Below, piece by piece: positions 1 through 64,000 of a DNA stretch of 64,000 bases (positions are counted from its first letter, which is position 1; every line of letters starts with the position of its first letter). The stretch lies in contig KL370803.1 in assembly GCA_000701625.1 (NCBI GenBank), positions 1-64,000 of the forward strand. Direction: 5' to 3'. A program made the translations under genes and the position numbers. The DNA is from Lachnospiraceae bacterium MC2017 (lineage in GTDB: Bacteria > Bacillota > Clostridia > Lachnospirales > Lachnospiraceae). A model generated the notes under the pieces. It was not told the DNA's origin and ran no database searches. It saw only the letters and a program-made list of their open reading frames with translations.

Positions 1-132
1 CTGATTGTCAATAATATTGAACCAATCAGACCCGACAGAACCTATCGCCGCCAAGCAAGGTTCAAATTACCCATGAGCTTCTGCTATAGAAATTAAGCAT
101 TGCTCATAACTAACTATACCTCTTTTATCCAT
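1..132 (-). pseudogene. Truncated reverse-strand gene fragment with in-frame stop
   Basis: Reading the reverse strand from an ATG at 132 gives a protein-like frame that begins MDKRGIVSYEQCLISIAEAH, meets a TAA at 67-69, and then continues in the same frame to the window edge with FEPCLAAIGSVGSDWF and further residues. The composition on both sides of the stop looks like real coding sequence rather than random translation, so I read this as one gene broken by a nonsense codon and cut by the window edge. No strong ribosome binding site precedes the ATG. I do not recognise the family. A sequencing error or a short genuine 21-residue peptide are the alternatives. Confidence 0.4.
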
Positions 133-599
133 CTACGAGAAGTCAAAAAAGAACTTCTTATAGGTTTGTTAAAGTTACCCTTTTTCATGAATACTACGCT
201 TCTTGAACAGGTTTATACTATAATTATTCTCATTTTGAACAGTTCCATTTATGTAATCTCTTAGATCAACGCCTAAGTGTACAGTTTTTCAAAGTACAAT
301 TACCTATTTGCTATGATTGTCCCCTAAAGTAAATGACATTGGTTCACGCGTAAACGGAGCATTTTCTGCGGAGTTTACGACCAATGACGTTGAATAGCCA
401 CTGGATTTTGCTTATCGCCGCAGGCGATTTAATTGGCAAAATCCGTTACGTGAGCGAGCTGAGAGCGAGTGAACAGTAACGTTTTGAATTATGTTATGAA
501 AAGCAAAAAATACGGCTATTTGCGATAAAAAGTCTTTTAGATTAAAATATGGATCGGGCTTTCAAATTTTTTAACTGCCTGTGGCGGAAAGGAATAAAG
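133..599. other. Intergenic stretch with multi-hairpin element
   Basis: No convincing gene is visible here. The left part (133-336) is AT-rich and featureless apart from a weak agaagt/acttct hairpin near 139-159. The right part holds the ordered hairpins described separately at 337-480. The ribosome binding site of the next gene (ggaaagga) lies just before 600. Confidence 0.5.
337..480. repeat. Structured multi-stem intergenic element
   Basis: Three nested or successive perfect stems are visible. The first is cattggt (337-343) with accaatg (380-386), enclosing cgtaaac (349-355) with gtttacg (373-379). The second is ggattttgc (403-411) with gcaaaatcc (436-444), enclosing atcgcc (414-419) with ggcgat (423-428). 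The third is gttac (445-449) with gtaac (476-480). So many perfect stems in 145 bases imply a folded RNA or a mobile palindromic repeat. The middle stem resembles the ggattgc/gcaatcc stem of the element at 24424-24611. Function unknown. Confidence 0.55.
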
Positions 600-1115
600 A
601 TGTCTCGAAATCGTAGGAATAGTGGCGGGGGCGCATTTATAACAGTAGTTTTTATAGTTGCAGTTTTTATGCTTGGTGTTTTGGTAGTTCTCTATACAAA
701 TAATCCGATCAAGCGGAAACTGGTATCGATGGCTGTGAATAAGATGCTGGATGAAAAAATCGAAAATATGGAAGAAACGTTAGATAGTGACGTTTCTACG
801 GAAGAAACTTCAAATAATCACATTTCAGAAGAAAAGGACAGTAACGAAGTTTCGTCTGCTGAGAGAAAGGCTAACGAGGTACTTAAGTCTATGTCCGAGG
901 AGGATCGTGAGACTGTAACGGATATCATTACAGAAAACATGACTCCGTCCACGATTAATGAGGTCTCAGAGTATATTGAGTCCAAGGATAAAGAAGGTCT
1001 AATGAATTATGCTAAGGAAAATCTATCTGATGAAGATTATGAGAAGCTGCAAGAATTGTATAAAAAGTACTCGGAAAACGGGCAGATAGATAGTGCTGCC
1101 ATAGAGCAGGAATAA
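600..1115 (+). CDS. Small single-pass membrane protein, acidic helical tail
   Basis: This 171-residue protein is of unknown function. A short basic N-terminus (MSRNRRN) is followed by one hydrophobic segment (about residues 10-34, FITVVFIVAVFMLGVLVVLY), then a long acidic, Glu/Ser/Lys-rich, probably helical or coiled domain to the end. This predicts an N-in membrane anchor with an external tail. I start at the ATG at 600 because ggaaagga lies just upstream; an ATG at 549 would add 17 residues without a good binding site and would disrupt the anchor topology. The Nudix gene follows 42 bases later. No family recognised. Confidence 0.75.
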   Translation: MSRNRRNSGGGAFITVVFIVAVFMLGVLVVLYTNNPIKRKLVSMAVNKMLDEKIENMEETLDSDVSTEETSNNHISEEKDSNEVSSAERKANEVLKSMSEEDRETVTDIITENMTPSTINEVSEYIESKDKEGLMNYAKENLSDEDYEKLQELYKKYSENGQIDSAAIEQE

Positions 1116-1157
1116 ACAGTTTGGTCAAAATCATAGTTTATAGACAGGATCAGAAAA

Positions 1158-1757
1158 ATGAGTAATAAAGATAATAATGAAAATGTAGCATTTGAATTGG
1201 TAAAAACCGAGCATATCGTGCAGGATCACTGGATCGATTTTCGGAGAGAAACCTACCGTATGCCGAACGGAATGGAAGCAGGGCCTTTTTACAACTATAG
1301 CCGCAGAAGTTACGTAGTGATAGTGGCATCTGATGAAGATGATAATTATCTCTGTGTTCGTCAGTATAGACACGGACTGGGGTGCGTGACTACAGAATTT
1401 CCGGCAGGTGGAATCGAGAGAACAGACGAAAAAGAGTATGCAGGTCGCGGAGAGCGCAGGGCCTCAGAAGAAGACGCGTTTCATGCGGCGAAGCGTGAAC
1501 TGCAGGAAGAAACAGGATATATTTCTGATAACTGGACACATCTCATTACTGTTCCTTCAAATGCTACAGTTTCCGATAACTATGCCCATATTTATCTTGC
1601 ACGAAAATGTCGTAAAGTCAGTGATCTGGAACTTGATGAAACGGAGTTCTTAAATGTTGAAAAGCATTCAGAAGCAGAAATGGAAGAATTGATCAGATCC
1701 GGAAATTTCCAACAGGCGATACATATACTCGGCTGGGAACTTCAAAAGAATAAGTAA
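1158..1757 (+). CDS. Nudix hydrolase, ADP-ribose pyrophosphatase-like
   Basis: The protein (199 residues) is predicted to hydrolyse a nucleoside diphosphate linked to another moiety, most likely ADP-ribose or an ADP-sugar. The FPAGGIE strand-turn at about residue 80 and the AAKRELQEETGY core of the Nudix box at about residues 110-121 are clear, including the metal-binding Glu pair. Between them lies an insertion of some 15-20 charged residues (DEKEYAGRGERRASEED) that standard ADP-ribose pyrophosphatases lack, so the box does not fit the exact GX5EX7REUXEEXGU spacing. Substrate cannot be read from sequence. A strong terminator follows. Confidence 0.88.
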   Translation: MSNKDNNENVAFELVKTEHIVQDHWIDFRRETYRMPNGMEAGPFYNYSRRSYVVIVASDEDDNYLCVRQYRHGLGCVTTEFPAGGIERTDEKEYAGRGERRASEEDAFHAAKRELQEETGYISDNWTHLITVPSNATVSDNYAHIYLARKCRKVSDLELDETEFLNVEKHSEAEMEELIRSGNFQQAIHILGWELQKNK

Positions 1758-1772
1758 GTAAGCGTAATTTCG

Positions 1773-1807
1773 TCCCGTCAGGATTCAAGTCCTGACGGGA
1801 TTTTTGA
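1773..1807 (+). terminator. Rho-independent terminator after Nudix gene
   Basis: Perfect 11-bp stem tcccgtcagga (1773-1783) with tcctgacggga (1790-1800), 6-base loop, then a T-rich tail. Confidence 0.92.
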
Positions 1808-1863
1808 TCTTATAGGAAATTCCGTTGAAATTTAAAATTTCTATAAACTTGCCGAAATATTAC

Positions 1864-1892
1864 TTGCAAAAAATTTTTTAAAGAGTTAATAT
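1864..1892 (+). promoter_or_regulatory. Sigma-A promoter for MarR/ABC operon
   Basis: TTGCAA at 1864-1869 and TAATAT at 1887-1892, separated by exactly 17 bases. The palindromic operator pair begins at the next base, so transcription would start inside it. Confidence 0.65.
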
Positions 1893-1920
1893 GTAGCACG
1901 CTACGTGTAGCACACTACAC
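1893..1920. promoter_or_regulatory. Tandem palindromic operator, probably for MarR
   Basis: Two adjoining inverted repeats: gtagc-ac-gctac (1893-1904) and gtgtag-caca-ctacac (1905-1920). They sit immediately downstream of the -10 box, the usual place for repression by MarR proteins, about 95 bases before the MarR start codon. Autoregulation is inference. Confidence 0.65.
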
Positions 1921-1927
1921 ATGTGAA

Positions 1928-1973
1928 ATGACAGGGTACTAAGTAAAAAATCCGATTGTTATTGCACAAAAAA
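1928..1973 (+). repeat. Partial copy of intergenic repeat element
   Basis: This stretch (atgacaggg ... aaaatccgattgtt-attgcacaaa) resembles the left end of the element at 24424-24611 (atgtcaggg ... aaaatccgattgtg-cttgcacaaa). A second aaaagtaaaaaatccga follows at about 1980-1997. It looks like a degenerate fragment of a dispersed repeat lying in the MarR leader. Confidence 0.45.
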
Positions 1974-2015
1974 CAGATACAAAAGTAAAAAATCCGAAAC
2001 AGGTAATGGGGAATT

Positions 2016-2507
2016 ATGAAGGTACGATCAGGAGAAGAGATCATTAAAGAAAATCAGGTACACAAGGACATCGGTTTTCTCGTAAAAACCATTTCTGAAC
2101 GATTCAGATCATCAATAGGAGAGGCTGTTTGCGAAAGAGGGCTCACTATGTCCCAGATGATGGTGTTGCAGATCATAAGAAAAAACGGCGGTTCATCCAA
2201 TCAGAGAAATATCGAGCGTATATTGGAAGTAGCGCATCCAACAGTAGTTGGGTTGGTCGCACGTCTTGAAAAAAATGGATTTGTGACTTGTAGAACAGAC
2301 CCTGAGAATCGAAGAAATAAAATTGTCGAAATGACAGACAAAAGCTATCAGGCATTTGAATTTTTTGAGTCAGGCTATCAGGATTTTCAAAAGGTGGTAT
2401 TTAAGGGGTTCAGCTCAGAAGAGAAGGAACAGCTTCTTTGTTTTTTAGAGAGACTTCGCGAAAACCTGGAGTCAGATCCGAGAAAGTCGGAGACAGAAAA
2501 AAGGTAA
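2016..2507 (+). CDS. MarR-family transcriptional regulator
   Basis: A winged-helix repressor of 163 residues. The typical order is visible: N-terminal dimerisation helices, a helix-turn-helix around residues 60-95 (GGSSNQRNIERILEVAHPTV, then VARLEKNGFV), a wing with TDPENRRNK at about 93-101, and a C-terminal helix. It heads the operon with the two ABC half-transporters 55 bases downstream, the usual arrangement for ligand-responsive control of an exporter. The leader carries a promoter and two palindromes fitting autoregulation. The start ATG is preceded by gggg at the right distance. Confidence 0.9.
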   Translation: MKVRSGEEIIKENQVHKDIGFLVKTISERFRSSIGEAVCERGLTMSQMMVLQIIRKNGGSSNQRNIERILEVAHPTVVGLVARLEKNGFVTCRTDPENRRNKIVEMTDKSYQAFEFFESGYQDFQKVVFKGFSSEEKEQLLCFLERLRENLESDPRKSETEKR

Positions 2508-2562
2508 ACTATCCGGATCATAAACTGTCCGGATTGAATATATATTTACAGGAGGAACCTGA

Positions 2563-4293
2563 ATGGTAAAAACATTATTACAGAGTATTCGGGAATACAA
2601 AAAAGCGTCTATTCTAACACCAATCTATGTGGCGCTGGAAGTTCTGCTTGAGTGCATACTTCCGTTTGTTATGGCTGATCTGATCGATCACATGGATGGA
2701 ACATCTATGGATCCGGTGATCAAATACGGTCTGGTGCTGCTTATTATGGCATTTTTGTCATTATTATGCGGTGTAATGTCCGGAAGAGAGGCTGCTACTG
2801 CTGCCTGCGGTTTTGCAAAAAATCTGCGTCATGATCTGTTTTACAGGATACAGACCTTTTCCTTTGCAGATGTAGATAAATTTTCATCATCATCACTTGT
2901 AACCAGAATGACAACAGATGTTACAAATGTTCAGAATGCATATATGATGGTCATCCGTATCGCAGTCAGAACACCGCTTATGATGATCTTTTCGCTGTTT
3001 ATGGCATTCTCAATAAATGCACGGATGGCTCTTATCTTTGCAGTAATGGTACCGGTTGTAGGAATAGCTATCGGAACTATCATCCGTACGGTATTCCCTA
3101 TTTTTAAGAGTATCTTTCATAAATACGATGCCCTTAATAATTCGGTACAGGAAAATGTATCTGCTATCCGTGTAGTTAAGGCATTTGTTCGTGAAGACTA
3201 TGAGCAGGTTAAGTTTAAGAATGCATCTGATGAAGTAAGAAAAGACTTTACCAGAGCAGAGAAGATCATCGCGATGAATAATCCGATCCTTACTTTCGGC
3301 ATTTATGCATCACTTACACTCCTTAGCTGGTTTGGTGCAAATATGATCATCTCATCTTCAGGATCATCGCTTACAACAGGTGAGCTTACATCACTTATCA
3401 CATACGGTGTGCAGATCATGATCTCCATCATGATGCTGTCCATGGTATTTGTAATGGTATCCATGGCTACAGAGTCTGCAGAGAGAATCGTAGAAGTGTT
3501 GAGATATGAGCCGACCCTCGTAAGTCCTGAAAATGGTGAGACAGTTGTTCCTGACGGAAGTATCGACTTTGATCATGTTTCCTTCCGTTATTCTTCGAAG
3601 AGTAAGAAAAAAGCACTGTCTGATATCGATCTTCACATTAAGTCTGGTGAGACTATCGGTATTATCGGAGGAACAGGTTCATCAAAGACTACACTTATTC
3701 AGCTTATTTCCAGACTGTATGACGTTACAGAGGGAACTGTAAAAGTCGGTGGAAGAGATGTAAAGGAATATGACCTTAAGTCTCTTCGAGATCAGGTTGC
3801 GGTTGTGCTGCAAAAAAATGTACTTTTCTCAGGAACTATAAAGGATAACCTGCGTTGGGGAAAGAAAGATGCTACGGATGAGGAAATTCTTCATGCCTGC
3901 AAGCTTTCTCAGGCAGATGAGTTTGTACAGCTTTTCCCTGATAAATATGACACATGGATCGAGCAGGGCGGTACTAATGTATCCGGTGGTCAGAAGCAGA
4001 GACTTTGTATCGCAAGAGCTCTGCTTAAAAAGCCAAAGGTACTGATCCTTGACGATTCAACATCTGCTGTAGATACAAAGACAGATGCGCTTATTCGCCG
4101 CGCATTTGCACAGGAAATCCCTGATACTACAAAGATCATAATCGCTCAGCGTATCTCATCTGTTCAGGATGCAGATCAGATTCTCGTTATGGAGGGCGGA
4201 AAGATAGTAGAGCAGGGTACACACGATGAATTACTCAAAGTTAATGGTATCTACCGTGAACTTTATGACACACAGACAAGAAAGGAGGCGTAA
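2563..4293 (+). CDS. ABC exporter half, degenerate-site subunit
   Basis: A fused membrane-plus-ATPase half-transporter of 576 residues: six transmembrane helices (about 15-310), then a nucleotide-binding domain. The Walker A is GGTGSSKT (about residue 363), with Ser replacing the Gly before Lys. The signature is VSGGQKQR. The Walker B ends LILDDSTS, where Asp replaces the catalytic Glu. This is the pattern of the non-catalytic partner in heterodimeric exporters (TM287/288, BmrCD, LmrCD types). The partner lies 5 bases downstream with a normal site. Likely role: multidrug, lipid or peptide export; substrate unknown. A strong aggaggaacc binding site precedes the ATG. Confidence 0.92.
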   Translation: MVKTLLQSIREYKKASILTPIYVALEVLLECILPFVMADLIDHMDGTSMDPVIKYGLVLLIMAFLSLLCGVMSGREAATAACGFAKNLRHDLFYRIQTFSFADVDKFSSSSLVTRMTTDVTNVQNAYMMVIRIAVRTPLMMIFSLFMAFSINARMALIFAVMVPVVGIAIGTIIRTVFPIFKSIFHKYDALNNSVQENVSAIRVVKAFVREDYEQVKFKNASDEVRKDFTRAEKIIAMNNPILTFGIYASLTLLSWFGANMIISSSGSSLTTGELTSLITYGVQIMISIMMLSMVFVMVSMATESAERIVEVLRYEPTLVSPENGETVVPDGSIDFDHVSFRYSSKSKKKALSDIDLHIKSGETIGIIGGTGSSKTTLIQLISRLYDVTEGTVKVGGRDVKEYDLKSLRDQVAVVLQKNVLFSGTIKDNLRWGKKDATDEEILHACKLSQADEFVQLFPDKYDTWIEQGGTNVSGGQKQRLCIARALLKKPKVLILDDSTSAVDTKTDALIRRAFAQEIPDTTKIIIAQRISSVQDADQILVMEGGKIVEQGTHDELLKVNGIYRELYDTQTRKEA

Positions 4294-4298
4294 GTCAT

Positions 4299-6200
4299 AT
4301 GAATAAGAAAAAATCTGCAAATGCAGGCACATTCCCTCGTCTCCTGAAATATGTTTTCAGTAAATATCCGGGAACGATTATAACTGTTATTATATGTATT
4401 ATCTTTGCAGCGCTTTCATCTACAGTTGCAACTGCTTTTATGCAGAGGCTGATCGATGAATGTATTGTTCCGGGTATGAATAATGGCCTGGACAGTGTTT
4501 ATACAAAGATGGTTTCCATCGTACTCACCATGGCTTTTGTATATTTCCTCGGTGTAGCAGGAAACTTTATCTATACTCGACTCATGGCTACAGTTACCCA
4601 GGGTACACTTAAGTCACTCCGTGATGATATGTTTTTCAAAATGGAGACTCTTCCTATCAAGTATTTCGATACGCATGCTCACGGTGACATCATGAGTACT
4701 TATACAAATGACGTAGATGCGATCCGACAGATGATAGGTCAGTGTATTCCGATGATCTTTCAGTCAACTCTTAGTATCGTGTCTATCCTCTTGATGATGC
4801 TTTACTACAGTGTATGGCTTACTATTGTTGTCGTAGTTGTGTGTTATCTTATGATGCTGATATCAAAGAAGTATACCGGTGCCAGCACCAAGTACATGAT
4901 CCGTCAGCAGGAGTCACTCGCTGCAGAGGAAGGCTTCATCGAAGAAATGATGGGCGGTCAGAAGGTCATCAAAGTATTTACACATGAAGAAGAGAGTGAA
5001 AAGGCTTTTGATGAATATAATGAGAAGCTATTCATAAACGGCGAAAAGGCTAATAAAGCCGGAAACGTGCTGATGCCGATTCTTGGAAATGTCGGAAATG
5101 TGATGTACGTGCTGCTCGCAGCTGTTGGTGGAACACTTGTTATCCTTAACCTGCCGAATCTCAGACTTATCGGTATTTCAACAGTTTCAATAGGTATCAT
5201 TGTTTCTTTCCTCAGTATGTCACGTCAGCTTTCACAGACTATCGGACAGGTGTCCATGCAGGTCTCAATGATCGCTATGGGTATCGCTGGAGCGAGCCGT
5301 GTTTTTGAGCTAATAGACGAAGAGCCTGAGCATGACGAGGGTTATGTAATGCTCGTAAATGCTTATAAGGATGAAAACGGCGAGATTCACGAAACTGATA
5401 AAAAGACTGATTTCTGGGCATGGAAGCATTATCATAAGGATTCAGACACAACGACTTATCAGGAACTTAAGGGTGACATTCAGCTTGAAAACGTTGATTT
5501 TGGTTATGTGCCTGAAAAGCTTGTACTTCATAATGTAAGTCTCTATGCAAAACCGGGACAGAAGATAGCTTTTGTAGGTGCTACAGGTGCAGGAAAAACT
5601 ACCATTACTAATCTGATCAACAGATTTTATGATATTCCGGATGGAAAGATCCGTTATGACGGAATCAATATTAATAAGATCAAAAAGCCGGATCTACGAA
5701 AGTCTCTCGGAATCGTATTGCAGGAAGTAAATCTTTTTACCGGTACAGTTATGGATAATATCCGTTATGGTCGTTTGGATGCTACCGATGAAGAATGTAT
5801 CGCAGCCGCAAAGCTTGCAAATGCAGATGATTTCATCACAAGACTTCCTGATGGATATGATACCATGCTTACAGGTAACGGCTCACAGCTCTCACAGGGA
5901 CAGAGACAGCTTATCTCTATCGCAAGAGCCGCTGTTGCGGATCCTCCGGTTATGATTCTTGATGAGGCTACAAGTTCCATCGATACACGTACAGAAGAGC
6001 TCGTTCAGAGAGGTATGGATAACCTCATGAAGGGCAGAACAGTATTTGTAATTGCTCACAGACTCTCGACAGTTCGCAATAGTAATGCTATTATGGTGCT
6101 CGACCACGGCAATATCATTGAACGTGGAACACACGACGACCTGCTTGCACAGAAGGGTACATATTACCAGCTGTACACAGGAGCATTTGAATTGGAGTAA
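4299..6200 (+). CDS. ABC exporter half, catalytic subunit
   Basis: Partner of the upstream half-transporter, 633 residues: six-helix membrane domain (about 15-320), an unusual charged insert of some 55 residues between membrane and ATPase domains (about 335-395), and an ATPase domain with intact Walker A GATGAGKT, a signature LSQGQRQ in place of LSGGQ, and Walker B MILDEATS with the catalytic Glu. In heterodimeric exporters the variant signature on this subunit completes the degenerate site. It follows the first subunit with its own aaaggagg site overlapping the upstream stop region, implying coupled translation. Confidence 0.92.
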   Translation: MNKKKSANAGTFPRLLKYVFSKYPGTIITVIICIIFAALSSTVATAFMQRLIDECIVPGMNNGLDSVYTKMVSIVLTMAFVYFLGVAGNFIYTRLMATVTQGTLKSLRDDMFFKMETLPIKYFDTHAHGDIMSTYTNDVDAIRQMIGQCIPMIFQSTLSIVSILLMMLYYSVWLTIVVVVVCYLMMLISKKYTGASTKYMIRQQESLAAEEGFIEEMMGGQKVIKVFTHEEESEKAFDEYNEKLFINGEKANKAGNVLMPILGNVGNVMYVLLAAVGGTLVILNLPNLRLIGISTVSIGIIVSFLSMSRQLSQTIGQVSMQVSMIAMGIAGASRVFELIDEEPEHDEGYVMLVNAYKDENGEIHETDKKTDFWAWKHYHKDSDTTTYQELKGDIQLENVDFGYVPEKLVLHNVSLYAKPGQKIAFVGATGAGKTTITNLINRFYDIPDGKIRYDGININKIKKPDLRKSLGIVLQEVNLFTGTVMDNIRYGRLDATDEECIAAAKLANADDFITRLPDGYDTMLTGNGSQLSQGQRQLISIARAAVADPPVMILDEATSSIDTRTEELVQRGMDNLMKGRTVFVIAHRLSTVRNSNAIMVLDHGNIIERGTHDDLLAQKGTYYQLYTGAFELE

Positions 6201-6208
6201 GAGTTTTA

Positions 6209-6856
6209 ATGGACGGAGCAATTTTTGACATGGATGGTCTTCTCTTTGATACTGAGAAGATCTGGCAGAGAAAATGGCATGATATCGCTGATGAAATGGG
6301 CGTTACCCTGCCGGAAGAGTTTAAGAATGAGATCACAGGATCCAGTGGTCCCTTCATGAACAGCGTGGTAAAGAAGTATTATCATGTTGAGGACGGAACC
6401 GAGATCATGAAAGACTGTTATGAGCGTGTGCATGAAGAAGCGCAGCGCCATGTAGATATGAAAAAGGGTGTCGTTGAGATCCTTGATTATCTTAAAGAGA
6501 ATGGTTTCCTTATCGCAGTTGCCAGCAGTTCTTCAAGAAAGCAGATACTTCACAATATCCAGTCAGCAGGTATCCAGAACTACTTTGATGCTATTGTGAG
6601 CGGAGTAGAGCTGAGTCGAGGAAAGCCGGCACCGGATATTTTCCTGAAGGCTGCAGAGCAGATCAAGTGCAGACCGGAAGACTGCTATGTATTTGAAGAT
6701 GCGATAAACGGTGTAACAGCCGGACATGCAGCAGGTTGTAAGACAGTCATGATCCCGGATATGCTGACACCTGATGAAGAGACGATCAAAAAGACAGTTA
6801 TGGTATGCAATGACCTCATTGAGGCAAGAGACGCCATCAAAGCCGGGAAGATCTGA
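6209..6856 (+). CDS. HAD-superfamily phosphatase, beta-phosphoglucomutase-like
   Basis: The protein (215 residues) has motif I FDMDGLLFDTE at residues 6-16 (nucleophile and acid Asp), a four-helix cap, motif II VASSSSRK, a Lys in RGKPAPD, and motif IV FEDAINGV. These place it among small-molecule phosphatases or phosphoglucomutases of HAD subfamily I. It starts 8 bases after the exporter gene, so it is probably in the same operon, though no link to transport is evident. A shared bidirectional terminator follows. Confidence 0.9.
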   Translation: MDGAIFDMDGLLFDTEKIWQRKWHDIADEMGVTLPEEFKNEITGSSGPFMNSVVKKYYHVEDGTEIMKDCYERVHEEAQRHVDMKKGVVEILDYLKENGFLIAVASSSSRKQILHNIQSAGIQNYFDAIVSGVELSRGKPAPDIFLKAAEQIKCRPEDCYVFEDAINGVTAGHAAGCKTVMIPDMLTPDEETIKKTVMVCNDLIEARDAIKAGKI

Positions 6857-6877
6857 GAATTGATTTTTTGATAAGTT

Positions 6878-6922
6878 AAAAAAGACCGACAGTTCAGGAT
6901 AAATGAATTGTCGGTCTTTTGG
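6878..6922. terminator. Bidirectional terminator
   Basis: Stem aaaagaccgaca (6880-6891) with tgtcggtctttt (6909-6920), extended inward by ttca/tgaa. A-run on the left and T-run on the right let it serve both the HAD gene and the convergent KamA gene. Confidence 0.9.
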
Positions 6923-6924
6923 TA

Positions 6925-8034
6925 TCAATCAATGTGAAGATCTTCGTCCAGCCATGTGGCGTCTTTATCTATTTTCATGGTGAAAATACGTGATCTGTAT
7001 TCCGGATATTTATTTTCATGGAACTTAAATAGTATTTTACCATCGTCAATTTCGCCCAGGATCTCGATTTTTCCAAGGGGATGACTCATGCAGTAGCGCA
7101 CACTTTTTCCGATACCGTTTTGAAGAGATTTAGCATCATCTACGATGCGTACGCCCTCTCTAAGAGGAATCTGAAAACGGCTCTTTACACCTGTAACAGG
7201 TCTGCACTGGAAAATATAGTAGGGTACGATACCTATACGTGTGAGACTGCGCAGGAGTTCTCCAAGCACTGCCGGATCATCATTTACACCGCGAAGCAGC
7301 ACAGTCTGGTTGCGTACCTGCAATCCACATTGCTGAATAGCACGTACAGCTGCGGTCGATTCCTGCGTAATTTCACGCGGATGATTAAACTGCGTTACAA
7401 GATACAACTGTTTTTTATTGGAGTATTCCTTAAATAAATCTAATAGTTCGTCATCCTCAGTTATTCTTTGCGGAAATGTGACAGGTATACGGGTACAGAT
7501 ACGTATCAGATCCAAGTGGGGAATACTGCACAGCTCCTCAAGATAACGCCTGATCACATCGTTTGAATTCATAAGTGAGTCACCACCCGAAACAAGAACA
7601 TTGGTGATCTCCGGGTGAGAGCGTACATAGGAGGCCGCTTTATCAACCTGTTTATTTAGCTCAGCTTCTGACAGTCCCACAAGCCTCTTTCTAAAGCAGT
7701 GCCTGCAGTACATGGCACAGGCATTGGTAGAAAGGATCAATGCAGACTGCGTATATTTGTGCTGAACACCTTCCTGCTTGGTGTTGCTATTCTCGCCGCT
7801 GGTATCGAAGCTTCCCTCTTGTGTGAGTTCAGATTCGGACGGGATACACATCCTTGCGATAGGATCCTCTGGATCATTCAGATCGATAAGAGAAAAATAG
7901 TATGGTGTTATCATCATCGGAAAACGTGAGATGATCTCCTCGTACATTTTTCTGTCTGATTCTGAAAGCCCCAGTTTATCGCAGAGTTCATCTGCTGTTG
8001 TGATACATCTTTTCAGTTCCTCCTGCCATGACAT
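6925..8034 (-). CDS. kamA: KamA-family radical SAM aminomutase-like protein
   Basis: The protein (369 residues) carries the radical SAM cluster motif CAMYCRHC followed by FRKR (about residues 106-113), as in lysine 2,3-aminomutases and the EF-P modifying enzyme EpmB. It is shorter than clostridial lysine 2,3-aminomutase (about 416 residues), and where those enzymes have a PGGGGK pyridoxal-phosphate lysine motif this one has SHPLGKIEI, keeping the Lys but losing the glycine run. Beta-lysine synthesis is therefore possible but unproven; it may act on another amino acid. An excellent ggagggg site precedes the start. It is a single gene with its own leader. Confidence 0.85.
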   Translation of the reverse strand: MSWQEELKRCITTADELCDKLGLSESDRKMYEEIISRFPMMITPYYFSLIDLNDPEDPIARMCIPSESELTQEGSFDTSGENSNTKQEGVQHKYTQSALILSTNACAMYCRHCFRKRLVGLSEAELNKQVDKAASYVRSHPEITNVLVSGGDSLMNSNDVIRRYLEELCSIPHLDLIRICTRIPVTFPQRITEDDELLDLFKEYSNKKQLYLVTQFNHPREITQESTAAVRAIQQCGLQVRNQTVLLRGVNDDPAVLGELLRSLTRIGIVPYYIFQCRPVTGVKSRFQIPLREGVRIVDDAKSLQNGIGKSVRYCMSHPLGKIEILGEIDDGKILFKFHENKYPEYRSRIFTMKIDKDATWLDEDLHID

Positions 8035-8423
8035 AAAAGATCCCCTCCATAACTACCGATATATAGTCTGACTAAGAAATGACTACGCCTCAAAGTTGAT
8101 TACAATTCACCAAAATATATATGCATTATTATACAACAAACAGACGAATAACGCATCTTTTGTCATCATAATTACTTAAAAATATTTAAAATAGAACATT
8201 GTATGTGTGAAAAAGTGACAATGGTTAGTGTAAAAATGGATTATTGACACTTATATCATGATCATGACGCAAAGGGCTCCCCTTCAGATTACCGGGGAGC
8301 CCTTTATTGTATGCGCAAAAATGCTATAAACAGCATATTTTTACACTATAATTAAGAATAAAACAAAAGTGTGTGGGGAGCATAGCGCTCTCGTTCTGAA
8401 AGTATTGGAGGAGTGCATACTGC
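8035..8423. other. Divergent intergenic region
   Basis: Lies between reverse-strand kamA and the forward GGDEF/EAL gene. It contains the kamA binding site (8041-8048 region), a strong hairpin (8271-8305), a second smaller hairpin followed by T residues (8320-8344), a -10-like TATAAT at 8347-8352 without a clear -35, and the ggaggag site of the next gene (8407-8413). Two terminator-like hairpins upstream of a start codon suggest a leader or a small RNA ending here. Confidence 0.5.
8271..8309 (+). terminator. Strong hairpin, terminator or attenuator
   Basis: Perfect 12-bp stem aaagggctcccc (8271-8282) with ggggagcccttt (8294-8305). It lies in a divergent region with no gene upstream on the same strand, so it ends either an unseen short RNA or the leader of the gene at 8424. 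Confidence 0.7.
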
Positions 8424-10625
8424 ATGAAAACAATGCAGAATCTAAAACACTATTTGATCTTCATAGTATGCTTATTTCTGCTGTTTCTCTGGGGGACTAC
8501 AGTACAGGCTGATCCGGGAAATGATGAAACCGATGTTTTGGTGGTAGGGGTTCCGGAAGACAGATGTCCTGTATTTTATATAGATCCCGAGACAAAGGAA
8601 ACAGTTGGAATAGGTGTTGATCTTATGCGCGCAGCAGCCGAAGAGGCCGGGTATAGTGCGTCTTTCAGGATCATTTCGGAAAAAACAAATAAAGATGCAT
8701 TGGATAATCCTGATTATGACATAATTATGCCCTTTGGAAGCGCAATAAAGAGTTCGGCCGGTAAGGAATCCATAGTTACTGAGAATCTTATTCAGACCCC
8801 ATTTACTATTGTGACTAAGGATAATAAAAAACGGTTGGCATTAAATGAAAGCCATATAGGAATGCTGAGTTCTTTGGCAGGTGGAGCGGATACCGTAAAG
8901 CAGCTTTATCCCGGAATAGAGATTACTTTATATGATACGATGGCGGATTGCGTTAAGGCACTAAGAGCAGGAAAAGTAGATGCTCTTATGCACAATTCAT
9001 ATGTATGGAGTTATGTTTTACAGAAACCATCTTATTCTGATCTTAATGTACAGCCTGCAACTATGTTTTCCATGGACTTCCGTGCCGGAACGCTTGATAC
9101 ACCGGAAGGAAGAGCGATAGTTGATAGATTGAATGCCGGTATTGATAAATTGAGCGATACCCGTAAGCAGGCAATTGTTCTTGATTATACTTCGAGGCGC
9201 TTATATCAAAATGATTTCTGGGATTACATTTATGAATACAGATTTCTTTTGGTGCCGGGAACGATATTCTTTATATTATTTATTATAGGTATTGTACACA
9301 GACAAAGAGCTATTCATAGAAAACAGGAAGAAAAGATTCGTGAGCTTAAAGAACGGGATACGCTTACCGGAGTACTTAATCTGGATGGATTTAAGAAGCG
9401 TGTTGAAGAACTTCTGATTACTTATCCTGAAAATCAATATCTTCTTTCGTTTAGTAATATCAAGAATTTTAAATTTATAAATGAAAGCATGGGGCGAGAG
9501 ACCGGAGATGATCTCCTTCGGTTCTGGGCTCAGAAGTCAATTGCAACATTCTCTGATGAGGAAGCAATTGGAAGAATTACCGGAGACAGGTTTGCTGTTC
9601 TTCGAAAGTTTACTGATGTAGAGCAGATGGGCAGAGATGAAAAAGAGGTTTTTGAGCCGCTGAGAAATTACTTCATAGATAGAGGAAAAGAAATCCAGCT
9701 TCAGATATGTACCGGTGTCTATGCGATCACTCCGGAAGATCACAAAAACATTGACGTGGATCGTATGCTTGATTATGCCCGAATTGCTGAAAAGAAGGTC
9801 AGGGAAACATTAAAGGTCGGGTATGAGTTTTATAAGTCAGAACAGTGGGAAAAGGGAAAGCAGATTGTTGATATAAGCGGGCGTCTTCCGGCAGCTCTTC
9901 AGGCTGGTGAAATACAGGTATGGTATCAGCCGCAGGTGGATTATACCTCCGGCGCTATAAGTGGAGCAGAGGCATTGTGCCGCTGGAAACATGCAAAGCT
10001 TGGGTGGATTTCTCCGGGAGTTTTTGTGCCTACGTTGGAAGAAACCGGTATGATCTTTGATCTGGACAGGTATATATGGGATAAAGTCTGTCAGGATCTT
10101 CATCGTTGGAATTTAGAAGGACATCGGCGTTTTGTTTCTGTAAACCTTTCACGTTCAGACATAAGAGAAGATAGGAATATTGCTGGCGTTTTCTATGACC
10201 TTGTTCAAAAATATGAGCTTGCGCCGGAACAGCTTAGGATAGAGATAACTGAAACGGCATATGTCGAGAAAGCGGATTTACTGCTAAGGACCACGGCTGA
10301 ACTTCGTGAATATGGTTTCCAGGTAGAAATGGATGATTTTGGAAGCGGTTATTCGTCATTACATATGCTAAAAGAAGTGTCTGTTGACCGCATAAAGATG
10401 GATCTGAATTTTCTTACAGGATCAGGCAATATGGAAAAAAGCCGGGTAATAGTTACGCAGGTAATTAAAATGATTGAACTGCTCGGAATGAATCTTATCG
10501 CAGAAGGAGTCGAGACCAAAGCACAAGCTGACTTTCTCAAGGATAGAGGCTGCAGTGAGATGCAGGGATATTATTTCTACAAACCCATGCCGGTTGAGGA
10601 TTTTGAAAAGGTATTAGAAGGGTGA
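8424..10625 (+). CDS. Periplasmic-sensor c-di-GMP protein: SBP, GGDEF, EAL
   Basis: A membrane signalling protein of 733 residues. A signal or anchor helix (about 8-29) precedes an extracellular solute-binding-protein family 3 domain (about 40-255), a transmembrane helix (about 272-293), a GGDEF domain (about 305-460) and an EAL domain (about 475-730). The GGDEF site is degenerate (ITGDRF), so cyclase activity is unlikely; it may bind GTP as a regulatory site. The EAL domain keeps EALCRW, NLSRSD, EITETA, DDFGSGYSS, RIKMD and AEGVET, so c-di-GMP phosphodiesterase activity is likely. The sensor domain suggests control by an amino acid or similar ligand. Strong ggaggag site. Confidence 0.92.
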   Translation: MKTMQNLKHYLIFIVCLFLLFLWGTTVQADPGNDETDVLVVGVPEDRCPVFYIDPETKETVGIGVDLMRAAAEEAGYSASFRIISEKTNKDALDNPDYDIIMPFGSAIKSSAGKESIVTENLIQTPFTIVTKDNKKRLALNESHIGMLSSLAGGADTVKQLYPGIEITLYDTMADCVKALRAGKVDALMHNSYVWSYVLQKPSYSDLNVQPATMFSMDFRAGTLDTPEGRAIVDRLNAGIDKLSDTRKQAIVLDYTSRRLYQNDFWDYIYEYRFLLVPGTIFFILFIIGIVHRQRAIHRKQEEKIRELKERDTLTGVLNLDGFKKRVEELLITYPENQYLLSFSNIKNFKFINESMGRETGDDLLRFWAQKSIATFSDEEAIGRITGDRFAVLRKFTDVEQMGRDEKEVFEPLRNYFIDRGKEIQLQICTGVYAITPEDHKNIDVDRMLDYARIAEKKVRETLKVGYEFYKSEQWEKGKQIVDISGRLPAALQAGEIQVWYQPQVDYTSGAISGAEALCRWKHAKLGWISPGVFVPTLEETGMIFDLDRYIWDKVCQDLHRWNLEGHRRFVSVNLSRSDIREDRNIAGVFYDLVQKYELAPEQLRIEITETAYVEKADLLLRTTAELREYGFQVEMDDFGSGYSSLHMLKEVSVDRIKMDLNFLTGSGNMEKSRVIVTQVIKMIELLGMNLIAEGVETKAQADFLKDRGCSEMQGYYFYKPMPVEDFEKVLEG

Positions 10626-10636
10626 TATAAAACAAA

Positions 10637-11215
10637 ATGGCAAAATTATATTTTAGATATGGTGCAATGGGTTCTTCTAAGACCGCAAACGCACTTATGG
10701 TTCATTATAATTACATTGAGCGTGGCAGTAATGCAGTATTATTGAAGCCACAGCTTGAGAATCGTGATGGTGAAAAAATCATAAAGTCCAGAATTGGCTT
10801 GAAGTCGGAATGCTGTTATGTTGAAGATTTCATAACTGAAATTGGTACGAATTGGGATGCTGCAAAAAAGTATGACGCTGTAATTGTTGATGAATGTCAG
10901 TTTCTCAGTGCCGAGCAGGTCGACTGGCTGTCTGACCTTGTGGATTTTGCAGAGATACCGGTTATCTGCTACGGTCTTCGTACGGACTTTCAGAGTAAAT
11001 TTTTCCTGGGCTCAAAACGCCTTATGGAGATTGCAGACAAGATCGAGGAAATAAAGACAGTTTGCTGGTGCGGACGAAAGGCTGCGATAAACGCCCGTAT
11101 TTCTGACGGAAAGATAGTCAGAAACGGCGAACAGGTAATGATGGGCGGGAATGAGAGTTACATAGCGATCTGCCGGAAACACTTCAAACTAGGAATGCTT
11201 TCGGCAGAGAAGTAA
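10637..11215 (+). CDS. tdk: Thymidine kinase
   Basis: Salvage enzyme phosphorylating thymidine to dTMP with ATP, 192 residues as usual for type II thymidine kinases. It shows the P-loop GAMGSSKT (about residues 9-16), the VIVDECQFL Walker B-like motif, the lasso segment VICYGLRTDFQSKFF, and Cys residues of the structural zinc site (CWCG and the C-terminal CRKHF). It begins 11 bases after the c-di-GMP gene, so the two may be cotranscribed without a functional tie. Confidence 0.93.
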   Translation: MAKLYFRYGAMGSSKTANALMVHYNYIERGSNAVLLKPQLENRDGEKIIKSRIGLKSECCYVEDFITEIGTNWDAAKKYDAVIVDECQFLSAEQVDWLSDLVDFAEIPVICYGLRTDFQSKFFLGSKRLMEIADKIEEIKTVCWCGRKAAINARISDGKIVRNGEQVMMGGNESYIAICRKHFKLGMLSAEK

Positions 11216-11216
11216 A

Positions 11217-11678
11217 TTATAATCCAAATTCTTTGCACAAATTTTTGTAACGTGCCTGTTCTTTTTCTTTGATCGGTTTTGACAGGTCATTCATGATGTG
11301 ATGCATCGCATCGGCATCTTTGAGCACTTCATCCATCGGACTGTCCGTAACAAGCTTGTCATCATGGTGATAGATCGCAGAACAAATAATATCTGTTTCT
11401 TTATCATCTGTCAGATTAAGCTCAGTGAGGATAGTCCGTGCAAGTTCAGCTCCTTTATGTGCGTGGTCATCATAAGAGCCTGATTTATATGCATGCAAAT
11501 CGTGCATCATTGCAGCCATAGACGCAAGTTCGGAATCCAAGCCTCTCTTTTTGGCGATAAGAGTAGCCGCAAGAGAGACTCCGTATAAGTGGACAAAAGC
11601 ACTGTTTCTCTTATCCTCATCAGTCATTTTATTTAGTTCTCGATCTACATACTTTCTAAGTTCTTTTAATCTACTCAT
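11217..11678 (-). CDS. HD-domain hydrolase
   Basis: Predicted metal-dependent phosphohydrolase of 153 residues. Metal ligands are visible as MMHDLHAY (the HD pair, about residue 59), DDHAHKGAE and a later YHHDDK, matching the HD superfamily. I start at the ATG at 11678 because a perfect ggagggt lies 5 bases upstream; the ATG at 11705 has none. It converges tail-to-tail with tdk only 1 base apart, with no terminator between. The substrate may be a nucleotide; it cannot be read from sequence. Confidence 0.85.
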   Translation of the reverse strand: MSRLKELRKYVDRELNKMTDEDKRNSAFVHLYGVSLAATLIAKKRGLDSELASMAAMMHDLHAYKSGSYDDHAHKGAELARTILTELNLTDDKETDIICSAIYHHDDKLVTDSPMDEVLKDADAMHHIMNDLSKPIKEKEQARYKNLCKEFGL

Positions 11679-11855
11679 AGATACCCTCCAAGTCAAAAAT
11701 CGCAATGCTTGTTTCGTGACCTTCTTTGTATTTTATACTAACATGTAGAGATATAGGTCTCAATGATTATCGAAATATGAAGTCTTAACTAGCGAGCATA
11801 TGTTGTAAGCAGTATACTTATTGTTAAGTGTTAACAGATTCAATGAGGTGATCGT

Positions 11856-12071
11856 ATGTTTTTTAGGAAAAATACAGTTAGGAAAACTTACGACAGGGAT
11901 AATCAGAAGCCGGTCTTGAAGTGCAGCATCTGCAATGGAGAACAGGTTGCAGGATTTTTGAATGTGCATAATAATGTATTTGTAGACGTAATGCTTATAA
12001 GAGATCATGATGATCTTGAGCGATTTAAAGCTCAGTACGGTATATCTGAAGAAATAGAGAAGATATACTGA
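11856..12071 (+). CDS. Conserved small protein, unknown function
   Basis: The protein (71 residues) has a basic N-terminus (MFFRKNTVRK), a KCSICNGEQVAGF segment with a CxxC pair, and an acidic helical end. Similar short proteins are common in Lachnospiraceae; database labels for them are unreliable. A gaggtg site precedes the ATG. It is followed after 35 bases by the tautomerase gene. Confidence 0.7.
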   Translation: MFFRKNTVRKTYDRDNQKPVLKCSICNGEQVAGFLNVHNNVFVDVMLIRDHDDLERFKAQYGISEEIEKIY

Positions 12072-12106
12072 TTTTATCAATAATGTATTCAGAGAGGAGA
12101 CATATC

Positions 12107-12451
12107 ATGCCATTTATTTCAACAAAAACTAATGTAAAGATTTCAGATGAGAAGGAAACAAAACTTAAGGAACGTTTAGGACAGGCAATTTCAATTATTC
12201 CCGGTAAAAGCGAAAGCTGGCTCATGCTTGCTATCGAGGGTGATATCCCTATGTATTTCAGAGGTGACAATACACAGCCGGTTGCATTTGTTGAGATAAA
12301 AACTTATGGAAGTGCATCTTCTGATGTTTATGAAAAGATGACAAAGGAACTGACTGGTATTTACGGAGACATACTCGGTGTAGCACCGGATCATATGTAT
12401 ATCCGTTACTTTGGTTCTGATGATTGGGGATGGAATGGATCCAATTTTTGA
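12107..12451 (+). CDS. MIF-like tautomerase
   Basis: The mature protein begins with Pro after Met removal (MPFISTKTN), the catalytic base of the tautomerase superfamily; at 114 residues it has macrophage-migration-inhibitory-factor length. Other family marks are Lys at about residue 33 in IPGKSESWLM, the VEIKTYG strand, and the C-terminal IRYFGSDDWGWNGSNF. Likely activity: phenylpyruvate or dopachrome-type tautomerisation; physiological substrate unknown. I choose the ATG at 12107, not 12083, because gaggag precedes it and only this start exposes Pro1. The stop overlaps the next gene by 17 bases. Confidence 0.9.
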   Translation: MPFISTKTNVKISDEKETKLKERLGQAISIIPGKSESWLMLAIEGDIPMYFRGDNTQPVAFVEIKTYGSASSDVYEKMTKELTGIYGDILGVAPDHMYIRYFGSDDWGWNGSNF

Positions 12452-13361
12452 TGAGATGAAAAAAGTACCGGTATGCAGTTCTCTTTCTAAGGCAGTATCT
12501 TTGGTGTGTGGAAGTGAAGCCGTTATAGTGAAGAAACAACCGGTTCATGGTGGAGATGCCAATGAAGCCTATAAGCTTTTTCTTTCAGATGGGACAACGT
12601 TGTTTCTAAAAGCCAATACTTTATCAAACATCGATTTTTTCAGGGCGGAATCAGAAGGAATTGCTGCGATAAGATCTACAGGAAAGATCAGGGTTCCGAC
12701 CATATATGCACGAGGTAAGGATAGCAGCTTTTCTTTTCTTCTCATGGAATACATTGACAGCGGAAGAGAGCATCCTGACTTTTGGGAAAAACTTGGGTTT
12801 GATCTGGCATCAATGCATAAAGCTGATACTGTTCAGTTCTTGAGCAAGGGAAAATATGGTTTTGAGAGTAATAATTACATCGGAGCCGGAAAGCAGAAAA
12901 ACACACCGAAGGACAGTTGGATTGAATTCTTTTCCGAGTGCAGGCTGCGTCCGCAGTTTATGCTTGCTGAAAAGTATTTTGACAGCACCATTATAAAATC
13001 TGCGGACAGACTCTTGAATAATCTTGACAAATTTTTGTTTGAACCGAAAAGACCATCTCTTTTACATGGAGATCTTTGGTCGGGAAATTTCATGTCAGAT
13101 GAGTCAGGACTGCCGGTCTTGATCGATCCGGCAGTGTATATCGGCTGCAATGAAGCAGATATAGCCATGACAGAACTTTTTGGTGGATTTGACAGAAGAT
13201 TTTATGATGCTTATTTCGACAACATAGATATGGTCCCTGGGTATGAAGAACGGAGAGAACTTTACAATCTATATCATCTGTTAAATCATCTTAACTTGTT
13301 TGGAAGCGCGTATCTGTCAGCGGTTTATAGAATTATAAAAAAGTATGTAACTACTTCATGA
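12435..13361 (+). CDS. Fructosamine kinase / APH-family kinase
   Basis: A protein-kinase-like small-molecule kinase of 308 residues. The catalytic loop is LLHGDLWSGNF and the metal-binding Asp is in VLIDPAVYIGC, as in fructosamine-3-kinases that phosphorylate ketoamines on glycated compounds and initiate deglycation. The GDANEAYKL segment matches the N-terminal ATP-binding strand. The start overlaps the tautomerase gene by 17 bases, so translation is probably coupled; ggggat lies just upstream. The 3' end overlaps the convergent PucR-type gene by 11 bases. Confidence 0.85.
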   Translation: MDPIFDEMKKVPVCSSLSKAVSLVCGSEAVIVKKQPVHGGDANEAYKLFLSDGTTLFLKANTLSNIDFFRAESEGIAAIRSTGKIRVPTIYARGKDSSFSFLLMEYIDSGREHPDFWEKLGFDLASMHKADTVQFLSKGKYGFESNNYIGAGKQKNTPKDSWIEFFSECRLRPQFMLAEKYFDSTIIKSADRLLNNLDKFLFEPKRPSLLHGDLWSGNFMSDESGLPVLIDPAVYIGCNEADIAMTELFGGFDRRFYDAYFDNIDMVPGYEERRELYNLYHLLNHLNLFGSAYLSAVYRIIKKYVTTS

Positions 13362-14862
13362 TCTTCAGCGAATATTCATATGCAAATAAAGCGTCTTTAT
13401 CATCAAGCCGGATGCCGAAGATCTGCTTCATTTTGTCGAAGCGGTAAAACAATGTTGATTTATGAATAAAGAGCGCGTTTGCAGTTGCAGGAGCACTTCT
13501 GTTATTGTCAAAATATGTTTCTAGTGTGCTTATGTAATTTGTTCCATGTTCCAGATCATATTTTTTCATGAACTTTATCGAAGGGTGGATGGATGCCTCT
13601 ACGAGAGCGGGTTTATTCATCACATTCAATATATGCTTTAAGTAGTAGTCTTCATAAAAGATGATGGGAGACTCGTTAAATGTCGATAAACGCTGGGACA
13701 GAAGCCCCTGACACTGGTTAAAGTAAGCGGCACTGTCCAATAGATTATCGTATGTATAGCTGATGGTGCCGATCATATGGTTCATCGTGAGAAAGGTTTC
13801 CAGTCTGTTTAATTGTTTTTCGTCGATTTTTCTCATAGTTGACGTGGAAACCAGTGTTACAAAGCGGTTTCCAAAAATACCGGTTATACTGTTCGTAAAA
13901 ATGGTAGAAAGCTGGTGTATGTAGTAATGATAAGCCATCAGTCTGTTGAAGTTTGCTTCAAAGCTGCACGTTAAGATATAGTAGTATTCCTTTGGTTTCA
14001 CACCGAGAAATGACAGCTGTGTGAGGGAAGTTTCTTCGTCATAGCGTCTGCTGAAAAGGTCTTTTAGATACACATCGTATTTGATTCCCTGAGGATTATT
14101 ATAGGAATCGTCCTTTTGCAGCTGGATAGAAACCATCTGTCCGAGCACGTGGATTAGATCCAGATCACTTTCTGTGTGTTTGCGTTCTTTACACTGTACG
14201 CAGATATAACCTACGACTGCGTGCTTTATCCGTATACTTTCAAAAATCCATTCAAATGAATAGTCTTCAAATTTAGTCGCAAAAGGATACACCGAGTGAT
14301 AGATTCGCTCGGTGATCTTTTTTTGTTCCATATCTTCAGAATTTTTGGCACGTACGGATAGCCGGTTATTTCTGATCTCCAGATCGTTATCAACAGAAAG
14401 CTCAGGGTATGAGGCAATGATGCCGTAGCTGCTGTCGCAGACAACGATAGTATTGTTCAAATATTTGTAAGCCGTCTTTAGCAGAGAATCTATTCCGTAG
14501 CCTTTATGAAGGATGCTGAAAAGAGTCTGTTTCTGCATATCTATCCTTTGATAGGACAGTACTACATCTTCTATGAGATTGTAGAGCTCTATGAGATCAA
14601 GAGATTCCCTAATAAAGATGGAATCGGAGACCGGTTCCTCATTCCCTGTCCCGACAAAGATAATATCTCCGTACACATCGGTTTTTCCATAGGAATCATA
14701 TTTTGCGAGATACAGTACATTTGGATTTAAGTGTCCGATAGCAGCATCTGTATCATTTAAAAAGCGTATTCCGTCTGTAGAATGCCTTTTGGCGTAGTTT
14801 CCCTCTACGATTATGCCAAATTTTTTCTCTATAGCAGTAACGATATCTGAAATATAAGCCAT
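13351..14862 (-). CDS. PucR-family transcriptional regulator
   Basis: A large regulator of 503 residues. The N-terminal two-thirds look like a PucR/CdaR-type sensor region (with a central GAF-like part around NTIVVCDSSYGIIASYP), and the C-terminus is the family helix-turn-helix: LETYFDNNRSAPATANALF, then HKSTLFYRFDKMKQIFG. PucR proteins usually activate purine, sugar-acid or other catabolic operons in response to the substrate. It is divergent from the redox/acyl-transfer operon starting 195 bases away, with paired GTCGGA palindromes between them, so it is the likely controller. Confidence 0.88.
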   Translation of the reverse strand: MAYISDIVTAIEKKFGIIVEGNYAKRHSTDGIRFLNDTDAAIGHLNPNVLYLAKYDSYGKTDVYGDIIFVGTGNEEPVSDSIFIRESLDLIELYNLIEDVVLSYQRIDMQKQTLFSILHKGYGIDSLLKTAYKYLNNTIVVCDSSYGIIASYPELSVDNDLEIRNNRLSVRAKNSEDMEQKKITERIYHSVYPFATKFEDYSFEWIFESIRIKHAVVGYICVQCKERKHTESDLDLIHVLGQMVSIQLQKDDSYNNPQGIKYDVYLKDLFSRRYDEETSLTQLSFLGVKPKEYYYILTCSFEANFNRLMAYHYYIHQLSTIFTNSITGIFGNRFVTLVSTSTMRKIDEKQLNRLETFLTMNHMIGTISYTYDNLLDSAAYFNQCQGLLSQRLSTFNESPIIFYEDYYLKHILNVMNKPALVEASIHPSIKFMKKYDLEHGTNYISTLETYFDNNRSAPATANALFIHKSTLFYRFDKMKQIFGIRLDDKDALFAYEYSLKIMK

Positions 14863-14896
14863 ATTAAGTAAATCCTTTAAAACTGATGAAAGTTCA

Positions 14897-14912
14897 TCCG
14901 ACGTTTGTCGGA
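14897..14912. promoter_or_regulatory. TCCGAC/GTCGGA palindrome, candidate operator
   Basis: Inverted repeat tccgac-gttt-gtcgga in the divergent region, near the start of the PucR-type gene. A second related site is at 15020-15034. Confidence 0.45.
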
Positions 14913-15019
14913 AAAAAGAAACGATATTTAATCATTTTACTATATATCCATTGGATGTAAATAAGAACAATCCATGATAAATTTTTAACTAAGTTAGCGC
15001 ACAGCGCTTGCGTGAAAAA

Positions 15020-15034
15020 CCCGACAAAGTCGGA
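15020..15034. promoter_or_regulatory. Second GTCGGA palindrome before redox operon
   Basis: Inverted repeat with arms ccgac (15021-15025) and gtcgg (15029-15033), spaced by aaa, about 25 bases before the first operon gene. It shares the GTCGGA half-site with 14897-14912. It could also be a leader hairpin. Confidence 0.45.
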
Positions 15035-15057
15035 TTATTTATTATAGGAGAAATCTA

Positions 15058-16002
15058 ATGGGTATCAAAGTAATGGGCGTTACAGCCGGAAGAAAGAACA
15101 GCAACAGCGAAATATTGCTGAAAGAAGCACTTATTGCCTGTGAAGAAGCAGGTGCAGAGGTAACAATGATAAACCTCAAGGACTACAACATCCTTGATTG
15201 CACAGGTTGTACTTCATGTACTATCGGAATGTCACAGGGCAAGAATGTTGGTTGTGTTCTTGATGAAAAAGATGACAAGAAAAAGATCATGGACGTGCTT
15301 CTGGATCAGGATGCTGTTATCTATTCCGTTCCGACATATGACTTAATGCCGTCAGCAACTTATCTTTCATTTGCACAGAGAAGTCTTAGCTATGAGACAG
15401 CTTTCCTTGAGACGATCGGTGCGATCGAGCATAGAGACAGAGTTGCAGGACTTATCTCTGTAGGTGGTTCTACACGTGCATGGCAGTCAATGGCACTGGA
15501 AGGCATGCAGGCAACAATGTTTACAACAGATATGAAAGTTGTAGATATGATTCTCGCAACAAGAGTACCGGGACCTGCACAGTGTCTTCTTAACGATGAA
15601 CTGATAGAGCGAGCACATAAGCTTGGTGAGAATATCATAAAAGCAGTTAAGACACCTGTTGAAAAGAGAGGCTGGCTCGGAGATGAAGACATGGGCTGGT
15701 GCCCGAACTGCCACTCCAATGCACTTGTACTCGGTGAACCTCAGTGGGATGGACTTCATTATCCTATCGAGTGCCAGGTGTGCGGAGCAGGTGGAAACCT
15801 CGAGAAGACAGAAGATGGAAAGTGGAAGTTTGTAATTCAGGAAGATGGTCTGTTAAAGGATCGTACGACAGTTGAAGGACGAGCAAGACATCTTGAAGAA
15901 ATCGGACGTACACAGGGCGGCTTTTTCGAGAATCCGGAAAACAGGGAGATTGTTGGCAAGAAAATCCTCAGATATAAGGAGAAGACTTTTAAGGGTGTTT
16001 AA
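15058..16002 (+). CDS. Iron-sulfur flavoprotein (flavodoxin-like) with zinc-ribbon tail
   Basis: First gene of the operon, 314 residues. Residues 1-190 form an NADPH-dependent FMN reductase/flavodoxin-like fold (VMGVTAGRKNSNSEILLKEA at the FMN phosphate loop; IYSVPTYDLMPSATYLSF). A CTGCTSC motif near residue 49, followed by another Cys 11 residues on, resembles the 4Fe-4S site of iron-sulfur flavoproteins. The C-terminal third has WCPNCHSN and CQVCGAGG, a probable zinc ribbon or further metal site, unusual for this family. Likely role: electron transfer to or from the FAD enzyme that follows 35 bases later. Confidence 0.85.
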   Translation: MGIKVMGVTAGRKNSNSEILLKEALIACEEAGAEVTMINLKDYNILDCTGCTSCTIGMSQGKNVGCVLDEKDDKKKIMDVLLDQDAVIYSVPTYDLMPSATYLSFAQRSLSYETAFLETIGAIEHRDRVAGLISVGGSTRAWQSMALEGMQATMFTTDMKVVDMILATRVPGPAQCLLNDELIERAHKLGENIIKAVKTPVEKRGWLGDEDMGWCPNCHSNALVLGEPQWDGLHYPIECQVCGAGGNLEKTEDGKWKFVIQEDGLLKDRTTVEGRARHLEEIGRTQGGFFENPENREIVGKKILRYKEKTFKGV

Positions 16003-16037
16003 GACAATAACTTTTTAGAAAAGTGGAGGTACAAAAA

Positions 16038-17531
16038 ATGGAACAGTTACAGTCAGACGTAATCGTAGTAGCAGCTGGTCTTTCCGGATTAGCAGCAAGT
16101 ATCGCAGCAGCAGAAAACGGCGCAAGCGTTATTACTTTTGAAAAATCATCCACAACAGGTGGTGCAGCAAATATGGGTATGGGTCCTCTCGGAGTAGGTT
16201 CCAGGATACAGAAAGAGCACATGATCGCTCTTACTCCGGGTGAGGCTTTCAGAAAGCATATGTATTTCACCCACTATCGTGTAGACGCAAGAATGGTAAG
16301 AGATTACTACTTTAAGTCAGGTGACACTATCGACTGGCTTATGGACATGGGCGTTGAGTTTGTAGGTGTTCAGAGAGCTTTCAGCGCACCGGAGGCAACA
16401 CGTGCTTATTCTGACGGTGAGTTCACATGGCATGTAGTAAAGCCTGAGGACGGCGGCATGCCGGGTCCGAGATGCGCAACTGCCATGACAAAGAAGATGA
16501 CAGAGAGAGCAAAGGATCTCGGTGTAGAGTTCAGATTTGAAACACCTGTTAAGAAGATCATTATGGAAGACGGCGCAGCAGTTGGTGTTATCGCTGTTGA
16601 TAAGAACGGTGAAGAAATCGAAGCAAGAGCAAAGTCTGTGATCATCTGTACAGGCGGATTCGGTGACAATCCGGAGATGATCAAGGAGCAGACCGAGTTT
16701 GAGTATGGCAATACTATTTATAACTTTGCGATCCCGGGAATGAAGGGTGAAGGTATCAAGATGGCATGGGAAGCAGGAGCAGGCAAAGAGCCCTGCATCA
16801 TGGAGCTTATGTACCAGCTGCCTGACAACATGAATCACTTTATCCTTGATGGCGCTTTCCGCCAGCCGTGTCTCTGGGTAAACAGAAACGGACAGAGATT
16901 TATGCCGGAGGATCAGATCGCAAATACAACCTTTACAGGTAATGCGATCGCAGCACAGCCGGGTAAAGTTGCTTACTCTATCTTTGATAGTAAGCTTCTT
17001 AAAAAGTACAAGAAGAAGGGACCGGATATCGTATCTCACGTTCATCCTCACGACTTATTTGATCACTTTGATGAGCAGTGGGAGAGAGATCTGGCGGATG
17101 GTTATGAACCTATCGTTCAGGCTGACACTATCGAGGAACTTGCTGAGAAAGCCGGCATTGATGTAGAGGGTCTTGTAAATCAGATCGAAGAGTACAACGA
17201 GATGTGCGAAAACGGATACGACGAGATCTTTGAAAAGGATCGTGCATATATGCAGCCTATCGAAAAGGCTCCGTTCTATCTTTGCAGAGAAAATGTAGGA
17301 GCTTACGGATCGCTCGGCGGAGTAAAGATCAACCACAAGACACAGGTTCTTACTCAAGACGCAAAGGTTATTCCGGGTCTTTACTGTGCAGGAACAGACG
17401 CGTGCAACATTTTCGGAGACAGTTATCCGTTCATCCTTTCCGGAAACACAATGGGATTCTGCCTGAACAGCGGACGTATCGCCGGTGAAAATGCTTCTGC
17501 AAGCGATGAGGATTTTGATGATTTTGAGTAA
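16038..17531 (+). CDS. FAD-dependent reductase, fumarate-reductase-flavoprotein family
   Basis: A 497-residue enzyme of the FAD_binding_2 family. The N-terminal dinucleotide fold is VIVVAAGLSGLAASIAAAE (first Gly of GxGxxG replaced by Ala), with FEKSSTTGGAANMG next, and a C-terminal FAD segment with GLYCAGTDACNIFGDSYPF and SGNTMGFCLNSGRIAGE. Relatives reduce or dehydrogenate a carbon-carbon bond (fumarate, urocanate, ketosteroids, enoates). Residues of the fumarate site are not obvious, so the substrate is unknown. I start at the ATG at 16038 because gtggaggt lies just upstream; the GTG at 16023 is inside that site. Confidence 0.9.
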   Translation: MEQLQSDVIVVAAGLSGLAASIAAAENGASVITFEKSSTTGGAANMGMGPLGVGSRIQKEHMIALTPGEAFRKHMYFTHYRVDARMVRDYYFKSGDTIDWLMDMGVEFVGVQRAFSAPEATRAYSDGEFTWHVVKPEDGGMPGPRCATAMTKKMTERAKDLGVEFRFETPVKKIIMEDGAAVGVIAVDKNGEEIEARAKSVIICTGGFGDNPEMIKEQTEFEYGNTIYNFAIPGMKGEGIKMAWEAGAGKEPCIMELMYQLPDNMNHFILDGAFRQPCLWVNRNGQRFMPEDQIANTTFTGNAIAAQPGKVAYSIFDSKLLKKYKKKGPDIVSHVHPHDLFDHFDEQWERDLADGYEPIVQADTIEELAEKAGIDVEGLVNQIEEYNEMCENGYDEIFEKDRAYMQPIEKAPFYLCRENVGAYGSLGGVKINHKTQVLTQDAKVIPGLYCAGTDACNIFGDSYPFILSGNTMGFCLNSGRIAGENASASDEDFDDFE

Positions 17532-17551
17532 ATAACAGAGGTTTGACTTAG

Positions 17552-19639
17552 ATGAAAATTTTTATTGATGGAAAAGAAATTGAAGCAAGAGAAGGCGTGT
17601 CCGTTCTAGATGCGGCTCTTGAAGCAGGCGTTTTTATTCCTCATCTTTGCTCTCATCCTGATCTGGAAGCAAAAGGCGGCTGTCGTCTCTGCTCTGTTGA
17701 AATAGACGGAGTAGAGGGGGCAGTCCCCTCTTGTAAGACTATCGTGGAAGACGGCATGAAGATCACGGTTAATGGACCGGCGGCAGATAAGGTCAGAAAG
17801 ATGGCAATGGAGCTTATCCTTGCTACTCACCCTGCTGATTGTACCGGATGCCCGAAGTACGGAAAGTGCGAGCTCCAGTCCATGTATCAGTATATGGGCG
17901 TGAGTCCTGAGAGATGGAGAAAGAAGTCCAGAGCAGTTCCGAATGATGAGAGTAATCCGCTCATTTCACATCTTTTCACACGATGCGTGAGATGCGGACG
18001 CTGTATCCGTGCCTGCCAGGAAATGCGCGGTGTAAAGATACTTGATTATGTAAAAACTGATGCAGGTATCCGTGCAGGTGTGCCTGACGGCAAGAGTCTT
18101 GCAGACGCAGGCTGCCGTTTCTGCGGTGCTTGTATCGAAGTTTGTCCGACAGGTTCCATCATGGACGCATTTAAGATAATGAAGCCTGAGCGGTCATATG
18201 AAGAAAATGTGGTTCCTTGCAGAAGCACCTGTCCGGCACATATCGACATACCGGAATATATCAGGGCCGTAAAGGAAGGCGACTTTGACAAAGCAGCTGC
18301 GATCATCAGAGAAAAAGTTCCTTTCCCTGAAACACTTGGCTCTATATGTACAAGAAATTGTGAGAGTAACTGTAAGAGAGGTGAGATTAACTCTCCTGTA
18401 TCTATATGCAGACTGAAAAAAGCTGCTGCAGTAAATGAGAGCGGTGCATGGAAAGAGCGAGTTCGTAAAGATCCTGCGACCGGCAAAAAGGTAGCAGTGA
18501 TCGGAGCAGGACCGTCCGGACTCACAGCGGCATATTACCTTACAAAGAAAGGTCATGAAGTAACTGTATTTGAGAAAAATGAAAAAGCCGGCGGTCAGTG
18601 CCGCTACGGTATTCCTTCATACAGACTTCCTGATGAACTGCTCGACAGAGAGATCAATACTATTTTAGAAGCTGGATTTACATTAAAGACCGACACAGAA
18701 TGTAGTGAACCTGCAAAGCTTTTAACTGAAGGCTTCGACGCAGTCCTTATTTCAATCGGAACACATCAGGGAACAAAGCTTCCTATTGATGGAAATGATC
18801 TTGAGGGTGTCTATGTAAACGCTGACTTCCTAAAGGCTGCAAGAGAGGGAAATCCTCTCCCTGTGGGAGACAGAGTAATGGTACTCGGTGGCGGAAATGT
18901 TGCGTATGACTGCGCACGTACTGCTATCAGACAGGGAGCAAAGGAAGTACACATCGCCTGTCTTGAAAATCTCCAGCAGATGACATCATCGGCTGATGAG
19001 CGACAGGAGGGCGAGGAAGAAGGAGTTATCCTTCATGAAGCACATTCTTTCCTGCGTATCACAGGAGAAAACAAGGTCAGCGGAGTAGAACTTAAAAAGG
19101 TGAATAAGTTCTATTTTGATGAAAACAGAAAAGCGATCCTGGAGCTTGAGGAAGGTTCAGAGCATATCGTTGAAGTCGATAACGTAATATTTGCAGTAGG
19201 ACAGAAGCCTCTTGGCACTGATAAGATGGGCGTTGAGCTTACTCACGGACCGTATATCTCAGCAAATGACAGCAAAACATCTATGGATGGTGTCTTTGCA
19301 TCAGGTGACGTAGTGACAGGAACACGTTCCGTTATCGAAGCGATCGCAGGCGGAAGAAATGCAGCGATGGCTATTGATAAGTATCTCGGTGGAGACGGAG
19401 ATATCAGCGAAACACTGACAGATAGAAAAGAACCTGAAAAATATATCGGACGTATCGAAGGCTTTGCAGGATTAGAGAGGACAGAAGCCGAAGTGATGGA
19501 TGCAGATAAGAGAAAGTGTGGATTTGACGCCATAGAGAAGCCTCTTACCTGTGATCAGGCCAAGTGCGAAGCCGGACGATGCCTGCAGTGTGATCTAAGA
19601 ACAAAAATATCCAAAGTAAAGCTTTGGAATGAGTACTAG
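17552..19639 (+). CDS. NuoG-like iron-sulfur / GltD-like flavin fusion
   Basis: An electron-transfer protein of 695 residues. Residues 1-80 are a 2Fe-2S domain (Cys33, 44, 47, 61); then a His-Cys3 cluster (His93, Cys97, 100, 106), two 4Fe-4S motifs (CVRCGRCIRAC, CRFCGACIEVC), a further Cys-rich GltD linker (CRSTCPAHIDIPEYI, CTRNCESNC), and a glutamate-synthase-small-subunit-like FAD/NAD(P)H module from about 310 (VIGAGPSGLTAAYYL; VLGGGNVAYDCARTA). This layout resembles NAD(P)H-linked subunits of bifurcating hydrogenases, formate dehydrogenases and NfnB. It probably passes NAD(P)H electrons to the flavoproteins of the operon. Gap to the previous gene is 20 bases. Confidence 0.9.
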   Translation: MKIFIDGKEIEAREGVSVLDAALEAGVFIPHLCSHPDLEAKGGCRLCSVEIDGVEGAVPSCKTIVEDGMKITVNGPAADKVRKMAMELILATHPADCTGCPKYGKCELQSMYQYMGVSPERWRKKSRAVPNDESNPLISHLFTRCVRCGRCIRACQEMRGVKILDYVKTDAGIRAGVPDGKSLADAGCRFCGACIEVCPTGSIMDAFKIMKPERSYEENVVPCRSTCPAHIDIPEYIRAVKEGDFDKAAAIIREKVPFPETLGSICTRNCESNCKRGEINSPVSICRLKKAAAVNESGAWKERVRKDPATGKKVAVIGAGPSGLTAAYYLTKKGHEVTVFEKNEKAGGQCRYGIPSYRLPDELLDREINTILEAGFTLKTDTECSEPAKLLTEGFDAVLISIGTHQGTKLPIDGNDLEGVYVNADFLKAAREGNPLPVGDRVMVLGGGNVAYDCARTAIRQGAKEVHIACLENLQQMTSSADERQEGEEEGVILHEAHSFLRITGENKVSGVELKKVNKFYFDENRKAILELEEGSEHIVEVDNVIFAVGQKPLGTDKMGVELTHGPYISANDSKTSMDGVFASGDVVTGTRSVIEAIAGGRNAAMAIDKYLGGDGDISETLTDRKEPEKYIGRIEGFAGLERTEAEVMDADKRKCGFDAIEKPLTCDQAKCEAGRCLQCDLRTKISKVKLWNEY

Positions 19640-19649
19640 GAGGATAGAA

Positions 19650-20222
19650 ATGAGTAGCACAGATAAGATCAGAGAATTAAAAGAAGATCAGTGTGTCGTT
19701 GATGTCCTTCTGAAAACTGTTCAGGGTCATGCCTGCAAAGACTGCGGAAAGTGTGTTTTTGGTTATGAAGGTATCACACAGCTTGAAATGATACTTAAAG
19801 ATATTACAGAGAAGAAAGGTCGGGCATCTGACAAGGCTCTTTTAGAAGATCTTTGTGAAATGATGAAGAACCAGTCGCTTTGCGAGGATGGTGCTGATAT
19901 CGCAGATGCGGTAACTGAAGCACTCAGCTCCTATGGAGATATTTTTGACGAACATATTTCAAAGAAAGCGTGCCGGGCAGGCGTATGTAAGAAGTTCATG
20001 ACTTATCACATTCTGGCAAGCAAGTGTATAGGATGCGGTGAGTGTATGGATGTTTGTGAAGACGAAGCGATCCTCGGAAAGAAAAAATTTGTACATGTTA
20101 TTGACCTTGACGAGTGTACTCTCTGTGGTAAGTGTATGAGTGCCTGCGATGAGGACGCGATAGTTATGGCAGGTGCAGTTAAACCCAAATGCCCGAAGAA
20201 ACCTATTCCCTGCAAAAAATAA
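19650..20222 (+). CDS. NuoF-tail iron-sulfur domain plus 2x[4Fe-4S] ferredoxin
   Basis: The protein (190 residues) begins with the NuoF-type 4Fe-4S region (HACKDCGKCVFGYEG at about residue 31 with a later Cys, KKACRAGVCKKF), followed by a two-cluster ferredoxin domain (CIGCGECMDVCEDEAI; CTLCGKCMSACDEDAI) and a Cys/Pro/Lys tail. The FMN- and NADH-binding part of NuoF is absent, so it is an electron wire, not a dehydrogenase; the upstream fusion would supply the nucleotide site. The ATG at 19650 follows ggagg directly, 10 bases after the upstream stop; an in-frame ATG at 19629 lies inside that gene. Confidence 0.87.
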   Translation: MSSTDKIRELKEDQCVVDVLLKTVQGHACKDCGKCVFGYEGITQLEMILKDITEKKGRASDKALLEDLCEMMKNQSLCEDGADIADAVTEALSSYGDIFDEHISKKACRAGVCKKFMTYHILASKCIGCGECMDVCEDEAILGKKKFVHVIDLDECTLCGKCMSACDEDAIVMAGAVKPKCPKKPIPCKK

Positions 20223-20234
20223 GAGGATAAATAT

Positions 20235-21542
20235 ATGAAGAAATTCGGAAAATATTCAAGAAGCGTATCCATCATCGGTGTAGGATGTACGCCGTTCATG
20301 TATACGGTAGATAACGAAGAAACTAACGGACTTACAGAAGGTGAGCTTTTCGGTTATGCAGCACTTAAGGCAATGGAAGATGCCGGCGTAAACCCTCAGG
20401 ATGTGGATTTTTATTTCCACGGTTGTGCAAGCCCGCTTAATGGATCAAATTACCTGACTCCAAATGTACAGATCGCAAACTGGTTTGGAATGAAGGGTAA
20501 AGGTTCTATCCATCACTCCGAGGCATGCTGTACAGGTTACCTTGCGATCGAGCAGGCTGTAAATGCAGTTGCATCCGGAAAGTATGACTGCGTACTCACA
20601 GGTGCGGTTGAATTTGGCGACAGCACACCGAGCCCCGCAGATAATGTAGAGTCTCCTAAGCATCCGTACAAGCGTGACAAGATGACTATGGAGAAGTTCT
20701 TAAAGACTACTTCATGGCTCTATGACCGCACATATACGAGAAGCCTCATGGCAGGTCAGGAACTCATCTATGATGATGCTGCAGAGTGGTATGTCCGCAC
20801 AAGAGGCATTTCTGCTGATGATATGAATAAGACTCTTAATGCAATGTGCGTAAATAACAGAAGAAATGCTTCTGTAAATCCTCTTGCTATCGAAAGAACA
20901 ACTTACGAGGAACTTGCAGAGAATGCCGGAATGACACTTGATGAGTACATGAACTCACCATATAACCCGAAGATGGGTGATTTCCTCCGTGCCGGTGGTC
21001 TGGAGCTTAAGTGTGACGGTGCTGCAGCATGTATCGTATGTGCAACAGAAAAGATCCCGGAGATCGCAAAGAATCTGAAGCATAAGCCTATTGAGGTTCT
21101 TGGCATCGGAAGCGCAGCATGTGAAGCAACTACACCTCACTTTGAAGTTCGTGCAACAGAGGAAGCTGTAAAGCAGGTATATGAGTCAACAGGACTTTCC
21201 GGGGATGATCTGGATCTGTTCTTTGCAAACGACTTCATTATCACATCTCACCTTGTTTCAGCAGAAATCGCAGGATATCTGCCTTACGGTGAGGGTTGGA
21301 AATATATCTGTGAAGGACGTACTGCATGGGATGGTGATAAGCCAATTAACTCTAACGGAGGAAGAACTTCCTTCGGTCATGCTCATGCTGCATCCGGTCT
21401 TGCTGATATGTATGAAGCCTGCAAACAGATGTGGAATGAATGCGGCGATCGTCAGGTAAAGAAACTGCCGAAAACAACAATGCTCCGCGGATATGGCGGC
21501 GCTCAGAATGTAGCTGCTATCATCATTCGGACAATGGACTGA
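20235..21542 (+). CDS. Thiolase-superfamily acyltransferase
   Basis: The protein (435 residues) has the thiolase fold. A nucleophile-type Cys lies in HSEACCTGYLAIEQA (about residues 95-109), and the thiolase His loop is recognisable as SNGGRTSFGHAHAASG (GHP changed to GHA). The usual C-terminal CxGGG Cys is missing (GYGGAQN), as in SCP-x and archaeal thiolases that work with a DUF35 partner, here encoded 15 bases downstream. Likely chemistry: acyl transfer or carbon-carbon cleavage on a thioester. With an ACP and phosphate acyltransferase next door, it probably delivers an acyl group to ACP or CoA. Substrate unknown. Confidence 0.85.
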   Translation: MKKFGKYSRSVSIIGVGCTPFMYTVDNEETNGLTEGELFGYAALKAMEDAGVNPQDVDFYFHGCASPLNGSNYLTPNVQIANWFGMKGKGSIHHSEACCTGYLAIEQAVNAVASGKYDCVLTGAVEFGDSTPSPADNVESPKHPYKRDKMTMEKFLKTTSWLYDRTYTRSLMAGQELIYDDAAEWYVRTRGISADDMNKTLNAMCVNNRRNASVNPLAIERTTYEELAENAGMTLDEYMNSPYNPKMGDFLRAGGLELKCDGAAACIVCATEKIPEIAKNLKHKPIEVLGIGSAACEATTPHFEVRATEEAVKQVYESTGLSGDDLDLFFANDFIITSHLVSAEIAGYLPYGEGWKYICEGRTAWDGDKPINSNGGRTSFGHAHAASGLADMYEACKQMWNECGDRQVKKLPKTTMLRGYGGAQNVAAIIIRTMD

Positions 21543-21557
21543 CAGGGAGGATTTACC

Positions 21558-21983
21558 ATGGCTATTAAATTAGAGAAGATCGTTGAGAAATTTTATCTTT
21601 CCCTGGAAGAAGGAAAGATCATGGGACGCAAGTGCCCGAAGTGCGGACATGTAGAGTTTCCGCCTGTATATGCCTGCAATGAATGTGGAAATTATGAGAC
21701 TGAATGGGTTGAACTCAGCGGAAAAGCAAAGCTTCATTCTATCGTTCTTCCTGCGGCTCTTTCTTCAAAGCCTGAGTACAAAAAAATGGGCAAGTATGCC
21801 TACGGTGAAGTAGAGATCGAGGAAGGAACAAGACTTAATGCAGTTGTCCGCGGTATCAGCAGGAAAAACCGTGCAGAACTCACAGAGAAGCTTCCTCTCA
21901 ATATCCACGCATCGATCATTGATCGTGACGGCGGCTTTAAAACAGTTATTTTTGATCTGGATGATGAGTACTTAAATAATTAA
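21558..21983 (+). CDS. DUF35 zinc-ribbon OB-fold protein
   Basis: The protein (141 residues) has an N-terminal helix, a four-Cys zinc ribbon (CPKCG at about residue 27 and CNECG at about 41) and an OB-fold (LSGKAKLHSIV, YAYGEVEIEEG). DUF35 proteins form stable complexes with SCP-x-like thiolases, as in archaeal thiolase/HMG-CoA synthase and bacterial ChsH2 systems, and help bind the CoA or acyl substrate. The position right after the thiolase-like gene fits that role. A 21-base sequence repeated inverted at 24591-24611 begins at the base after the stop codon. Confidence 0.9.
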   Translation: MAIKLEKIVEKFYLSLEEGKIMGRKCPKCGHVEFPPVYACNECGNYETEWVELSGKAKLHSIVLPAALSSKPEYKKMGKYAYGEVEIEEGTRLNAVVRGISRKNRAELTEKLPLNIHASIIDRDGGFKTVIFDLDDEYLNN

Positions 21984-22004
21984 GATGTAAGGGTCAAAAG
22001 TAAA
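21984..22004 (+). repeat. 21-bp inverted repeat, left copy
   Basis: This stretch (beginning gatgtaagggtc) is the exact reverse complement of 24591-24611. The two copies bracket the ACP, phosphate-acyltransferase and kinase genes. The left copy stands alone; the right copy is the end of a longer folded element. Confidence 0.85.
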
Positions 22005-22061
22005 ATTCCGGATCAGAATGATCAGTATTCATATAGCAAACATAAAAAGGAGATAAAAACA

Positions 22062-22301
22062 ATGTCAAGACAGGAAATTTTAGAGCAGGTATTAAATATG
22101 GTAGCAATGGCTTATAAGAAGGATGTTTCCGAGCTTTCAGAGACAACTTCTTTCAAGACTGACTTAAACGGTGCATCCGTACAGATGGTAGCACTTGTAT
22201 CCGAGATCGAGAATGAACTTGATGTAGCTCTCATGCTCGCTGACGCAAGCGGATGTGAGACGATCGCAGACCTTATCAATCTTATCGAAGAAGAGCTGTA
22301 A
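22062..22301 (+). CDS. Atypical acyl carrier protein
   Basis: A small acidic four-helix protein of 79 residues matching the ACP family. Alignment to standard ACPs puts the phosphopantetheine Ser in LNGASVQMVALVSEIE, so the near-universal DSL is replaced by ASV. The rest (DLNG loop, NELDVALMLADASGCETIADLINLI) is typical of a specialised ACP. It lies between the thiolase/DUF35 pair and the phosphate acyltransferase, so it probably carries the pathway intermediate rather than serving fatty acid synthesis. A phosphopantetheinyl transferase gene is 3.6 kb downstream. The aaaaggaga site precedes the ATG. Confidence 0.85.
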   Translation: MSRQEILEQVLNMVAMAYKKDVSELSETTSFKTDLNGASVQMVALVSEIENELDVALMLADASGCETIADLINLIEEEL

Positions 22302-22311
22302 GAGGGAAAAA

Positions 22312-23316
22312 ATGAGTGTAATAGACAAGATTTTTGAAAAAGCAAAGTTGAATCCTCAGCGGGTGGCTTTTCCTGAGGCTCTCAATGAAAAGATGATGCA
22401 GGCCGCATACGAAGCAGGATCTGAGGGATATATCATTCCTATACTTGTAGGTGATAAAGTTGAGATCGAAGCTGCCATCAAAGAGCGTGGTTATAACGCA
22501 GATGTATTCAGGATCGTAGATGTTAATGACGAAGAGTACAAAACACTTCTTGTTGAAAAGTATACAGCACTTCCTGATACACGCTTAAAAGAAAAGGCTC
22601 TTCGCCGCCGCATGGAAGATAAGCTCCAGTTTGCAATGGTAATGCAGGCATCAGATGAAGCAGATGTAACATTTGCAGGAATCGACTATACAACAGGTGA
22701 CGTACTCCTTGCAGGACAGATGATAATCGGCATGAAGCCCGGAATTGCTACGATTTCCAGCATCGGACTTTGCGATATCCCGGGATATGAGGGAAGTGAA
22801 GGATCACTTCTCGCTATCGGAGACAGTGCTGTATGTACAAATCCGAATTCTGAACAGCTCGCAAGTATCGCTATTTCTGCATGTGATACAGTAAAGTCTC
22901 TTCTTGACTGGGAGCCCAGATGCGCATGTGTCTGCTACTCAACACTCGGAAGCGGACAGGGTGAACTTATTGATAAAGTTACAGAAGCCGTAAAGATCGC
23001 AAATGAGCTCCGTCCTGATCTGGCAATAGACGGCGAATTCCAGCTCGATGCAGCGATCAATCCGATTGTCGCAAAGAAAAAAGTCGGCAGAGAGAGCAAA
23101 GTTGCAGGTCAGGCAAATGTGGTTATCTGGCCGGATCTCAATGTCGGAAATGTAGCTGTAAAGCTTATCCAGCAGTTCGGTCATGCAGATGCTTACGGTC
23201 CGATGCTTCAGGGCTTTAAGAAAGTGGTTTGCGACTGCTCAAGAAGCGCACCGGTGTCAGAACTTAAAGGAAATATCGTGATCAGCGCAGTAAGAGCTGC
23301 AGGTGAAAAGAGATGA
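22312..23316 (+). CDS. Phosphate acetyl/butyryltransferase-family enzyme
   Basis: The protein (334 residues) belongs to the PTA_PTB family that exchanges CoA (or ACP) for phosphate on an acyl thioester. Family marks: RVAFPEALNEKMMQAAYEAG at the N-terminus and DGEFQLDAAI, VAGQANVVIWPDLNVGN, FGHADAYGPMLQGFKK at the C-terminus, with a phosphate-binding SAPVSELKGN. It lacks the extra N-terminal domains of long Pta. The start at 22312 follows agaggg. It overlaps the kinase gene by 4 bases (ATGA), implying tight coupling: thioester to acyl phosphate, then ATP. Confidence 0.9.
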   Translation: MSVIDKIFEKAKLNPQRVAFPEALNEKMMQAAYEAGSEGYIIPILVGDKVEIEAAIKERGYNADVFRIVDVNDEEYKTLLVEKYTALPDTRLKEKALRRRMEDKLQFAMVMQASDEADVTFAGIDYTTGDVLLAGQMIIGMKPGIATISSIGLCDIPGYEGSEGSLLAIGDSAVCTNPNSEQLASIAISACDTVKSLLDWEPRCACVCYSTLGSGQGELIDKVTEAVKIANELRPDLAIDGEFQLDAAINPIVAKKKVGRESKVAGQANVVIWPDLNVGNVAVKLIQQFGHADAYGPMLQGFKKVVCDCSRSAPVSELKGNIVISAVRAAGEKR

Positions 23317-24443
23317 AAAAATATAAAGTATTTGCAATAAATCCCGGATCGACTTCCACCAAGATCGCTCTATTTGAGGGTGACGAGTGCATTTATACAC
23401 AGAATGTATCTCATGACGCCGGAGAACTCGCAAAGTATGAAACTATAAGTGACCAGCTTCCGTATCGCAGAAATATGATCTTTGATCTTTTAAAGGAAGC
23501 AAATATCTCAATAGATGACGTTGACGTATTTGTAGGTCGCGGCGGCGGACTCTTTGCCATGGAAGGCGGAACCTACGAGATCGATGATCTGATCCTCGAA
23601 CATGCACGTACAATGGCAAACGGAGTTATCCATCCGGCAGCTCTCGGCCCTCAGCTCGCGGCTGAGTTTGCATCAAAAAATGGTGCAAGAGCAATGGTAG
23701 TTAATCCGCCTGATGTAGACGAGTACCAGGATCTTGCCAGAATGACCGGTATCAAAGGCATATACCGTACAGCACATCTTCATTCACTTAACTTAAAAGA
23801 AACTGCGATACGTCACAGTAAAAACGTACTTAATAAAAAGTACGAGGATTGTAACTTCATTGTGTGCCATATCGGAGGCGGTGTATCCGTATCTGCTCAC
23901 AGAAAAGGAAAAATGGTCGACGGATTTGATATCGTTGGCGGAGAAGGCCCGATGGCGCCTACACGCTGTGGAAGCATCGCAGTTGCCGATCTTTTAAGAT
24001 ACATGAAAAAAAACAATCTGAGCGTGGACGAGGTAAAACCTCTTGTAACAAAAACAGGTGGTTTTGTAAATCATACAGGAATCTCAAGCGCAGTCGAACT
24101 GAAAGAAAGAGCTGCCAAAGGCGATAAGTACGCAGAAATGGTATGGCACAGCATGATCTATCAGATAGAGAAGTGCATAGGATCTATGGCTGCGGTTCTT
24201 CACGGTGAAGTTGACGGTATCCTCCTCGGAGGGGGCATGGCGTACAATGATGATCTCGTGCAGTTCATAAAGGACGCATGTTCTTTTATTGCACCTGTAT
24301 TCGCTTATCCCGGAGAATTTGAAATGGAAGCCATGGCAGCCGGTGCAATCCGTGTGCTGAACGGTGAGGAAGAACTCAAGAAATATACCGGAAAGCCTAT
24401 TTTTAGCGGATTTGATTTTGAGATGTCAGGGTCAAAAGGTTAA
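23313..24443 (+). CDS. buk: Butyrate-kinase-family acyl kinase
   Basis: Acyl-phosphate:ADP phosphotransferase of the acetate/butyrate kinase superfamily, 376 residues. The phosphate-1 loop INPGSTSTKIALFEG, the VGRGG motif, HIGGGVSVSAHRKGKMVDG and the C-terminal ILLGGGMAYNDDL are all diagnostic of butyrate kinases. It would make ATP from the acyl phosphate produced by the preceding enzyme. Substrate may be butyryl, branched or another short acyl group. The last residues (MSGSKG) are encoded by the start of the repeat element at 24424, so its tail may have been replaced by repeat sequence. Confidence 0.9.
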   Translation: MKKYKVFAINPGSTSTKIALFEGDECIYTQNVSHDAGELAKYETISDQLPYRRNMIFDLLKEANISIDDVDVFVGRGGGLFAMEGGTYEIDDLILEHARTMANGVIHPAALGPQLAAEFASKNGARAMVVNPPDVDEYQDLARMTGIKGIYRTAHLHSLNLKETAIRHSKNVLNKKYEDCNFIVCHIGGGVSVSAHRKGKMVDGFDIVGGEGPMAPTRCGSIAVADLLRYMKKNNLSVDEVKPLVTKTGGFVNHTGISSAVELKERAAKGDKYAEMVWHSMIYQIEKCIGSMAAVLHGEVDGILLGGGMAYNDDLVQFIKDACSFIAPVFAYPGEFEMEAMAAGAIRVLNGEEELKKYTGKPIFSGFDFEMSGSKG

Positions 24444-24611
24444 AATCCGATTGTGCTTGCACAAAGAGGATTGAGACCTTGGGACCCGCAAAACACGAGC
24501 AAGTAGCGTTATTACGCGGAATGCGAGTGTTTTAGGATTGCGGGAATTGCGTAGCAATGAAGCAATCCGTGACATCAGTAAGGGGCAAAATTTACTTTTG
24601 ACCCTTACATC
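24424..24611. repeat. Folded intergenic repeat element with terminal inverted repeats
   Basis: The ends are inverted copies of one another (gggtcaaaag near 24428 and cttttgaccc at 24595-24604). Inside are gcgt/acgc (24506-24515) and ggattgc with gcaatcc (starting near 24535 and 24561, enclosing attgc/gcaat). The right end is also its own hairpin, gtaagggGcaaaa with ttttgAcccttac, followed by the next gene. It may terminate or attenuate transcription between buk and DUF1097. Related fragments lie at 21984-22004 and 1928-1973, so it is a dispersed repeat. Confidence 0.7.
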
Positions 24612-24635
24612 ATTTTGAGTGACTAAGGTGAGATC

Positions 24636-25151
24636 ATGTCTGAGAAAACTATAAATAAAATAACGCTTGCATTGGGGATAGCTCTGCTTCCCCCAATATG
24701 GGCGGTTCTGTCTCCTTATGTCGGGATCACGACAGGCGCTGTTGCGCTTATCTGCGCAGGATTATATGTAACTAATGGAAATAAGGTAAGTGATGCATTA
24801 AAGATCACGCTTGGATTTCTATGCGGTGACATCTGGGCAGTACTTGCTGTTTTTATAATGGAGAAACTGTCATTTAACCCAAATACAGAACTTTATGGTA
24901 CACTTTTTGTACTCGGAGGAATTGCAGTACTTATAGGTGAGACCATACCGAAATATATCTTTACCCCGGCATGGCTCTGCGGATGGGCAATCGGACTCAC
25001 TATAATGGGACCTATGAGTATCGGTGAGATAGGAACACTTCCCATACAGATAGGCGCTGCGATGATAGCCGGAGTTGTTTATGTAGGAATAGGCGTAGAT
25101 GCATTTCAAAAAAAGCTGATATGTTTTATTCGAAATAATAAAGCAAGATGA
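24636..25151 (+). CDS. DUF1097-family membrane protein
   Basis: An integral membrane protein of 171 residues with five or six hydrophobic helices (ALGIALLPPIWAVLSPYVG, TGAVALICAGLYV, GFLCGDIWAVLAVF, TLFVLGGIAVLIGE, AWLCGWAIGLTIMG, MIAGVVYVGIGVDAF). The pattern, with short polar loops and Gly-rich helices, fits DUF1097, whose members are uncharacterised but often proposed as transporters. It overlaps the next gene by 4 bases. It may import the substrate or export the product of the upstream pathway, but the repeat element between them leaves cotranscription open. Confidence 0.8.
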   Translation: MSEKTINKITLALGIALLPPIWAVLSPYVGITTGAVALICAGLYVTNGNKVSDALKITLGFLCGDIWAVLAVFIMEKLSFNPNTELYGTLFVLGGIAVLIGETIPKYIFTPAWLCGWAIGLTIMGPMSIGEIGTLPIQIGAAMIAGVVYVGIGVDAFQKKLICFIRNNKAR

Positions 25152-25891
25152 TAGAAACAAAAAAACTTTCAGACAGGGTATTTATATTAAAGGACCGTCT
25201 GGACTGCTATGCAAATTTAATACTAGGAAGCGAAAAGGCACTTTTATTTGATACCGGAAGTGGTTCGGATGATCTGAAAGCGGCAGTGGAGGAAATAACA
25301 TCTCTGCCGCTTCTTGTAATTGCGAGCCATGGTCATTTTGACCATATCGGAGGCAGTATCTTTTTTGATAGGGTCTATATGTCGAAAAAAGACAGGAATA
25401 TCGTCGAGTCCTATGAACTGGAAAAACTTCGTGAATGGATAGATAAGAACTATGACTCTGATGATTTCAGACAGGTAAAGGACCTTGATTTTGATAGTTT
25501 TACTCTTGGCGATATAGATGGTCTTATAGTTGAAATGCCCGGTCATACCAGCGGTTCTGTCGGCGTATACCTTCCGGAATTAAAACTCTTGCTAAGCGGT
25601 GATGCGCTTACGCCCGTCATGTGTCTGTTTTTTATGAATCATGGAACGATAGAAGATGAGCTGAATACTATAAAAATGGTTCAAAAACTTGATATTACAC
25701 ATTTTTTGACAGCTCATAGTGATATACTTTTTTCTGTATCAATTCTTGATCGAATGAAGGACTGTCTCATAAATTCTAAAGGTAAAAAATTTCATAAATA
25801 TAGATATCCAAGACCTCCATTTAGTGAAGGTTATTTCTACCTTCATTCTATGGAAGATGAATCGGTTGGAGTAATAGTAAGCGAGCGATAA
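25148..25891 (+). CDS. Metallo-beta-lactamase-fold hydrolase
   Basis: The protein (247 residues) carries the metal motif SHGHFDHIGG (HxHxDH, about residues 59-64), a later His in PGHTSGS, the bridging Asp in LLSGDALTP and the C-terminal His in LTAHSD, a complete glyoxalase-II-type metal site. Family members hydrolyse thioesters, lactams or phosphodiesters. In this context, between a DUF1097 gene and a phosphopantetheinyl transferase, an acyl thioesterase role is attractive but only inferred. It is translationally coupled to both neighbours. Confidence 0.88.
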   Translation: MIETKKLSDRVFILKDRLDCYANLILGSEKALLFDTGSGSDDLKAAVEEITSLPLLVIASHGHFDHIGGSIFFDRVYMSKKDRNIVESYELEKLREWIDKNYDSDDFRQVKDLDFDSFTLGDIDGLIVEMPGHTSGSVGVYLPELKLLLSGDALTPVMCLFFMNHGTIEDELNTIKMVQKLDITHFLTAHSDILFSVSILDRMKDCLINSKGKKFHKYRYPRPPFSEGYFYLHSMEDESVGVIVSER

Positions 25892-25893
25892 AA

Positions 25894-26580
25894 ATGGTTA
25901 ATCCTTCAGATAAAGATAGTAACTGCTGTGCAGTGATAGATATATACATTTTGGATATCAGAGAAATTAATGGGGAGTGTGACAGTATAATTTCTGTTAT
26001 TGCTCCTCATTATGTTCAGAAATATAAAAATGCCAAAGAACCAGATGAGAAAATGCGTGAACTGGGAGCTGGTTTTCTTCTTTATAAATATCTGGGCATA
26101 ACGAGTGATGAAGATCTTTCTTTTAATGAATATGGAAAGCCGTTTTTGAATAAAAACGGTGACTCAAGATGCTTCAGTTTGTCTCACAGTGAAAAATATG
26201 TGGTACTGGCAGTTTCAGACAGAGAGATCGGCGCAGACATCGAGTGTAGCGATAATCTGACCCTTAACATATTGAAAAGGGTATTACCGCCAGAAAGATT
26301 CAAGAAATTAGAGCGTGAAGATTACACTGATGAATTTCTTTTACAAAATAACAGACATGAACCATGCAGCGAACGGAAACTTGTATGGACAAAAAACTGG
26401 ACAGCTGTTGAAGCTGTTCTGAAAGCTGATGGGAGAGGATTTTTCCTTGATATTGAAAATGATGACTCCTTTATGGACGGATGGCATATCGACAGTATCT
26501 TGATTGATGAAAAATATGTGCTGAGCTGCGCATGCCATGCGGAAAACACTGTTATACATAATGTTTTAAGAGCGGTCTGA
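25894..26580 (+). CDS. 4'-phosphopantetheinyl transferase (Sfp type)
   Basis: The protein (228 residues) would attach the phosphopantetheine arm of CoA to a carrier-protein Ser. Motifs seen: FNEYGKPFLN and FSLSHSEKYVVLA (N-terminal half), the metal motif IGADIE (about residue 111), and WTAVEAVLKADGRGF, which corresponds to WxxKEAxxKxxGxGF but has Val in place of the first Lys. It begins 2 bases after the hydrolase. A dedicated transferase near an atypical ACP supports the idea that this ACP needs its own activation. The missing Lys may lower activity or reflect adaptation. A terminator follows directly. Confidence 0.87.
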   Translation: MVNPSDKDSNCCAVIDIYILDIREINGECDSIISVIAPHYVQKYKNAKEPDEKMRELGAGFLLYKYLGITSDEDLSFNEYGKPFLNKNGDSRCFSLSHSEKYVVLAVSDREIGADIECSDNLTLNILKRVLPPERFKKLEREDYTDEFLLQNNRHEPCSERKLVWTKNWTAVEAVLKADGRGFFLDIENDDSFMDGWHIDSILIDEKYVLSCACHAENTVIHNVLRAV

Positions 26581-26620
26581 ACCGAAAATAATTGGTTCAG
26601 ACTGCTTTTTTCATTTTTTT
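26575..26620 (+). terminator. Terminator of the PPTase unit
   Basis: Stem gtctgaacc (26575-26583) with ggttcagac (26594-26602) followed by two T-runs. The stem overlaps the stop codon of the transferase gene. Confidence 0.92.
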
Positions 26621-26759
26621 TTAACTCTTTCTTTTTAACTTTAAAATCGTGTATGTACCACTAAAAAAATCCTATATTACAGACGATAAAGGTAATGTAG
26701 ATTGCGCATATGTTGCAATCCGATAGTTAATTATTGTCATAAAAAAGAGGGGATGGATT

Positions 26760-29192
26760 ATGAACAAGAAGAAACTAAGAAAAATCATGTCTTTATTTTT
26801 GATCCTCGCAATGCTTTTTGCATGTACGGGGATCAGCGGATGCGGAAAGAGCAGCAATAAGGATACGATGTCTTATTGGTCTCCTGATTCAACTGCCGCT
26901 GCGAGCTTGAAAGAATATGTAAAAAAGGTTACAGACAAAAAGGATACAGAGAATTTTATTCCCGAAAAAGACCGTATAGCTGTTTTTGATATGGACGGTA
27001 CTCTGACTTGTGAGACCTATTACACCTACTATGACACTATGATGTTCATAAATTACTGCCTGAAAGATCACCCGGATAAAGTATCGGATGAGCTTAAGGC
27101 TGCTGCGGCTGAGATACAGCCCGGATATAGCGCAGGAGAAGAGCTTGCGAGAAACTTTGCTAAAGCCTATGCCGGAATGACCGTTCAGGAACTGTATGAT
27201 TATGCTGTGGAGTTTGGGCAGAGAGAAACAGAGAGCTTTACCAATATGCGTTATATCGACGGTTTCTACCTTCCCATGGTTGAGCTTGTGAAGTATCTGT
27301 ATGAAAATGACTTTACTATCTATGTCGTAAGTGGTACAGAGCGTACGACTACAAGGGCTATCATTGATAATTCTCCTATAAGCGAATATGTTTCTCCGTC
27401 TCACGTGATCGGAACCGAGTTTGAAGTTAAAGTGCGTGGATCAGAAGACGTAGCTTCAAATATGGACTATAAATACGCTGATGGAGAGGATCTGGTTTTC
27501 ACAGGCGGATTTATACAGAAGAACCTGAATGCCAATAAGACAATATGGATCGATAGAGAAATAGGTCAGAGACCGGTGCTTGCTTTTGGAAACAGCGGCA
27601 GTGACACCAGTATGATGAACTATGCTATAGATAAGAGAAATCCATATCCTGCAGAAGCATACATGATCGTGGCAGATGATGATGTACGTGAGTGGGGCAC
27701 ACAGGACTGGGATGAAAAATCAGCAGCATATACCGAACAGGGATATGTGCCGATTTCCATGAAGAATGATTTCCAGCAGATATATCCTGAGAATATATCA
27801 AAAGCTGACAAGCAGTATACAGAAACTGCCGATGCAAAAGTTGCCGATAACAGTAATGCTGCTCAGACTGACGTGAAAAAGGATGAGACAAAGCAGGAAG
27901 AGAAAAAAGATGAGACGGAATCATCTGATGCGAACACTACTAATGAGATCGTGAACGATGAGAATGTCAGAAATTCTCTTTCACGCGAGGGCTGCACACT
28001 AGAGCAGGTTGTAGTTCTTAGCCGTCATAATATCCGTTCTCCTTTATCAGGTGCAGGTTCTGCGCTGGATACGATCACACCGCATGAATGGTTCAAGTGG
28101 TCATCTGAAGCAAGTCAGCTGTCAGTAAGAGGCGGCGACCTTGAGACAGATATGGGACAGTACTTCCGAAAGTGGCTGGAGTCAGAGGGATTATTTGAAC
28201 CTAATTACAGACCTGCAGACAATGTTGTAAGGATCTATGCAAATTCAAAGCAGAGAACGATCGCAACATCTCAGTTCTTTGCAGCAGGACTTTTACCTGT
28301 AGATAATGCAAAGATCGAGTATCACGCTGATTTTGATACCATGGATCCTGTGTTCAATCCTGCACTTACATATTCCTCTGATGCATATGCAGAAAAAGCA
28401 GAGTCCGAGATCCATGAACTCTATGATTCTGCGATAAATGATCTCGCAGACAACTATCAGCTTCTTGAAGATGTGATAGACGTTAAGGATTCTGATGATT
28501 ATAAAAATGGTAATTTCACAGGATTAGCGACTGATGATTCAGAATTTGCTTTTGAAGAGGGGAAAGAGCCTGCGGTTGCCGGTTCACTGAAAACCGGTTG
28601 TCAGATAAGTGATGCACTTATCCTTCAGTATTACGAGGAAGCGGATGCGAATAAGGCCGCATTTGGTCATGATCTGTCTCCTGAGGATTGGGTAAAAATA
28701 TCCGAGATCAAGGATGTTTACGGAGATGCTTTATTTACAGCACCCTCTGTAGCTGTAAATGTAGCACATCCTCTTCTTGAAGAGATGAAGAAAGAACTCG
28801 GCACAAAGGGCAGACAGTTCACATTCCTTTGTGGACACGACTCAAATATCGGAAGTGTATTAGCTGCACTGGACGCAGAAACATATAGCCTTCCGAATAC
28901 GATAGAAAAAAAGACACCTATCGGATCAAAGCTTGTAATTTCCAAGTGGAAGGATAGTGCAGGCAAGGAAAAGATCAGTCTTGATATGGTATATCAGACG
29001 ACAGATCAGCTTCGTGATATGTCACTCCTTGGAACAGAAAATCCTCCGGGAATCTACAGCCTGAAGTTAAAGAATCTGAAAGCAGATGAAAATGGTCTGT
29101 ACGAAGTCCAGGATGTTCTTGATCGCTTTACTGATGCAATAAATGCCTATGACACCATAATGGAAGACGAATCATCACAGAAAGCTGCATGA
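26760..29192 (+). CDS. Lipoprotein fusing HAD and histidine-acid phosphatases
   Basis: A secreted protein of 810 residues. A lipoprotein signal ends at ISGC (Cys about 28). Residues 70-345 form a HAD phosphatase (FDMDGTLTCETYY; VVSGTERTTTRA; FGNSGSDTSMMNYA). A Lys/Glu/Asp/Thr linker (about 355-400) leads to a histidine acid phosphatase domain (about 410-800) with SRHNIRSP (RHGxRxP with Asn for Gly) and CGHDSN (catalytic HD pair), as in phytases and glucose-1-phosphatases. Two unrelated phosphatase folds in one surface lipoprotein suggest scavenging of phosphate from complex esters such as phytate. It follows a terminator and is a single gene. Confidence 0.9.
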   Translation: MNKKKLRKIMSLFLILAMLFACTGISGCGKSSNKDTMSYWSPDSTAAASLKEYVKKVTDKKDTENFIPEKDRIAVFDMDGTLTCETYYTYYDTMMFINYCLKDHPDKVSDELKAAAAEIQPGYSAGEELARNFAKAYAGMTVQELYDYAVEFGQRETESFTNMRYIDGFYLPMVELVKYLYENDFTIYVVSGTERTTTRAIIDNSPISEYVSPSHVIGTEFEVKVRGSEDVASNMDYKYADGEDLVFTGGFIQKNLNANKTIWIDREIGQRPVLAFGNSGSDTSMMNYAIDKRNPYPAEAYMIVADDDVREWGTQDWDEKSAAYTEQGYVPISMKNDFQQIYPENISKADKQYTETADAKVADNSNAAQTDVKKDETKQEEKKDETESSDANTTNEIVNDENVRNSLSREGCTLEQVVVLSRHNIRSPLSGAGSALDTITPHEWFKWSSEASQLSVRGGDLETDMGQYFRKWLESEGLFEPNYRPADNVVRIYANSKQRTIATSQFFAAGLLPVDNAKIEYHADFDTMDPVFNPALTYSSDAYAEKAESEIHELYDSAINDLADNYQLLEDVIDVKDSDDYKNGNFTGLATDDSEFAFEEGKEPAVAGSLKTGCQISDALILQYYEEADANKAAFGHDLSPEDWVKISEIKDVYGDALFTAPSVAVNVAHPLLEEMKKELGTKGRQFTFLCGHDSNIGSVLAALDAETYSLPNTIEKKTPIGSKLVISKWKDSAGKEKISLDMVYQTTDQLRDMSLLGTENPPGIYSLKLKNLKADENGLYEVQDVLDRFTDAINAYDTIMEDESSQKAA

Positions 29193-29373
29193 TGTTTACA
29201 ATTATATGCATACGATAGAAAGTAAAGAAGCATTTTCCTTTGAGCAGGCCTTTGGAATCATAGAAAATGACCTCGGAACACATTTTGATCCGAGGCTTGG
29301 AGCACTGTTTTTAACCTGCCGTGATAGATTTGAAGCATTATACAAAAGTCTGGAGGAACAGGAGAGCTCCTGA
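29191..29373 (+). pseudogene. 3' remnant of an HD-GYP phosphodiesterase gene
   Basis: A frame overlapping the phosphatase stop codon reads DVYNYMHTIESKEAFSFEQA and continues with GTHFDPRLGALFL, which matches the end of HD-GYP c-di-GMP phosphodiesterase domains (typically DVYDAL...KAFSHEEA...GTHFDPELV). The metal-binding HD and GYP parts are absent, so only the last 55-60 residues survive. The piece abuts the phosphatase gene end, as if a deletion joined them. An ATG at 29206 could still allow a 55-residue peptide, but no ribosome binding site supports that. A terminator follows. Confidence 0.65.
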
Positions 29374-29392
29374 AAAATAAATATAGTGTGAC

Positions 29393-29433
29393 AAAAGATC
29401 CGGTATATTTTCGACTATACCGGATCTTTTTTG
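29393..29433. terminator. Bidirectional terminator
   Basis: 15-bp stem aaaagatccggtata (29393-29407) with tataccggatctttt (29416-29430), followed by T residues; it serves both the remnant/phosphatase and the convergent cyclase gene. Confidence 0.92.
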
Positions 29434-29455
29434 AATGCAATGTATTAGATGCTAA

Positions 29456-30580
29456 CTATCGTTTACGTCTGTCATGCGTCTTGTAATACTCGCGTTTCGC
29501 TTCATACATACGCTGGTCTACGATATTGATGATCTCGTCCATGGTATTTATGCCAAGATTAAAAATACCCCATCCAATAGAAACCGAGAGTTCATACGGT
29601 TTACCGCTGACCAGATTGTAATTGGAAATATTGCGCTGGATCTTGTCGATATATTCCTGACCTACAGCCTCATCACCGGTATTCAGTAAGGCTATGAACT
29701 CGTCTCCTCCATAGCGGACGACTATCCCTCTCGTTGCAACAGTCATGTTTATGATACCGGAAGCCTTTATAAGTGCCACATCGCCCTCAGAGTGACCGTA
29801 GGTATCGTTGATATTCTTAAAATTATTCAGGTCAAACATCATTAATGCAAATGACTTTTGGCCGAGTTTTAGGTCTTTGAGATAATGTCTGTTGAAGAGA
29901 CCCGTAAGATTATCAATCTGTATAGTTCTATTTTGGATATACATGACCATAAGAGTCAGTCCAATTGCTGCACTTGGCCATATAGACGAAACTCCGTAAA
30001 AATGGGTCTGAACAAAAAGTCCGAAGAAAACCGGCGAAACAAATGAAACAACAGGGAAAACTTTGAAAATACCACCGTTGAATCGTGCATAAATATAAAT
30101 TACGACTGCAACAGTAATAAAAAAGGTTCCTATGGCAGTATGGAGAAAATAAGCAGATAAACGATGGTATCTATTTGATTCATCAAGATAAAAGAGTATA
30201 GGGTGGAACAGGTTAATGAAAAGAACAGCCAGACCGATTATATCGGCTACAGCCATAATCCTGATCAATATTTTTGAATTTTTGCCTCTGCAAATATTTT
30301 CGATAAGCAGCAAAAATGCAGGACCAAAGATAAGGTTTGAAAGGTACAACAAGAAATTCCCGACATAAACTACCATCCATGCAAGCTTTCCGGGATGACC
30401 ATCAAAAGCAAATACTATCGGATCAATGATACAGCAAACAATAGTAGTTATATCCAGAATATATAGAATAATAGCATCCTGTTTTTTTAGCAGATGGAAT
30501 GAGTTTTCCAGCAAGATGCCAAAAGTCAGCATAAGCCCCATTCCGTTGGCAATGAAAATCGCGAGCAGATTAACTTCCAT
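29456..30580 (-). CDS. Membrane diguanylate cyclase (GGDEF)
   Basis: The protein (374 residues) has seven or so N-terminal transmembrane helices (about 1-215) and a C-terminal GGDEF domain (about 220-370) with intact RYGGDEFIALL, NDTYGHSEGD and SIGWGIF motifs, so it should make c-di-GMP from two GTP. No RxxD inhibitory site is visible in the expected place before GGDEF. The membrane part resembles a MASE/histidine-kinase-like sensor but I do not recognise a named family. It counterbalances the EAL protein at 8424. Confidence 0.9.
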   Translation of the reverse strand: MEVNLLAIFIANGMGLMLTFGILLENSFHLLKKQDAIILYILDITTIVCCIIDPIVFAFDGHPGKLAWMVVYVGNFLLYLSNLIFGPAFLLLIENICRGKNSKILIRIMAVADIIGLAVLFINLFHPILFYLDESNRYHRLSAYFLHTAIGTFFITVAVVIYIYARFNGGIFKVFPVVSFVSPVFFGLFVQTHFYGVSSIWPSAAIGLTLMVMYIQNRTIQIDNLTGLFNRHYLKDLKLGQKSFALMMFDLNNFKNINDTYGHSEGDVALIKASGIINMTVATRGIVVRYGGDEFIALLNTGDEAVGQEYIDKIQRNISNYNLVSGKPYELSVSIGWGIFNLGINTMDEIINIVDQRMYEAKREYYKTHDRRKR

Positions 30581-30747
30581 GATAATCCCCCTTATCTCTC
30601 TATTTGTTTATATCGGCATTTTTATAAATAATCTGATAAAGAGTAATGATGTATACAGCACCCAAGAAAGTGCAAAAATCTACACATGGTTAGGAGTACA
30701 ATAGAAGAACATCATAGTGATCAGGCATATATGAGGGGATAAAAGAT

Positions 30748-32241
30748 ATGTTGACTAATAGGATCGTTAAGCGAAAAGATATGTTATCCTGTGCACTTTG
30801 CAGTGATGCGCCATGTACAGCTGCCTGCCCGCATCAGGATCCGGCAAAAGCGCTCAGATCTATCTGGTTTGATAATGAAGATGTTGCGGCGTTGGAACTT
30901 GCGGACAGTTATCGCTGTATTTATTGTGATGCTCCTTGTGAAAAGCGATGCATACGAGCCGGAAAGGTCCCGATAAGGGAGATAATCCAGAAACTCTGTA
31001 AAGAGGTCAAAGAACAGGCAGAAGTTGAGCTTCCGAAAAATGAGGATAGACTTCGCTGCGATATTTGTGGTGTTGAATTGGAAAATCCATTTTTGCTTTC
31101 GTCATCCGTAGTCGCATCTTCTTACGATATGTGTGCAAGAGCATTTGAAGCAGGGTGGGCGGGAGCATGCTTTAAGACTATATGTTCCTTTGATATTCAT
31201 GAGGCTTCACCCAGATTTTCTGCCATAACAGGTGATAACGGAAGCATTGTAGGATTTAAGAATATAGAGCAGCTTTCGGATCACAGCGTTGCTGAAAATA
31301 TGGAAATTTTCAGGCGTCTGAAAGAAAAGTATCCGACAAAATTTATCCTGGCATCCATAATGGGGCAGGACGAAGAAGAGTGGGAAACGCTTGCCAGACA
31401 GTGCGAAGAAAACGGTGCAGATGCGATAGAACTAAATTTTTCCTGTCCTAATATGCAGGAAGACGGTCTGGGCAGTGATATAGGTCAGATACCTGATCTG
31501 GTTGAAAAATACACCAGAGCTGCCAAACGCGGTACAAGTATTCCTGTTCTCGCAAAGCTTACACCAAATGTTGCGGAGATGAGTCCTGCGGCTGAAGCAG
31601 CCTTGAGAGGCGGGGCGGATGGAATAGCTGCCATCAATACAATAAAGAGTGTTATGGGAGTGAATCCTTACACATATGTGTCTGCACCTGCAGTTAAAGG
31701 CAGATCTGCTATCGGAGGTTATAGCGGAAATTCAGTAAAGCCGATAGCTTTGAGATTTATTTCGGAGCTTGGAAAGAACGGGAGTCTCGCAGGAATTCAT
31801 ATCAGTGGCATGGGAGGTATAGAAACCTGGAGAGATGCATTGGAATTTATTCTCATGGGAGCAGGGTCAATTCAAGTAACAACGGCTGTGATGCAATACG
31901 GTTACCGTATAATAGACGACCTGAAAGCGGGCCTTAATTACTATCTGACACAATTTGATGTCAGAAGTGTTAAGGACATCATTGGTGCTGGACTTGATTA
32001 TATCAGTGAAAGCACGGATGTACTGGAACGTGATACAGTTCTGTTTCCTAAGTTTGATAAGACAAAGTGTATAGGTTGTGGCAGATGTTTCATTTCATGT
32101 ATGGACGGAGGTCATCAGGCAATACGATTTGAGAACAGAACTCCGCATTTAGATGGCAGCAAATGTGTGGGATGCCACCTTTGTATACTGGTATGTCCGA
32201 ATGAGGCGATCTCGCCATCAAGAAAACGAATAAACAGGTGA
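30748..32241 (+). CDS. preA: PreA-like dihydropyrimidine dehydrogenase with extra FeS domain
   Basis: An FMN/iron-sulfur enzyme of 497 residues. An N-terminal Cys-rich region (CALCSDAPCTAACPHQDP; CIYCDAPCEKRC) resembles the 4Fe-4S helical domain of GltD/PreT. Residues about 110-415 form the dihydroorotate-dehydrogenase-like barrel (LNFSCPNMQEDGLGSD with the SCP motif; HISGMGGIETWRDA). The C-terminus has two 4Fe-4S sites (CIGCGRCFISCMDGGHQAI; CVGCHLCILVCPNEAI). Expected reaction: reduction of uracil/thymine or the reverse. The usual NADH partner PreT is not next to it; the electron donor is unknown. A terminator follows. Confidence 0.88.
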   Translation: MLTNRIVKRKDMLSCALCSDAPCTAACPHQDPAKALRSIWFDNEDVAALELADSYRCIYCDAPCEKRCIRAGKVPIREIIQKLCKEVKEQAEVELPKNEDRLRCDICGVELENPFLLSSSVVASSYDMCARAFEAGWAGACFKTICSFDIHEASPRFSAITGDNGSIVGFKNIEQLSDHSVAENMEIFRRLKEKYPTKFILASIMGQDEEEWETLARQCEENGADAIELNFSCPNMQEDGLGSDIGQIPDLVEKYTRAAKRGTSIPVLAKLTPNVAEMSPAAEAALRGGADGIAAINTIKSVMGVNPYTYVSAPAVKGRSAIGGYSGNSVKPIALRFISELGKNGSLAGIHISGMGGIETWRDALEFILMGAGSIQVTTAVMQYGYRIIDDLKAGLNYYLTQFDVRSVKDIIGAGLDYISESTDVLERDTVLFPKFDKTKCIGCGRCFISCMDGGHQAIRFENRTPHLDGSKCVGCHLCILVCPNEAISPSRKRINR

Positions 32242-32253
32242 TAGAACAAAGAC

Positions 32254-32297
32254 AAAAATTTCCTCATTCCCGATTATCGGGATGGGGAAATTTTTGT
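32254..32297 (+). terminator. Terminator after preA
   Basis: Stem caaaaatttcc...tcccgat with atcgggatggggaaatttttg around a tt loop, ending in T residues; imperfect but long. Confidence 0.8.
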
Positions 32298-32411
32298 GCG
32301 TTAATCAATATATTTGGTGTAAAATAGTAGTTAATAAAAGGTCTGTAAGTGTGGACAATAAGACCACGAGAACATGAAAACAATTATTGAAAAGTATGGG
32401 AGGACGTAAAA

Positions 32412-32492
32412 ATGAAGTGGCATAAGTTTTTTGCATGGGCGACAATTATTTGTTTCTTGATAACGATGTATACCGGTTATAAAAAGAAGTAA
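32412..32492 (+). CDS. 26-residue single-helix membrane peptide
   Basis: A short frame MKWHKFFAWATIICFLITMY followed by TGYKKK, with an ideal gggaggac site 8 bases before the ATG. The sequence is a basic end, one hydrophobic helix, and a Lys-rich tail, as in small bacterial membrane peptides. It sits alone between the preA terminator and the PTS gene. I believe similar peptides occur in other clostridia, but this cannot be confirmed here. Function unknown. Confidence 0.6.
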   Translation: MKWHKFFAWATIICFLITMYTGYKKK

Positions 32493-32514
32493 AAAACGGG
32501 GCTTAAGTGTTTTA

Positions 32515-32566
32515 TTGTCTACATATTGTGCCTGCAATATGTCAGACAACAAGTTTCATGTGAAAC
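32515..32566 (+). promoter_or_regulatory. Hairpin and palindrome before PTS gene
   Basis: A long stem ttgtctacatattg (32515-32528) with caatatgt-c-agacaa (32535-32549), 14 bp with one bulge and no T-run, is followed by the palindrome gtttca-tg-tgaaac (32553-32566). The first may end the small-peptide transcript or act as an RNA control element; the second looks like a repressor operator. Both lie within 90 bases of the PTS start. Confidence 0.5.
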
Positions 32567-32602
32567 AATTGTGTGATTCTTTGAATGGGGAGGGTTAACA
32601 TC

Positions 32603-34063
32603 ATGATGAAGTATTTACAAAAGATAGGTAAATCCCTGATGCTTCCTGTTGCGGTTCTTCCTGCTGCGGGTATTCTCTACGGTATTGGTTACTGGATCGA
32701 TCCTACAGGGTGGGGAGCAAACAGTGTTTTGGCTGCGTTTCTGATAAAGGCGGCGTCTGCCATTATTGATAAGATACCGATCCTTTTTGCCATAGGTGTA
32801 TCTGTAGGAATGGCGAAAGATCATGATGGAACAAGTGCACTTTCAGGTCTGGTATCATTTCTTTTGATCACGACACTTCTCGGATCTGATGCAGTTGCGA
32901 TGTATAAAGGCGTAGATGTTTCAGAGGTGCCGGCTGCTTTTGGAAAGATCAGCAATGCCTTTATCGGTATACTTTCAGGTGTGATCGGTTCCGGATGTTA
33001 CAACAGGTTCAAGGGCACAAAGCTTCCCGACTGGCTCGGTTTCTTTAGCGGAAAACGATGTGTAGCGATCGTAACTTCCGGTGCATCGATTGTTACCGCG
33101 GCTATCCTGTATTTTATCTGGCCTCTTATCTATTCAGGGCTCGTTGCTTTTGGAACTTCCATTATAGGAATGGGACCTATAGGAGCCGGTATATACGCAA
33201 TGCTTAATCGTGCGCTTATCCCCCTCGGACTTCACCATGCGCTAAACGCAGTTTTCTGGTTTGACACCGCAGGGATCAATGATCTCGGTCTTTTCTGGTC
33301 AGGTGCGGACGGAGCTGTTAAGGGTGTGACAGGACAGTATATGACCGGATTTTTCCCTGTTATGATGTTTGGACTCCCTGCAGGAGCTCTCGCTATGTAT
33401 CACACAGCAAAGGACAGTAAGAAAAAGATCGCAGCAGCTCTGCTGATGGCAGGAGCTCTCGCATCATTCTTTACAGGTATTACTGAGCCTCTTGAATTTT
33501 CATTTATGTTTATGGCTCCGGGACTTTACCTTGTGCACGCAGTACTTACAGGTATTTCGACAATTATCTGTTCTTTGCTTCCGTTCAGGATCGGATTTAA
33601 CTTCTCGGCAGGTCTTGTAGACTGGATCTTGAGCTTCAAGGCACCCATGGCAGTTAATCCCTGGATGCTCATACCGGTAGGTATAGCATTTGCAGTGAGC
33701 TATTACTTTATCTTCCGTTTTGTCATCCTGAATTTTGATCTGAAGACACCCGGCAGAACAGATGATGAAGAGGAGATGGAAGAGGAAGCTGATTCAAAAA
33801 CTATCTCTGCTGATCGTGATTTTGCCGCTATGGCAGTATCTATCCTCGAAGGACTTGGCGGTGAAGCAAATATTAAAGAACTTGATTACTGTGCGACAAG
33901 GATCCGTACAGAGATCGTTGATTACACGCTGGTAGATGAAAAGAAGATCAGGCAGTCAGGCGCGGCAGGTATTATCAGACCTTCAAAAAACACGGTACAG
34001 GTAATAATCGGTACAAAGGTACAGTTTGTATATGATGAATTAAAGAAGATCACAAATGTATGA
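32603..34063 (+). CDS. PTS EIICB permease, glucose/GlcNAc family
   Basis: Sugar permease of the phosphotransferase system, 486 residues: an EIIC membrane domain (about 1-395, with LPAAGILYGIGYWIDP, LGLHHALNAVFWF and GITEPLEFSFMF) and a C-terminal EIIB domain (about 405-486) with the phosphorylated Cys in DYCATRIRTEI. No EIIA domain is attached or adjacent, so it must use one encoded elsewhere. The family includes glucose, N-acetylglucosamine and maltose permeases; substrate is not determined. The ATG at 32603 follows ggggaggg; the upstream ATG at 32585 lies before that site. Confidence 0.9.
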   Translation: MMKYLQKIGKSLMLPVAVLPAAGILYGIGYWIDPTGWGANSVLAAFLIKAASAIIDKIPILFAIGVSVGMAKDHDGTSALSGLVSFLLITTLLGSDAVAMYKGVDVSEVPAAFGKISNAFIGILSGVIGSGCYNRFKGTKLPDWLGFFSGKRCVAIVTSGASIVTAAILYFIWPLIYSGLVAFGTSIIGMGPIGAGIYAMLNRALIPLGLHHALNAVFWFDTAGINDLGLFWSGADGAVKGVTGQYMTGFFPVMMFGLPAGALAMYHTAKDSKKKIAAALLMAGALASFFTGITEPLEFSFMFMAPGLYLVHAVLTGISTIICSLLPFRIGFNFSAGLVDWILSFKAPMAVNPWMLIPVGIAFAVSYYFIFRFVILNFDLKTPGRTDDEEEMEEEADSKTISADRDFAAMAVSILEGLGGEANIKELDYCATRIRTEIVDYTLVDEKKIRQSGAAGIIRPSKNTVQVIIGTKVQFVYDELKKITNV

Positions 34064-34076
34064 TATGAAATGAAAG

Positions 34077-34109
34077 AGAAGCAGACACATTTCGGTGTGT
34101 CTGCTTCTT
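34077..34109. terminator. Terminator between PTS and phosphatase genes
   Basis: Stem agaagcagacaca (34077-34089) with tgtgtctgcttct (34096-34108) around a ttcgg-type loop; convergent genes on both sides. Confidence 0.88.
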
Positions 34110-34141
34110 GGGTTAGATCGGAATTTTTGTAAATGCCGATA

Positions 34142-34912
34142 TCACTTGATCTTATCCAGTTCTTCAAAGCTCATGGTAAATTCTTTCATATCATCAAGTC
34201 GTAAGAGGATCCCGCCTTTATAGGACTTGTCATGGATGTCATGCCAGGCACATCCACCATCGATGTCGATGATATTATCTAGTTTGTAAGAAGATAGAAC
34301 AGTGTGTTCCGGATCTGCGCGGGAGACAGGAACGTGCCCGACAATAAATGTCCACGGCTTATATTCGGCATATAACTCCGGTTCCACATAAAGATCCATT
34401 CTGAAAGGAGTGTCCCAGACTATTCTCTTTGCGGTTCTATAATCAATTTCATTATAAGGAACGTCGATCTTGTCTTCCTTGAAAAACGAATGTGTCAGTA
34501 AAAATTGCTTTCCGTTTACTTCGACCAGTTTAGATAGACACCGGGTCTGAAGCCAGTTTAGGATCTTTAATCGTTCATCCTTTTTTAGAAGCTTGTATTT
34601 GTAATAGGTCTTATTCCCACCGTTTCCAAATACCCAGAGTTCACCATCAATTCCCGGGAGCTTTTCATAATCGTTTGTAGCACTGCCGTCCATTGCTACT
34701 CCGTTTAACATCATAAATTCATGATTTCCGAGAAGCATGTCCATATTAGGTTCATTCATGACATATTGCAGGATCTTGATGCCGTCAGGTCCACGATCTA
34801 TTGCATCTCCAAGAAGATATAGTTGGTCTTCATTAGAAAAATCAGCTTTTTTCAGGAGTTCCGTTAGCATTTTATACTGACCATGCAGATCGGAAATAAC
34901 GTAAGTCGACAT
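34142..34912 (-). CDS. PPP-family metallophosphatase
   Basis: The protein (256 residues) has the full phosphoesterase signature: SDLHGQ (residues 7-12), LLGDAIDRGPDG (about 34-45), LGNHEFMM (about 61-68), and later His residues in THSF and GHVPV. It belongs to the Ser/Thr phosphatase and diadenosine tetraphosphatase group; small bacterial members of this length hydrolyse Ap4A or phosphoproteins. A gggg/gagg-type site (aggaggtg on the coding strand) precedes the ATG. Confidence 0.9.
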   Translation of the reverse strand: MSTYVISDLHGQYKMLTELLKKADFSNEDQLYLLGDAIDRGPDGIKILQYVMNEPNMDMLLGNHEFMMLNGVAMDGSATNDYEKLPGIDGELWVFGNGGNKTYYKYKLLKKDERLKILNWLQTRCLSKLVEVNGKQFLLTHSFFKEDKIDVPYNEIDYRTAKRIVWDTPFRMDLYVEPELYAEYKPWTFIVGHVPVSRADPEHTVLSSYKLDNIIDIDGGCAWHDIHDKSYKGGILLRLDDMKEFTMSFEELDKIK

Positions 34913-35219
34913 GATTCACCTCCTCATCTATAAGCATCTGTTTAATTTTTAATTGCAAACGGTCATATTCTAAATAATATCATAATCAATTTTTTTCACA
35001 TCCTCAAGGGTTACAGGTGTTTCTCACACACAATGTAATTTGCTTTAGTATATGACTGAACTTAGTAGATGGTTGTTTTTTAATATTTGTAGACTTTAGT
35101 TTTGATGAATATATTTTCATGATCGAGATGAACTAAATTTAGAAAGAAAACAAATAAATTTATTCAAGAAGCCGATAGTATGCAATTTGAGGAGCTGGAT
35201 TTATTGAAAAATGGAATGT

Positions 35220-35257
35220 GAACACAAATCCTTGTAGATTGGAATTGTGTTCTTTTT
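35220..35257 (+). terminator. Terminator at island left edge
   Basis: Stem gaacacaaatcc (35220-35231) with ggaattgtgttc (35241-35252), one mismatch, then five T residues. Confidence 0.8.
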
Positions 35258-35285
35258 AAAATTCGCAAGAAGTTGCGAAAGTCTC

Positions 35286-35331
35286 TTGTGAATGAGTATA
35301 GGGATTATTATAATTAAATAAAAGTGTACAC
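35286..35331 (+). promoter_or_regulatory. Promoter and GTGTACAC operator of first XRE gene
   Basis: TTGTGA (35286-35291) and TATAAT (35309-35314) are 17 bases apart. The palindrome GTGTACAC (35324-35331) lies at the expected start of transcription. The same 8-mer recurs in the leader of the second XRE gene (36422-36429). Confidence 0.6.
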
Positions 35332-35371
35332 AAAATTGCAATTTGTAGTTTTTGTTAGGGCGGTGGTTATT

Positions 35372-35590
35372 ATGGCAGTTTCTTATAAAAGACTATGGAA
35401 ATTACTGGTTGATAAAGAAATGAGCAAGGCGGATCTTCGTAAACAGTCCGGAATAGCTCCGAATACAATGACTAAATTGCGCAGAAATGAAGATGTCTCA
35501 TTAATTGTGCTTGGAAAGATCTGCAAAACACTGAAAGCTGATTACGGTGATATTATGGAATACGTTTCGGAAGAGGAGACGATATCATGA
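35372..35590 (+). CDS. Small XRE-family regulator
   Basis: A Cro/CI-type DNA-binding protein of 72 residues: SYKRLWKLLVDKEMSKADLR then SGIAPNTMTKLRRNEDVSL form the helix-turn-helix, with a short C-terminal helix (ICKTLKADYGDIMEY). Proteins of this size often accompany restriction-modification and mobile elements. I start at the ATG at 35372, giving a normal domain start; a GTG at 35324 would add an unlikely hydrophobic leader. The stop overlaps the next frame by 4 bases (ATGA), so it once was the first gene of the type I restriction unit whose remains follow. Confidence 0.85.
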   Translation: MAVSYKRLWKLLVDKEMSKADLRKQSGIAPNTMTKLRRNEDVSLIVLGKICKTLKADYGDIMEYVSEEETIS

Positions 35591-36268
35591 GTCCAGAAGA
35601 AAAAGCACGGTTGGAAATAGATAAAAAGCTCGGACAATCCGGGTGGATCGTTCAAGATATGAAAGAGTTAAATCTTGGCGTGGGACTGGGAGTGGCAGTA
35701 CGAGAATTTCCGACAAGTACAGGTCCAGTGGACTATGCTCTTTTTATCGATGGAAATCCGGTTGGCGTAGTTGAAGCCAAGAAAACTGAAGTTGGAGAGA
35801 AAATCACAACAGTTGAGGAACAGTCTTCTAGGTATGCAAATAGCACCTTTAAGTGGGTTCAGCAGGAATATGAGATTCGTTTTGCCTATGAAGCCACAGA
35901 TTTGCATACGATTCTGAGACTGCCGACAGGAATATTCTATAAATGTGCACTTTACATTGAATAAACATCCTATGACTTATGCAGACCTTGAGGATTTTAT
36001 TACGTGCTATAATCCTGAGAATCGCCATATGAGAAAAGAAACATGGTCAGAGGAAAATCCTGATGGTCGGTGGCGTAAATTTGTAGTAGGCGGAAAGGAT
36101 GATCAGGTTCTGAATCGAGATAAGACGAGTCTTGATATCTTTTGGATAAAGGATAAGTCTCTTGCCGATTTGGATAATCTTCCGGCGCCAGATGAACTTG
36201 CGGATGATATTATCGAAAATCTGCAGAGTGCATTAGATAGTTTCAATGAATTAAAAGAACAATTGTGA
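35587..36268 (+). pseudogene. Collapsed type I restriction relic (HsdR-N joined to HsdM-C)
   Basis: The first frame (35587-35964) starts as a type I restriction R subunit N-terminal domain (GPVDYALFIDGNPVGVVEAK, the D...ExK nuclease core). After RFAYEAT it switches to LHTILRLPTGIFY, a motif of HsdM methyltransferases. A second deletion and frame shift follow; the next frame (35945-36268) carries the HsdM C-terminus (NKHPMTYADLEDFI; RKETWSEENPDGRWRKF; RDKTSLDIFWIKDKSLADLD). So at least two internal deletions removed most of hsdR, the hsdM catalytic region and hsdS. Neither fragment should be active as an enzyme, though the nuclease-like piece could still be made. A terminator follows. Confidence 0.85.
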
Positions 36269-36283
36269 AAATAATGATTATAG

Positions 36284-36320
36284 AAAAGCTAATCCAGTAA
36301 GTTCTGGGTTAGCTTTTTTT
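36284..36320 (+). terminator. Terminator after restriction relic
   Basis: Stem aaaagctaatccag with ctgggttagctttt followed by T residues. Confidence 0.9.
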
Positions 36321-36370
36321 CTAGGTTTTGTAGACAAGAAATCCTGACGTACAAAATATAGAATATTTAG

Positions 36371-36429
36371 TTGACAGTACATAAAAAAGTACGTACAATA
36401 AAATTGCACAAAGCAACAATAGTGTACAC
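36371..36429 (+). promoter_or_regulatory. Promoter with overlapping operators before second XRE gene
   Basis: Consensus TTGACA (36371-36376), 17-base spacer, TACAAT (36394-36399). The spacer holds gtac-ataaaaaa-gtac and the -10 is overlapped by gtacgtac; GTGTACAC lies downstream (36422-36429). This arrangement fits repression by the encoded XRE protein. Confidence 0.7.
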
Positions 36430-36443
36430 AGGGAGAAAACAAA

Positions 36444-36806
36444 ATGGCAAATGATATATTTTCTATGAGATTGAGGCAATTAAGGCAGAAAAAAGGAATA
36501 AGTATGGAGGAGCTTGCACAGGCTCTTAAGGTTACAAAAAGTAGAGTGAACATGTGGGAAAATAATGGGACGATTCCACGTAGCAACGTATTGATTGGAT
36601 TAGCAAAATATTTTAATGTCACAACTGATTATCTTATAGGTAACGATAATACAGATGCTTTAGATCCATCAAACAAAAAACTGAATTCATTACAGAGAAA
36701 TCTGGGAAAACTTGATGAAGAACAGTTAAAAAGGGCAGAAAATATATTAAAAGAAGTGTTTATGGATATTTTTAATGATGACGAGGAAGACGATGATGAC
36801 ATCTAA
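36444..36806 (+). CDS. XRE-family repressor (ImmR/CI type)
   Basis: The protein (120 residues) has an N-terminal helix-turn-helix (LRQLRQKKGISMEELAQALK, VTKSRVNMWENNGTIPRSNV) and a C-terminal acidic helical dimerisation region (LGKLDEEQLKRAENILKEVF; DDEEDDDDI). With the downstream ImmA-like peptidase, overlapping by 14 bases, it forms the repressor/antirepressor-protease pair known from integrative elements and phages (ICEBs1 ImmR/ImmA), where proteolysis relieves repression after damage. The ggga site precedes the ATG. Confidence 0.9.
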   Translation: MANDIFSMRLRQLRQKKGISMEELAQALKVTKSRVNMWENNGTIPRSNVLIGLAKYFNVTTDYLIGNDNTDALDPSNKKLNSLQRNLGKLDEEQLKRAENILKEVFMDIFNDDEEDDDDI

Positions 36807-37488
36807 GACTCCGGATTTTTCAAAGGTATACTCGCTGGCAAATGAAATATTAGTTGCAACTAAAAGCATCGAAACATTTCCTTTTAGCATGAAGGCGGTT
36901 ATTAAGGAATTTTCTGATGCGCAGGTATGTTCATATAGTAAGGCTATAAAAAAATATCATGTTCCAATAACCGATTTTGGAAGTGATTCGGCACATCTAG
37001 AAGAGTATTGTGGGGCAAATATTATTTTTTACAATGATAAAGAAAATAAAGCCAGGTTAAGATTTGATTTGGCCCACGAATTTGGTCACCTCATGCTGGG
37101 ACATAAAATGAATTTATCGAAAGATGATCCTTTATATAGTGTCCAGGAAATTGAGACAAATTGCTTTGCGGCACAATTACTTATGCCGGAGCAGTTGTTA
37201 CGAGAATGCGGAAATAGAGGTTATATAATGTCCGCTGCGTATATTATGCAATCATTTGGAGTTTCTAATATGGCATCTGAAAAAAGAAGAAAAACGCTCG
37301 CAAAGACGAACTATGAATGGAGAAATCGTTCAGAAAAAATGTACGATGACATAATAATTGAGCGTAATAAAACCTTTTTGGACGCTATTGCACCAGTGAA
37401 CTTCAAAGATAATAGCAACTATTTTTGGGAAGATGAATATGAAAGGCAGCGAGAAAGGAATAGCTGGTTTTCGATGAGAGGTAGGTGA
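36793..37488 (+). CDS. ImmA/IrrE-family metallopeptidase
   Basis: A zinc peptidase of 231 residues. The catalytic motif is LAHEFGHLMLGH (HExxH, about residues 95-99), with the third ligand in ETNCFAAQLLMPEQL. It is expected to cleave the adjacent XRE repressor. I choose the ATG at 36793 because gagga lies 5 bases upstream; other in-frame ATGs nearby (36775) are possible. It overlaps the repressor gene by 14 bases. No integrase or transfer genes adjoin, so it is probably a residue of a lost element or a stand-alone regulatory or defence pair. Confidence 0.9.
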   Translation: MMTSKTPDFSKVYSLANEILVATKSIETFPFSMKAVIKEFSDAQVCSYSKAIKKYHVPITDFGSDSAHLEEYCGANIIFYNDKENKARLRFDLAHEFGHLMLGHKMNLSKDDPLYSVQEIETNCFAAQLLMPEQLLRECGNRGYIMSAAYIMQSFGVSNMASEKRRKTLAKTNYEWRNRSEKMYDDIIIERNKTFLDAIAPVNFKDNSNYFWEDEYERQRERNSWFSMRGR

Positions 37489-37520
37489 TGACCGTATCCC
37501 GTATGAGAACAAATTAATCG

Positions 37521-37571
37521 GAGGGTATGTTATGCAACCTCACCTAGACAATGATTTGCATAGTATCCCTC
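37521..37571 (+). ncRNA. Hairpin 1 with conserved CAACCTCACCTAGACA loop
   Basis: Arms gagggtatgttatgcaa (37521-37537) and ttgcatagtatccctc (37556-37571) pair over about 11 bp including two wobble pairs. The loop side shares 19 identical bases (37532-37550) with a second hairpin at 38975-39020, where the wobble pairs become Watson-Crick. It precedes the DUF4417 gene by 30 bases. Structured RNA or cis-regulatory leader; function unknown. Confidence 0.6.
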
Positions 37572-37601
37572 CATACACTAAGAAATAAGGAGGCGACATT
37601 T

Positions 37602-38222
37602 ATGACAAGTCGTGAAATGCGGGAGAATCCGCTGTTTATGAGAAACGAATTTGAAGTTGAAGGAAAGTGGGGCTTCCCTATTATCAAGAAACAGGGGATT
37701 GATTTAAGTAAAATAGAATTAATAGCCTGTTCGGATGTAAGTAGAAATGATACAAAGAACCTTCATAAGGGAGTACATTTCTTTGTGGATGATTTTAGAT
37801 TTGAATCAGTTTATAATCATCCGGAAAAAGCGTTGGAAAGATATGGAAAGTACAAATTTTTGCTAACACCTGATTATTCACTGTATGCCGAAATGAATCC
37901 GTGGAGGCAGATAGAATCTATTGGAAAAGCAAGATGGGTTGGAGCAAAGTGGCAGAAAGCAGGAAAAATTGTTGTACCTACCATGAGCTGGGGATTGACA
38001 CGCACTTATGAGTTTTGCAATGACGGAGTTGAGAAAAATTGTGTCGTTGCAGTAGGAATGATCGGGTGTAAAAGTAACAAAAGAGATTTTCTTCGTGGCT
38101 ACTATCAGATGATGAGCCAGATCGAGCCAGAAGCCGTAATTTGTTTTGGAAAACCTTTCGACGAGATGGATGGCAATCTAATAGTGGTAGATTATCGTGA
38201 ATCAAGAAAGGTGGTGAGATAA
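37602..38222 (+). CDS. DUF4417-family protein
   Basis: The protein (206 residues) is of unknown function. Typical features: MRENPLFMRNEFEVEGKWGF near the start, FVDDFRFESVYNHPEK, LLTPDYSLYAEMNPWRQIES and WQKAGKIVVPTMSWG, and a C-terminal strand ICFGKPF. DUF4417 proteins occur on mobile elements and phages. The ATG at 37602 follows a strong aaggagg. It is the first of three tightly packed genes (gaps 0 and 2 bases) lying between two related hairpins, so the group may be one small mobile or defence cassette. Confidence 0.8.
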   Translation: MTSREMRENPLFMRNEFEVEGKWGFPIIKKQGIDLSKIELIACSDVSRNDTKNLHKGVHFFVDDFRFESVYNHPEKALERYGKYKFLLTPDYSLYAEMNPWRQIESIGKARWVGAKWQKAGKIVVPTMSWGLTRTYEFCNDGVEKNCVVAVGMIGCKSNKRDFLRGYYQMMSQIEPEAVICFGKPFDEMDGNLIVVDYRESRKVVR

Positions 38223-38642
38223 ATGGGAGGAAGAGGCACTTTTGCAGCCGGAAATCCGGTTCCGTATACATACGAAGTAGATACAGATTTTTCTCCGGAT
38301 GGAAAATTTCATGGAGTTAAGGTTTTAAAGGGAATTGAAGGAACGGGAAAGCACGGTCTTCCGGAATCTTCACATTCCAGTATAGCGTATGTGAAAATGA
38401 ACCCAGATGGCACTTTTAACATGTTGAGAGTTTATGATAAGAATCATAATCTAAGGCTAGAAATTGCTTATCATTCGGAACAGGTGATTGCGAAGGGAAA
38501 ACCGAAGGTACTTCACTACCACACTTACGGAACAGAGTTCAGTTCTACATATACAAAGAATTTTAGTAGGACAACACATATTTTGCATAAAAATTCCAAA
38601 TTATATAAAAAGTATAAAAAATTCTTTAAGGGGGTAAACTGA
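38223..38642 (+). CDS. Mobile-element-associated hypothetical protein
   Basis: The protein (139 residues) begins MGGRGTFAAGN and contains ESSHSSIAYVKMNPDGTFNM, LRLEIAYHSE and VLHYHTYG, with a very basic Lys/Tyr C-terminus (KLYKKYKKFFKGVN). This head and the HYH segment are seen in short proteins of phages and plasmids that accompany DUF4417. The basic end and His motif leave a toxin or nuclease role conceivable, but nothing catalytic is proven. It starts at the base after the DUF4417 stop, with gaaaggtgg overlapping the upstream end. Confidence 0.65.
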   Translation: MGGRGTFAAGNPVPYTYEVDTDFSPDGKFHGVKVLKGIEGTGKHGLPESSHSSIAYVKMNPDGTFNMLRVYDKNHNLRLEIAYHSEQVIAKGKPKVLHYHTYGTEFSSTYTKNFSRTTHILHKNSKLYKKYKKFFKGVN

Positions 38643-38644
38643 GT

Positions 38645-38923
38645 ATGATAAATGGAAATATTGATGAGTTTATGGACAAGCTTTGGGATGGAGAAGAACT
38701 CATATACACGTACAATGGGAAAAAATACTTTTCTCAGGGTTATAACTTGGATAATGGAACCTATCGATTTGAAGTACAATTATGGGAACCACAGGCTGAT
38801 GTTTTATGGAGCATAGAAGGTCTTGATAGGCAGCAAAGTCGAGAGGCTTTTTTGAATGAACCACTCTTTGAAGGAAAGAAATTTTGGGAGATTGAAAAGG
38901 AGATTGAATGGGTAGATTATTAA
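38645..38923 (+). CDS. Small acidic hypothetical protein
   Basis: The protein (92 residues) is acidic and aromatic-rich (DEFMDKLWDGEELIYTYNGK; EVQLWEPQADVLWSIEG; FWEIEKEIEWVDY). It follows the very basic preceding protein by 2 bases. A basic/acidic adjacent pair suggests they may bind each other, as in a toxin-immunity arrangement, but that is inference. No family recognised. The gggg of the previous gene end serves as binding site. Confidence 0.6.
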   Translation: MINGNIDEFMDKLWDGEELIYTYNGKKYFSQGYNLDNGTYRFEVQLWEPQADVLWSIEGLDRQQSREAFLNEPLFEGKKFWEIEKEIEWVDY

Positions 38924-38974
38924 AAAAGCGCATTTACTGAACCATGAAGGAACAATAAATACGCTGATTTGTAA

Positions 38975-39020
38975 GGTATGCTATGCAACCTCACCTAGAC
39001 AGGAGTTAGCATAGCATATC
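38975..39020 (+). ncRNA. Hairpin 2 with conserved CAACCTCACCTAGACA loop
   Basis: Arms ggtatgctatgcaa (38975-38988) and tt-a-gcatagcatatc (39006-39020) form about 14 bp with one bulge. The loop side (38983-39001) is identical over 19 bases to hairpin 1. It lies 52 bases after the third gene of the DUF4417 unit. Confidence 0.6.
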
Positions 39021-39064
39021 TATAAGAAAAAATCTATGAATTTTTATGTACAATATTTGGTACG

Positions 39065-39092
39065 AAGATGCAGATAAAAGCATCTTTTGTTT
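39065..39092 (+). terminator. Small terminator
   Basis: Stem aagatgc (39065-39071) with gcatctt (39080-39086) and a T-rich tail, 45 bases after hairpin 2. Confidence 0.6.
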
Positions 39093-39191
39093 ATAAATGT
39101 CTACTAAAAGACATGAAAATTGAAAAGGAATTTTGAACCCAACATCATGTAATATGCGTTGTGTAAAAATCATTTAAGGAAATATAGTAAA

Positions 39192-39482
39192 ATGGATAAT
39201 AAAACAGAATGGGCCAGAGCAAAAAATCAACTTGTAGATGCGATAAAGGAACTGGGATTTCCGGAGGAACTTGGTGTACAGATCGCAAAGCAGCTCGGCA
39301 GCCCGAAAGCAATGCAGCGAATGATGGCATATCTTTATAATGTTAAACCCAGAAGCGCAGAACTCATCGTTGACGAAATGCTGGCAATCTGCAGCGATAT
39401 CGCCAGATGGAAAGACAAAAAAGAGAGCGAAGAGGCAAATGCCAGATATAATGATATTTTGAATAACGGGTTGGAAAAATAA
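39192..39482 (+). CDS. Conserved helical hypothetical protein
   Basis: The protein (96 residues) is helical and charged: TEWARAKNQLVDAIKELGFP, LGVQIAKQLGSPKAMQRMMA, PRSAELIVDEMLAIC and a Lys/Glu-rich end. It resembles small clostridial proteins of unknown function. The ATG at 39192 is preceded by aagga at a somewhat long distance; an upstream frame from 39159 has no better site. A terminator shared with hcp follows. Confidence 0.7.
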   Translation: MDNKTEWARAKNQLVDAIKELGFPEELGVQIAKQLGSPKAMQRMMAYLYNVKPRSAELIVDEMLAICSDIARWKDKKESEEANARYNDILNNGLEK

Positions 39483-39484
39483 AA

Positions 39485-39512
39485 TTGAGAACCCGGAAAA
39501 CCCGGGTTCTCA
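39485..39512 (-). terminator. Terminator for hcp (reverse strand)
   Basis: Stem gagaacccgg (39487-39496) with ccgggttctc (39502-39511); reading leftward the hairpin is followed by T-rich sequence, so it mainly serves the reverse-strand hcp gene. Confidence 0.8.
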
Positions 39513-39543
39513 TCAAAATCAATCCTGAGAGGACATTTTATCA

Positions 39544-41178
39544 TCAATCTATCAAAGCCTTGATGTCATCATCGACATTAGTGATTCCTGCGATACCAAA
39601 ATTATCTATCAGTACTTTTGCTACATTCGGTGAAATGAATGCAGGAAGTGTAGGACCGAGGTGGATATTCTTTACTCCAAGGTATAAAAGAGCTAACAGA
39701 ACTATGACAGCCTTCTGCTCATACCAGGAGATATTGTAGACGATAGGAAGCTCGTTCACATCATCAAAGCCAAAGACTTCCTTAAGCTTTAATGCGATAA
39801 GTGCAAGTGAATAAGAATCGTTGCACTGACCTGCATCCAGCACGCGTGGGATTCCAACGATATCACCGAGATCCAGTTTGTTGTATTTATATTTTGCGCA
39901 TCCGGCAGTGAGGATGACAGTATCCTTAGGAAGAGCCTTTGCAAACTCTGTGTAGTAACTTCTGCTCTTAGCACGGCCGTCACAGCCTGCCATAACTACA
40001 AATTTTCTGATAGCACCTGACTTGACTGCATCCACAACAGTATCAGCGAGGGCAAATACCTGCTCGTGTGCAAATCCACCCACAATTGTTCCAGTCGCTA
40101 TCTCTGTAGGAGCAGCACAATTTTTGGCCATTTCTATAATCTCAGAGAAATCTTTTGTTTCTCCATATGGAGCATCAATATGTTTACATCCCGGGAAGCC
40201 TGCGGCTCCTGTAGTAAACATCCTGTTCTTATAACTTTCTGAAGGCGGAACGATACAGTTTGTGGTCATGAGGATCGGACCGTTAAACTTCTCAAACTCT
40301 TCTTTCTGCTTCCACCATGCATTTCCATAGTTACCGGCAAAGTTTTTATATTTCTTAAAGAAAGGATAGTAGTGCGCCGGAAGCATCTCTGAGTGTGTAT
40401 ATACATCAACGCCTGTTCCCTGAGTCTGCTCTAAAAGCATTTCCAGATCCTTGAGGTCATGACCTGAAATAAGTATACCGGGATTATTTCTGACACCGAT
40501 ATTAACCTTGGTGATCTCCGGATTTCCGTATGCAGAAGTATTCGCTGCATCGAGAAGAGCCATTCCGTCTACACCATATTTTCCTGTTTCAAGAGTCAAA
40601 GCGATGAGATCATCTACAGAAAGTGAATCATCAAGTGTACTTGCAAGTGCTCTCTGGAGAAAAGCATCTACGTCAGCATTATCCTTTAGCAGAGCATTTG
40701 CATGCTTTGAGTACGCTGCAAGTCCTTTAAGACCATATGTGATAAGCTCTCTTAATGAACGGATGTCTTCGTTTTTTGTAGAAAGAACGCCCACAGTTCT
40801 GCCTTTTGCCATAAAACTATCTTCATTGCCGTTCCAAAGCGCTGCATCAGCGAGAGTATCCTTGTTTTTAATCTCTTTAAGTAAGTCTTCTTTTATAGCA
40901 AGTGTCATTTTAACTCTCTCGGTCAGAGCTGCGAGGTCAAAATTTGCATTTGTGATAGTTGAGAAGAGATTAACGGAAACTAAATGGTTTACATCTTCTG
41001 AAACACTCTTTCCTTCACTTCTGAGCGCAGTAGTCACAGCGGAAAGTCCTTTTGTAACAAAGATAAGCAGATCCTGCATTATTGCAACTTCGGGCTTTTT
41101 TCCACATACACCTGACATAGTACATCCTGTGCAGCCTGCTGTTTCCTGACACTGATAACAAAACATCTTATTTTCCAT
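39544..41178 (-). CDS. hcp: Hybrid-cluster protein (hydroxylamine/NO reductase)
   Basis: An iron-sulfur protein of 544 residues. The N-terminal cluster motif is [19 protein letters not shown]; ligands of the hybrid iron-sulfur-oxygen cluster appear in [20 protein letters not shown] (His and Glu region), [29 protein letters not shown] and [18 protein letters not shown], and [13 protein letters not shown]. It reduces nitric oxide or hydroxylamine in stress defence and is typical of anaerobes. I start at MENKMF because aggag lies 7 bases upstream. No partner reductase Hcr is adjacent. Confidence 0.94.
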
Positions 41179-41440
41179 AGTCATTCTCCTGTTCATGGTA
41201 AATCCGGCAGAACCGGACTTCGTAAAATCATGAACAGAACTATAATCAAAATTTCTAAATAATGATGTTGCAAATGATACGTTTTGATATTATTTCAGAA
41301 TGATCAAATCTGTGACAGTTATGTGACAATTGGACATATATATTAATATCAAAGTGTTCTAAGGATTCTATTTTTTGACGATACAAAAAATGGAACATTA
41401 TAAAAATCAACGCACGATTTATGAAATGGGGGAGTAATGT

Positions 41441-42376
41441 ATGGATATTAAGTATTTATTGTTTTTGCAAGGACTACGAATGGCAACAGGAGGCATTTTT
41501 GACGAGGTTTTTAATGGCATATCAAAGGTTGCGGTAGATATCATGCCGTTCCTTCCGATATTCGTTTTTTGGTGCGTAAGCAGGAAATGGGGCTATCGTT
41601 TTCTTACGACTCATGGAGTTGGAGAATTGGTAAACGGTATCATAAAATTAACGGTATGCGCTTATCGACCGTGGATACGTTCGGATCTTATCGAGCCGGC
41701 AGGTGATTCTAAAGTTGCTGCCACGGGTTATTCGTTCCCGAGTGGACATACCATGAGTGGAACGACAACATATGGAACAACCTTCGCCTGGCAAAGGGAT
41801 AAACGGAAATGGCTGGCTGTGATCTGCGGTGTAATGATCGCACTGACCGGGTTCTCAAGAAACTTCCTGGGAGTTCACACACCGCAGGATGTTATCGTAG
41901 GCTTTTCAGAGGCAACGATCATCATTGTAATTGTGGGTATAGTTCAGAAAAAAATTAACGGTGATGACAAGAAACTTGACATTCTTTCAATAGTAGGTGT
42001 GATAGTAGTCATCGTGACTATTATTTATATTAAGACTAAGCCCTATCCAATGGATTACGTTGACGGCGTTCTTCTCGTAGATCCTAATAAAATGATGAAT
42101 GACACCTTTAAGGGATGCGGAGAGGTCCTTGGAATCATAGCGGGAAGCTATCTCGAAAGACATTATATCCGCTATGAAATCCCAACAGGTGCGAAAAATC
42201 TGCCAATTCTTGGATTTGTGGGATTTATTATCGCATTTTCCTGGAAAGAATACCTTGCGCCGGCAACATTTGGATTGGCATTTGGCGGACACTGGGGTAA
42301 CCTCATATCCAGATTTATTCTCTATCTTTTTGTAGTAGCGATCTGGCCAATGTTTATCCAAAAATGGGCTGAGTAA
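41441..42376 (+). CDS. PAP2-family membrane phosphatase
   Basis: An integral membrane lipid phosphatase of 311 residues with the three PAP2 motifs: KLTVCAYRPW (KxxxxxxRP, about residue 68), FPSGH (about 98-102, catalytic His) and SRNFLGVHTPQDV (about 145-157). About eight hydrophobic segments follow or surround them. Likely substrates are undecaprenyl pyrophosphate, phosphatidate or similar lipid phosphates. The extra C-terminal half (about 180-311) is more membrane helices, longer than minimal PAP2 enzymes. A strong hairpin terminator follows. Confidence 0.9.
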   Translation: MDIKYLLFLQGLRMATGGIFDEVFNGISKVAVDIMPFLPIFVFWCVSRKWGYRFLTTHGVGELVNGIIKLTVCAYRPWIRSDLIEPAGDSKVAATGYSFPSGHTMSGTTTYGTTFAWQRDKRKWLAVICGVMIALTGFSRNFLGVHTPQDVIVGFSEATIIIVIVGIVQKKINGDDKKLDILSIVGVIVVIVTIIYIKTKPYPMDYVDGVLLVDPNKMMNDTFKGCGEVLGIIAGSYLERHYIRYEIPTGAKNLPILGFVGFIIAFSWKEYLAPATFGLAFGGHWGNLISRFILYLFVVAIWPMFIQKWAE

Positions 42377-42390
42377 AGATAAACGGTGTT

Positions 42391-42446
42391 TAAAAAACGT
42401 AACGGACTGACACGGAAAGCATAGTGTTAGCACCGTTACGTTTTTG
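42391..42446 (+). terminator. Terminator after PAP2 gene
   Basis: Stem aaaaacgtaacgg (ending 42405) with ccgttacgttttt (42432-42444), inner tgacac/gtgtta pairing and a T-run. Confidence 0.9.
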
Positions 42447-42536
42447 CACGATAGTTCCTTAGAAAGTGCAAAATCAGACCGACAAAATGTTGTACACTCT
42501 AGGTGAAGAATGCATTGTAAAAAGGGGAGATTATCA

Positions 42537-45407
42537 ATGAAAGAAAAAAGAGGTTATAGAAAAAGGCCAAAACTAATTTTGATCGGGCTGATGATATTGA
42601 TCATCGCTGTTTCACTATCAGCATGTTCTATGAATAACACGCCGGAAGGGAAAATAGACAAAGTTATTTCAAAAATGTCACTTGATGAAAAGATTTCCCA
42701 AATGATAATTCCGGCTATAAGAACCTGGGATGAGGAAAATGTGACAGAGTTGGATGCATGTCCTGAACTCAGCGAAGTGCTTCAAAGACACCAGTATGGC
42801 GGCATAATCCTTTTTGGCGCAAATATCAGTGGTAATGAGCAGGTAGCTAAACTTCTGTATGATCTTCAGGATAATAATAGTGCTATTAATTCCGTTAAGA
42901 CACATATTCCGTATCTGACACCGGTTGATGAAGAGGGCGGTATCGTTATCCGTTTATCATCCGGAACACGTATGACAGGAAATATGGCACTTGGAGCAAC
43001 CGGTGATGCGGAAGTAAATGCCGGTAAAACAGGAGAGATCATAGGTGAAGAACTGTCAGCATTGGGCTTTAATACTGATTTTGCTCCGGACATTGATGTA
43101 AATAATAATCCCGCAAATCCTGTGATCGGAACCAGATCTTTCTCAGATGATCCTGAGACAGTCGCAAAGCTTGGGCTTGCTTATTCTGAAGGCCTTTCAA
43201 AGGATAATATAATCGCAACCTATAAGCATTTTCCGGGGCATGGAGACACAGGTGTTGACAGTCATATCGGAACACCGTCTGTTGAAAAAACCTATGAGGA
43301 ACTGTTAAAAACGGAGCTCGTACCTTTCAAAGCAGCGATAGAGAATGGCGCAGATATGATAATGACTGCGCATATCACATATCCGCTGATAGATGAAGAA
43401 GTGACCTTTGGCGACGGTGTGACAAAGGGATATTATCCTGCCACTATGTCCAAAAAAATGCTGACAGACATCCTTCGTAATGATCTGGGATTTTCGGGTG
43501 TAGTTGTGACGGATGCCCTTGAAATGGACGCGATCCGTACCGCAGGTCTTGTTCCGGGAGAAGAGGATTCGACGGAATACAGGGTAAACATCGCAGAAAA
43601 AGTAATCGACGCAGGCGCTGATATACTACTGCTCCCGGCTGATCTTAAGGACGCTGAAGCTGCCACATTCTATGATGAATACATTGCAGGAATAGCTGCA
43701 AAAGTTAAATCCGGCGAGATCAGTAAGGACCGGATAAACGAAAGCGTAAAGCGGATACTGCAGCTTAAAGCCAAGTATGGCATATTTGACCCTGATAAGA
43801 AAAATAATTCTTCTCAGAACGGTAACGGACAGTCTGTTGAAGAAAAAATAGAGAGTTGCAAAGGAATAGTAGGATCAGAAGCACATCATGAAACTGAAAT
43901 GTCGATTGCGAAAGATGCGATCACACTTATTAAAAATGATGAACTTCTGCCTCTTAATAATGAAGAGAAAAAGATAGCATTTTTATGCAGGCTTAAAGAT
44001 GATGAAAACACTCTTAATTTTATAATTGATGAATTAAAAAAGACTGGCGCGATTTCGGCCAGTTCAGATGTATCAGTGGATTATTACTATGATAATACAG
44101 ATAGTACGCTGAATTATACGGATGAAATGAAAGCAACGGTCTCATCTGCTGATATAGTAATAGGCTTTTCTCACGCAGCCGGCAGCAGCGCACTTGATAC
44201 AGAAAATCCTCAGTTTATAGCTTTAAGCAGTGCGATAGAAGATACACATAAGGCCGGAGGAAAATTTATCCTTATAAGCCAGAATCTGCCTTATGATGCT
44301 GCCATCTATCAGGATGCGGATGCAATTATTCTTGCATATCTGGGAAGTGGACTTGGTATCGATCCAACAGAAAAAACTGACAGTGCCTCCGGAATACCTG
44401 CACGAAACGCAAATATCATCGCCGCTGTGGATACAGTCTTTGGCTTAAATGATCCAAAGGGTCATCTGCCTGTAAATATTCCGGTTGTAGAGAGCAATGC
44501 GGACGGAAGTCTTAAATACGGAGATAAATATCTGTATGAGAGAGGATTTGGACTTAGTCTAAATACAGCCCTGCCAAAATCTAAACCGGAGATTCATTAT
44601 GAAAACGCAAAGGTAAGTTATCTCGGACCGGAAGGCACATATACACAGGAAGCCTGCAGCGTGTTTTTTGATAAAAAGGGGAGCTACATTCCTTATGAGA
44701 CCGTAGCGGATGCTGTGGATGCACTACTTAACGGTGACAGTGAATATGCGGTTATCCCGCAGGAAAATACCATCGGTGGGCCGGTTATCGATTATCTCGA
44801 TATCGTTGTTGGTGAGGAGAGTGTTTCTATTGCAGGAGAGATAGAGCTTCCTATAAATCAAAACCTTTTGGTCCGTCACGGTACAGAGCTTAAGAACATC
44901 AAAAAAGTGTACTCGCATAAACAGGGGATTGCCCAGGGAAAAGAGTGGCTTACAAAAAATCTTCCGGACGCTGAGATCATTGAAGTATCGAGTACTGCTG
45001 AGGGTGCCAAAATGGTATCTGAGGGGAAGGATATTTCACAAGCAGCTATTGCATCGGCAGCGTGTGCAGATGTTTATGGACTGGAAATTTTGGCTCAGAG
45101 TATCCAAAATAACGATAGTAATAAAACGCGGTTCTATGTGCTTTCGAAAGATGAACCTGCAAAAACAGATGGCGGGAGATTGGTTTTCATTGCTTCCGGG
45201 AAGGCGGAGAATCTACCGTCTTTGATGACAGAAGTAGATAAGCAGGGAATGAAACTTATCACAATACATGACCGTCCGAAGAAAACGATACTTGGAGAGT
45301 ACGATTATCTCATTGAATGTGCAGACTGCGATTATGAAAACTATGAGAAACTGACTGGGAATTCGTCTTTTGAGTTCAGATATCTTGGAAGTTTTGAAGT
45401 TAAATGA
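42537..45407 (+). CDS. Lipoprotein fusing GH3 glycosidase and prephenate dehydratase/ACT
   Basis: An exported protein of 956 residues. A signal ends in SLSAC (lipid Cys about residue 30). Residues 40-430 are a GH3 domain of NagZ type (KHFPGHGDTGVDSHIGTPS with the His-Asp dyad; VVTDALEMDAI with the nucleophile Asp), followed by a GH3 C-terminal alpha/beta domain (about 450-680). From about 688 the chain becomes a prephenate dehydratase: VSYLGPEGTYTQEAC, AVIPQENTIGGPV, NKTRFYVLS (the TRF motif, about 862), then an ACT domain (about 878-950) with LITIHDRP. Prephenate dehydratase is normally cytosolic, so its presence on a surface lipoprotein is odd. The ATG at 42537 follows ggggag. Confidence 0.9.
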   Translation: MKEKRGYRKRPKLILIGLMILIIAVSLSACSMNNTPEGKIDKVISKMSLDEKISQMIIPAIRTWDEENVTELDACPELSEVLQRHQYGGIILFGANISGNEQVAKLLYDLQDNNSAINSVKTHIPYLTPVDEEGGIVIRLSSGTRMTGNMALGATGDAEVNAGKTGEIIGEELSALGFNTDFAPDIDVNNNPANPVIGTRSFSDDPETVAKLGLAYSEGLSKDNIIATYKHFPGHGDTGVDSHIGTPSVEKTYEELLKTELVPFKAAIENGADMIMTAHITYPLIDEEVTFGDGVTKGYYPATMSKKMLTDILRNDLGFSGVVVTDALEMDAIRTAGLVPGEEDSTEYRVNIAEKVIDAGADILLLPADLKDAEAATFYDEYIAGIAAKVKSGEISKDRINESVKRILQLKAKYGIFDPDKKNNSSQNGNGQSVEEKIESCKGIVGSEAHHETEMSIAKDAITLIKNDELLPLNNEEKKIAFLCRLKDDENTLNFIIDELKKTGAISASSDVSVDYYYDNTDSTLNYTDEMKATVSSADIVIGFSHAAGSSALDTENPQFIALSSAIEDTHKAGGKFILISQNLPYDAAIYQDADAIILAYLGSGLGIDPTEKTDSASGIPARNANIIAAVDTVFGLNDPKGHLPVNIPVVESNADGSLKYGDKYLYERGFGLSLNTALPKSKPEIHYENAKVSYLGPEGTYTQEACSVFFDKKGSYIPYETVADAVDALLNGDSEYAVIPQENTIGGPVIDYLDIVVGEESVSIAGEIELPINQNLLVRHGTELKNIKKVYSHKQGIAQGKEWLTKNLPDAEIIEVSSTAEGAKMVSEGKDISQAAIASAACADVYGLEILAQSIQNNDSNKTRFYVLSKDEPAKTDGGRLVFIASGKAENLPSLMTEVDKQGMKLITIHDRPKKTILGEYDYLIECADCDYENYEKLTGNSSFEFRYLGSFEVK

Positions 45408-45538
45408 AGGTAATATATAGAGAGAATGCCTTATTTTTTGCCGTGTTTCATCCGATATATTTTCTGTGTGGCTGACTAATTGATCGGGTTTAAATATTAT
45501 TTGACTCTGTCATTATAAACATACAGGAGGGGTTATCA

Positions 45539-47248
45539 ATGAAAGTACGAAAGCAAAGCACGATACTTAAGATAATAGTATCAATAATGGCGATTTTTCT
45601 GTTATCTAATATTGTTTTAGGGGTTTTCGTTTATAAGAAAGCCAGTCAGATGCTGAATCAGCAGATCAAAAAACAAACTGAAGGTCTTGCATCAACCACA
45701 GCTGCTCTGATCGATGGCAGCATCGTTGCATCTGTACAGCCCGGTGAAGAAAATAATGAGGAATACATGAAGGTTAGTAATGTACTCACTTCTGTACTGG
45801 AAAGTTCCGGAGTTGAATACGTATATACTATACGCAGATCATCCGGCGGAGCACTTGAGTATTCCATAGATTCACAAATAAGTGATCCATGTGTGATAGG
45901 TGATGCTTTTGAGGATTCAGCTGCTGAGGCTGCGCTGAAGGGAACAGTTTCTTCCAGTAAAGAACCTTATACAGATGAATGGGGAACACATATAACGTCT
46001 TATAGTCCTATCTATGACAACAACCAGATCGTTGGTGCTGTAGCTATTGATATAAGTGTTGACTCTGTTAAGCAGCAAACAGGAGCACTTGTTAGGAGCA
46101 TCGTCATTATATGTGTCATCACAATGATCATAAGTGCGATACTATTAATCGTGATCGGACGTGCTTTAGGACACAAATTTGCTCTCCTTAATGACAAGAT
46201 CGTAGAATTAACTAATGGTGAAGGTGATCTTACTCGTACCGTTGAGATTAATTCCGGAGATGAATTTGAGGTTATTGCCGGCAGCATAAATACACTTATC
46301 AAGTTTATTCGTGATATGTTGCTGACTATCAGAAATGAATCTGATCAGCTGAGTCATACATCTAATAGTATTGCAGAAAACGTGCATTCTGCTCATGATA
46401 ATGCCAAGTCCATATCATCAACTATGACTGATATGAGTGCAACGATGGAGAATACTTCAGCATCCATAAACAACATTACAGAACTGATGACTGATATGAC
46501 AGGTTCATTCAATGATATCGTAGCTGAGATAGAGACAGGAAAGACTTTATCAAAGGATGTACATAAAGCAGCTGTTTCCAGCGGAGATGCAGCAAAAAAA
46601 GAGCGTGAGATAACTGTAGAAAAAGTTGAAAGAATTAAAGAATCCGTATCGGACAAGATCGAACGTTCAAAATCTGTCAGCAGGATCGAAGACCTTACCG
46701 GAAATATAATTGCAATTGCTAACCAGACAAATCTATTGTCACTTAATGCTTCTATAGAAGCAGCACGTGCTGGAGAGATCGGTCGTGGCTTTGCGGTTGT
46801 TGCATCGGAGATAGGTGATCTTGCCAGCAATTCACAGCAGGCAGCCAGTGAGATCAAACAGGTTTCATCAGAAGTTATATCCGCTGTAAATGAACTTGCT
46901 GCCGAGGCACAGAGTCTGCTTGATTTTGTAAATGAAACGACGATCCTGAGTTTTGACAAACTTGCTGATATCAGTGATGAATATCAGAACTCTGCTGAAC
47001 GTATCGATGAAATGATGGAACGTTTCTCTGCTACTACAGCACAGCTACAGAGCAATGTATCCAGCATCCAGGAGTCTACAGAAAATATAAACAGTTCTGT
47101 TGAAGATGTGGCGAACAGCGTAATGGATACGACAGAGAAAACGGTAGCAATGACAGACAGTATGCTGAAGATCGACGAAGATGCATCGTCTAGTAATATG
47201 CTTTCAGATAAACTTCAGGCAGAAGTCGGGAAGTTTAAGTTGGAATAA
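45539..47248 (+). CDS. Methyl-accepting chemotaxis protein
   Basis: A chemoreceptor of 569 residues: transmembrane helix 1 (about 12-31), an extracellular Cache-like sensor domain (about 35-180, [20 protein letters not shown]), transmembrane helix 2 (about 185-207), HAMP (about 208-265) and a cytoplasmic coiled-coil with the conserved hairpin tip [20 protein letters not shown] then [15 protein letters not shown]. It signals through CheW/CheA. This implies a motile host. Ligand unknown. A strong aggagggg site precedes the ATG. Confidence 0.94.
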
Positions 47249-47269
47249 AGTAGGATAAGATTAAACAGA

Positions 47270-47304
47270 TGCCCCTGATCAAAACTGGTCGGGGGCAATT
47301 TTTG
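47270..47304 (+). terminator. Terminator after chemoreceptor
   Basis: Stem tgcccctgatc with ggtcgggggca around aaaact, followed by five T residues. Confidence 0.88.
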
Positions 47305-47394
47305 ACTTATCGGAAATTCTGTTGGATTTCTATAAGATGACAAAAAATCATCAAGACGATATACTTATGAAAGATGTGAAATTTGGAGGAACAA

Positions 47395-48903
47395 ATGATT
47401 ACAGGTGAATTAAAGAATAAAATTGATGGACTTTGGGATGTGTTTGCTGCGGGCGGTCTCGTAAATCCGTTGGAAGTAATCGAGCAGATAACATATCTCA
47501 TGTTTATCAGAGATCTTGATGACGTAGATAACAAAAAGGAGAAAGAAAGCGTGATGCTCGGACTTCCGTATAAGAGCATTTTCGCAGATGAAGTAAAGAT
47601 CGAAGACAGAACGATCGAAGGTCGTCAGCTCAAGTGGTCAGTGTTTCATGATTTCCCGGCTGCGCGGATGTACACTGTGATGCAGGAATGGGTATTTCCG
47701 TTCATCAAAAATCTGCACAGTGATAAAAACAGTGCCTATACCAAGTACATGGATGATGCGATATTTAAGCTTCCGACACCGCTGCTTCTGTCAAAAGTCG
47801 TAGATTCACTGGATGAGATCTATGAACTGATGAATAGCTCTCAGGCAACGGACGTTCGCGGAGACGTATACGAGTATCTCTTAAACAAAATCGCATCTGC
47901 CGGCAGAAACGGACAGTTTAGAACACCGAGACACATTATACGTATGATGGTCGAAATGGTAGATCCTAATGCTGATGACGTGATCTGTGATCCGGCATGC
48001 GGAACATCAGGATTCCTCGTATCTGCGGCTGAATACCTGAAAGAAGTAAAAAAGAGCGAAATTTTCTTTGATAAAGCGAAAAAAGAACATTACATGAACG
48101 AGATGTTCAACGGTTTCGATATGGATAGAACAATGCTTCGTATCGGTGCCATGAACATGATGACACACGGAATAGAGAATCCTGTTATTGAGTATCGTGA
48201 CAGTCTCTCAGATCAAAATTCAGACAAAGAAAAGTATTCGCTTATCCTCGCAAATCCGCCTTTCAAAGGAAGCCTCGATGCAGATGCAGTATCCGCAGAT
48301 CTTTTGAAGGTATGTAAGACAAAGAAAACAGAGCTCCTGTTCCTGGCACTTTTCCTGCGTATGCTTAAAGTAGGTGGTAGATGCGCGTGTATCGTTCCGG
48401 ACGGAGTACTTTTCGGTTCATCAAAGGCTCATAAAGATATCCGTAAGCAGATAGTAGAAGAAAACAGGCTCGAAGCTGTTATTTCCATGCCTTCAGGTGT
48501 TTTTAAACCCTATGCTGGAGTATCAACAGCTATCCTTATCTTCACAAAGACAGGACACGGCGGAACAGACAATGTGTGGTTCTACGATATGACAGCGGAC
48601 GGCTACAGTCTCGATGATAAGCGTACACCCGTAAACGAAAATGATATCCCGGATATCATCGAAAGATTTAAGAATCTTGATAAAGAAGCTGATAGAAAAC
48701 GCACAGATAAGTCCTTCATGGTTCCTAAAAAGGATATCGAAGACAATGACTACGATCTGTCGATCAATAAATATAAGGAAGTCGAGTACATTCCGGTAGA
48801 GTATCCGCCGACAGAAGAGATCATGGCAAATATCAGAAGTATCGAAGCCGAGATATCAAAGGAAATGGATGAACTGGAGAAGCTGCTGAAAGCAGGTAAT
48901 TGA
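47395..48903 (+). CDS. hsdM: Type I restriction-modification methyltransferase
   Basis: N6-adenine methyltransferase subunit of 502 residues. The N-terminal HsdM domain (LWDVFAAGGLVNPLEVIEQI) is followed by the SAM-binding motif DPACGTSGFL (about residue 200) and the catalytic NPPF (about 288), plus a C-terminal helical tail (IRSIEAEISKEMDELEKLL). With HsdS it methylates the recognition site; with HsdR it restricts. I start at the ATG at 47395 because ttggagga lies just upstream. The unit is expanded: over 1 kb separates hsdM from the first hsdS and holds two toxin-like cassettes. Confidence 0.94.
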   Translation: MITGELKNKIDGLWDVFAAGGLVNPLEVIEQITYLMFIRDLDDVDNKKEKESVMLGLPYKSIFADEVKIEDRTIEGRQLKWSVFHDFPAARMYTVMQEWVFPFIKNLHSDKNSAYTKYMDDAIFKLPTPLLLSKVVDSLDEIYELMNSSQATDVRGDVYEYLLNKIASAGRNGQFRTPRHIIRMMVEMVDPNADDVICDPACGTSGFLVSAAEYLKEVKKSEIFFDKAKKEHYMNEMFNGFDMDRTMLRIGAMNMMTHGIENPVIEYRDSLSDQNSDKEKYSLILANPPFKGSLDADAVSADLLKVCKTKKTELLFLALFLRMLKVGGRCACIVPDGVLFGSSKAHKDIRKQIVEENRLEAVISMPSGVFKPYAGVSTAILIFTKTGHGGTDNVWFYDMTADGYSLDDKRTPVNENDIPDIIERFKNLDKEADRKRTDKSFMVPKKDIEDNDYDLSINKYKEVEYIPVEYPPTEEIMANIRSIEAEISKEMDELEKLLKAGN

Positions 48904-49028
48904 ACGACTTTATTTTGAAATTGTAAATAATAAATTGAGATTTGCCGAGGTAACGAGGAGTGCCTGTCAATGAGCTTGTAGCGAAATGCGAATAAAGCAC
49001 GATACGTACGTGATAATTGAATATATGT

Positions 49029-49157
49029 TTGACGACAGAGTGGGAAGATGCTAAGATAAAAGCATAAGAAAAGTGCTACCGATAGACGGTTAGCCTAATT
49101 TAGTTTAGTTATAAAGATAACCGCTCTAAGTTTCTCAGGCTGGGGCGGTTATTTTTG
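49029..49157 (+). ncRNA. Putative antitoxin RNA, copy A
   Basis: TTGACG (49029-49034), 17-base spacer, TAAGAT (49052-49057) give a forward promoter. The predicted RNA (about 49064-49157) contains gtgctaccgatagacggttagcc and ends in a hairpin (ataaccgc with gcggttat, 49117-49152) followed by T residues. Its 3' end overlaps the stop codon end of the convergent peptide gene, so the two RNAs are complementary there. Arrangement matches type I antitoxins that share a terminator with the toxin message. Confidence 0.6.
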
Positions 49158-49250
49158 TGTCTTGCCGTCATGCATCCCATGCATGTAACCAACACTGTAT
49201 ATGGCCGCGCAAAACGCGATCACAGATATTAGGTCACTAAGGGTCAGCAT
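49149..49250 (-). CDS. Putative type I toxin peptide, copy A
   Basis: A 33-residue frame: MLTLSDLISVIAFCAAIYS, then VGYMHGMHDGKTQK. One hydrophobic helix with a short polar start and a basic tail, as in type I toxin and holin-like peptides. The binding site aaaggaggtg (complement of 49258-49267) is near perfect. Two further copies in this window encode nearly the same peptide with mostly conservative changes, which argues that it is translated. Leader elements: promoter 49366-49394, ctacc/ggtag and agtcc/ggact hairpins, and a twice-repeated agaaatct. Confidence 0.75.
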   Translation of the reverse strand: MLTLSDLISVIAFCAAIYSVGYMHGMHDGKTQK

Positions 49251-49365
49251 TTGCAATCACCTCCTTTATCAAAGATTTCTCATACAAGATTTCTATGATG
49301 AACAGAGGTCACAGTCCTCTGGAAAAGGACTAACCGCCTACCGTAAATGGTAGCACCGAGGCTTT

Positions 49366-49394
49366 ATTATACAGAACATATATTCATGAGTCAA
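49366..49394 (-). promoter_or_regulatory. Promoter of toxin-like gene, copy A
   Basis: Read on the reverse strand: TTGACT (49394-49389), 17-base spacer, TATAAT (49371-49366), a near-consensus sigma-A promoter. The message would carry a leader of about 110 bases. Confidence 0.75.
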
Positions 49395-49498
49395 CGATAA
49401 ATATGGAAAGAATAAGATTTATCGAGGTAACGAGGAGTGCCTGTCAATGAGCATGAAGCGAAATGCGAATGAGGCACGAATGATAATTGAATATATGT

Positions 49499-49630
49499 TT
49501 GACGGATAACGAGCGATGGTGGTACTATAAATATGAAAAAGGTGCTACCGATAGACGGTTAGCCCTAAATATTCTTAATTGGTCAAAAATAACCGCTCAA
49601 GTTTTCCAGGCTCGGGGCGGTTATTTTTGT
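49499..49630 (+). ncRNA. Putative antitoxin RNA, copy B
   Basis: TTGACG (49499-49504) and TACTAT (49523-49528), 18 bases apart. The RNA (about 49535-49630) repeats ggtgctaccgatagacggtt and ends in aaccgctc...ggggcggtt with a T-run, overlapping the 3' end of toxin-like gene B. Confidence 0.6.
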
Positions 49631-49722
49631 GTTTTGCCGTCATGCATCCCATGCATGTAACCAACACTGTATATGGCCGCGCAAAACGCAATCACAGCTA
49701 TTAGGTCACTAAGGGTCAGCAT
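49621..49722 (-). CDS. Putative type I toxin peptide, copy B
   Basis: A 33-residue peptide identical to copy A except Ala for Ser at residue 9 (SDLIAVIAF). Same near-perfect aaaggaggtg site. Most DNA differences from copy A within the frame are silent (for example atc/att in the Ile codon and aag/aaa near the end), a sign of selection on the protein. The leader contains about 50 extra bases compared with copies A and C, between the ccgcct and accg segments, which may alter folding or regulation. Confidence 0.75.
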   Translation of the reverse strand: MLTLSDLIAVIAFCAAIYSVGYMHGMHDGKTQK

Positions 49723-49888
49723 TTGCAATCACCTCCTTTATCAAAGATTTCTCAAAAGAGATTTCTATAATAAACGGAGGTCACAGTCCTCCGATTGAAG
49801 GACTAACCGCCTTTCTCTGCATAAGTTCGATAACGTAAATCATAGATTTCCTATCTCACTTAACCGAAAATGGTAGCACCAGTTATTT

Positions 49889-49917
49889 ATTATAACGAAC
49901 ATATATTCACGAGTCAA
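49889..49917 (-). promoter_or_regulatory. Promoter of toxin-like gene, copy B
   Basis: Reverse strand TTGACT (49917-49912), 17-base spacer, TATAAT (49894-49889). It lies just upstream of hsdS and points away from it. Confidence 0.75.
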
Positions 49918-49957
49918 TATGAATAAATAAGTAGAGAAAGATTTGTAGGGATGATGG

Positions 49958-51076
49958 ATGGAGAAAATACTATTAGAAGATTGCTGTGAAATACTGGATT
50001 CTAAGCGAGTTCCAATTACTTCTTCAGATAGAGTAGAAGGACCGTATCCGTATTATGGTGCGAATGGAATTCAGGATTATGTCGCAGAATATATATTTGA
50101 TGATGAGTTGGTTCTTCTGGCTGAGGATGGGGGGAACTTTGGGTCAAAGGAAAGACCGATTGCTTACCGAGTCTCTGGAAAGTGCTGGGTTAACAATCAC
50201 GCTCATGTGTTAAAACCCAAAGAAGGGCTAAATGTCGACTATTTGTGCTATTCTTTGATGTTCTATAATGTTGGTGGAATGGTAAATGGGGCTACTAGGC
50301 AAAAACTTACTCAGGCATCAATGAGACAGATGTTAATTCCGAAAAGAACAATGGAAGAACAGAAATATATAGTCGATTTGCTAGCAAAGGTTGTTGCTGT
50401 AAAAGAAAAAAGACAACAGGAACTTAATGAATTCGACAACCTCATCAAAGCCCGATTTGTCGAGCTCTTTGGTGATCCAGTTACAAATGAGAGGGGCTGG
50501 GATACAAAACCATTAGAGGAAGCGTGTTATTCGATAGTTGACTGTCCTCATTCGACACCTTCTTACACTACAGATGATACGGGATTTATGTGTATTCGTA
50601 CATCAATTGTTAAGAAAAATCAAATTCTTTGGGATGAAATTGAGTATATTCCGGAAGAAGAATATGTAAAACGTATCCAGCGTAAGAAACCAGAAAAAGG
50701 CGATGTGATTTATACAAGAGAAGGTGCAATCTTAGGTATTGCAGCAGTAATTGATCGAGACTGTGATGTTGCGCTTGGACAACGCTCGATGCTTTTATCA
50801 CCAGATCAGAAACAGTGTATGCCTGAATTCTTAAGTATGGCAATAAATTGCGATTCATTTTTGAATAACGCACTGAAAGGGATGAGTGGTTCAGCATCTC
50901 CACATATAAATGTTGGTGATATTAGAGTATTTAACATGATAATGCCACCAATTGAATTGCAGAAACAGTTTTCAGAGTTTACAAGTCAGGTCGACAAATC
51001 AAAAGTTGCTGTACAGAAGGCATTAGATGAAACTCAAATTTTATTCGATAGTTTGATGCAGGAATATTTCGGCTGA
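49958..51076 (+). CDS. hsdS: Type I restriction specificity subunit, first copy
   Basis: DNA-recognition subunit of 372 residues with two target-recognition domains (about 1-145 and 185-340) separated and followed by conserved helices (VVAVKEKRQQELNEFDNLIK; SKVAVQKALDETQILFDSLM). It binds HsdM and HsdR and sets sequence specificity. It shares short identical DNA blocks with the second hsdS: 49939-49955 (leader), 50444-50464 (end of first central helix), 50945-50962 and 50990-51004 (near the end). These are places where domain exchange could occur. Ends with a complete C-terminal helix, so it is probably the active copy. Confidence 0.93.
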   Translation: MEKILLEDCCEILDSKRVPITSSDRVEGPYPYYGANGIQDYVAEYIFDDELVLLAEDGGNFGSKERPIAYRVSGKCWVNNHAHVLKPKEGLNVDYLCYSLMFYNVGGMVNGATRQKLTQASMRQMLIPKRTMEEQKYIVDLLAKVVAVKEKRQQELNEFDNLIKARFVELFGDPVTNERGWDTKPLEEACYSIVDCPHSTPSYTTDDTGFMCIRTSIVKKNQILWDEIEYIPEEEYVKRIQRKKPEKGDVIYTREGAILGIAAVIDRDCDVALGQRSMLLSPDQKQCMPEFLSMAINCDSFLNNALKGMSGSASPHINVGDIRVFNMIMPPIELQKQFSEFTSQVDKSKVAVQKALDETQILFDSLMQEYFG

Positions 51077-51090
51077 AATGGAATATGTGT

Positions 51091-51215
51091 TTGACGAATA
51101 CCGAGCGGTGGTGGTACTATAAATATGAAAAAGGTGCTACCGATAGACGGTTAGCCCTAGAAAAATAATCGCTTAAATAACCGCTCAGTTCCTAGGCTTG
51201 GGCGGTTATTTTTGT
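51091..51215 (+). ncRNA. Putative antitoxin RNA, copy C
   Basis: TTGACG (51091-51096) and TACTAT (51115-51120), 18 bases apart, begin 15 bases after the hsdS stop. The RNA (about 51127-51215) contains ggtgctaccgatagacggtt and ends in the aaccgctc...gggcggtt hairpin with T-run, overlapping the end of toxin-like gene C. Confidence 0.6.
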
Positions 51216-51307
51216 GTCTTGGAATCACGCTTTCCATGCATGTAACCAAGACTATAGAACGTTGCACAAAGTGCAAGAACTGCAATCAAGTCACTAATGG
51301 TCAGCAT
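51206..51307 (-). CDS. Putative type I toxin peptide, copy C
   Basis: A 33-residue peptide, more diverged: MLTISDLIAVLALCATFYS, then LGYMHGKRDSKTQK. Positions MLT-SDLI, Cys14, YS-GYMHG, Asp28 and KTQK are kept in all three copies while hydrophobic residues exchange for one another, the pattern of a conserved membrane peptide. A ggaggt site lies about 10 bases upstream of the start. Promoter at 51423-51451. It sits between the first hsdS and the DUF3791 gene. Confidence 0.75.
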   Translation of the reverse strand: MLTISDLIAVLALCATFYSLGYMHGKRDSKTQK

Positions 51308-51422
51308 CAATCAAGGTACCTCCTTTCAAAGATTTCTCGTATGAGATTTCTATGATAAACAGAGGTCACAGTCCTCTGGAAGAGGACTAACCGCCTACCG
51401 AAAATGGTAGCACCGAGGTTTA

Positions 51423-51451
51423 ATTATACAGAACACACATTCATAGGTCAA
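51423..51451 (-). promoter_or_regulatory. Promoter of toxin-like gene, copy C
   Basis: Reverse strand TTGACC (51451-51446), 17-base spacer, TATAAT (51428-51423). Confidence 0.72.
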
Positions 51452-51484
51452 CGGCAAAATTGGAGCGAATGGGGAGATGATATT

Positions 51485-51700
51485 ATGACAAGGGAATCTT
51501 TTTCGTTTGTTGTATATATGATTCATGCCTGTGCAAATAAGTGGGGCAAACTTCCTTCAGAAGTGTATTCCATTTTAAGTCAGGCAGATTGTATAAATAA
51601 ATATTTGGTGGATTGTTACGATGTACTGCATACACAGAGCACAAATTATATCGTTGATGATATTGTTGAATATTTAAAAAACAGAGGAATCCAGATATGA
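51485..51700 (+). CDS. DUF3791-family small protein
   Basis: A helical protein of 71 residues with the DUF3791 pattern: FSFVVYMIHACANKWGK, then LSQADCINKYLVDCYDVLHT and VDDIVEYLKNRGI. It commonly precedes DUF3990 proteins in clostridial genomes. The ATG at 51485 follows ggggaga; a longer frame upstream overlaps the toxin promoter and is not supported. It overlaps the next gene by 4 bases. Likely an antitoxin or accessory partner of the putative ADP-ribosyltransferase that follows. Confidence 0.85.
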   Translation: MTRESFSFVVYMIHACANKWGKLPSEVYSILSQADCINKYLVDCYDVLHTQSTNYIVDDIVEYLKNRGIQI

Positions 51701-52176
51701 TTGTTTTTCATGGCAGCACGGATGGTGTAAAAAATCCTGATGTTTATCATTCTTACAGATCTTTAGATTTTGGTAAGGGCTTCTACGTAACAACAGTTGA
51801 AAAGCAGGCAAAAAAATGGGCTAGACGAAAAGCAGAATTGGCAAACAAAAAAAACGGGATCATAAACTGCTATAACATGTCAGAAAAATGGGACGACTTC
51901 AGGGTTAAAACATTTGATGATGACCTCAATGAATGGATTGAGTTTGTATGTGCCTGCCGTGATGGTTCTTTGGATTACAAAAAATATGACATTATTTTCG
52001 GAAAAGTCGCAGATGATAAAGTGTTTCGAGTAGTGGATATGTTTCATCAGGGAATTTGGGATAAAGATCGTGCATTGAAAGAAATAAAAGTATATGACAC
52101 ATACGATCAAATTGCTTTTATAAATCAGGAAGCCATAGATTCACTTTTGGAATTTGATTCATACTATGAGGTGTAG
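51697..52176 (+). CDS. DUF3990 protein, ADP-ribosyltransferase-like
   Basis: The protein (159 residues) starts with IVFHGS, followed by LDFGKGFYVTT and QAKKWARRKAEL, which resembles the first strands of ADP-ribosyltransferases (H-G-S/T then F-G-x-G-F-Y). DUF3990 has been assigned to that superfamily by others; I see no clear catalytic Glu from sequence alone, though FINQEAIDSL is a candidate. Flanked by two small helical genes and translationally coupled to DUF3791, it fits a toxin-antitoxin or defence effector cassette inside the restriction locus. Confidence 0.82.
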   Translation: MIVFHGSTDGVKNPDVYHSYRSLDFGKGFYVTTVEKQAKKWARRKAELANKKNGIINCYNMSEKWDDFRVKTFDDDLNEWIEFVCACRDGSLDYKKYDIIFGKVADDKVFRVVDMFHQGIWDKDRALKEIKVYDTYDQIAFINQEAIDSLLEFDSYYEV

Positions 52177-52178
52177 GA

Positions 52179-52403
52179 ATGGATGGAGAAGTTCTTGAAC
52201 GTGTTTATCAGGAAAGTCTTGAAGAAAGACTGATTGCATATATTTCCGAGGTAAATAGTATTTCATTGGAACAGGCAATGAAAATTTATTACAGCAGTAA
52301 ATTAGCAAATAGAATCCATAACGGAGAAAATGACATACAATACCTTGACTACAAGGTTCTTGCAGACATATTAAAGACAACTGAACCGGAATTATTTTTG
52401 TAA
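52179..52403 (+). CDS. Small helical partner of DUF3990 protein
   Basis: An acidic helical protein of 74 residues (LEERLIAYISEVNSISLEQA, MKIYYSSKLANRIHNGEND, YLDYKVLADILKTTEPELF). It begins 2 bases after the DUF3990 gene stop and completes a three-gene cassette often seen in clostridia. It resembles DUF3791-like helical proteins but I do not assign a family firmly. It could be an antitoxin. A T-poor hairpin follows (52421-52454). Confidence 0.75.
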   Translation: MDGEVLERVYQESLEERLIAYISEVNSISLEQAMKIYYSSKLANRIHNGENDIQYLDYKVLADILKTTEPELFL

Positions 52404-52420
52404 CGATTCCTTAAACGAAA

Positions 52421-52454
52421 GATACTGGTATCAACATGAGGAGATACCAGTATC
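52421..52454. terminator. Hairpin after DUF3990 cassette
   Basis: Perfect 12-bp stem gatactggtatc (52421-52432) with gataccagtatc (52443-52454); no T-run on the forward side, so a weak or protein-dependent terminator shared by convergent genes. Confidence 0.6.
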
Positions 52455-52461
52455 ATAAGTG

Positions 52462-52749
52462 TTATATATTTGAAGATTGTGATTTTAATTTCTCTTTTAA
52501 TGAAAGATATTCTGTTTTGATTTTTTCGGGAAAATCTAAGTCTAAATCGATAAAATTATCCATGATATAATCTTCAAGTTTTTGCAATTCTGTTTCTTTA
52601 TCAGTGTCTGTTCCGAGAATATATAGCGAAATCCCAAGTTCTCTGGCACGACGTTCTCTACGCTCGGTAAATTGACGTCTTTCATCAGTCATATCCAAAG
52701 GAAAGCTGTATGAACTTGTTGGTTTTGGTATAGCTCTTAAATCAAACAT
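52462..52749 (-). CDS. Small hypothetical protein next to recombinase
   Basis: A charged protein of 95 residues: MFDLRAIPKPTSSYSFPLDM, then RRQFTERRERRARELGI and a Lys/Glu helical end. An aaggagg site 7 bases before the ATG strongly supports translation. It is divergent from the tyrosine recombinase gene (115 bases between starts), so it may be a recombination directionality or regulatory factor, but no family is recognised. Confidence 0.75.
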   Translation of the reverse strand: MFDLRAIPKPTSSYSFPLDMTDERRQFTERRERRARELGISLYILGTDTDKETELQKLEDYIMDNFIDLDLDFPEKIKTEYLSLKEKLKSQSSNI

Positions 52750-52864
52750 AGCTTGCCTCCTTGGTATGATTAGAGCAAGTCTTTTTTGGATAATAACATA
52801 AATATATTAAAATATGACTTTTGATGACTTTGTCATAATATCTTCACAGAAGGAGATATTAGTT

Positions 52865-53833
52865 ATGGAAGAGAAAGTTGTATTTATCCTCAATGAGATG
52901 TCTGAGTATCTGTCAGTTTCACAGATGAAGAAGCTTCAGGAAGTAATGCTGAATGCTTTTGCAGAGAAAGCAGAAGAGAAGCGAAATATCCCAAACGAGG
53001 AATATTTGAGAATGTTTTTGGATGCAAAAACTATCGAGGGTTGTTCAGCACGGACGATAAAGTACTATCGTGTCACGATAGAAAGAATGCTACAGTGCAT
53101 CTCTAATCCGATAAGACGTGTAACAACTGAAGATATGCGAGCGTACCTGTCCGATTATCAGAAAATCAACAACTGCGGTAAAGTTACTGTTGATAATGTT
53201 CGGAGAAATATTTCCAGTTTCTTTTCCTGGCTTGAGGAAGAGAACTATATATTGAAAAGTCCGATGCGCCGAATACACAAGATAAAGACTAATCAGCAGG
53301 TTAAAGAAATTATTACAGACGAAGACATAGAGAATCTTCGGGATAATTGTACCTGTAAACGAGATCTTGCGATTATAGACCTGCTTTATTCTACCGGAAT
53401 CCGTGTCGGAGAACTTGTGAATCTTAATATTGCTGATGTAGATTTTGAAGCCCGGGAATGTATCGTTTTCGGAAAAGGTGGTAAAGAGCGCAGGGTCTAC
53501 TTTGATGCAAAGGCAAAACTTCATCTACAGTCCTATATTGAAAGTAGAACTGACACAAATCCTGCTTTGTTTGTAACGCTAGATGCTCCATTTGATCGAC
53601 TAAAAATCAGTGGAGTCGAGATTCGTATGCGTGAGCTTGGAAGAAGCATAAATCTTTCTAAAATACATCCTCATAAATTTCGCAGAACCATGGCAACAAG
53701 AGCCATCGACAAAGGCATGCCTATAGAGCAGGTTCAGAAAATCCTAGGACATTCCCAGATCGATACGACCATGCAGTACGCCATGGTAAATCAAAGCAAT
53801 GTAAAGGCATCCCATCAGAAATACATTGCCTGA
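52865..53833 (+). CDS. Tyrosine site-specific recombinase
   Basis: A phage-integrase-family recombinase of 322 residues. The N-terminal core-binding domain (about 40-130) is followed by a catalytic domain with the full set: Arg in TGIRVGELVNL, Lys in GKGGKERRV, His-x-x-Arg in HPHKFRRTMATR, His in LGHSQI and Tyr in TTMQYAMVN. It lies between two hsdS genes, the usual place for recombinases that shuffle specificity genes. It starts at 52865 after aaggagat. The second hsdS begins 34 bases after its stop. Confidence 0.93.
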   Translation: MEEKVVFILNEMSEYLSVSQMKKLQEVMLNAFAEKAEEKRNIPNEEYLRMFLDAKTIEGCSARTIKYYRVTIERMLQCISNPIRRVTTEDMRAYLSDYQKINNCGKVTVDNVRRNISSFFSWLEEENYILKSPMRRIHKIKTNQQVKEIITDEDIENLRDNCTCKRDLAIIDLLYSTGIRVGELVNLNIADVDFEARECIVFGKGGKERRVYFDAKAKLHLQSYIESRTDTNPALFVTLDAPFDRLKISGVEIRMRELGRSINLSKIHPHKFRRTMATRAIDKGMPIEQVQKILGHSQIDTTMQYAMVNQSNVKASHQKYIA

Positions 53834-53867
53834 GGAAAAGTTCAATTGAGATTTGTAGGGATGATAG

Positions 53868-54959
53868 ATGGAATATAAGAAAATTGGAGAAATTACATCT
53901 GTAGTGACGGGAGGAACTCCCTCCACAGCCAAACAAGAGTATTGGGATAATGGAAATATTCCGTGGCTCCAGTCTGGATGCTGTCAGAATTGTGATGTAT
54001 TTGATACAGAGAAGTATATTACGCAAGATGGATATGATAATAGTAGTACGAGAATGATGCCACCTGAAACAGTAATGATAGCACTTACCGGAGCTACAGC
54101 TGGGAAGGTTGGATACCTAAAATTTGAAGCATGTGGAAATCAGTCTATTACTGGCATACTTCCTAGCAAGGATATGAATCAAAGATTCATTTTCTACTAC
54201 CTTATATCAAAACGAGAAAAGATATTGGCGGATTGTATAGGAGGAGCACAGCCTCATATATCGCAGGGATATGTAAAGAATATAATGATTCCTGTTCCTA
54301 AATTAGAGGAACAAAATGCCATTGTAGAGCAGCTTACAAAGCTGAGCTCAATAATGGATGAAAGAAAGAAGCAAATAGCATTATTGGATGATCTTATCAA
54401 AGCCCGATTTGTCGAGATGTTTGGTGATATAAACATAAATAATAAGAAATGGGAAAGTGAGCCATTAGGTGCTCTTTGTACAATTGTTCGAGGTGGATCT
54501 CCTAGACCAATTGAAAAGTTTTTGGGTGGAAATATTCCGTGGATTAAGATAGGCGATGCTACAGACGGGGATAATATATATCTTTCATCAACTAAAGAGC
54601 ATATTATCGAAGAAGGTGTAAAAAAGAGTAGGTTAGTTAAGTCAGGTAGTTTGATATTTGCAAATTGTGGAGTTTCATTAGGTTTTGCGCGCATTATAAC
54701 TTTTGATGGATGCATTCACGATGGTTGGCTTGCAATGGAAGATATTGATAAAAGATTAGATAAAGTTTTTTTATTGCAATCATTAAATCAAATGACAGAA
54801 CATTTTAGAGCTATAGCGCCTGCGGGAACTCAACCAAATCTTAATACAGCTATAATGAAAGCATATCAACAAGTGATTCCACCAATTGAATTGCAGCGAG
54901 AATTTATATCATTTGTAGAACAAGTCGACAAATCAAAATTTCGCCAATTCATTGCATAG
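53868..54959 (+). CDS. hsdS: Type I restriction specificity subunit, second copy
   Basis: The protein (363 residues) has two target-recognition domains different from the first copy (VVTGGTPSTAKQEYWDNGNI and IVRGGSPRPIEKFLGGNIPW) and shared central helix DNA (54396-54416). The leader (53849-53865) and end blocks (54879-54896, 54924-54938) match the first copy. After VDKSK the sequence diverges to a short FRQFIA tail, so the last C-terminal helix of about 20 residues is missing. It has its own start, but the truncated end suggests a donor or silent cassette. It lies in the same orientation as the first copy. Confidence 0.88.
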   Translation: MEYKKIGEITSVVTGGTPSTAKQEYWDNGNIPWLQSGCCQNCDVFDTEKYITQDGYDNSSTRMMPPETVMIALTGATAGKVGYLKFEACGNQSITGILPSKDMNQRFIFYYLISKREKILADCIGGAQPHISQGYVKNIMIPVPKLEEQNAIVEQLTKLSSIMDERKKQIALLDDLIKARFVEMFGDININNKKWESEPLGALCTIVRGGSPRPIEKFLGGNIPWIKIGDATDGDNIYLSSTKEHIIEEGVKKSRLVKSGSLIFANCGVSLGFARIITFDGCIHDGWLAMEDIDKRLDKVFLLQSLNQMTEHFRAIAPAGTQPNLNTAIMKAYQQVIPPIELQREFISFVEQVDKSKFRQFIA

Positions 54960-55329
54960 AAACATAATGGCATATATATTTAGTCACTATCAGGAAATGA
55001 ATAGCATTGATTTCCATAAGTACCCCGTAAAGAACCGCATAGAAGAGATCCACTGCATACGAAGCCTTGGCACGCAGGGCAAGAGCGATACTGAAAGCGA
55101 ATGCCCTGCGTGCTTAGACTTCGTTAGCAGTTAGCTCTTCGCAATGTCGGTTCACCGGGGCGCGTTGGAAACAATGCTATTCATTTCCGTCAATTTTCAT
55201 TAATTTTGTCATTCCACTATCCACGCAGAAAAGTAATTGACCAATACTTCAAGATGCGATATATTTCTATCATAAGATATATAAATCTAACAAAAGATAG
55301 ATTATTCTAATATTTACGAGGTGGGATTT
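54960..55329. other. Intergenic region with fold-back element
   Basis: No gene is supported. It holds the folded element described at 54980-55195, then an AT-rich promoter-like stretch and the gaggtggg site of the membrane-protein gene. Confidence 0.6.
54980..55195. repeat. Fold-back insertion element (filled site)
   Basis: 17-bp inverted repeats ggaaatgaatagcattg (54993-55009) and caatgctattcatttcc (55172-55188) enclose a strong inner stem gcacgcagggca with tgccctgcgtgc, extended by acgaag/cttcgt. Compared with 56052-56093, which reads straight from the left flank (ttagtcactatcaggaaa) into the right flank (caatgctattc...), the bases 54998-55171 are extra, bounded by ggaaa on both sides. It has no coding capacity, so it may be a small mobile palindromic element or structured RNA gene. 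Confidence 0.7.
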
Positions 55330-55737
55330 ATGAAACGTACGAAATCTACTATGTCTATCGCAACCAAAAATATTTTGCAGTCAGTAGTCGTTGGCTTGTT
55401 GTGGATGCTATCAGGATTATGTATTCAGGCTGACAAACTTATTTTCTCAGTAGTTTCTTTGATATCATTATTATTAGCAGTTACCCTGCAAGTCAGTTTG
55501 GGTTTTGCCAGAGCTGTTCCGGGTGACGAAAGATCTGAATTTAATCATATGAAAGCGAAAGCGAGTGCCTATACCGCAATCTTGTTGGGACTTCTTTTAT
55601 GGAATATTGTTGCCTGCCTTCAGACATTATTGAAAATTGAGTTATTTAAATTCAGCCGCGGCTGGATTCTGATCTTTATCGGCGTCGTTCAGGTCATCGA
55701 AGGAATTTACTTTCATCTATACGAAAAAAGAATTTGA
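55330..55737 (+). CDS. Four-helix membrane protein
   Basis: The protein (135 residues) has four hydrophobic segments (ILQSVVVGLLWMLSGLCI, LIFSVVSLISLLLAVTLQVS, AYTAILLGLLLWNIVACL, GWILIFIGVVQVIEGIYF). It precedes a small XRE regulator by 60 bases; such membrane-protein/XRE pairs (DUF2178-like with YgzD-like) are common in Firmicutes. The function is unknown, possibly stress or immunity related. Starts at the ATG at 55330 after gaggtggg. Confidence 0.8.
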   Translation: MKRTKSTMSIATKNILQSVVVGLLWMLSGLCIQADKLIFSVVSLISLLLAVTLQVSLGFARAVPGDERSEFNHMKAKASAYTAILLGLLLWNIVACLQTLLKIELFKFSRGWILIFIGVVQVIEGIYFHLYEKRI

Positions 55738-55797
55738 TATATGAATTGTCACAGAACTGCATTTCATATATTTTGAAAACAATGGAGAATCCGATTG

Positions 55798-56022
55798 ATG
55801 CCGAAATTAAAAACGAGAATACATGAATTTAGAAAAGACATGAATCTGTCGCAGGCAGACCTTGCGCAGATGGTAAACGTGAGACGAGAAACCATTGGAA
55901 GCCTTGAAAATGGCAAATATAATCCCTCATTAAAGCTTGCTATGGATATAGCAAAAGTATTTGGGAAACCGATTGAAGAGATCTTTTTCTTTATCCCGGA
56001 TCCGAATGAAGACGACGATTAA
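55798..56022 (+). CDS. Small XRE-family regulator (YgzD-like)
   Basis: A DNA-binding protein of 74 residues: [19 protein letters not shown], then [20 protein letters not shown], a classic helix-turn-helix, with a C-terminal [11 protein letters not shown] and acidic end. It is typical of the short XRE proteins paired with a membrane protein. No strong binding site precedes the ATG. It lies within the hsd locus between the second hsdS and hsdR. Confidence 0.88.
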
Positions 56023-56051
56023 CAGATGTCAAAAAACTTCTTTTAACAAGC

Positions 56052-56093
56052 TTAGTCACTATCAGGAAACAATGCTATTCATTTCCGTCAATT
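56052..56093. repeat. Empty-site copy of fold-back element target
   Basis: Contains the left flank (56052-56069) and right flank (56070-56093) of the element at 54980-55195 joined without the 174-base insert. The two copies bracket the membrane-protein/XRE pair as direct repeats. Confidence 0.7.
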
Positions 56094-56189
56094 CAGCGGA
56101 AAATAAAAAAGACTTACCTAAAATTGTGGCATAAACCGCGTAAAATCGTATAATATGAGTAGGAAAAAATTATTGAGGGGTCGTTGATT

Positions 56190-59100
56190 ATGACAACGAA
56201 TTTTGACTATCTGAAAAAAGAGCCGAAGTTTAAGAGTTTTGCGGGTGTTGCGATTTCTGCGGAGAGGATCGTTCTGATGGATCCTGAGGCGTGTATCATG
56301 AACTGTCGCCGTGCCATGGAATTTGCTCTGAAATGGATGTATTCCGTAGAATCAACTCTCAGTATGCCCTATCAGGTAAATCTGCATAGTCTGATGAATG
56401 ACGAAGACTACCGTCAGATGATCGGTCCGGATCTCTGGAAACGTATGGATTTCATACGTAGATGTGGAAATAATACTGCCCACGGTGCGAAGAAACTTGG
56501 ACGTGATGAGGCAATGCTTTGTCTCGAAAATCTTTTTATCTATTTAGACTACATTTCTTACTGTTACTCCGATTATTACGAAGAACGAACATTTAATCCG
56601 GGACTTATCGATGACAGGATCAAGCAATCCAAAGAAAATCGTGAAAAAGCTGCCGCTACAAAGGCGGAGTTAGAAAAGGAGATCGAAAACTCTGCTAAGA
56701 AAGATCTCGATCTGCAAAAGCTCCGAGAGGAAAACGAGGCGCTCCGGTCAGAACTGTCATCTAGGAGAGCAGAGAAGCAGCAGACCTATGTGCCAAAGCC
56801 ACTCGATCTGTCTGAGTATAAGACGAGAAAAATCTATATCGATATCATGCTTCGTGATGCAGGTTGGACAGAGGGAAAAGACTGGATAAATGAAGTCGAA
56901 TTGCCTGGTATGCCTAATAAATCAGAAGTAGGGTATGCGGATTATGTTCTTTATGATGATACGCATAAACCGCTCGCAGTTGTCGAAGCAAAGAGAACCT
57001 GTGTGGATGTGGTAAAGGGACGTCAGCAGGCTAAGCTCTATGCAGACCTAATAGAAAAAGAATACGGAAGACGCCCGGTAGTGTTCCTGACAAATGGATT
57101 TGATACACGTATAGTTGATAATCAGTATCCTGAGCGAAAAGTTGCCGAGATTTATTCCAAACGTGATCTTGAGAAGCTTTTTAATCTACAGGCAATGAAA
57201 ACGAGCTTGGATCACATCTCTGTAGATAAGAATATAGCAGGACGCTATTACCAAGAAGCGGCTATCAGAGCAGTTTGTGACAGTTTTGATCAAAAAAACC
57301 GCAGAAAAGCTCTGCTCGTCATGGCAACAGGTTCCGGAAAAACAAGAACAGTTATTGCTCTGTGTAAAGTATTATTAGAAGCCGGATGGGTAAAGAATAT
57401 TCTTTTCCTTGCGGATAGAAATTCGCTTGTTACACAGGCAAAGAGAAGTTTTGTAAATCTCTTACCGGATCTCTCGTGTACAAATTTATGCGAGGATAAA
57501 GACAATTCTAATTCTCATTGCGTTTTTTCTACCTATCAGACAATGATGGGATGTATTGATGATGTAAAGGATGAGAATGGCAGATTATTTACCAGCGGAC
57601 ACTTTGATCTCGTTATATGCGATGAAGCGCACAGATCAATTTACAACAAGTACAGAGACATTTTTATGTACTTTGATGCACCACTCGTGGGTCTTACAGC
57701 TACGCCTAAAGATGAGATAGATAAGAATACTTACTCAATTTTTGAGTTGGAAAACGGCGTCCCTACGTATGGCTATGATCTGGCGCAGGCAGTTAAGGAC
57801 GGTTATCTCGTTGACTATATGTCTATCGAGACAAAGCTGAAGTTTTTGACAGAGGGTATTCATTACGATGAACTCTCTGATGAGGATAAGGCTGCTTTCG
57901 AGGATACTTTTGGTGATGACGAAGGAAATGTCCCTGATAAAATAGATGCCTCCGCCCTTAATTCATGGCTTTTTAATGAGGATACGATCCGACAGGTACT
58001 CAATATCGTGATGCGTGATGGTTTGAAGATACAGTACGGAGAGAAGATCGGAAAGACCATTATCTTTGCTAAGAACCACGATCATGCTGAGAAAATTCTT
58101 GAGATTTTTAATAAAGAATATCCAAATCTCGCCAAGGGTGCTAACGGTCAGGCATTTGCAAAGGTTATCGATAACTATATGACCTATGCGCAGAGTGCAA
58201 TCGATGAGTTTTCGGATGCAAATAAATTGCCTCAGATAGCTATTTCTGTAGACATGCTGGATACGGGAATTGATGTGCCGGAAGTTCTTAATCTGGTTTT
58301 CTTTAAGAAAGTCATGAGTAAGGCAAAATTCTGGCAGATGATCGGTCGAGGTACCAGACTTTGCCCAGGACTTATTGATGGAGAAGATAAGTCAAAGTTT
58401 TATATCTTTGATTTCTGTGGAAATTTTGATTTCTTTCGCATGGGAGAAGGTCGCGCTGTTACGAATGTTATGGCTCTTCAAGGAGCAATCTTTAATCTTG
58501 AATTTCAGATAGCCTTTAAGCTGCAGGACATCAATTATCAGTCAGAGAGACTTATGGAATACAGAAAACGCCTTGTAGAGATCATGGCGGGGAAAGTTCG
58601 TGAAGTAAAGCAGAATGGCAGTAGATTTGAGGTTCGTCAGCATATAAAATATGTTGATACATACTCAACAGAGGATAATTATAAGGCTCTATCCTATGAA
58701 GATACTTTACTTGTAAAGGAAGAACTTGCCCCCTTGATCCTGCCGGACAGTGATGAGGCTTCGGCAGTTCGTTTTGATGCTCTGATCTATGGATTGGAAC
58801 TCGCACAGATTGCAGGACGAAAGTACGGACGTTTGAAATCGGATCTTATGAAAAAAGTGACTGGTATTTCGTCTGTTGCAAATATTCCTGAGATACAGGC
58901 CCAGGCGGAACTTATCAATAAAATTCTGCAGACTGACTATATAGAAAGGGCAGGTGTTGATGACTTTGAGCATATCAGGGAAAGCCTTAGAGACTTGATG
59001 AAGTATGTTCATCCTATTAAATTCAAATATGATACTAATTTTTCAGACGATATTTTGGATACTACATGGAACGAATCCGAGCTTGAAAATGATGAACTGA

Positions 59101-59564
59101 AAAATTACAAGGCCAAGGCAGAGTATTATGTTCGTCAGCATCAGGACAACATAGTTATCGCAAAATTAAAGACTAATCAGCCGTTAACGGAAATGGATGT
59201 GCAGTCTCTTGAAGAAATCCTCTGGAAAGAGGTAGGAACAAAGGAAGATTATGAACGAGAGTGTGGAGAGAAACCTCTTGGTGAGTTTGTACGAAGCATT
59301 GTAGGACTCGATATGAATGCTGCAAAAGAAGCTTTTTCGGAGTTTCTTGATAACACCAATCTCGACAGCAGACAGATTTACTTTGTAAATCAGATTGTAG
59401 AATATATTGTTCATAACGGTATGATGACTGATCTGTCGGTTCTTCAGGAATCACCTTTTACAGATCAGGGTAGTGTAGTGGATATATTCAGCGATATTTC
59501 GGTATGGCTATCGATTAAAAAAGTAATAGACACCATTAATGCAAACGCAAATGCTGTTGCGTAA
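56190..59564 (+). CDS. hsdR: Type I restriction subunit R with DUF4145 N-terminus
   Basis: ATP-dependent translocase/nuclease of 1124 residues. Residues 1-130 resemble DUF4145 (CIMNCRRAMEFALKWMYSVE). A coiled-coil (about 145-205) leads to the nuclease core (YADYVLYDD; LAVVEAKRT, about 250-270), then superfamily 2 helicase motifs: ATGSGKT (about 380), ICDEAHRS, GLTATP, QMIGRGTRLCP, and an EcoEI-type C-terminal helical domain. It completes the hsdM-S-R set. I start at the ATG at 56190, 9 bases after gagggg. The locus is divided by the accessory genes but all three subunits are on the same strand. Confidence 0.93.
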   Translation: MTTNFDYLKKEPKFKSFAGVAISAERIVLMDPEACIMNCRRAMEFALKWMYSVESTLSMPYQVNLHSLMNDEDYRQMIGPDLWKRMDFIRRCGNNTAHGAKKLGRDEAMLCLENLFIYLDYISYCYSDYYEERTFNPGLIDDRIKQSKENREKAAATKAELEKEIENSAKKDLDLQKLREENEALRSELSSRRAEKQQTYVPKPLDLSEYKTRKIYIDIMLRDAGWTEGKDWINEVELPGMPNKSEVGYADYVLYDDTHKPLAVVEAKRTCVDVVKGRQQAKLYADLIEKEYGRRPVVFLTNGFDTRIVDNQYPERKVAEIYSKRDLEKLFNLQAMKTSLDHISVDKNIAGRYYQEAAIRAVCDSFDQKNRRKALLVMATGSGKTRTVIALCKVLLEAGWVKNILFLADRNSLVTQAKRSFVNLLPDLSCTNLCEDKDNSNSHCVFSTYQTMMGCIDDVKDENGRLFTSGHFDLVICDEAHRSIYNKYRDIFMYFDAPLVGLTATPKDEIDKNTYSIFELENGVPTYGYDLAQAVKDGYLVDYMSIETKLKFLTEGIHYDELSDEDKAAFEDTFGDDEGNVPDKIDASALNSWLFNEDTIRQVLNIVMRDGLKIQYGEKIGKTIIFAKNHDHAEKILEIFNKEYPNLAKGANGQAFAKVIDNYMTYAQSAIDEFSDANKLPQIAISVDMLDTGIDVPEVLNLVFFKKVMSKAKFWQMIGRGTRLCPGLIDGEDKSKFYIFDFCGNFDFFRMGEGRAVTNVMALQGAIFNLEFQIAFKLQDINYQSERLMEYRKRLVEIMAGKVREVKQNGSRFEVRQHIKYVDTYSTEDNYKALSYEDTLLVKEELAPLILPDSDEASAVRFDALIYGLELAQIAGRKYGRLKSDLMKKVTGISSVANIPEIQAQAELINKILQTDYIERAGVDDFEHIRESLRDLMKYVHPIKFKYDTNFSDDILDTTWNESELENDELKNYKAKAEYYVRQHQDNIVIAKLKTNQPLTEMDVQSLEEILWKEVGTKEDYERECGEKPLGEFVRSIVGLDMNAAKEAFSEFLDNTNLDSRQIYFVNQIVEYIVHNGMMTDLSVLQESPFTDQGSVVDIFSDISVWLSIKKVIDTINANANAVA

Positions 59565-59585
59565 AACTGTTTTTGGACAAATAAT

Positions 59586-59614
59586 TTGCCCCTTGATCAG
59601 GGGCAATTTTTTTA
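59586..59614 (+). terminator. Terminator after hsdR
   Basis: Stem ttgcccct with aggggcaa around a 4-5 base loop, then a seven-T run. Confidence 0.92.
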
Positions 59615-59742
59615 CCATAAGATGAAATGACAAAATACCATCTAGGCAATATAATTAGACGAGATACGAAAGGTCAATCTGGCCTTGAGGCTAGCTAAAA
59701 ACAAAACGAAACAAATGATGTCAGGGGGTGGTATAATTTACT

Positions 59743-61368
59743 ATGTCTAAAAAGATAAGAAAAACAAGCGAATACACGCAGGCGAATTTTTTTATGATAG
59801 CAACAGGCGTTATCCTATTGATGTACCTTTATCTGCTTGTATGTCTGTATCCGTTTTTGATCGAGCCTGGATATGCGGTAACGTCTCGTGTAAAGTATGC
59901 CTTTTTGATTTCTGTTTCATATGGTTTTAGTGTTGGTTCATTTTGGATACCGACATTTGTCCCATTATCCTTGTTGCTAATACTTATAGGGAATGTAGTT
60001 TATATAAAAAACTCCGGCAAGGATATAAAAAGTTTTATAAAAAAACTCAAGTTTTCATCAACGGATATCATGGTCTCTCTTTATGCTCTGTTCGTTATCA
60101 TATCCGCAATCGTTGCCCCATATAAAGAAGGCCTCCTTTGGGGAGCCGTAACATGGTATATGGGTCTTGCATCTCAGTTTTTATTCATTTTTTTATATTT
60201 TATAACTTCACGATTTTTCGACCTGGATGAGCTTAAAGGCCTTATTTATATGTCGTTTGCAGCATCGGCTGTCATCTTTGCTATAGGGATACTGCAAAGA
60301 TTTGGTCTGGATGTATTTAATCTGTATGCTGGTCTGGAGAATAAATTGTATATTTCCACGATTGGCCAGCATACGCATTTTTCTTCATATATGATTTTAT
60401 TCTATATTCTGGGAGTGGTCACAGTTTGGATCTCAGAGCCAAAGTCAATGATGCGTAAGATTGCCATCGCACATCTTGTTTTGGCATCATGTCTGCCATG
60501 CATCCTGAATGCTGATATGATCTTTTCCGGCTTGTTTTTTGCCTTATCGTTCCTATTTATAAAGTCCTTTGACAGTATAGAACGGATAAAGGCTTTCTTT
60601 GAAATTGCATTGATAATCTTACTAACATGGAGATTAATCGGCATCATCTGGTATCTGGCAAAACCTGAATTTCGTTTGGAGCCTCTTCCAAAGTTCATTA
60701 TGCAGTCACCATATATATGGATTCCCATAGTATGTTTGTTGATAATCTATATGTTCATATGCAGGAAAGCAGGAGAGAAAGTCAGATTTAATGTAACAAA
60801 ATACCGCTATGCAGGATATTTATTTGCAGGTATTTTAGGATTTGTAATAGTCGCAATTGTGGTTTATATAATCTTAAACACAGCGCAGCTCCTTCCTCTA
60901 AATTTTCAAAGCAATGCGAATTATCTGTTTTTTAATTATAATTGGGGAAACGGAAGAGGAGCAATTTGGCATGACAGCGTGATGTCATTTATCGAAGAAG
61001 TCAAAACATCACCTCTGAATGCATTATTCGGAGCCGGACCGGATCAGTTTGTTCATGTCCTGGATGACTATGTACATGAATGGCTGGTATTATATACGGA
61101 TAAGACTGCATACAATGCTCATAATGAGTGGTTGAATGCCTTAATTAATTATGGATTATTTGGAGGTATAACATACCTTGGTATTTTTATATCTGCAATA
61201 GTACGCTTTATCAGAAATCGTAAAGCAGAACCTGTTGCACTTGCTGCTAGTGTTATCATTGTTGCATATTGTGCACACCAATTTTTTGGGTATCAGCAGA
61301 GTGTGAGTACTCCATATATTTTCATAACGATTGGAATAGGAGAGCAGGCGGTCAGGAGGAATTCTTAA
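59743..61368 (+). CDS. O-antigen ligase/polymerase-like membrane protein
   Basis: A polytopic membrane protein of 541 residues with about twelve hydrophobic helices and a large external loop around residues 395-445 containing NGRGAIWHDSVMSFIEEVK and GAGPDQF and the HNEWLNALINYGLFGG motif, characteristic of the Wzy_C/WaaL family that polymerises or ligates surface polysaccharides. It starts the polysaccharide cluster. The stop overlaps the next start codon (taATG). A gggggtgg site lies upstream of the ATG. Confidence 0.88.
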   Translation: MSKKIRKTSEYTQANFFMIATGVILLMYLYLLVCLYPFLIEPGYAVTSRVKYAFLISVSYGFSVGSFWIPTFVPLSLLLILIGNVVYIKNSGKDIKSFIKKLKFSSTDIMVSLYALFVIISAIVAPYKEGLLWGAVTWYMGLASQFLFIFLYFITSRFFDLDELKGLIYMSFAASAVIFAIGILQRFGLDVFNLYAGLENKLYISTIGQHTHFSSYMILFYILGVVTVWISEPKSMMRKIAIAHLVLASCLPCILNADMIFSGLFFALSFLFIKSFDSIERIKAFFEIALIILLTWRLIGIIWYLAKPEFRLEPLPKFIMQSPYIWIPIVCLLIIYMFICRKAGEKVRFNVTKYRYAGYLFAGILGFVIVAIVVYIILNTAQLLPLNFQSNANYLFFNYNWGNGRGAIWHDSVMSFIEEVKTSPLNALFGAGPDQFVHVLDDYVHEWLVLYTDKTAYNAHNEWLNALINYGLFGGITYLGIFISAIVRFIRNRKAEPVALAASVIIVAYCAHQFFGYQQSVSTPYIFITIGIGEQAVRRNS

Positions 61369-62396
61369 TGTCTTCTTTTGAAAAAAAGAGATCGGTATTG
61401 ATTACTGGAGGCTGTGGGATGATCGGTTCCAACCTGGTAAAACGACTTGTAAAGAATGGATGGGACGTTTCTGTAGTCGATAATCTCTGGCGTGGAAAAA
61501 CTGAGTACCTGTATGATGACGGCAAAGCACTAATAGATCTTGAGCAGAAATTTTATAATGTGGATCTTTGTGATCCTGATGCGTGTGAAAAAGTGATTGG
61601 AAGTACAGACTATATAGTTCACCTTGCGGCAAGAGTTGCCGGTATAGAATATGTATTTGAAAATCAAAGTGATATATTCCGGATGAATAATCTAATAAAC
61701 TCAAATGTATTCCATGCAGCAAGGAAGAAAGGCAAAGATAGGATAAAAGGAATAATTTATGTAGGAACTGCATGCAGCTTTCCTTATAACAGACAAAATA
61801 CATTGAATCCCGAGCCATTAAAAGAGGAAGAACTATTCCCGGCATATCCGGAGTCAGCATACGGATGGAGCAAACTGATAGGGCAGTTGGAGCTGGATTA
61901 TCTTGAGAAGGAGTCTGGGATTCCTTGCTGTACTCTGATACTTCATAATGCATATGGCTCACCGACTGATTACGGAGATAGAAGCCAGGTAATACCTGCA
62001 TTGATACGCAAAGCTGTGAATTTTCCCAATGAAGAATATGTCGTAATGGGGAGTGGAGAGCAGGCAAGAGCTTTTATTCATGTAGATGATATCATAGACG
62101 CAATAGTCCTGGCTTTGGATAAAGGATGGGGAAAAGGCTACATACAGATAGGACCTTCATATTGTACCAGTATCAGGGAAATTGTAGAGATGATAGTTGG
62201 AATCTCAGGCAAGAATATCAAGCCGCGGTTTGATATATCAAAAGCTGAAGGCAATAAGGCAAGATGTGCAGATTATTCAAAAGCTGAAAGAATTCTTGGA
62301 TGGAAACCAAAAGTCGGATTGGAAGAAGGTCTGCGTAGATGTTATGAATGGATTGAAAATAATATACTAGAGGATGGAGCAAAACGTAATGTATAA
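61368..62396 (+). CDS. NAD-dependent sugar-nucleotide epimerase/dehydratase
   Basis: A short-chain dehydrogenase of the extended type, 342 residues: nucleotide-binding ITGGCGMIGSNLVKRL at the N-terminus, catalytic GTACSFPY (Ser region) and YGWSKLIGQ (YxxxK, about residue 168), and the substrate-side RAFIHVDDIIDAI. It is similar to GDP-fucose synthase, GDP-mannose epimerase or UDP-glucose epimerase types and probably makes a sugar nucleotide for the polysaccharide. The start at 61368 overlaps the ligase stop codon and is preceded by aggagga. Confidence 0.9.
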   Translation: MSSFEKKRSVLITGGCGMIGSNLVKRLVKNGWDVSVVDNLWRGKTEYLYDDGKALIDLEQKFYNVDLCDPDACEKVIGSTDYIVHLAARVAGIEYVFENQSDIFRMNNLINSNVFHAARKKGKDRIKGIIYVGTACSFPYNRQNTLNPEPLKEEELFPAYPESAYGWSKLIGQLELDYLEKESGIPCCTLILHNAYGSPTDYGDRSQVIPALIRKAVNFPNEEYVVMGSGEQARAFIHVDDIIDAIVLALDKGWGKGYIQIGPSYCTSIREIVEMIVGISGKNIKPRFDISKAEGNKARCADYSKAERILGWKPKVGLEEGLRRCYEWIENNILEDGAKRNV

Positions 62397-63669
62397 ATCA
62401 TCTGGCGAAAGAAAGCGTTTATTGCTTGTATCAACGAGAATATTCTGGCCTATGGACGCCGGACACAAGATTCTTCTGTATAATTATTGCAAGGGTTTAT
62501 ACGATTATTACAATTATGATATCTATATGTATACTTTTTTGGAATATGGCCAGAGTTTCTGTGAGGAAAAAAAACCATATTTTATTAAAGAAGTATTTTT
62601 GGCAAAAAAGCCCGGATACATTCAGATAGTTCGAAATATCATCAGGCATTCCTTTGTAGGAAAAAACAGATGGTCTTTTCAGAGCTCGTTATATTTTAGT
62701 AAATGTAACTGTAAAAGAATTGAAGAACTGATTAGTAAAATTAAACCTGATGCTGTGCTGATGGATCTTGTCAGATTATCACAATATCATGTTACTTTGA
62801 AAAATTTTAATGGGCTGGCGGCTATTTTCATGGAGGATGCACTATCGAAGCGATACATTCGACAGGCAGATGCAGTCAAGAATAGTGCGGGGATAGGCGG
62901 TAGATATGAGCAGTTTTTACCCGTGTGGTTCAATAAGATCATTAATTTACGCGGCTTGAAAAACTATATTTTAAAAGCCGAAAGCAGGCGGCTTAATAGA
63001 GAAGAACTGGAAGCTGCCCAGAATTATGATGCTTTGATATATGTAAATAAATTTGAAACTGAAGACATGAACATACGCTCCAAGAGGAATAATGCATATA
63101 CAGTTACAATGGGGGCTGATTGCGACTATTTCGGAGAAGAGATAGAGACAAAGAAAATCCAAAATACATTGTCATTTGTTGGAAATATGATGGTGGCAGC
63201 AAATGCTGACTCGGTTCGGATGATTATGGATAAAATAATGCCGCTTATTCCGAGTAGACCTGTCATTCATTTTATTGGTCCGGCTCCTGATGCATTAAAA
63301 GAGGAGTATCGTGACAATCGCCAGTGCATATTTGAAGGTATGGTTGACGACATTAGAAAATATGTAAAGTCAACGATGGTAGTATTAGCTCCGGTTGCAT
63401 ACGGAACCGGAGTAAAAACAAAGACTATTGAGGGTATGGCAATGTCCATGCCGGTGGTGACTAATTATCTTGGGATTGACGGCTTATCGGCAGAGGTTGG
63501 TAAAGATCTGCTGATGAGTGATGACTTTGGAGAGATGGCTGATATGGTTGAGCAGTTACTGCATGATGAGAAGAAGCGGCTTGAATTAGGGAAAAATGGT
63601 TATGAATATGCAAAGAGGATGCACCGCTGGGAAGATATCTATAAAGTGTTCGGTGAAATAGGGTTTTGA
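62389..63669 (+). CDS. Glycosyltransferase (GT4-like, GT-B fold)
   Basis: The protein (426 residues) begins KRLLLVSTRIFWPMDAGHK, the first strand and glycine loop of a GT-B transferase. The C-terminal half contains LSFVGNMMVAANADSVRM, the FIGPAP strand, FEGMVDDIRKYVKS and VLAPVAYGTGVKTKTIEGMA, matching the GT4/Glyco_trans_1_4 nucleotide-sugar domain. It would add one sugar to a lipid-linked glycan. I choose the ATG at 62389, which overlaps the epimerase stop by 8 bases with ggag nearby; an ATG at 62374 would add five residues. Confidence 0.88.
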   Translation: MYKSSGERKRLLLVSTRIFWPMDAGHKILLYNYCKGLYDYYNYDIYMYTFLEYGQSFCEEKKPYFIKEVFLAKKPGYIQIVRNIIRHSFVGKNRWSFQSSLYFSKCNCKRIEELISKIKPDAVLMDLVRLSQYHVTLKNFNGLAAIFMEDALSKRYIRQADAVKNSAGIGGRYEQFLPVWFNKIINLRGLKNYILKAESRRLNREELEAAQNYDALIYVNKFETEDMNIRSKRNNAYTVTMGADCDYFGEEIETKKIQNTLSFVGNMMVAANADSVRMIMDKIMPLIPSRPVIHFIGPAPDALKEEYRDNRQCIFEGMVDDIRKYVKSTMVVLAPVAYGTGVKTKTIEGMAMSMPVVTNYLGIDGLSAEVGKDLLMSDDFGEMADMVEQLLHDEKKRLELGKNGYEYAKRMHRWEDIYKVFGEIGF

Positions 63670-63672
63670 ACT

Positions 63673-64000
63673 ATGAATGCAATGAACATTTACATTGATT
63701 ATACTACGGTTATAGATCTTGAAAATGATATAGGCACATATACTGGTGCCGGAAGCTATACAAGAGATGTGATATCTGTTCTGAAAGAGCATGGAGTTGA
63801 TTTTAAGATTCTGGTATACAAAGACTATGTTCCTCAAAAAAGATATGAAAGAGAGCTGATGCCGGATGAAACTGTGCTGATAAGGATAAAAGACATCACG
63901 GTTTTTGATTATTCAAATGGTGGTGTTTTATTTTTACCGGTGATAACCGGTCGCATTATGGCAAAAGCAGAACGGATCAAGAAAAAATATGATAATCTGA
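63673..64000 (+). CDS. Glycosyltransferase N-terminal part (cut by window end)
   Basis: An open frame from ATG at 63673 runs off the window (109 residues seen). It begins MNAMNIYIDYTTVIDLEN, then TGAGSYTRDVISVLKEHGVD and FKILVYKDY, which resembles the first Rossmann strand and glycine-rich loop (GAGSYTR) of GT4 transferases. It starts 3 bases after the previous stop, so it continues the polysaccharide operon. Confidence 0.75.
   Translation, partial: MNAMNIYIDYTTVIDLENDIGTYTGAGSYTRDVISVLKEHGVDFKILVYKDYVPQKRYERELMPDETVLIRIKDITVFDYSNGGVLFLPVITGRIMAKAERIKKKYDNL

Follow-up and report, generated by a model that had tools for sequence, protein, structure and literature searches.

A candidate flavonoid catabolic operon of Lachnospiraceae with proposed energy conservation through a dedicated acyl carrier protein

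The locus analysed here raises the question of which compound is processed by an operon that joins flavin and iron-sulfur redox proteins to a thiolase, a dedicated acyl carrier protein (ACP), a phosphotransacylase and an acyl kinase. It lies in a stretch of 64,000 nucleotides from Lachnospiraceae bacterium MC2017 (contig KL370803.1, positions 1 to 64,000), hereafter called the window. Our answer, to which we give a probability of roughly one half, is that it is a catabolic operon for flavonoids (polyphenol aglycones) that would conserve energy by thiolase-DUF35 cleavage onto ACP, followed by the Pta-family and butyrate-kinase-family (Buk) reactions. Flavonoids as the substrate class are well supported by sequence comparison, while we infer the bond cleaved, the direction, the loading of ACP, the electron path and the ATP yield. 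A preliminary description of the window had named this gene set in this order, and all named genes are indeed present with the domains it gave:

13351..14862, minus strand: PucR-type regulator (HTH_30), divergent from the operon
15058..16002, plus strand: FLR-family ene-reductase (FMN_red domain)
16023..17531, plus strand: FAD ene-reductase, VprA-like (FAD_binding_2; in-frame ATG also at 16038)
17552..19639, plus strand: NuoG-GltD fusion, probable NAD(P)H oxidoreductase (NuoG-type Fer2/Fer4 and GltD-type Pyr_redox_2)
19629..20222, plus strand: NuoF C-terminal Fe-S domain with ferredoxin-type 4Fe-4S domains (NADH_4Fe-4S and Fer4)
20235..21542, plus strand: SCP-x-like thiolase (Thiolase_C_1; SCP2-type thiolases among the PDB matches)
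21558..21983, plus strand: DUF35 protein (zf-ChsH2/OB), thiolase partner (zf-ChsH2; OB part 21.4 bits, below the cut-off of 27.1)
22062..22301, plus strand: dedicated ACP (PP-binding)
22312..23316, plus strand: Pta-family phosphotransacylase (PTA_PTB, PF01515, 280 bits)
23313..24443, plus strand: butyrate-kinase-family acyl kinase, Buk (NF002834, 403.5 bits against a cut-off of 222; TIGR02707, 365.6 against 289.1)
24636..25151, plus strand: DUF1097 membrane protein (DUF1097 domain), which may be an uptake partner
25148..25891, plus strand: metallo-beta-lactamase-fold (MBL) hydrolase (Lactamase_B)
25894..26580, plus strand: Sfp-type phosphopantetheinyl transferase, PPTase (ACPS, 25.8 bits against a cut-off of 25)
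26568..26609, plus strand: terminator-like hairpin of 18 pairs, a consensus match only

The genes from 15058 to 26580 form a single-strand run divergent from the PucR gene, with all open reading frames (ORFs) intact according to the ORF list and domain search; position 14862, previously given as the start of the cluster, is the start codon of the PucR gene itself. Intergenic gaps are −11 to 78 bp through Buk, then 192 bp, and then −4 and 2 bp. The 18-pair hairpin is the longest plus-strand terminator-like site within or ending the run, the other such sites there having 5–7 pairs. Since such sites over the whole region were set against shuffled sequences (terminator-like, 15 versus 9.9, sd 3.0; promoter-like, 18 versus 27.9, sd 5.6), weight is given only to this hairpin.

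Flavone reductase (FLR, 7D38) is the sole PDB sequence match of the window flavoprotein at E 0.001 (E = 3e-29), in a near full-length alignment that includes the C-terminal extension (window residues 4–295 to FLR 2–288), and it is also the top Foldseek match (7d38, E = 5.2e-21, TMq 0.71; runner-up 3.8e-8). By sequence and fold, this ISF-like protein, labelled earlier as an "iron-sulfur flavoprotein", is a full-length relative of FLR. It retains the flavone- or FMN-contacting FLR residues G146, S147, W149, H271 and I275, with the flavone-contacting His and Ile present. In a multiple alignment of 49 rows, which correspond to 48 distinct module proteins as the window protein was entered twice, G146, W149 and H271 are found in 48/48 and I275 in 46/48, and S147 occurs in 24/24 window-type proteins versus 3/24 paralogues. 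Window-type rows do not keep D103, having Gln instead (His in two), or G106, where the same alignment has a gap. According to the available text of the FLR report, replacement of G106 by Ala abolishes activity and S147 is dispensable, S147A being slightly above wild type. The missing G106, the Gln at D103 and the identity of approximately 30% to FLR count against the flavonoid reading. As to identity, the best window-type rows reach 31.6% on the multiple alignment, and BLAST gives about 29–30% for the copies in loci L071, L073 and L096. That report searched down to a limit of at least 30% identity, and a C. ljungdahlii FLR that shares 29.69% is active. Sister operons hold closer FLR relatives, with 59% identity in L071 and L081, 45% in L054, where the thiolase is 88% identical to that of the window, and 53% over 137 residues in L073, where the gene is cut by the locus end. 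Because L071 has a window-type flavoprotein together with the 59% relative, the window type probably reduces a substrate other than that of FLR.

The second enzyme had been called fumarate-reductase-like; it has an FAD_binding_2 domain, and the nearest NCBIfam model is vinyl phenol reductase VprA (NF053717), at 327.7 bits against a cut-off of 600, with three relatives at 281 to 323 bits, all below 600. An identity as fumarate reductase or flavocytochrome c was rejected, since the positions that we take, from the residue names of fumarate reductase, to be its dicarboxylate-binding Arg and His hold other residues, and the replacements are conserved in alignments of the module's own FAD proteins. 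It need not substitute for Fcr, because L057 and L066 have an OYE-type enzyme as well, a 43% relative encoded between the flavoprotein and this reductase. In L126, too, the window-type flavoprotein adjoins an OYE-type enzyme (nearest NCBIfam model BaiCD), and one lies beside it in L127 and L128, as judged from the likeness of the protein start. In L096 the FAD reductase is fused to the NuoF-tail domain. The available FLR report leaves the electron donor of FLR open, and the operon offers a candidate in its NuoG-GltD and NuoF-tail proteins.

Sister operons contain a DgpA2-like C-glucosylflavone oxidase whose best PDB match is the DgpA2-isoorientin complex (E = 5.5e-124). Such genes at a level of at least 50% occur in only 9/95 module loci, with none in the window, and its own genome has no match for the oxidase at E 1e-60. 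This genome carries a C-glycoside-deglycosidase-type operon (PF19906) with two other GFO proteins. In one genome (L123/L124), the same redox genes, ACP, Pta and Buk lie beside DgpA2, the C-glycoside deglycosidase beta subunit and DgpC. Within one set of 250 genomes, eight of them thiolase-positive, PF19906 is found in 6/8 thiolase-positive genomes versus 19/250 overall (p = 2e-6), and an FLR homologue in 7/8 versus 19/250 (p = 3e-8). The phloretin hydrolase family PF18089 has no match in the own genome at E 0.001 and exceeds its cut-off in 15/250 genomes; because it co-occurs in 4/8 thiolase-positive genomes, the thiolase is not a clean replacement for phloretin hydrolase.

In the thiolase, C98 and H382, which we take to be the nucleophilic Cys and the His of the GHx motif, are invariant in 15/15 aligned rows. 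Profile matches are to benzoylsuccinyl-CoA thiolase and PhlC (distant); the substrates of PhlC and benzoylsuccinyl-CoA thiolase are acylphloroglucinols and aryl ketones. The best NCBIfam model for DUF35 is BbsA with 28.6 bits, far under the cut-off of 250. DUF35 is fused to thiolase in L024 and L115 and to ACP in L031–L033, S39 of ACP is invariant in 16/16 aligned rows, and acyl-ACP thioesterases occur in two related loci; the DUF35-ACP fusions, these thioesterases and the PPTases appear to tie ACP to the thiolase. Pta, assigned before to the Pta/Ptb family, has the expected domain and is closer to phosphotransacetylases than to Ptb, and its C-terminal motif DCSR[SG]APV[ST]E[LI] is common to the window and six other cluster Ptas and does not occur in the L032 Pta or in housekeeping Pta copies. 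Among 36 genome-contig loci with full flanks (approximately 10 kb either side), DUF35, ACP and Pta are present in 36/36 and Buk in 35/36, so the genes are conserved together in other genomes, which the preliminary description had made a test of its reading. DUF1097 is found in 25/36, a PPTase in 18/36 (33/95 module loci) and a PucR-like match in 21/36, often with just 23–28% identity. DUF35 is near the thiolase in 76/80 genome-contig loci, and in these 80 the partners share the thiolase strand (DUF35 76/76, ACP 73/73, Pta 68/68, Buk 64/64, FAD reductase 33/33, NuoG-GltD 34/34, FLR-type 38/41), which is clustering beyond chance.

In the proposed route, NuoG-GltD and the NuoF-tail protein would relay electrons from NAD(P)H to the two flavin ene-reductases, the FLR-family and the VprA-like FAD protein, which would convert a flavone-type compound first to a flavanone and then to a dihydrochalcone-type aryl ketone. 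Cys98 of the thiolase, with DUF35, would attack this ketone and release a phenol, e.g., phloroglucinol. It would pass the arylpropionyl group to the dedicated ACP, which would carry it on its phosphopantetheine arm after activation by the neighbouring PPTase. The Pta-family enzyme would then form acyl phosphate from acyl-ACP and phosphate, and Buk would yield ATP and the free acid. We propose more tentatively an ACP-based substrate-level phosphorylation in which flavonoid-derived aryl ketones are cleaved onto a dedicated ACP, not hydrolysed or CoA-bound, and the bond energy is kept as ATP; the cleaving head would be interchangeable (mostly thiolase-DUF35, a CocE/NonD-type hydrolase in L123), and NuoG-GltD/NuoF-tail would be the missing donor for FLR-type ene-reductases. 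An anaerobic reduce-and-cleave route leading from ACP-bound acyl to ATP had already been suggested, and it fits the conserved thiolase-DUF35-ACP-Pta-Buk set, the fusions, the thioesterases and the PPTases, its direction being interpretation. The preliminary description named no substrate and drew an analogy to glycine reductase; comparative evidence points to flavonoids, so that the FLR-Fcr/EnoR-Phy route is the nearer one to compare. The Pfam and NCBIfam matches listed for the operon, at most 25 per protein, include no GrdA/GrdB-type families, which we take to be the glycine reductase proteins. Neither an assignment of the cluster to a known pathway nor a pathway like the proposed one was found in the open-access collection searched, which omits most subscription papers and preprints, in agreement with the preliminary description.

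The same ACP-Pta-Buk module could serve a thiolase cleaving some other beta-dicarbonyl, either the cyclic 1,3-dione of a phenol ring after reduction or a 1,3-dicarbonyl derived from sugar in 3-keto-glycoside breakdown. Some relatives lie beside Gfo/Idh/MocA, xylose-isomerase-like and aldo-keto reductase genes, one neighbour matches 2-hydroxy-3-keto-glucal hydratase (E = 3.5e-44), and retro-Claisen ring opening is known from the available account of phloroglucinol degradation. The range of the thiolase family extends beyond flavonoids, because its relatives have differing partners in L028 (sugar-type enzymes), L033 (Lar-type genes) and L035 (a thiolase of about 30% identity paired with an acyltransferase). 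We nevertheless regard this reading as unlikely: the window type lacks sugar enzymes and carries two flavin reductases, of which one is FLR-like, and the sugar genes are explicable by deglycosylation of flavonoid glycosides, and DgpABC relatives are present. Quite unlikely is a route as proposed with CoA as the working thiol and ACP as scaffold or minor carrier. Known thiolases, Pta and Buk work with CoA, and Pta retains the SR motif of solved relatives, but the ACP found in every full-flank locus, its invariant Ser, the DUF35-ACP fusions, the nearby PPTases and acyl-ACP thioesterases, and the retention of ACP in L123, in whose genome no thiolase was matched at E 1e-20, argue for ACP rather than CoA as the putative acceptor. 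In a biosynthetic direction, which seems improbable to us, Buk and Pta would load ACP with an acid, and a phenol or polyketide would be C-acylated by the thiolase to give a natural product; the thiolase does match PhlC by profile, PhlC-type proteins make diacetylphloroglucinol, and biosynthesis is where carrier proteins and Sfp-type PPTases typically occur, but the Pfam search of the run gave no domain of a PKS, an NRPS or a tailoring enzyme, the run is under PucR control, and sister loci have transporters and deglycosylation genes. Very improbable is a flavonoid-directed redox part sharing only its promoter with a thiolase-ACP part for an unrelated acid: within about 10 kb the FAD reductase is unseen in 16/36 and NuoG-GltD in 14/36 full-flank loci, but where present both are always on the thiolase strand, and FLR-type or DgpA2-like genes share a run with the thiolase part in L071, L109 and L115.

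If the flavonoid route is true, flavonoids would be a source of ATP at the C-C cleavage step, at which, to our knowledge, no energy is gained in the described gut route. It would also explain the retention of the genes in rumen and gut Lachnospiraceae, provide marker genes for energy-yielding flavonoid breakdown and give ACP a catabolic role in ATP formation. The conserved cluster suggests that the gut and rumen bacteria carrying it gain ATP from flavonoid cleavage.

Available accounts describe FLR-CHI/Fcr-Phy flavonoid degradation in Flavonifractor plautii, Eubacterium ramulus and Clostridium butyricum, where reduction is followed by hydrolysis of the C-C bond by phloretin hydrolase. The operon resembles it in the FLR-family ene-reductase, the predicted reduction to dihydrochalcone and the anaerobic Clostridia, whereas it has thiolase-DUF35-ACP with Pta and Buk in place of phloretin hydrolase and adds the VprA-like FAD protein with NuoG-GltD. 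Anaerobic phloroglucinol degradation of Clostridium scatologenes likewise leads from polyphenol carbon to acyl phosphate and ATP, but by hydrolytic DPGC and TAL and an acetoacetyl-CoA thiolase, with no acyl carrier protein noted in the available text. PhlACB, the diacetylphloroglucinol acyltransferase, has a similar pair of SCP-x-type thiolase and DUF35 protein, the PhlC match being distant; in contrast, the operon has no second ketosynthase-type protein by Pfam, a dedicated ACP and a putative catabolic setting. The benzoylsuccinyl-CoA thiolase BbsAB is also a thiolase-DUF35 pair and cleaves next to an aryl ketone, but its substrate is a CoA ester, and the Pfam hits of the run include no CoA-activating domain (CoA ligase or CoA transferase). 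Finally, relatives of DgpA2, PF19906 and DgpC from C-glycoside deglycosylation adjoin the module or share its genomes; DgpABC takes the sugar off, and the module would process the aglycone.

The regulator and the operon are placed in the window as follows.

13351-14862, minus strand: PucR-type regulator gene, divergent from the operon
15058-26580, plus strand: twelve genes, from the ORF analysis of the window

The intergenic gaps measure -11 to 78 bp through to the kinase, followed by 192 bp ahead of DUF1097 and then by -4 and 2 bp. Terminator-like sites, called as consensus matches only, number 15 across the region versus 9.9 (sd 3.0) in shuffles, and the one at the operon end (26568-26609, 18 pairs) is the longest plus-strand hairpin of the run. 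The domains that the preliminary description had named for the operon genes were borne out by Pfam and NCBIfam, and the Pfam hits of the operon proteins include no CoA ligase, CoA transferase, PKS or NRPS domain. Directly past the terminator lies a gene for an 810-aa protein (26760-29192) with a HAD-type N-terminal and a histidine phosphatase (branch 2) C-terminal domain. Elsewhere in the window, a single 965-aa ORF (42510-45407) carries the odd pairing of glycosyl hydrolase family 3 (58-419) with prephenate dehydratase (702-882), and 49958-59564 encodes a type I-like restriction subunit (ResIII, EcoEI_R_C) and two Methylase_S specificity proteins.

In the family set of 250 genomes, thiolase matches at E <= 1e-20 are present in 10, and 8, own genome included, reach E <= 1e-100, a threshold that was chosen after seeing the matches and that excludes the weaker matches of G024 and G033. 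When the thiolase alignment was run against genome_contigs, in which each of 84,980 species has one genome, 291 relatives were confirmed. The best 80 of these 291 were analysed; going by their labels, most belong to Lachnospiraceae or to further Clostridia, and many are MAGs of rumen or gut origin, with Butyrivibrio, Pseudobutyrivibrio, Eubacterium plexicaudatum, Petralouisia, Schaedlerella and [Clostridium] citroniae among the carriers, and the labels outside Clostridia are Anaerolineaceae (locus L071) and Chloroflexi (L073). Because neighbour clustering includes spurious antisense ORFs, counts were taken from tblastn. Among the 36 of 80 loci with about 10 kb on either side of the thiolase, DUF35, ACP and Pta are found in 36/36 and Buk in 35/36, followed by the FLR-family protein (29/36), DUF1097 (25/36), NuoG-GltD (22/36), NuoF tail (21/36), PucR (21/36), FAD reductase (20/36), PPTase (18/36) and DgpA2-like proteins (4/36). 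Across all 80 loci, whose genomes are not all independent, ACP is near the thiolase in 73-74 depending on the limits used, and the tested partners share the thiolase strand save for 3 of 41 FLR-type matches. The larger set of 95 loci represents 94 places, since L022 falls inside L070, and L094 and L107 originate from one MAG. A plasmid search with the thiolase returned 476 records, all below 60% identity and at most 29% among the 20 matches listed.

In some loci DUF35 is also physically joined to the ACP or to the thiolase. By BLAST, DUF35 and ACP form a single protein in L031-L033; Pfam, run on two of these fusions, gave PP-binding in both and zf-ChsH2 in L032 only. In L024 and L115 a single ORF encodes both thiolase and DUF35. 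The ACP serine is invariant in 16/16 aligned ACPs, and thiolase Cys98 and His382 are kept in 15/15 aligned sequences; profile matches of the thiolase are benzoylsuccinyl-CoA thiolase, an acetoacetyl-CoA thiolase and PhlC. PPTases, of three kinds in all, occur in 33/95 loci, and acyl-ACP thioesterases lie within the L031 and L033 clusters, with a weak third match (25%) in L074. Comparison of the Pta active site gave no sign favouring ACP or CoA. The FAD reductase and NuoF tail are united in one 912-aa ORF in L096, which supports the proposed electron path; the predicted FAD-reductase structure is poor (pLDDT 74.9) and its structure matches add little. Some of these clusters have further neighbours. 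L031 encodes a [FeFe] hydrogenase-type protein and a FrdA-type flavoprotein (5147-6892 and 3127-4842) beside its thiolase, DUF35-ACP fusion and thioesterase, and in L033 (6248-9139) tRNA_Me_trans (HUP), AIRC and Ni_insertion proteins, with domains like those of LarE, LarB and LarC, stand directly upstream of the thiolase. In L028 (4674-13727) and L030, from two genomes, thiolase-DUF35 accompanies xylose-isomerase-like, Gfo/Idh/MocA, aldo-keto reductase and ROK genes, and one protein of this cluster type matches 2-hydroxy-3-keto-glucal hydratase.

Relatives of the genes for flavonoid C-glycoside deglycosylation recur around the module in some loci. A Gfo/Idh/MocA protein is repeatedly found next to it, the L109 copy having as best PDB match "P581a DgpA2 and isoorientin complex" (E 5.5e-124), and DgpA2-like proteins at least 50% identical to the L124 copy occur in 9/95 loci. 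In the genome of L123 and L124, the flavoprotein (77%), FAD reductase (85%), NuoG-GltD (66%) and NuoF tail (57%) lie beside a DgpA2-like protein, a PF19906 C-glycoside deglycosidase beta subunit and DgpC (best match "P581a DgpC1", E 2.4e-108), and the same neighbourhood holds Buk (62%), Pta (59%), ACP, MFS and DUF1097 with regulators between. No thiolase match at E 1e-20 was found in this genome, and at L123 17005-18753 a CocE/NonD-type hydrolase occupies the place of thiolase-DUF35, with relatives of ACP, Pta and Buk. Such a hydrolase is likewise accompanied by ACP, Pta and Buk relatives near 5545 of L110, where a thiolase is also present. On one contig and strand, L133 and L029 together carry DgpB, DgpC, DgpA2, FAD reductase, NuoG-GltD, NuoF, ACP, thiolase and DUF35, interspersed with other genes. 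The window's own genome encodes on another contig a PF19906 protein (122.5 bits) and a DgpC-like protein (28%), together with two Gfo/Idh/MocA-like proteins, a GH39-AraC-like protein, a GPH-like transporter and an ABC system. Flavonoid use by ruminal microbes is an entry in a review table (PMC4392294).

Over the 250 genomes, Fisher tests, which ignore phylogeny and here span 249 genera, associate the 8 thiolase genomes with PF19906 (19 genomes above the Pfam cut-off, of 20 with a match; overlap 6, p 2e-6), with DgpA2-like proteins (12 at E 1e-100, of 22 among the matches listed; overlap 5, p 5e-6), with PF18089, the phloretin hydrolase family (15 above cut-off, of 17 with a match; overlap 4, p 5e-4), and with FLR homologues (19; overlap 7, p 3e-8), the last overlap partly counting the module's own flavoprotein in the same cluster. 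The thiolase had been expected to exclude phloretin hydrolase, and it does not, as 4 of the 8 thiolase genomes have both; this co-occurrence argues against the thiolase simply replacing phloretin hydrolase. No phloretin-hydrolase-family match was found in the window's own genome, and 15/250 genomes of the same set have one above cut-off.

In the flavonoid reading, which we give a probability of about 0.5, a flavone would be converted to a dihydrochalcone by the two reductions required, a pathway described in PMC11868195. The thiolase would then perform the cleavage of phloretin hydrolase using a thiol where that enzyme uses water, and the acyl group would therefore be able to pass to phosphate and ADP; we infer those steps that go beyond gene content. 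Inositol or diketo-sugars were rejected as main substrate, as they fit only some relatives. Steroid or bile-acid side chains, whose DUF35-thiolase pairs we take to resemble those found here, were rejected as resting only on that likeness, and fumarate-like dicarboxylates because the binding residues are absent. A search of an open-access collection, which leaves most subscription papers and all preprints outside its scope, yielded no paper joining thiolase, DUF35, ACP and butyrate kinase, and related searches, judged by titles and the opening of abstracts, brought up no pathway of this kind. The word "thiolase" is absent from the main texts of PMC11170127 and PMC11868195; in the part available of PMC10470551, a thiolase serves for acetoacetyl-CoA and ring opening is hydrolytic. 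The protein families are known, and their combination and, if the reading is right, its energetic logic were found nowhere in the literature searched.

The product of 15058-16002 has a single solved-structure match, 7D38 (E 3e-29). According to PMC7862272, 7D38-7D3B are structures of FLR, the flavone reductase from Flavonifractor plautii; this ene-reductase is unable by itself to use NAD(P)H, and its electron chain is said there to be one that "remains to be explored"; G146, S147 and W149 contact FMN, S147 and H271 contact apigenin, I275 stacks on its A/C rings, activity is lowered in G106A, W149A, H271A and I275A and not in S147A, and the crystal models are without residues 48-67. The predicted fold of the window protein (mean pLDDT 87.2) has FLR as top PDB match (E 5.2e-21), followed by an azoreductase (E 3.8e-8). 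When FLR was aligned with 48 distinct module proteins (window-type L043 and L066 being excluded by a length filter), G146, W149 and H271 were kept in 48/48 and I275 in 46/48 (two Leu), S147 was present in 24/24 window-type proteins versus 3/24 paralogues, and D103 and G106 were not retained in window-type rows. Cysteines C48, C51, C54 and C66 are invariant in 23/23 aligned sequences, and the FLR cysteines stand at 46, 49, 52 and 64 by a count along its aligned row; a labile Fe-S cluster at these positions would account for why a separate electron donor is needed.

Sister loci combine this flavoprotein with other reductases. An OYE-type enzyme is next to the window-type flavoprotein (68%) in L126-L128, that of L126 being PF00724 with BaiCD as nearest NCBIfam and those of L127 and L128 called from N-terminal likeness to it; L057 and L066 also encode an OYE-type enzyme (43% identical to that of L126), placed on the same strand with the flavoprotein gene on one side and the FAD reductase gene on the other. 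L054 encodes a protein 45% identical to FLR adjoining a thiolase 88% identical to that of the window, and L073 an FLR relative (53% over 137 residues) ended by the locus edge. L071 carries on one strand FAD reductase, NuoG-GltD, NuoF, FLR, a 193-aa protein and the window-type flavoprotein, then Buk, thiolase, DUF35, ACP, Pta, AcpS and an MFS transporter. Since FLR and the window-type flavoprotein are both present there, the latter may act on a substrate other than flavones. The FLR copies of L071 and L081 are 59% identical to FLR, whereas the window-type proteins are only about 30% identical to it.
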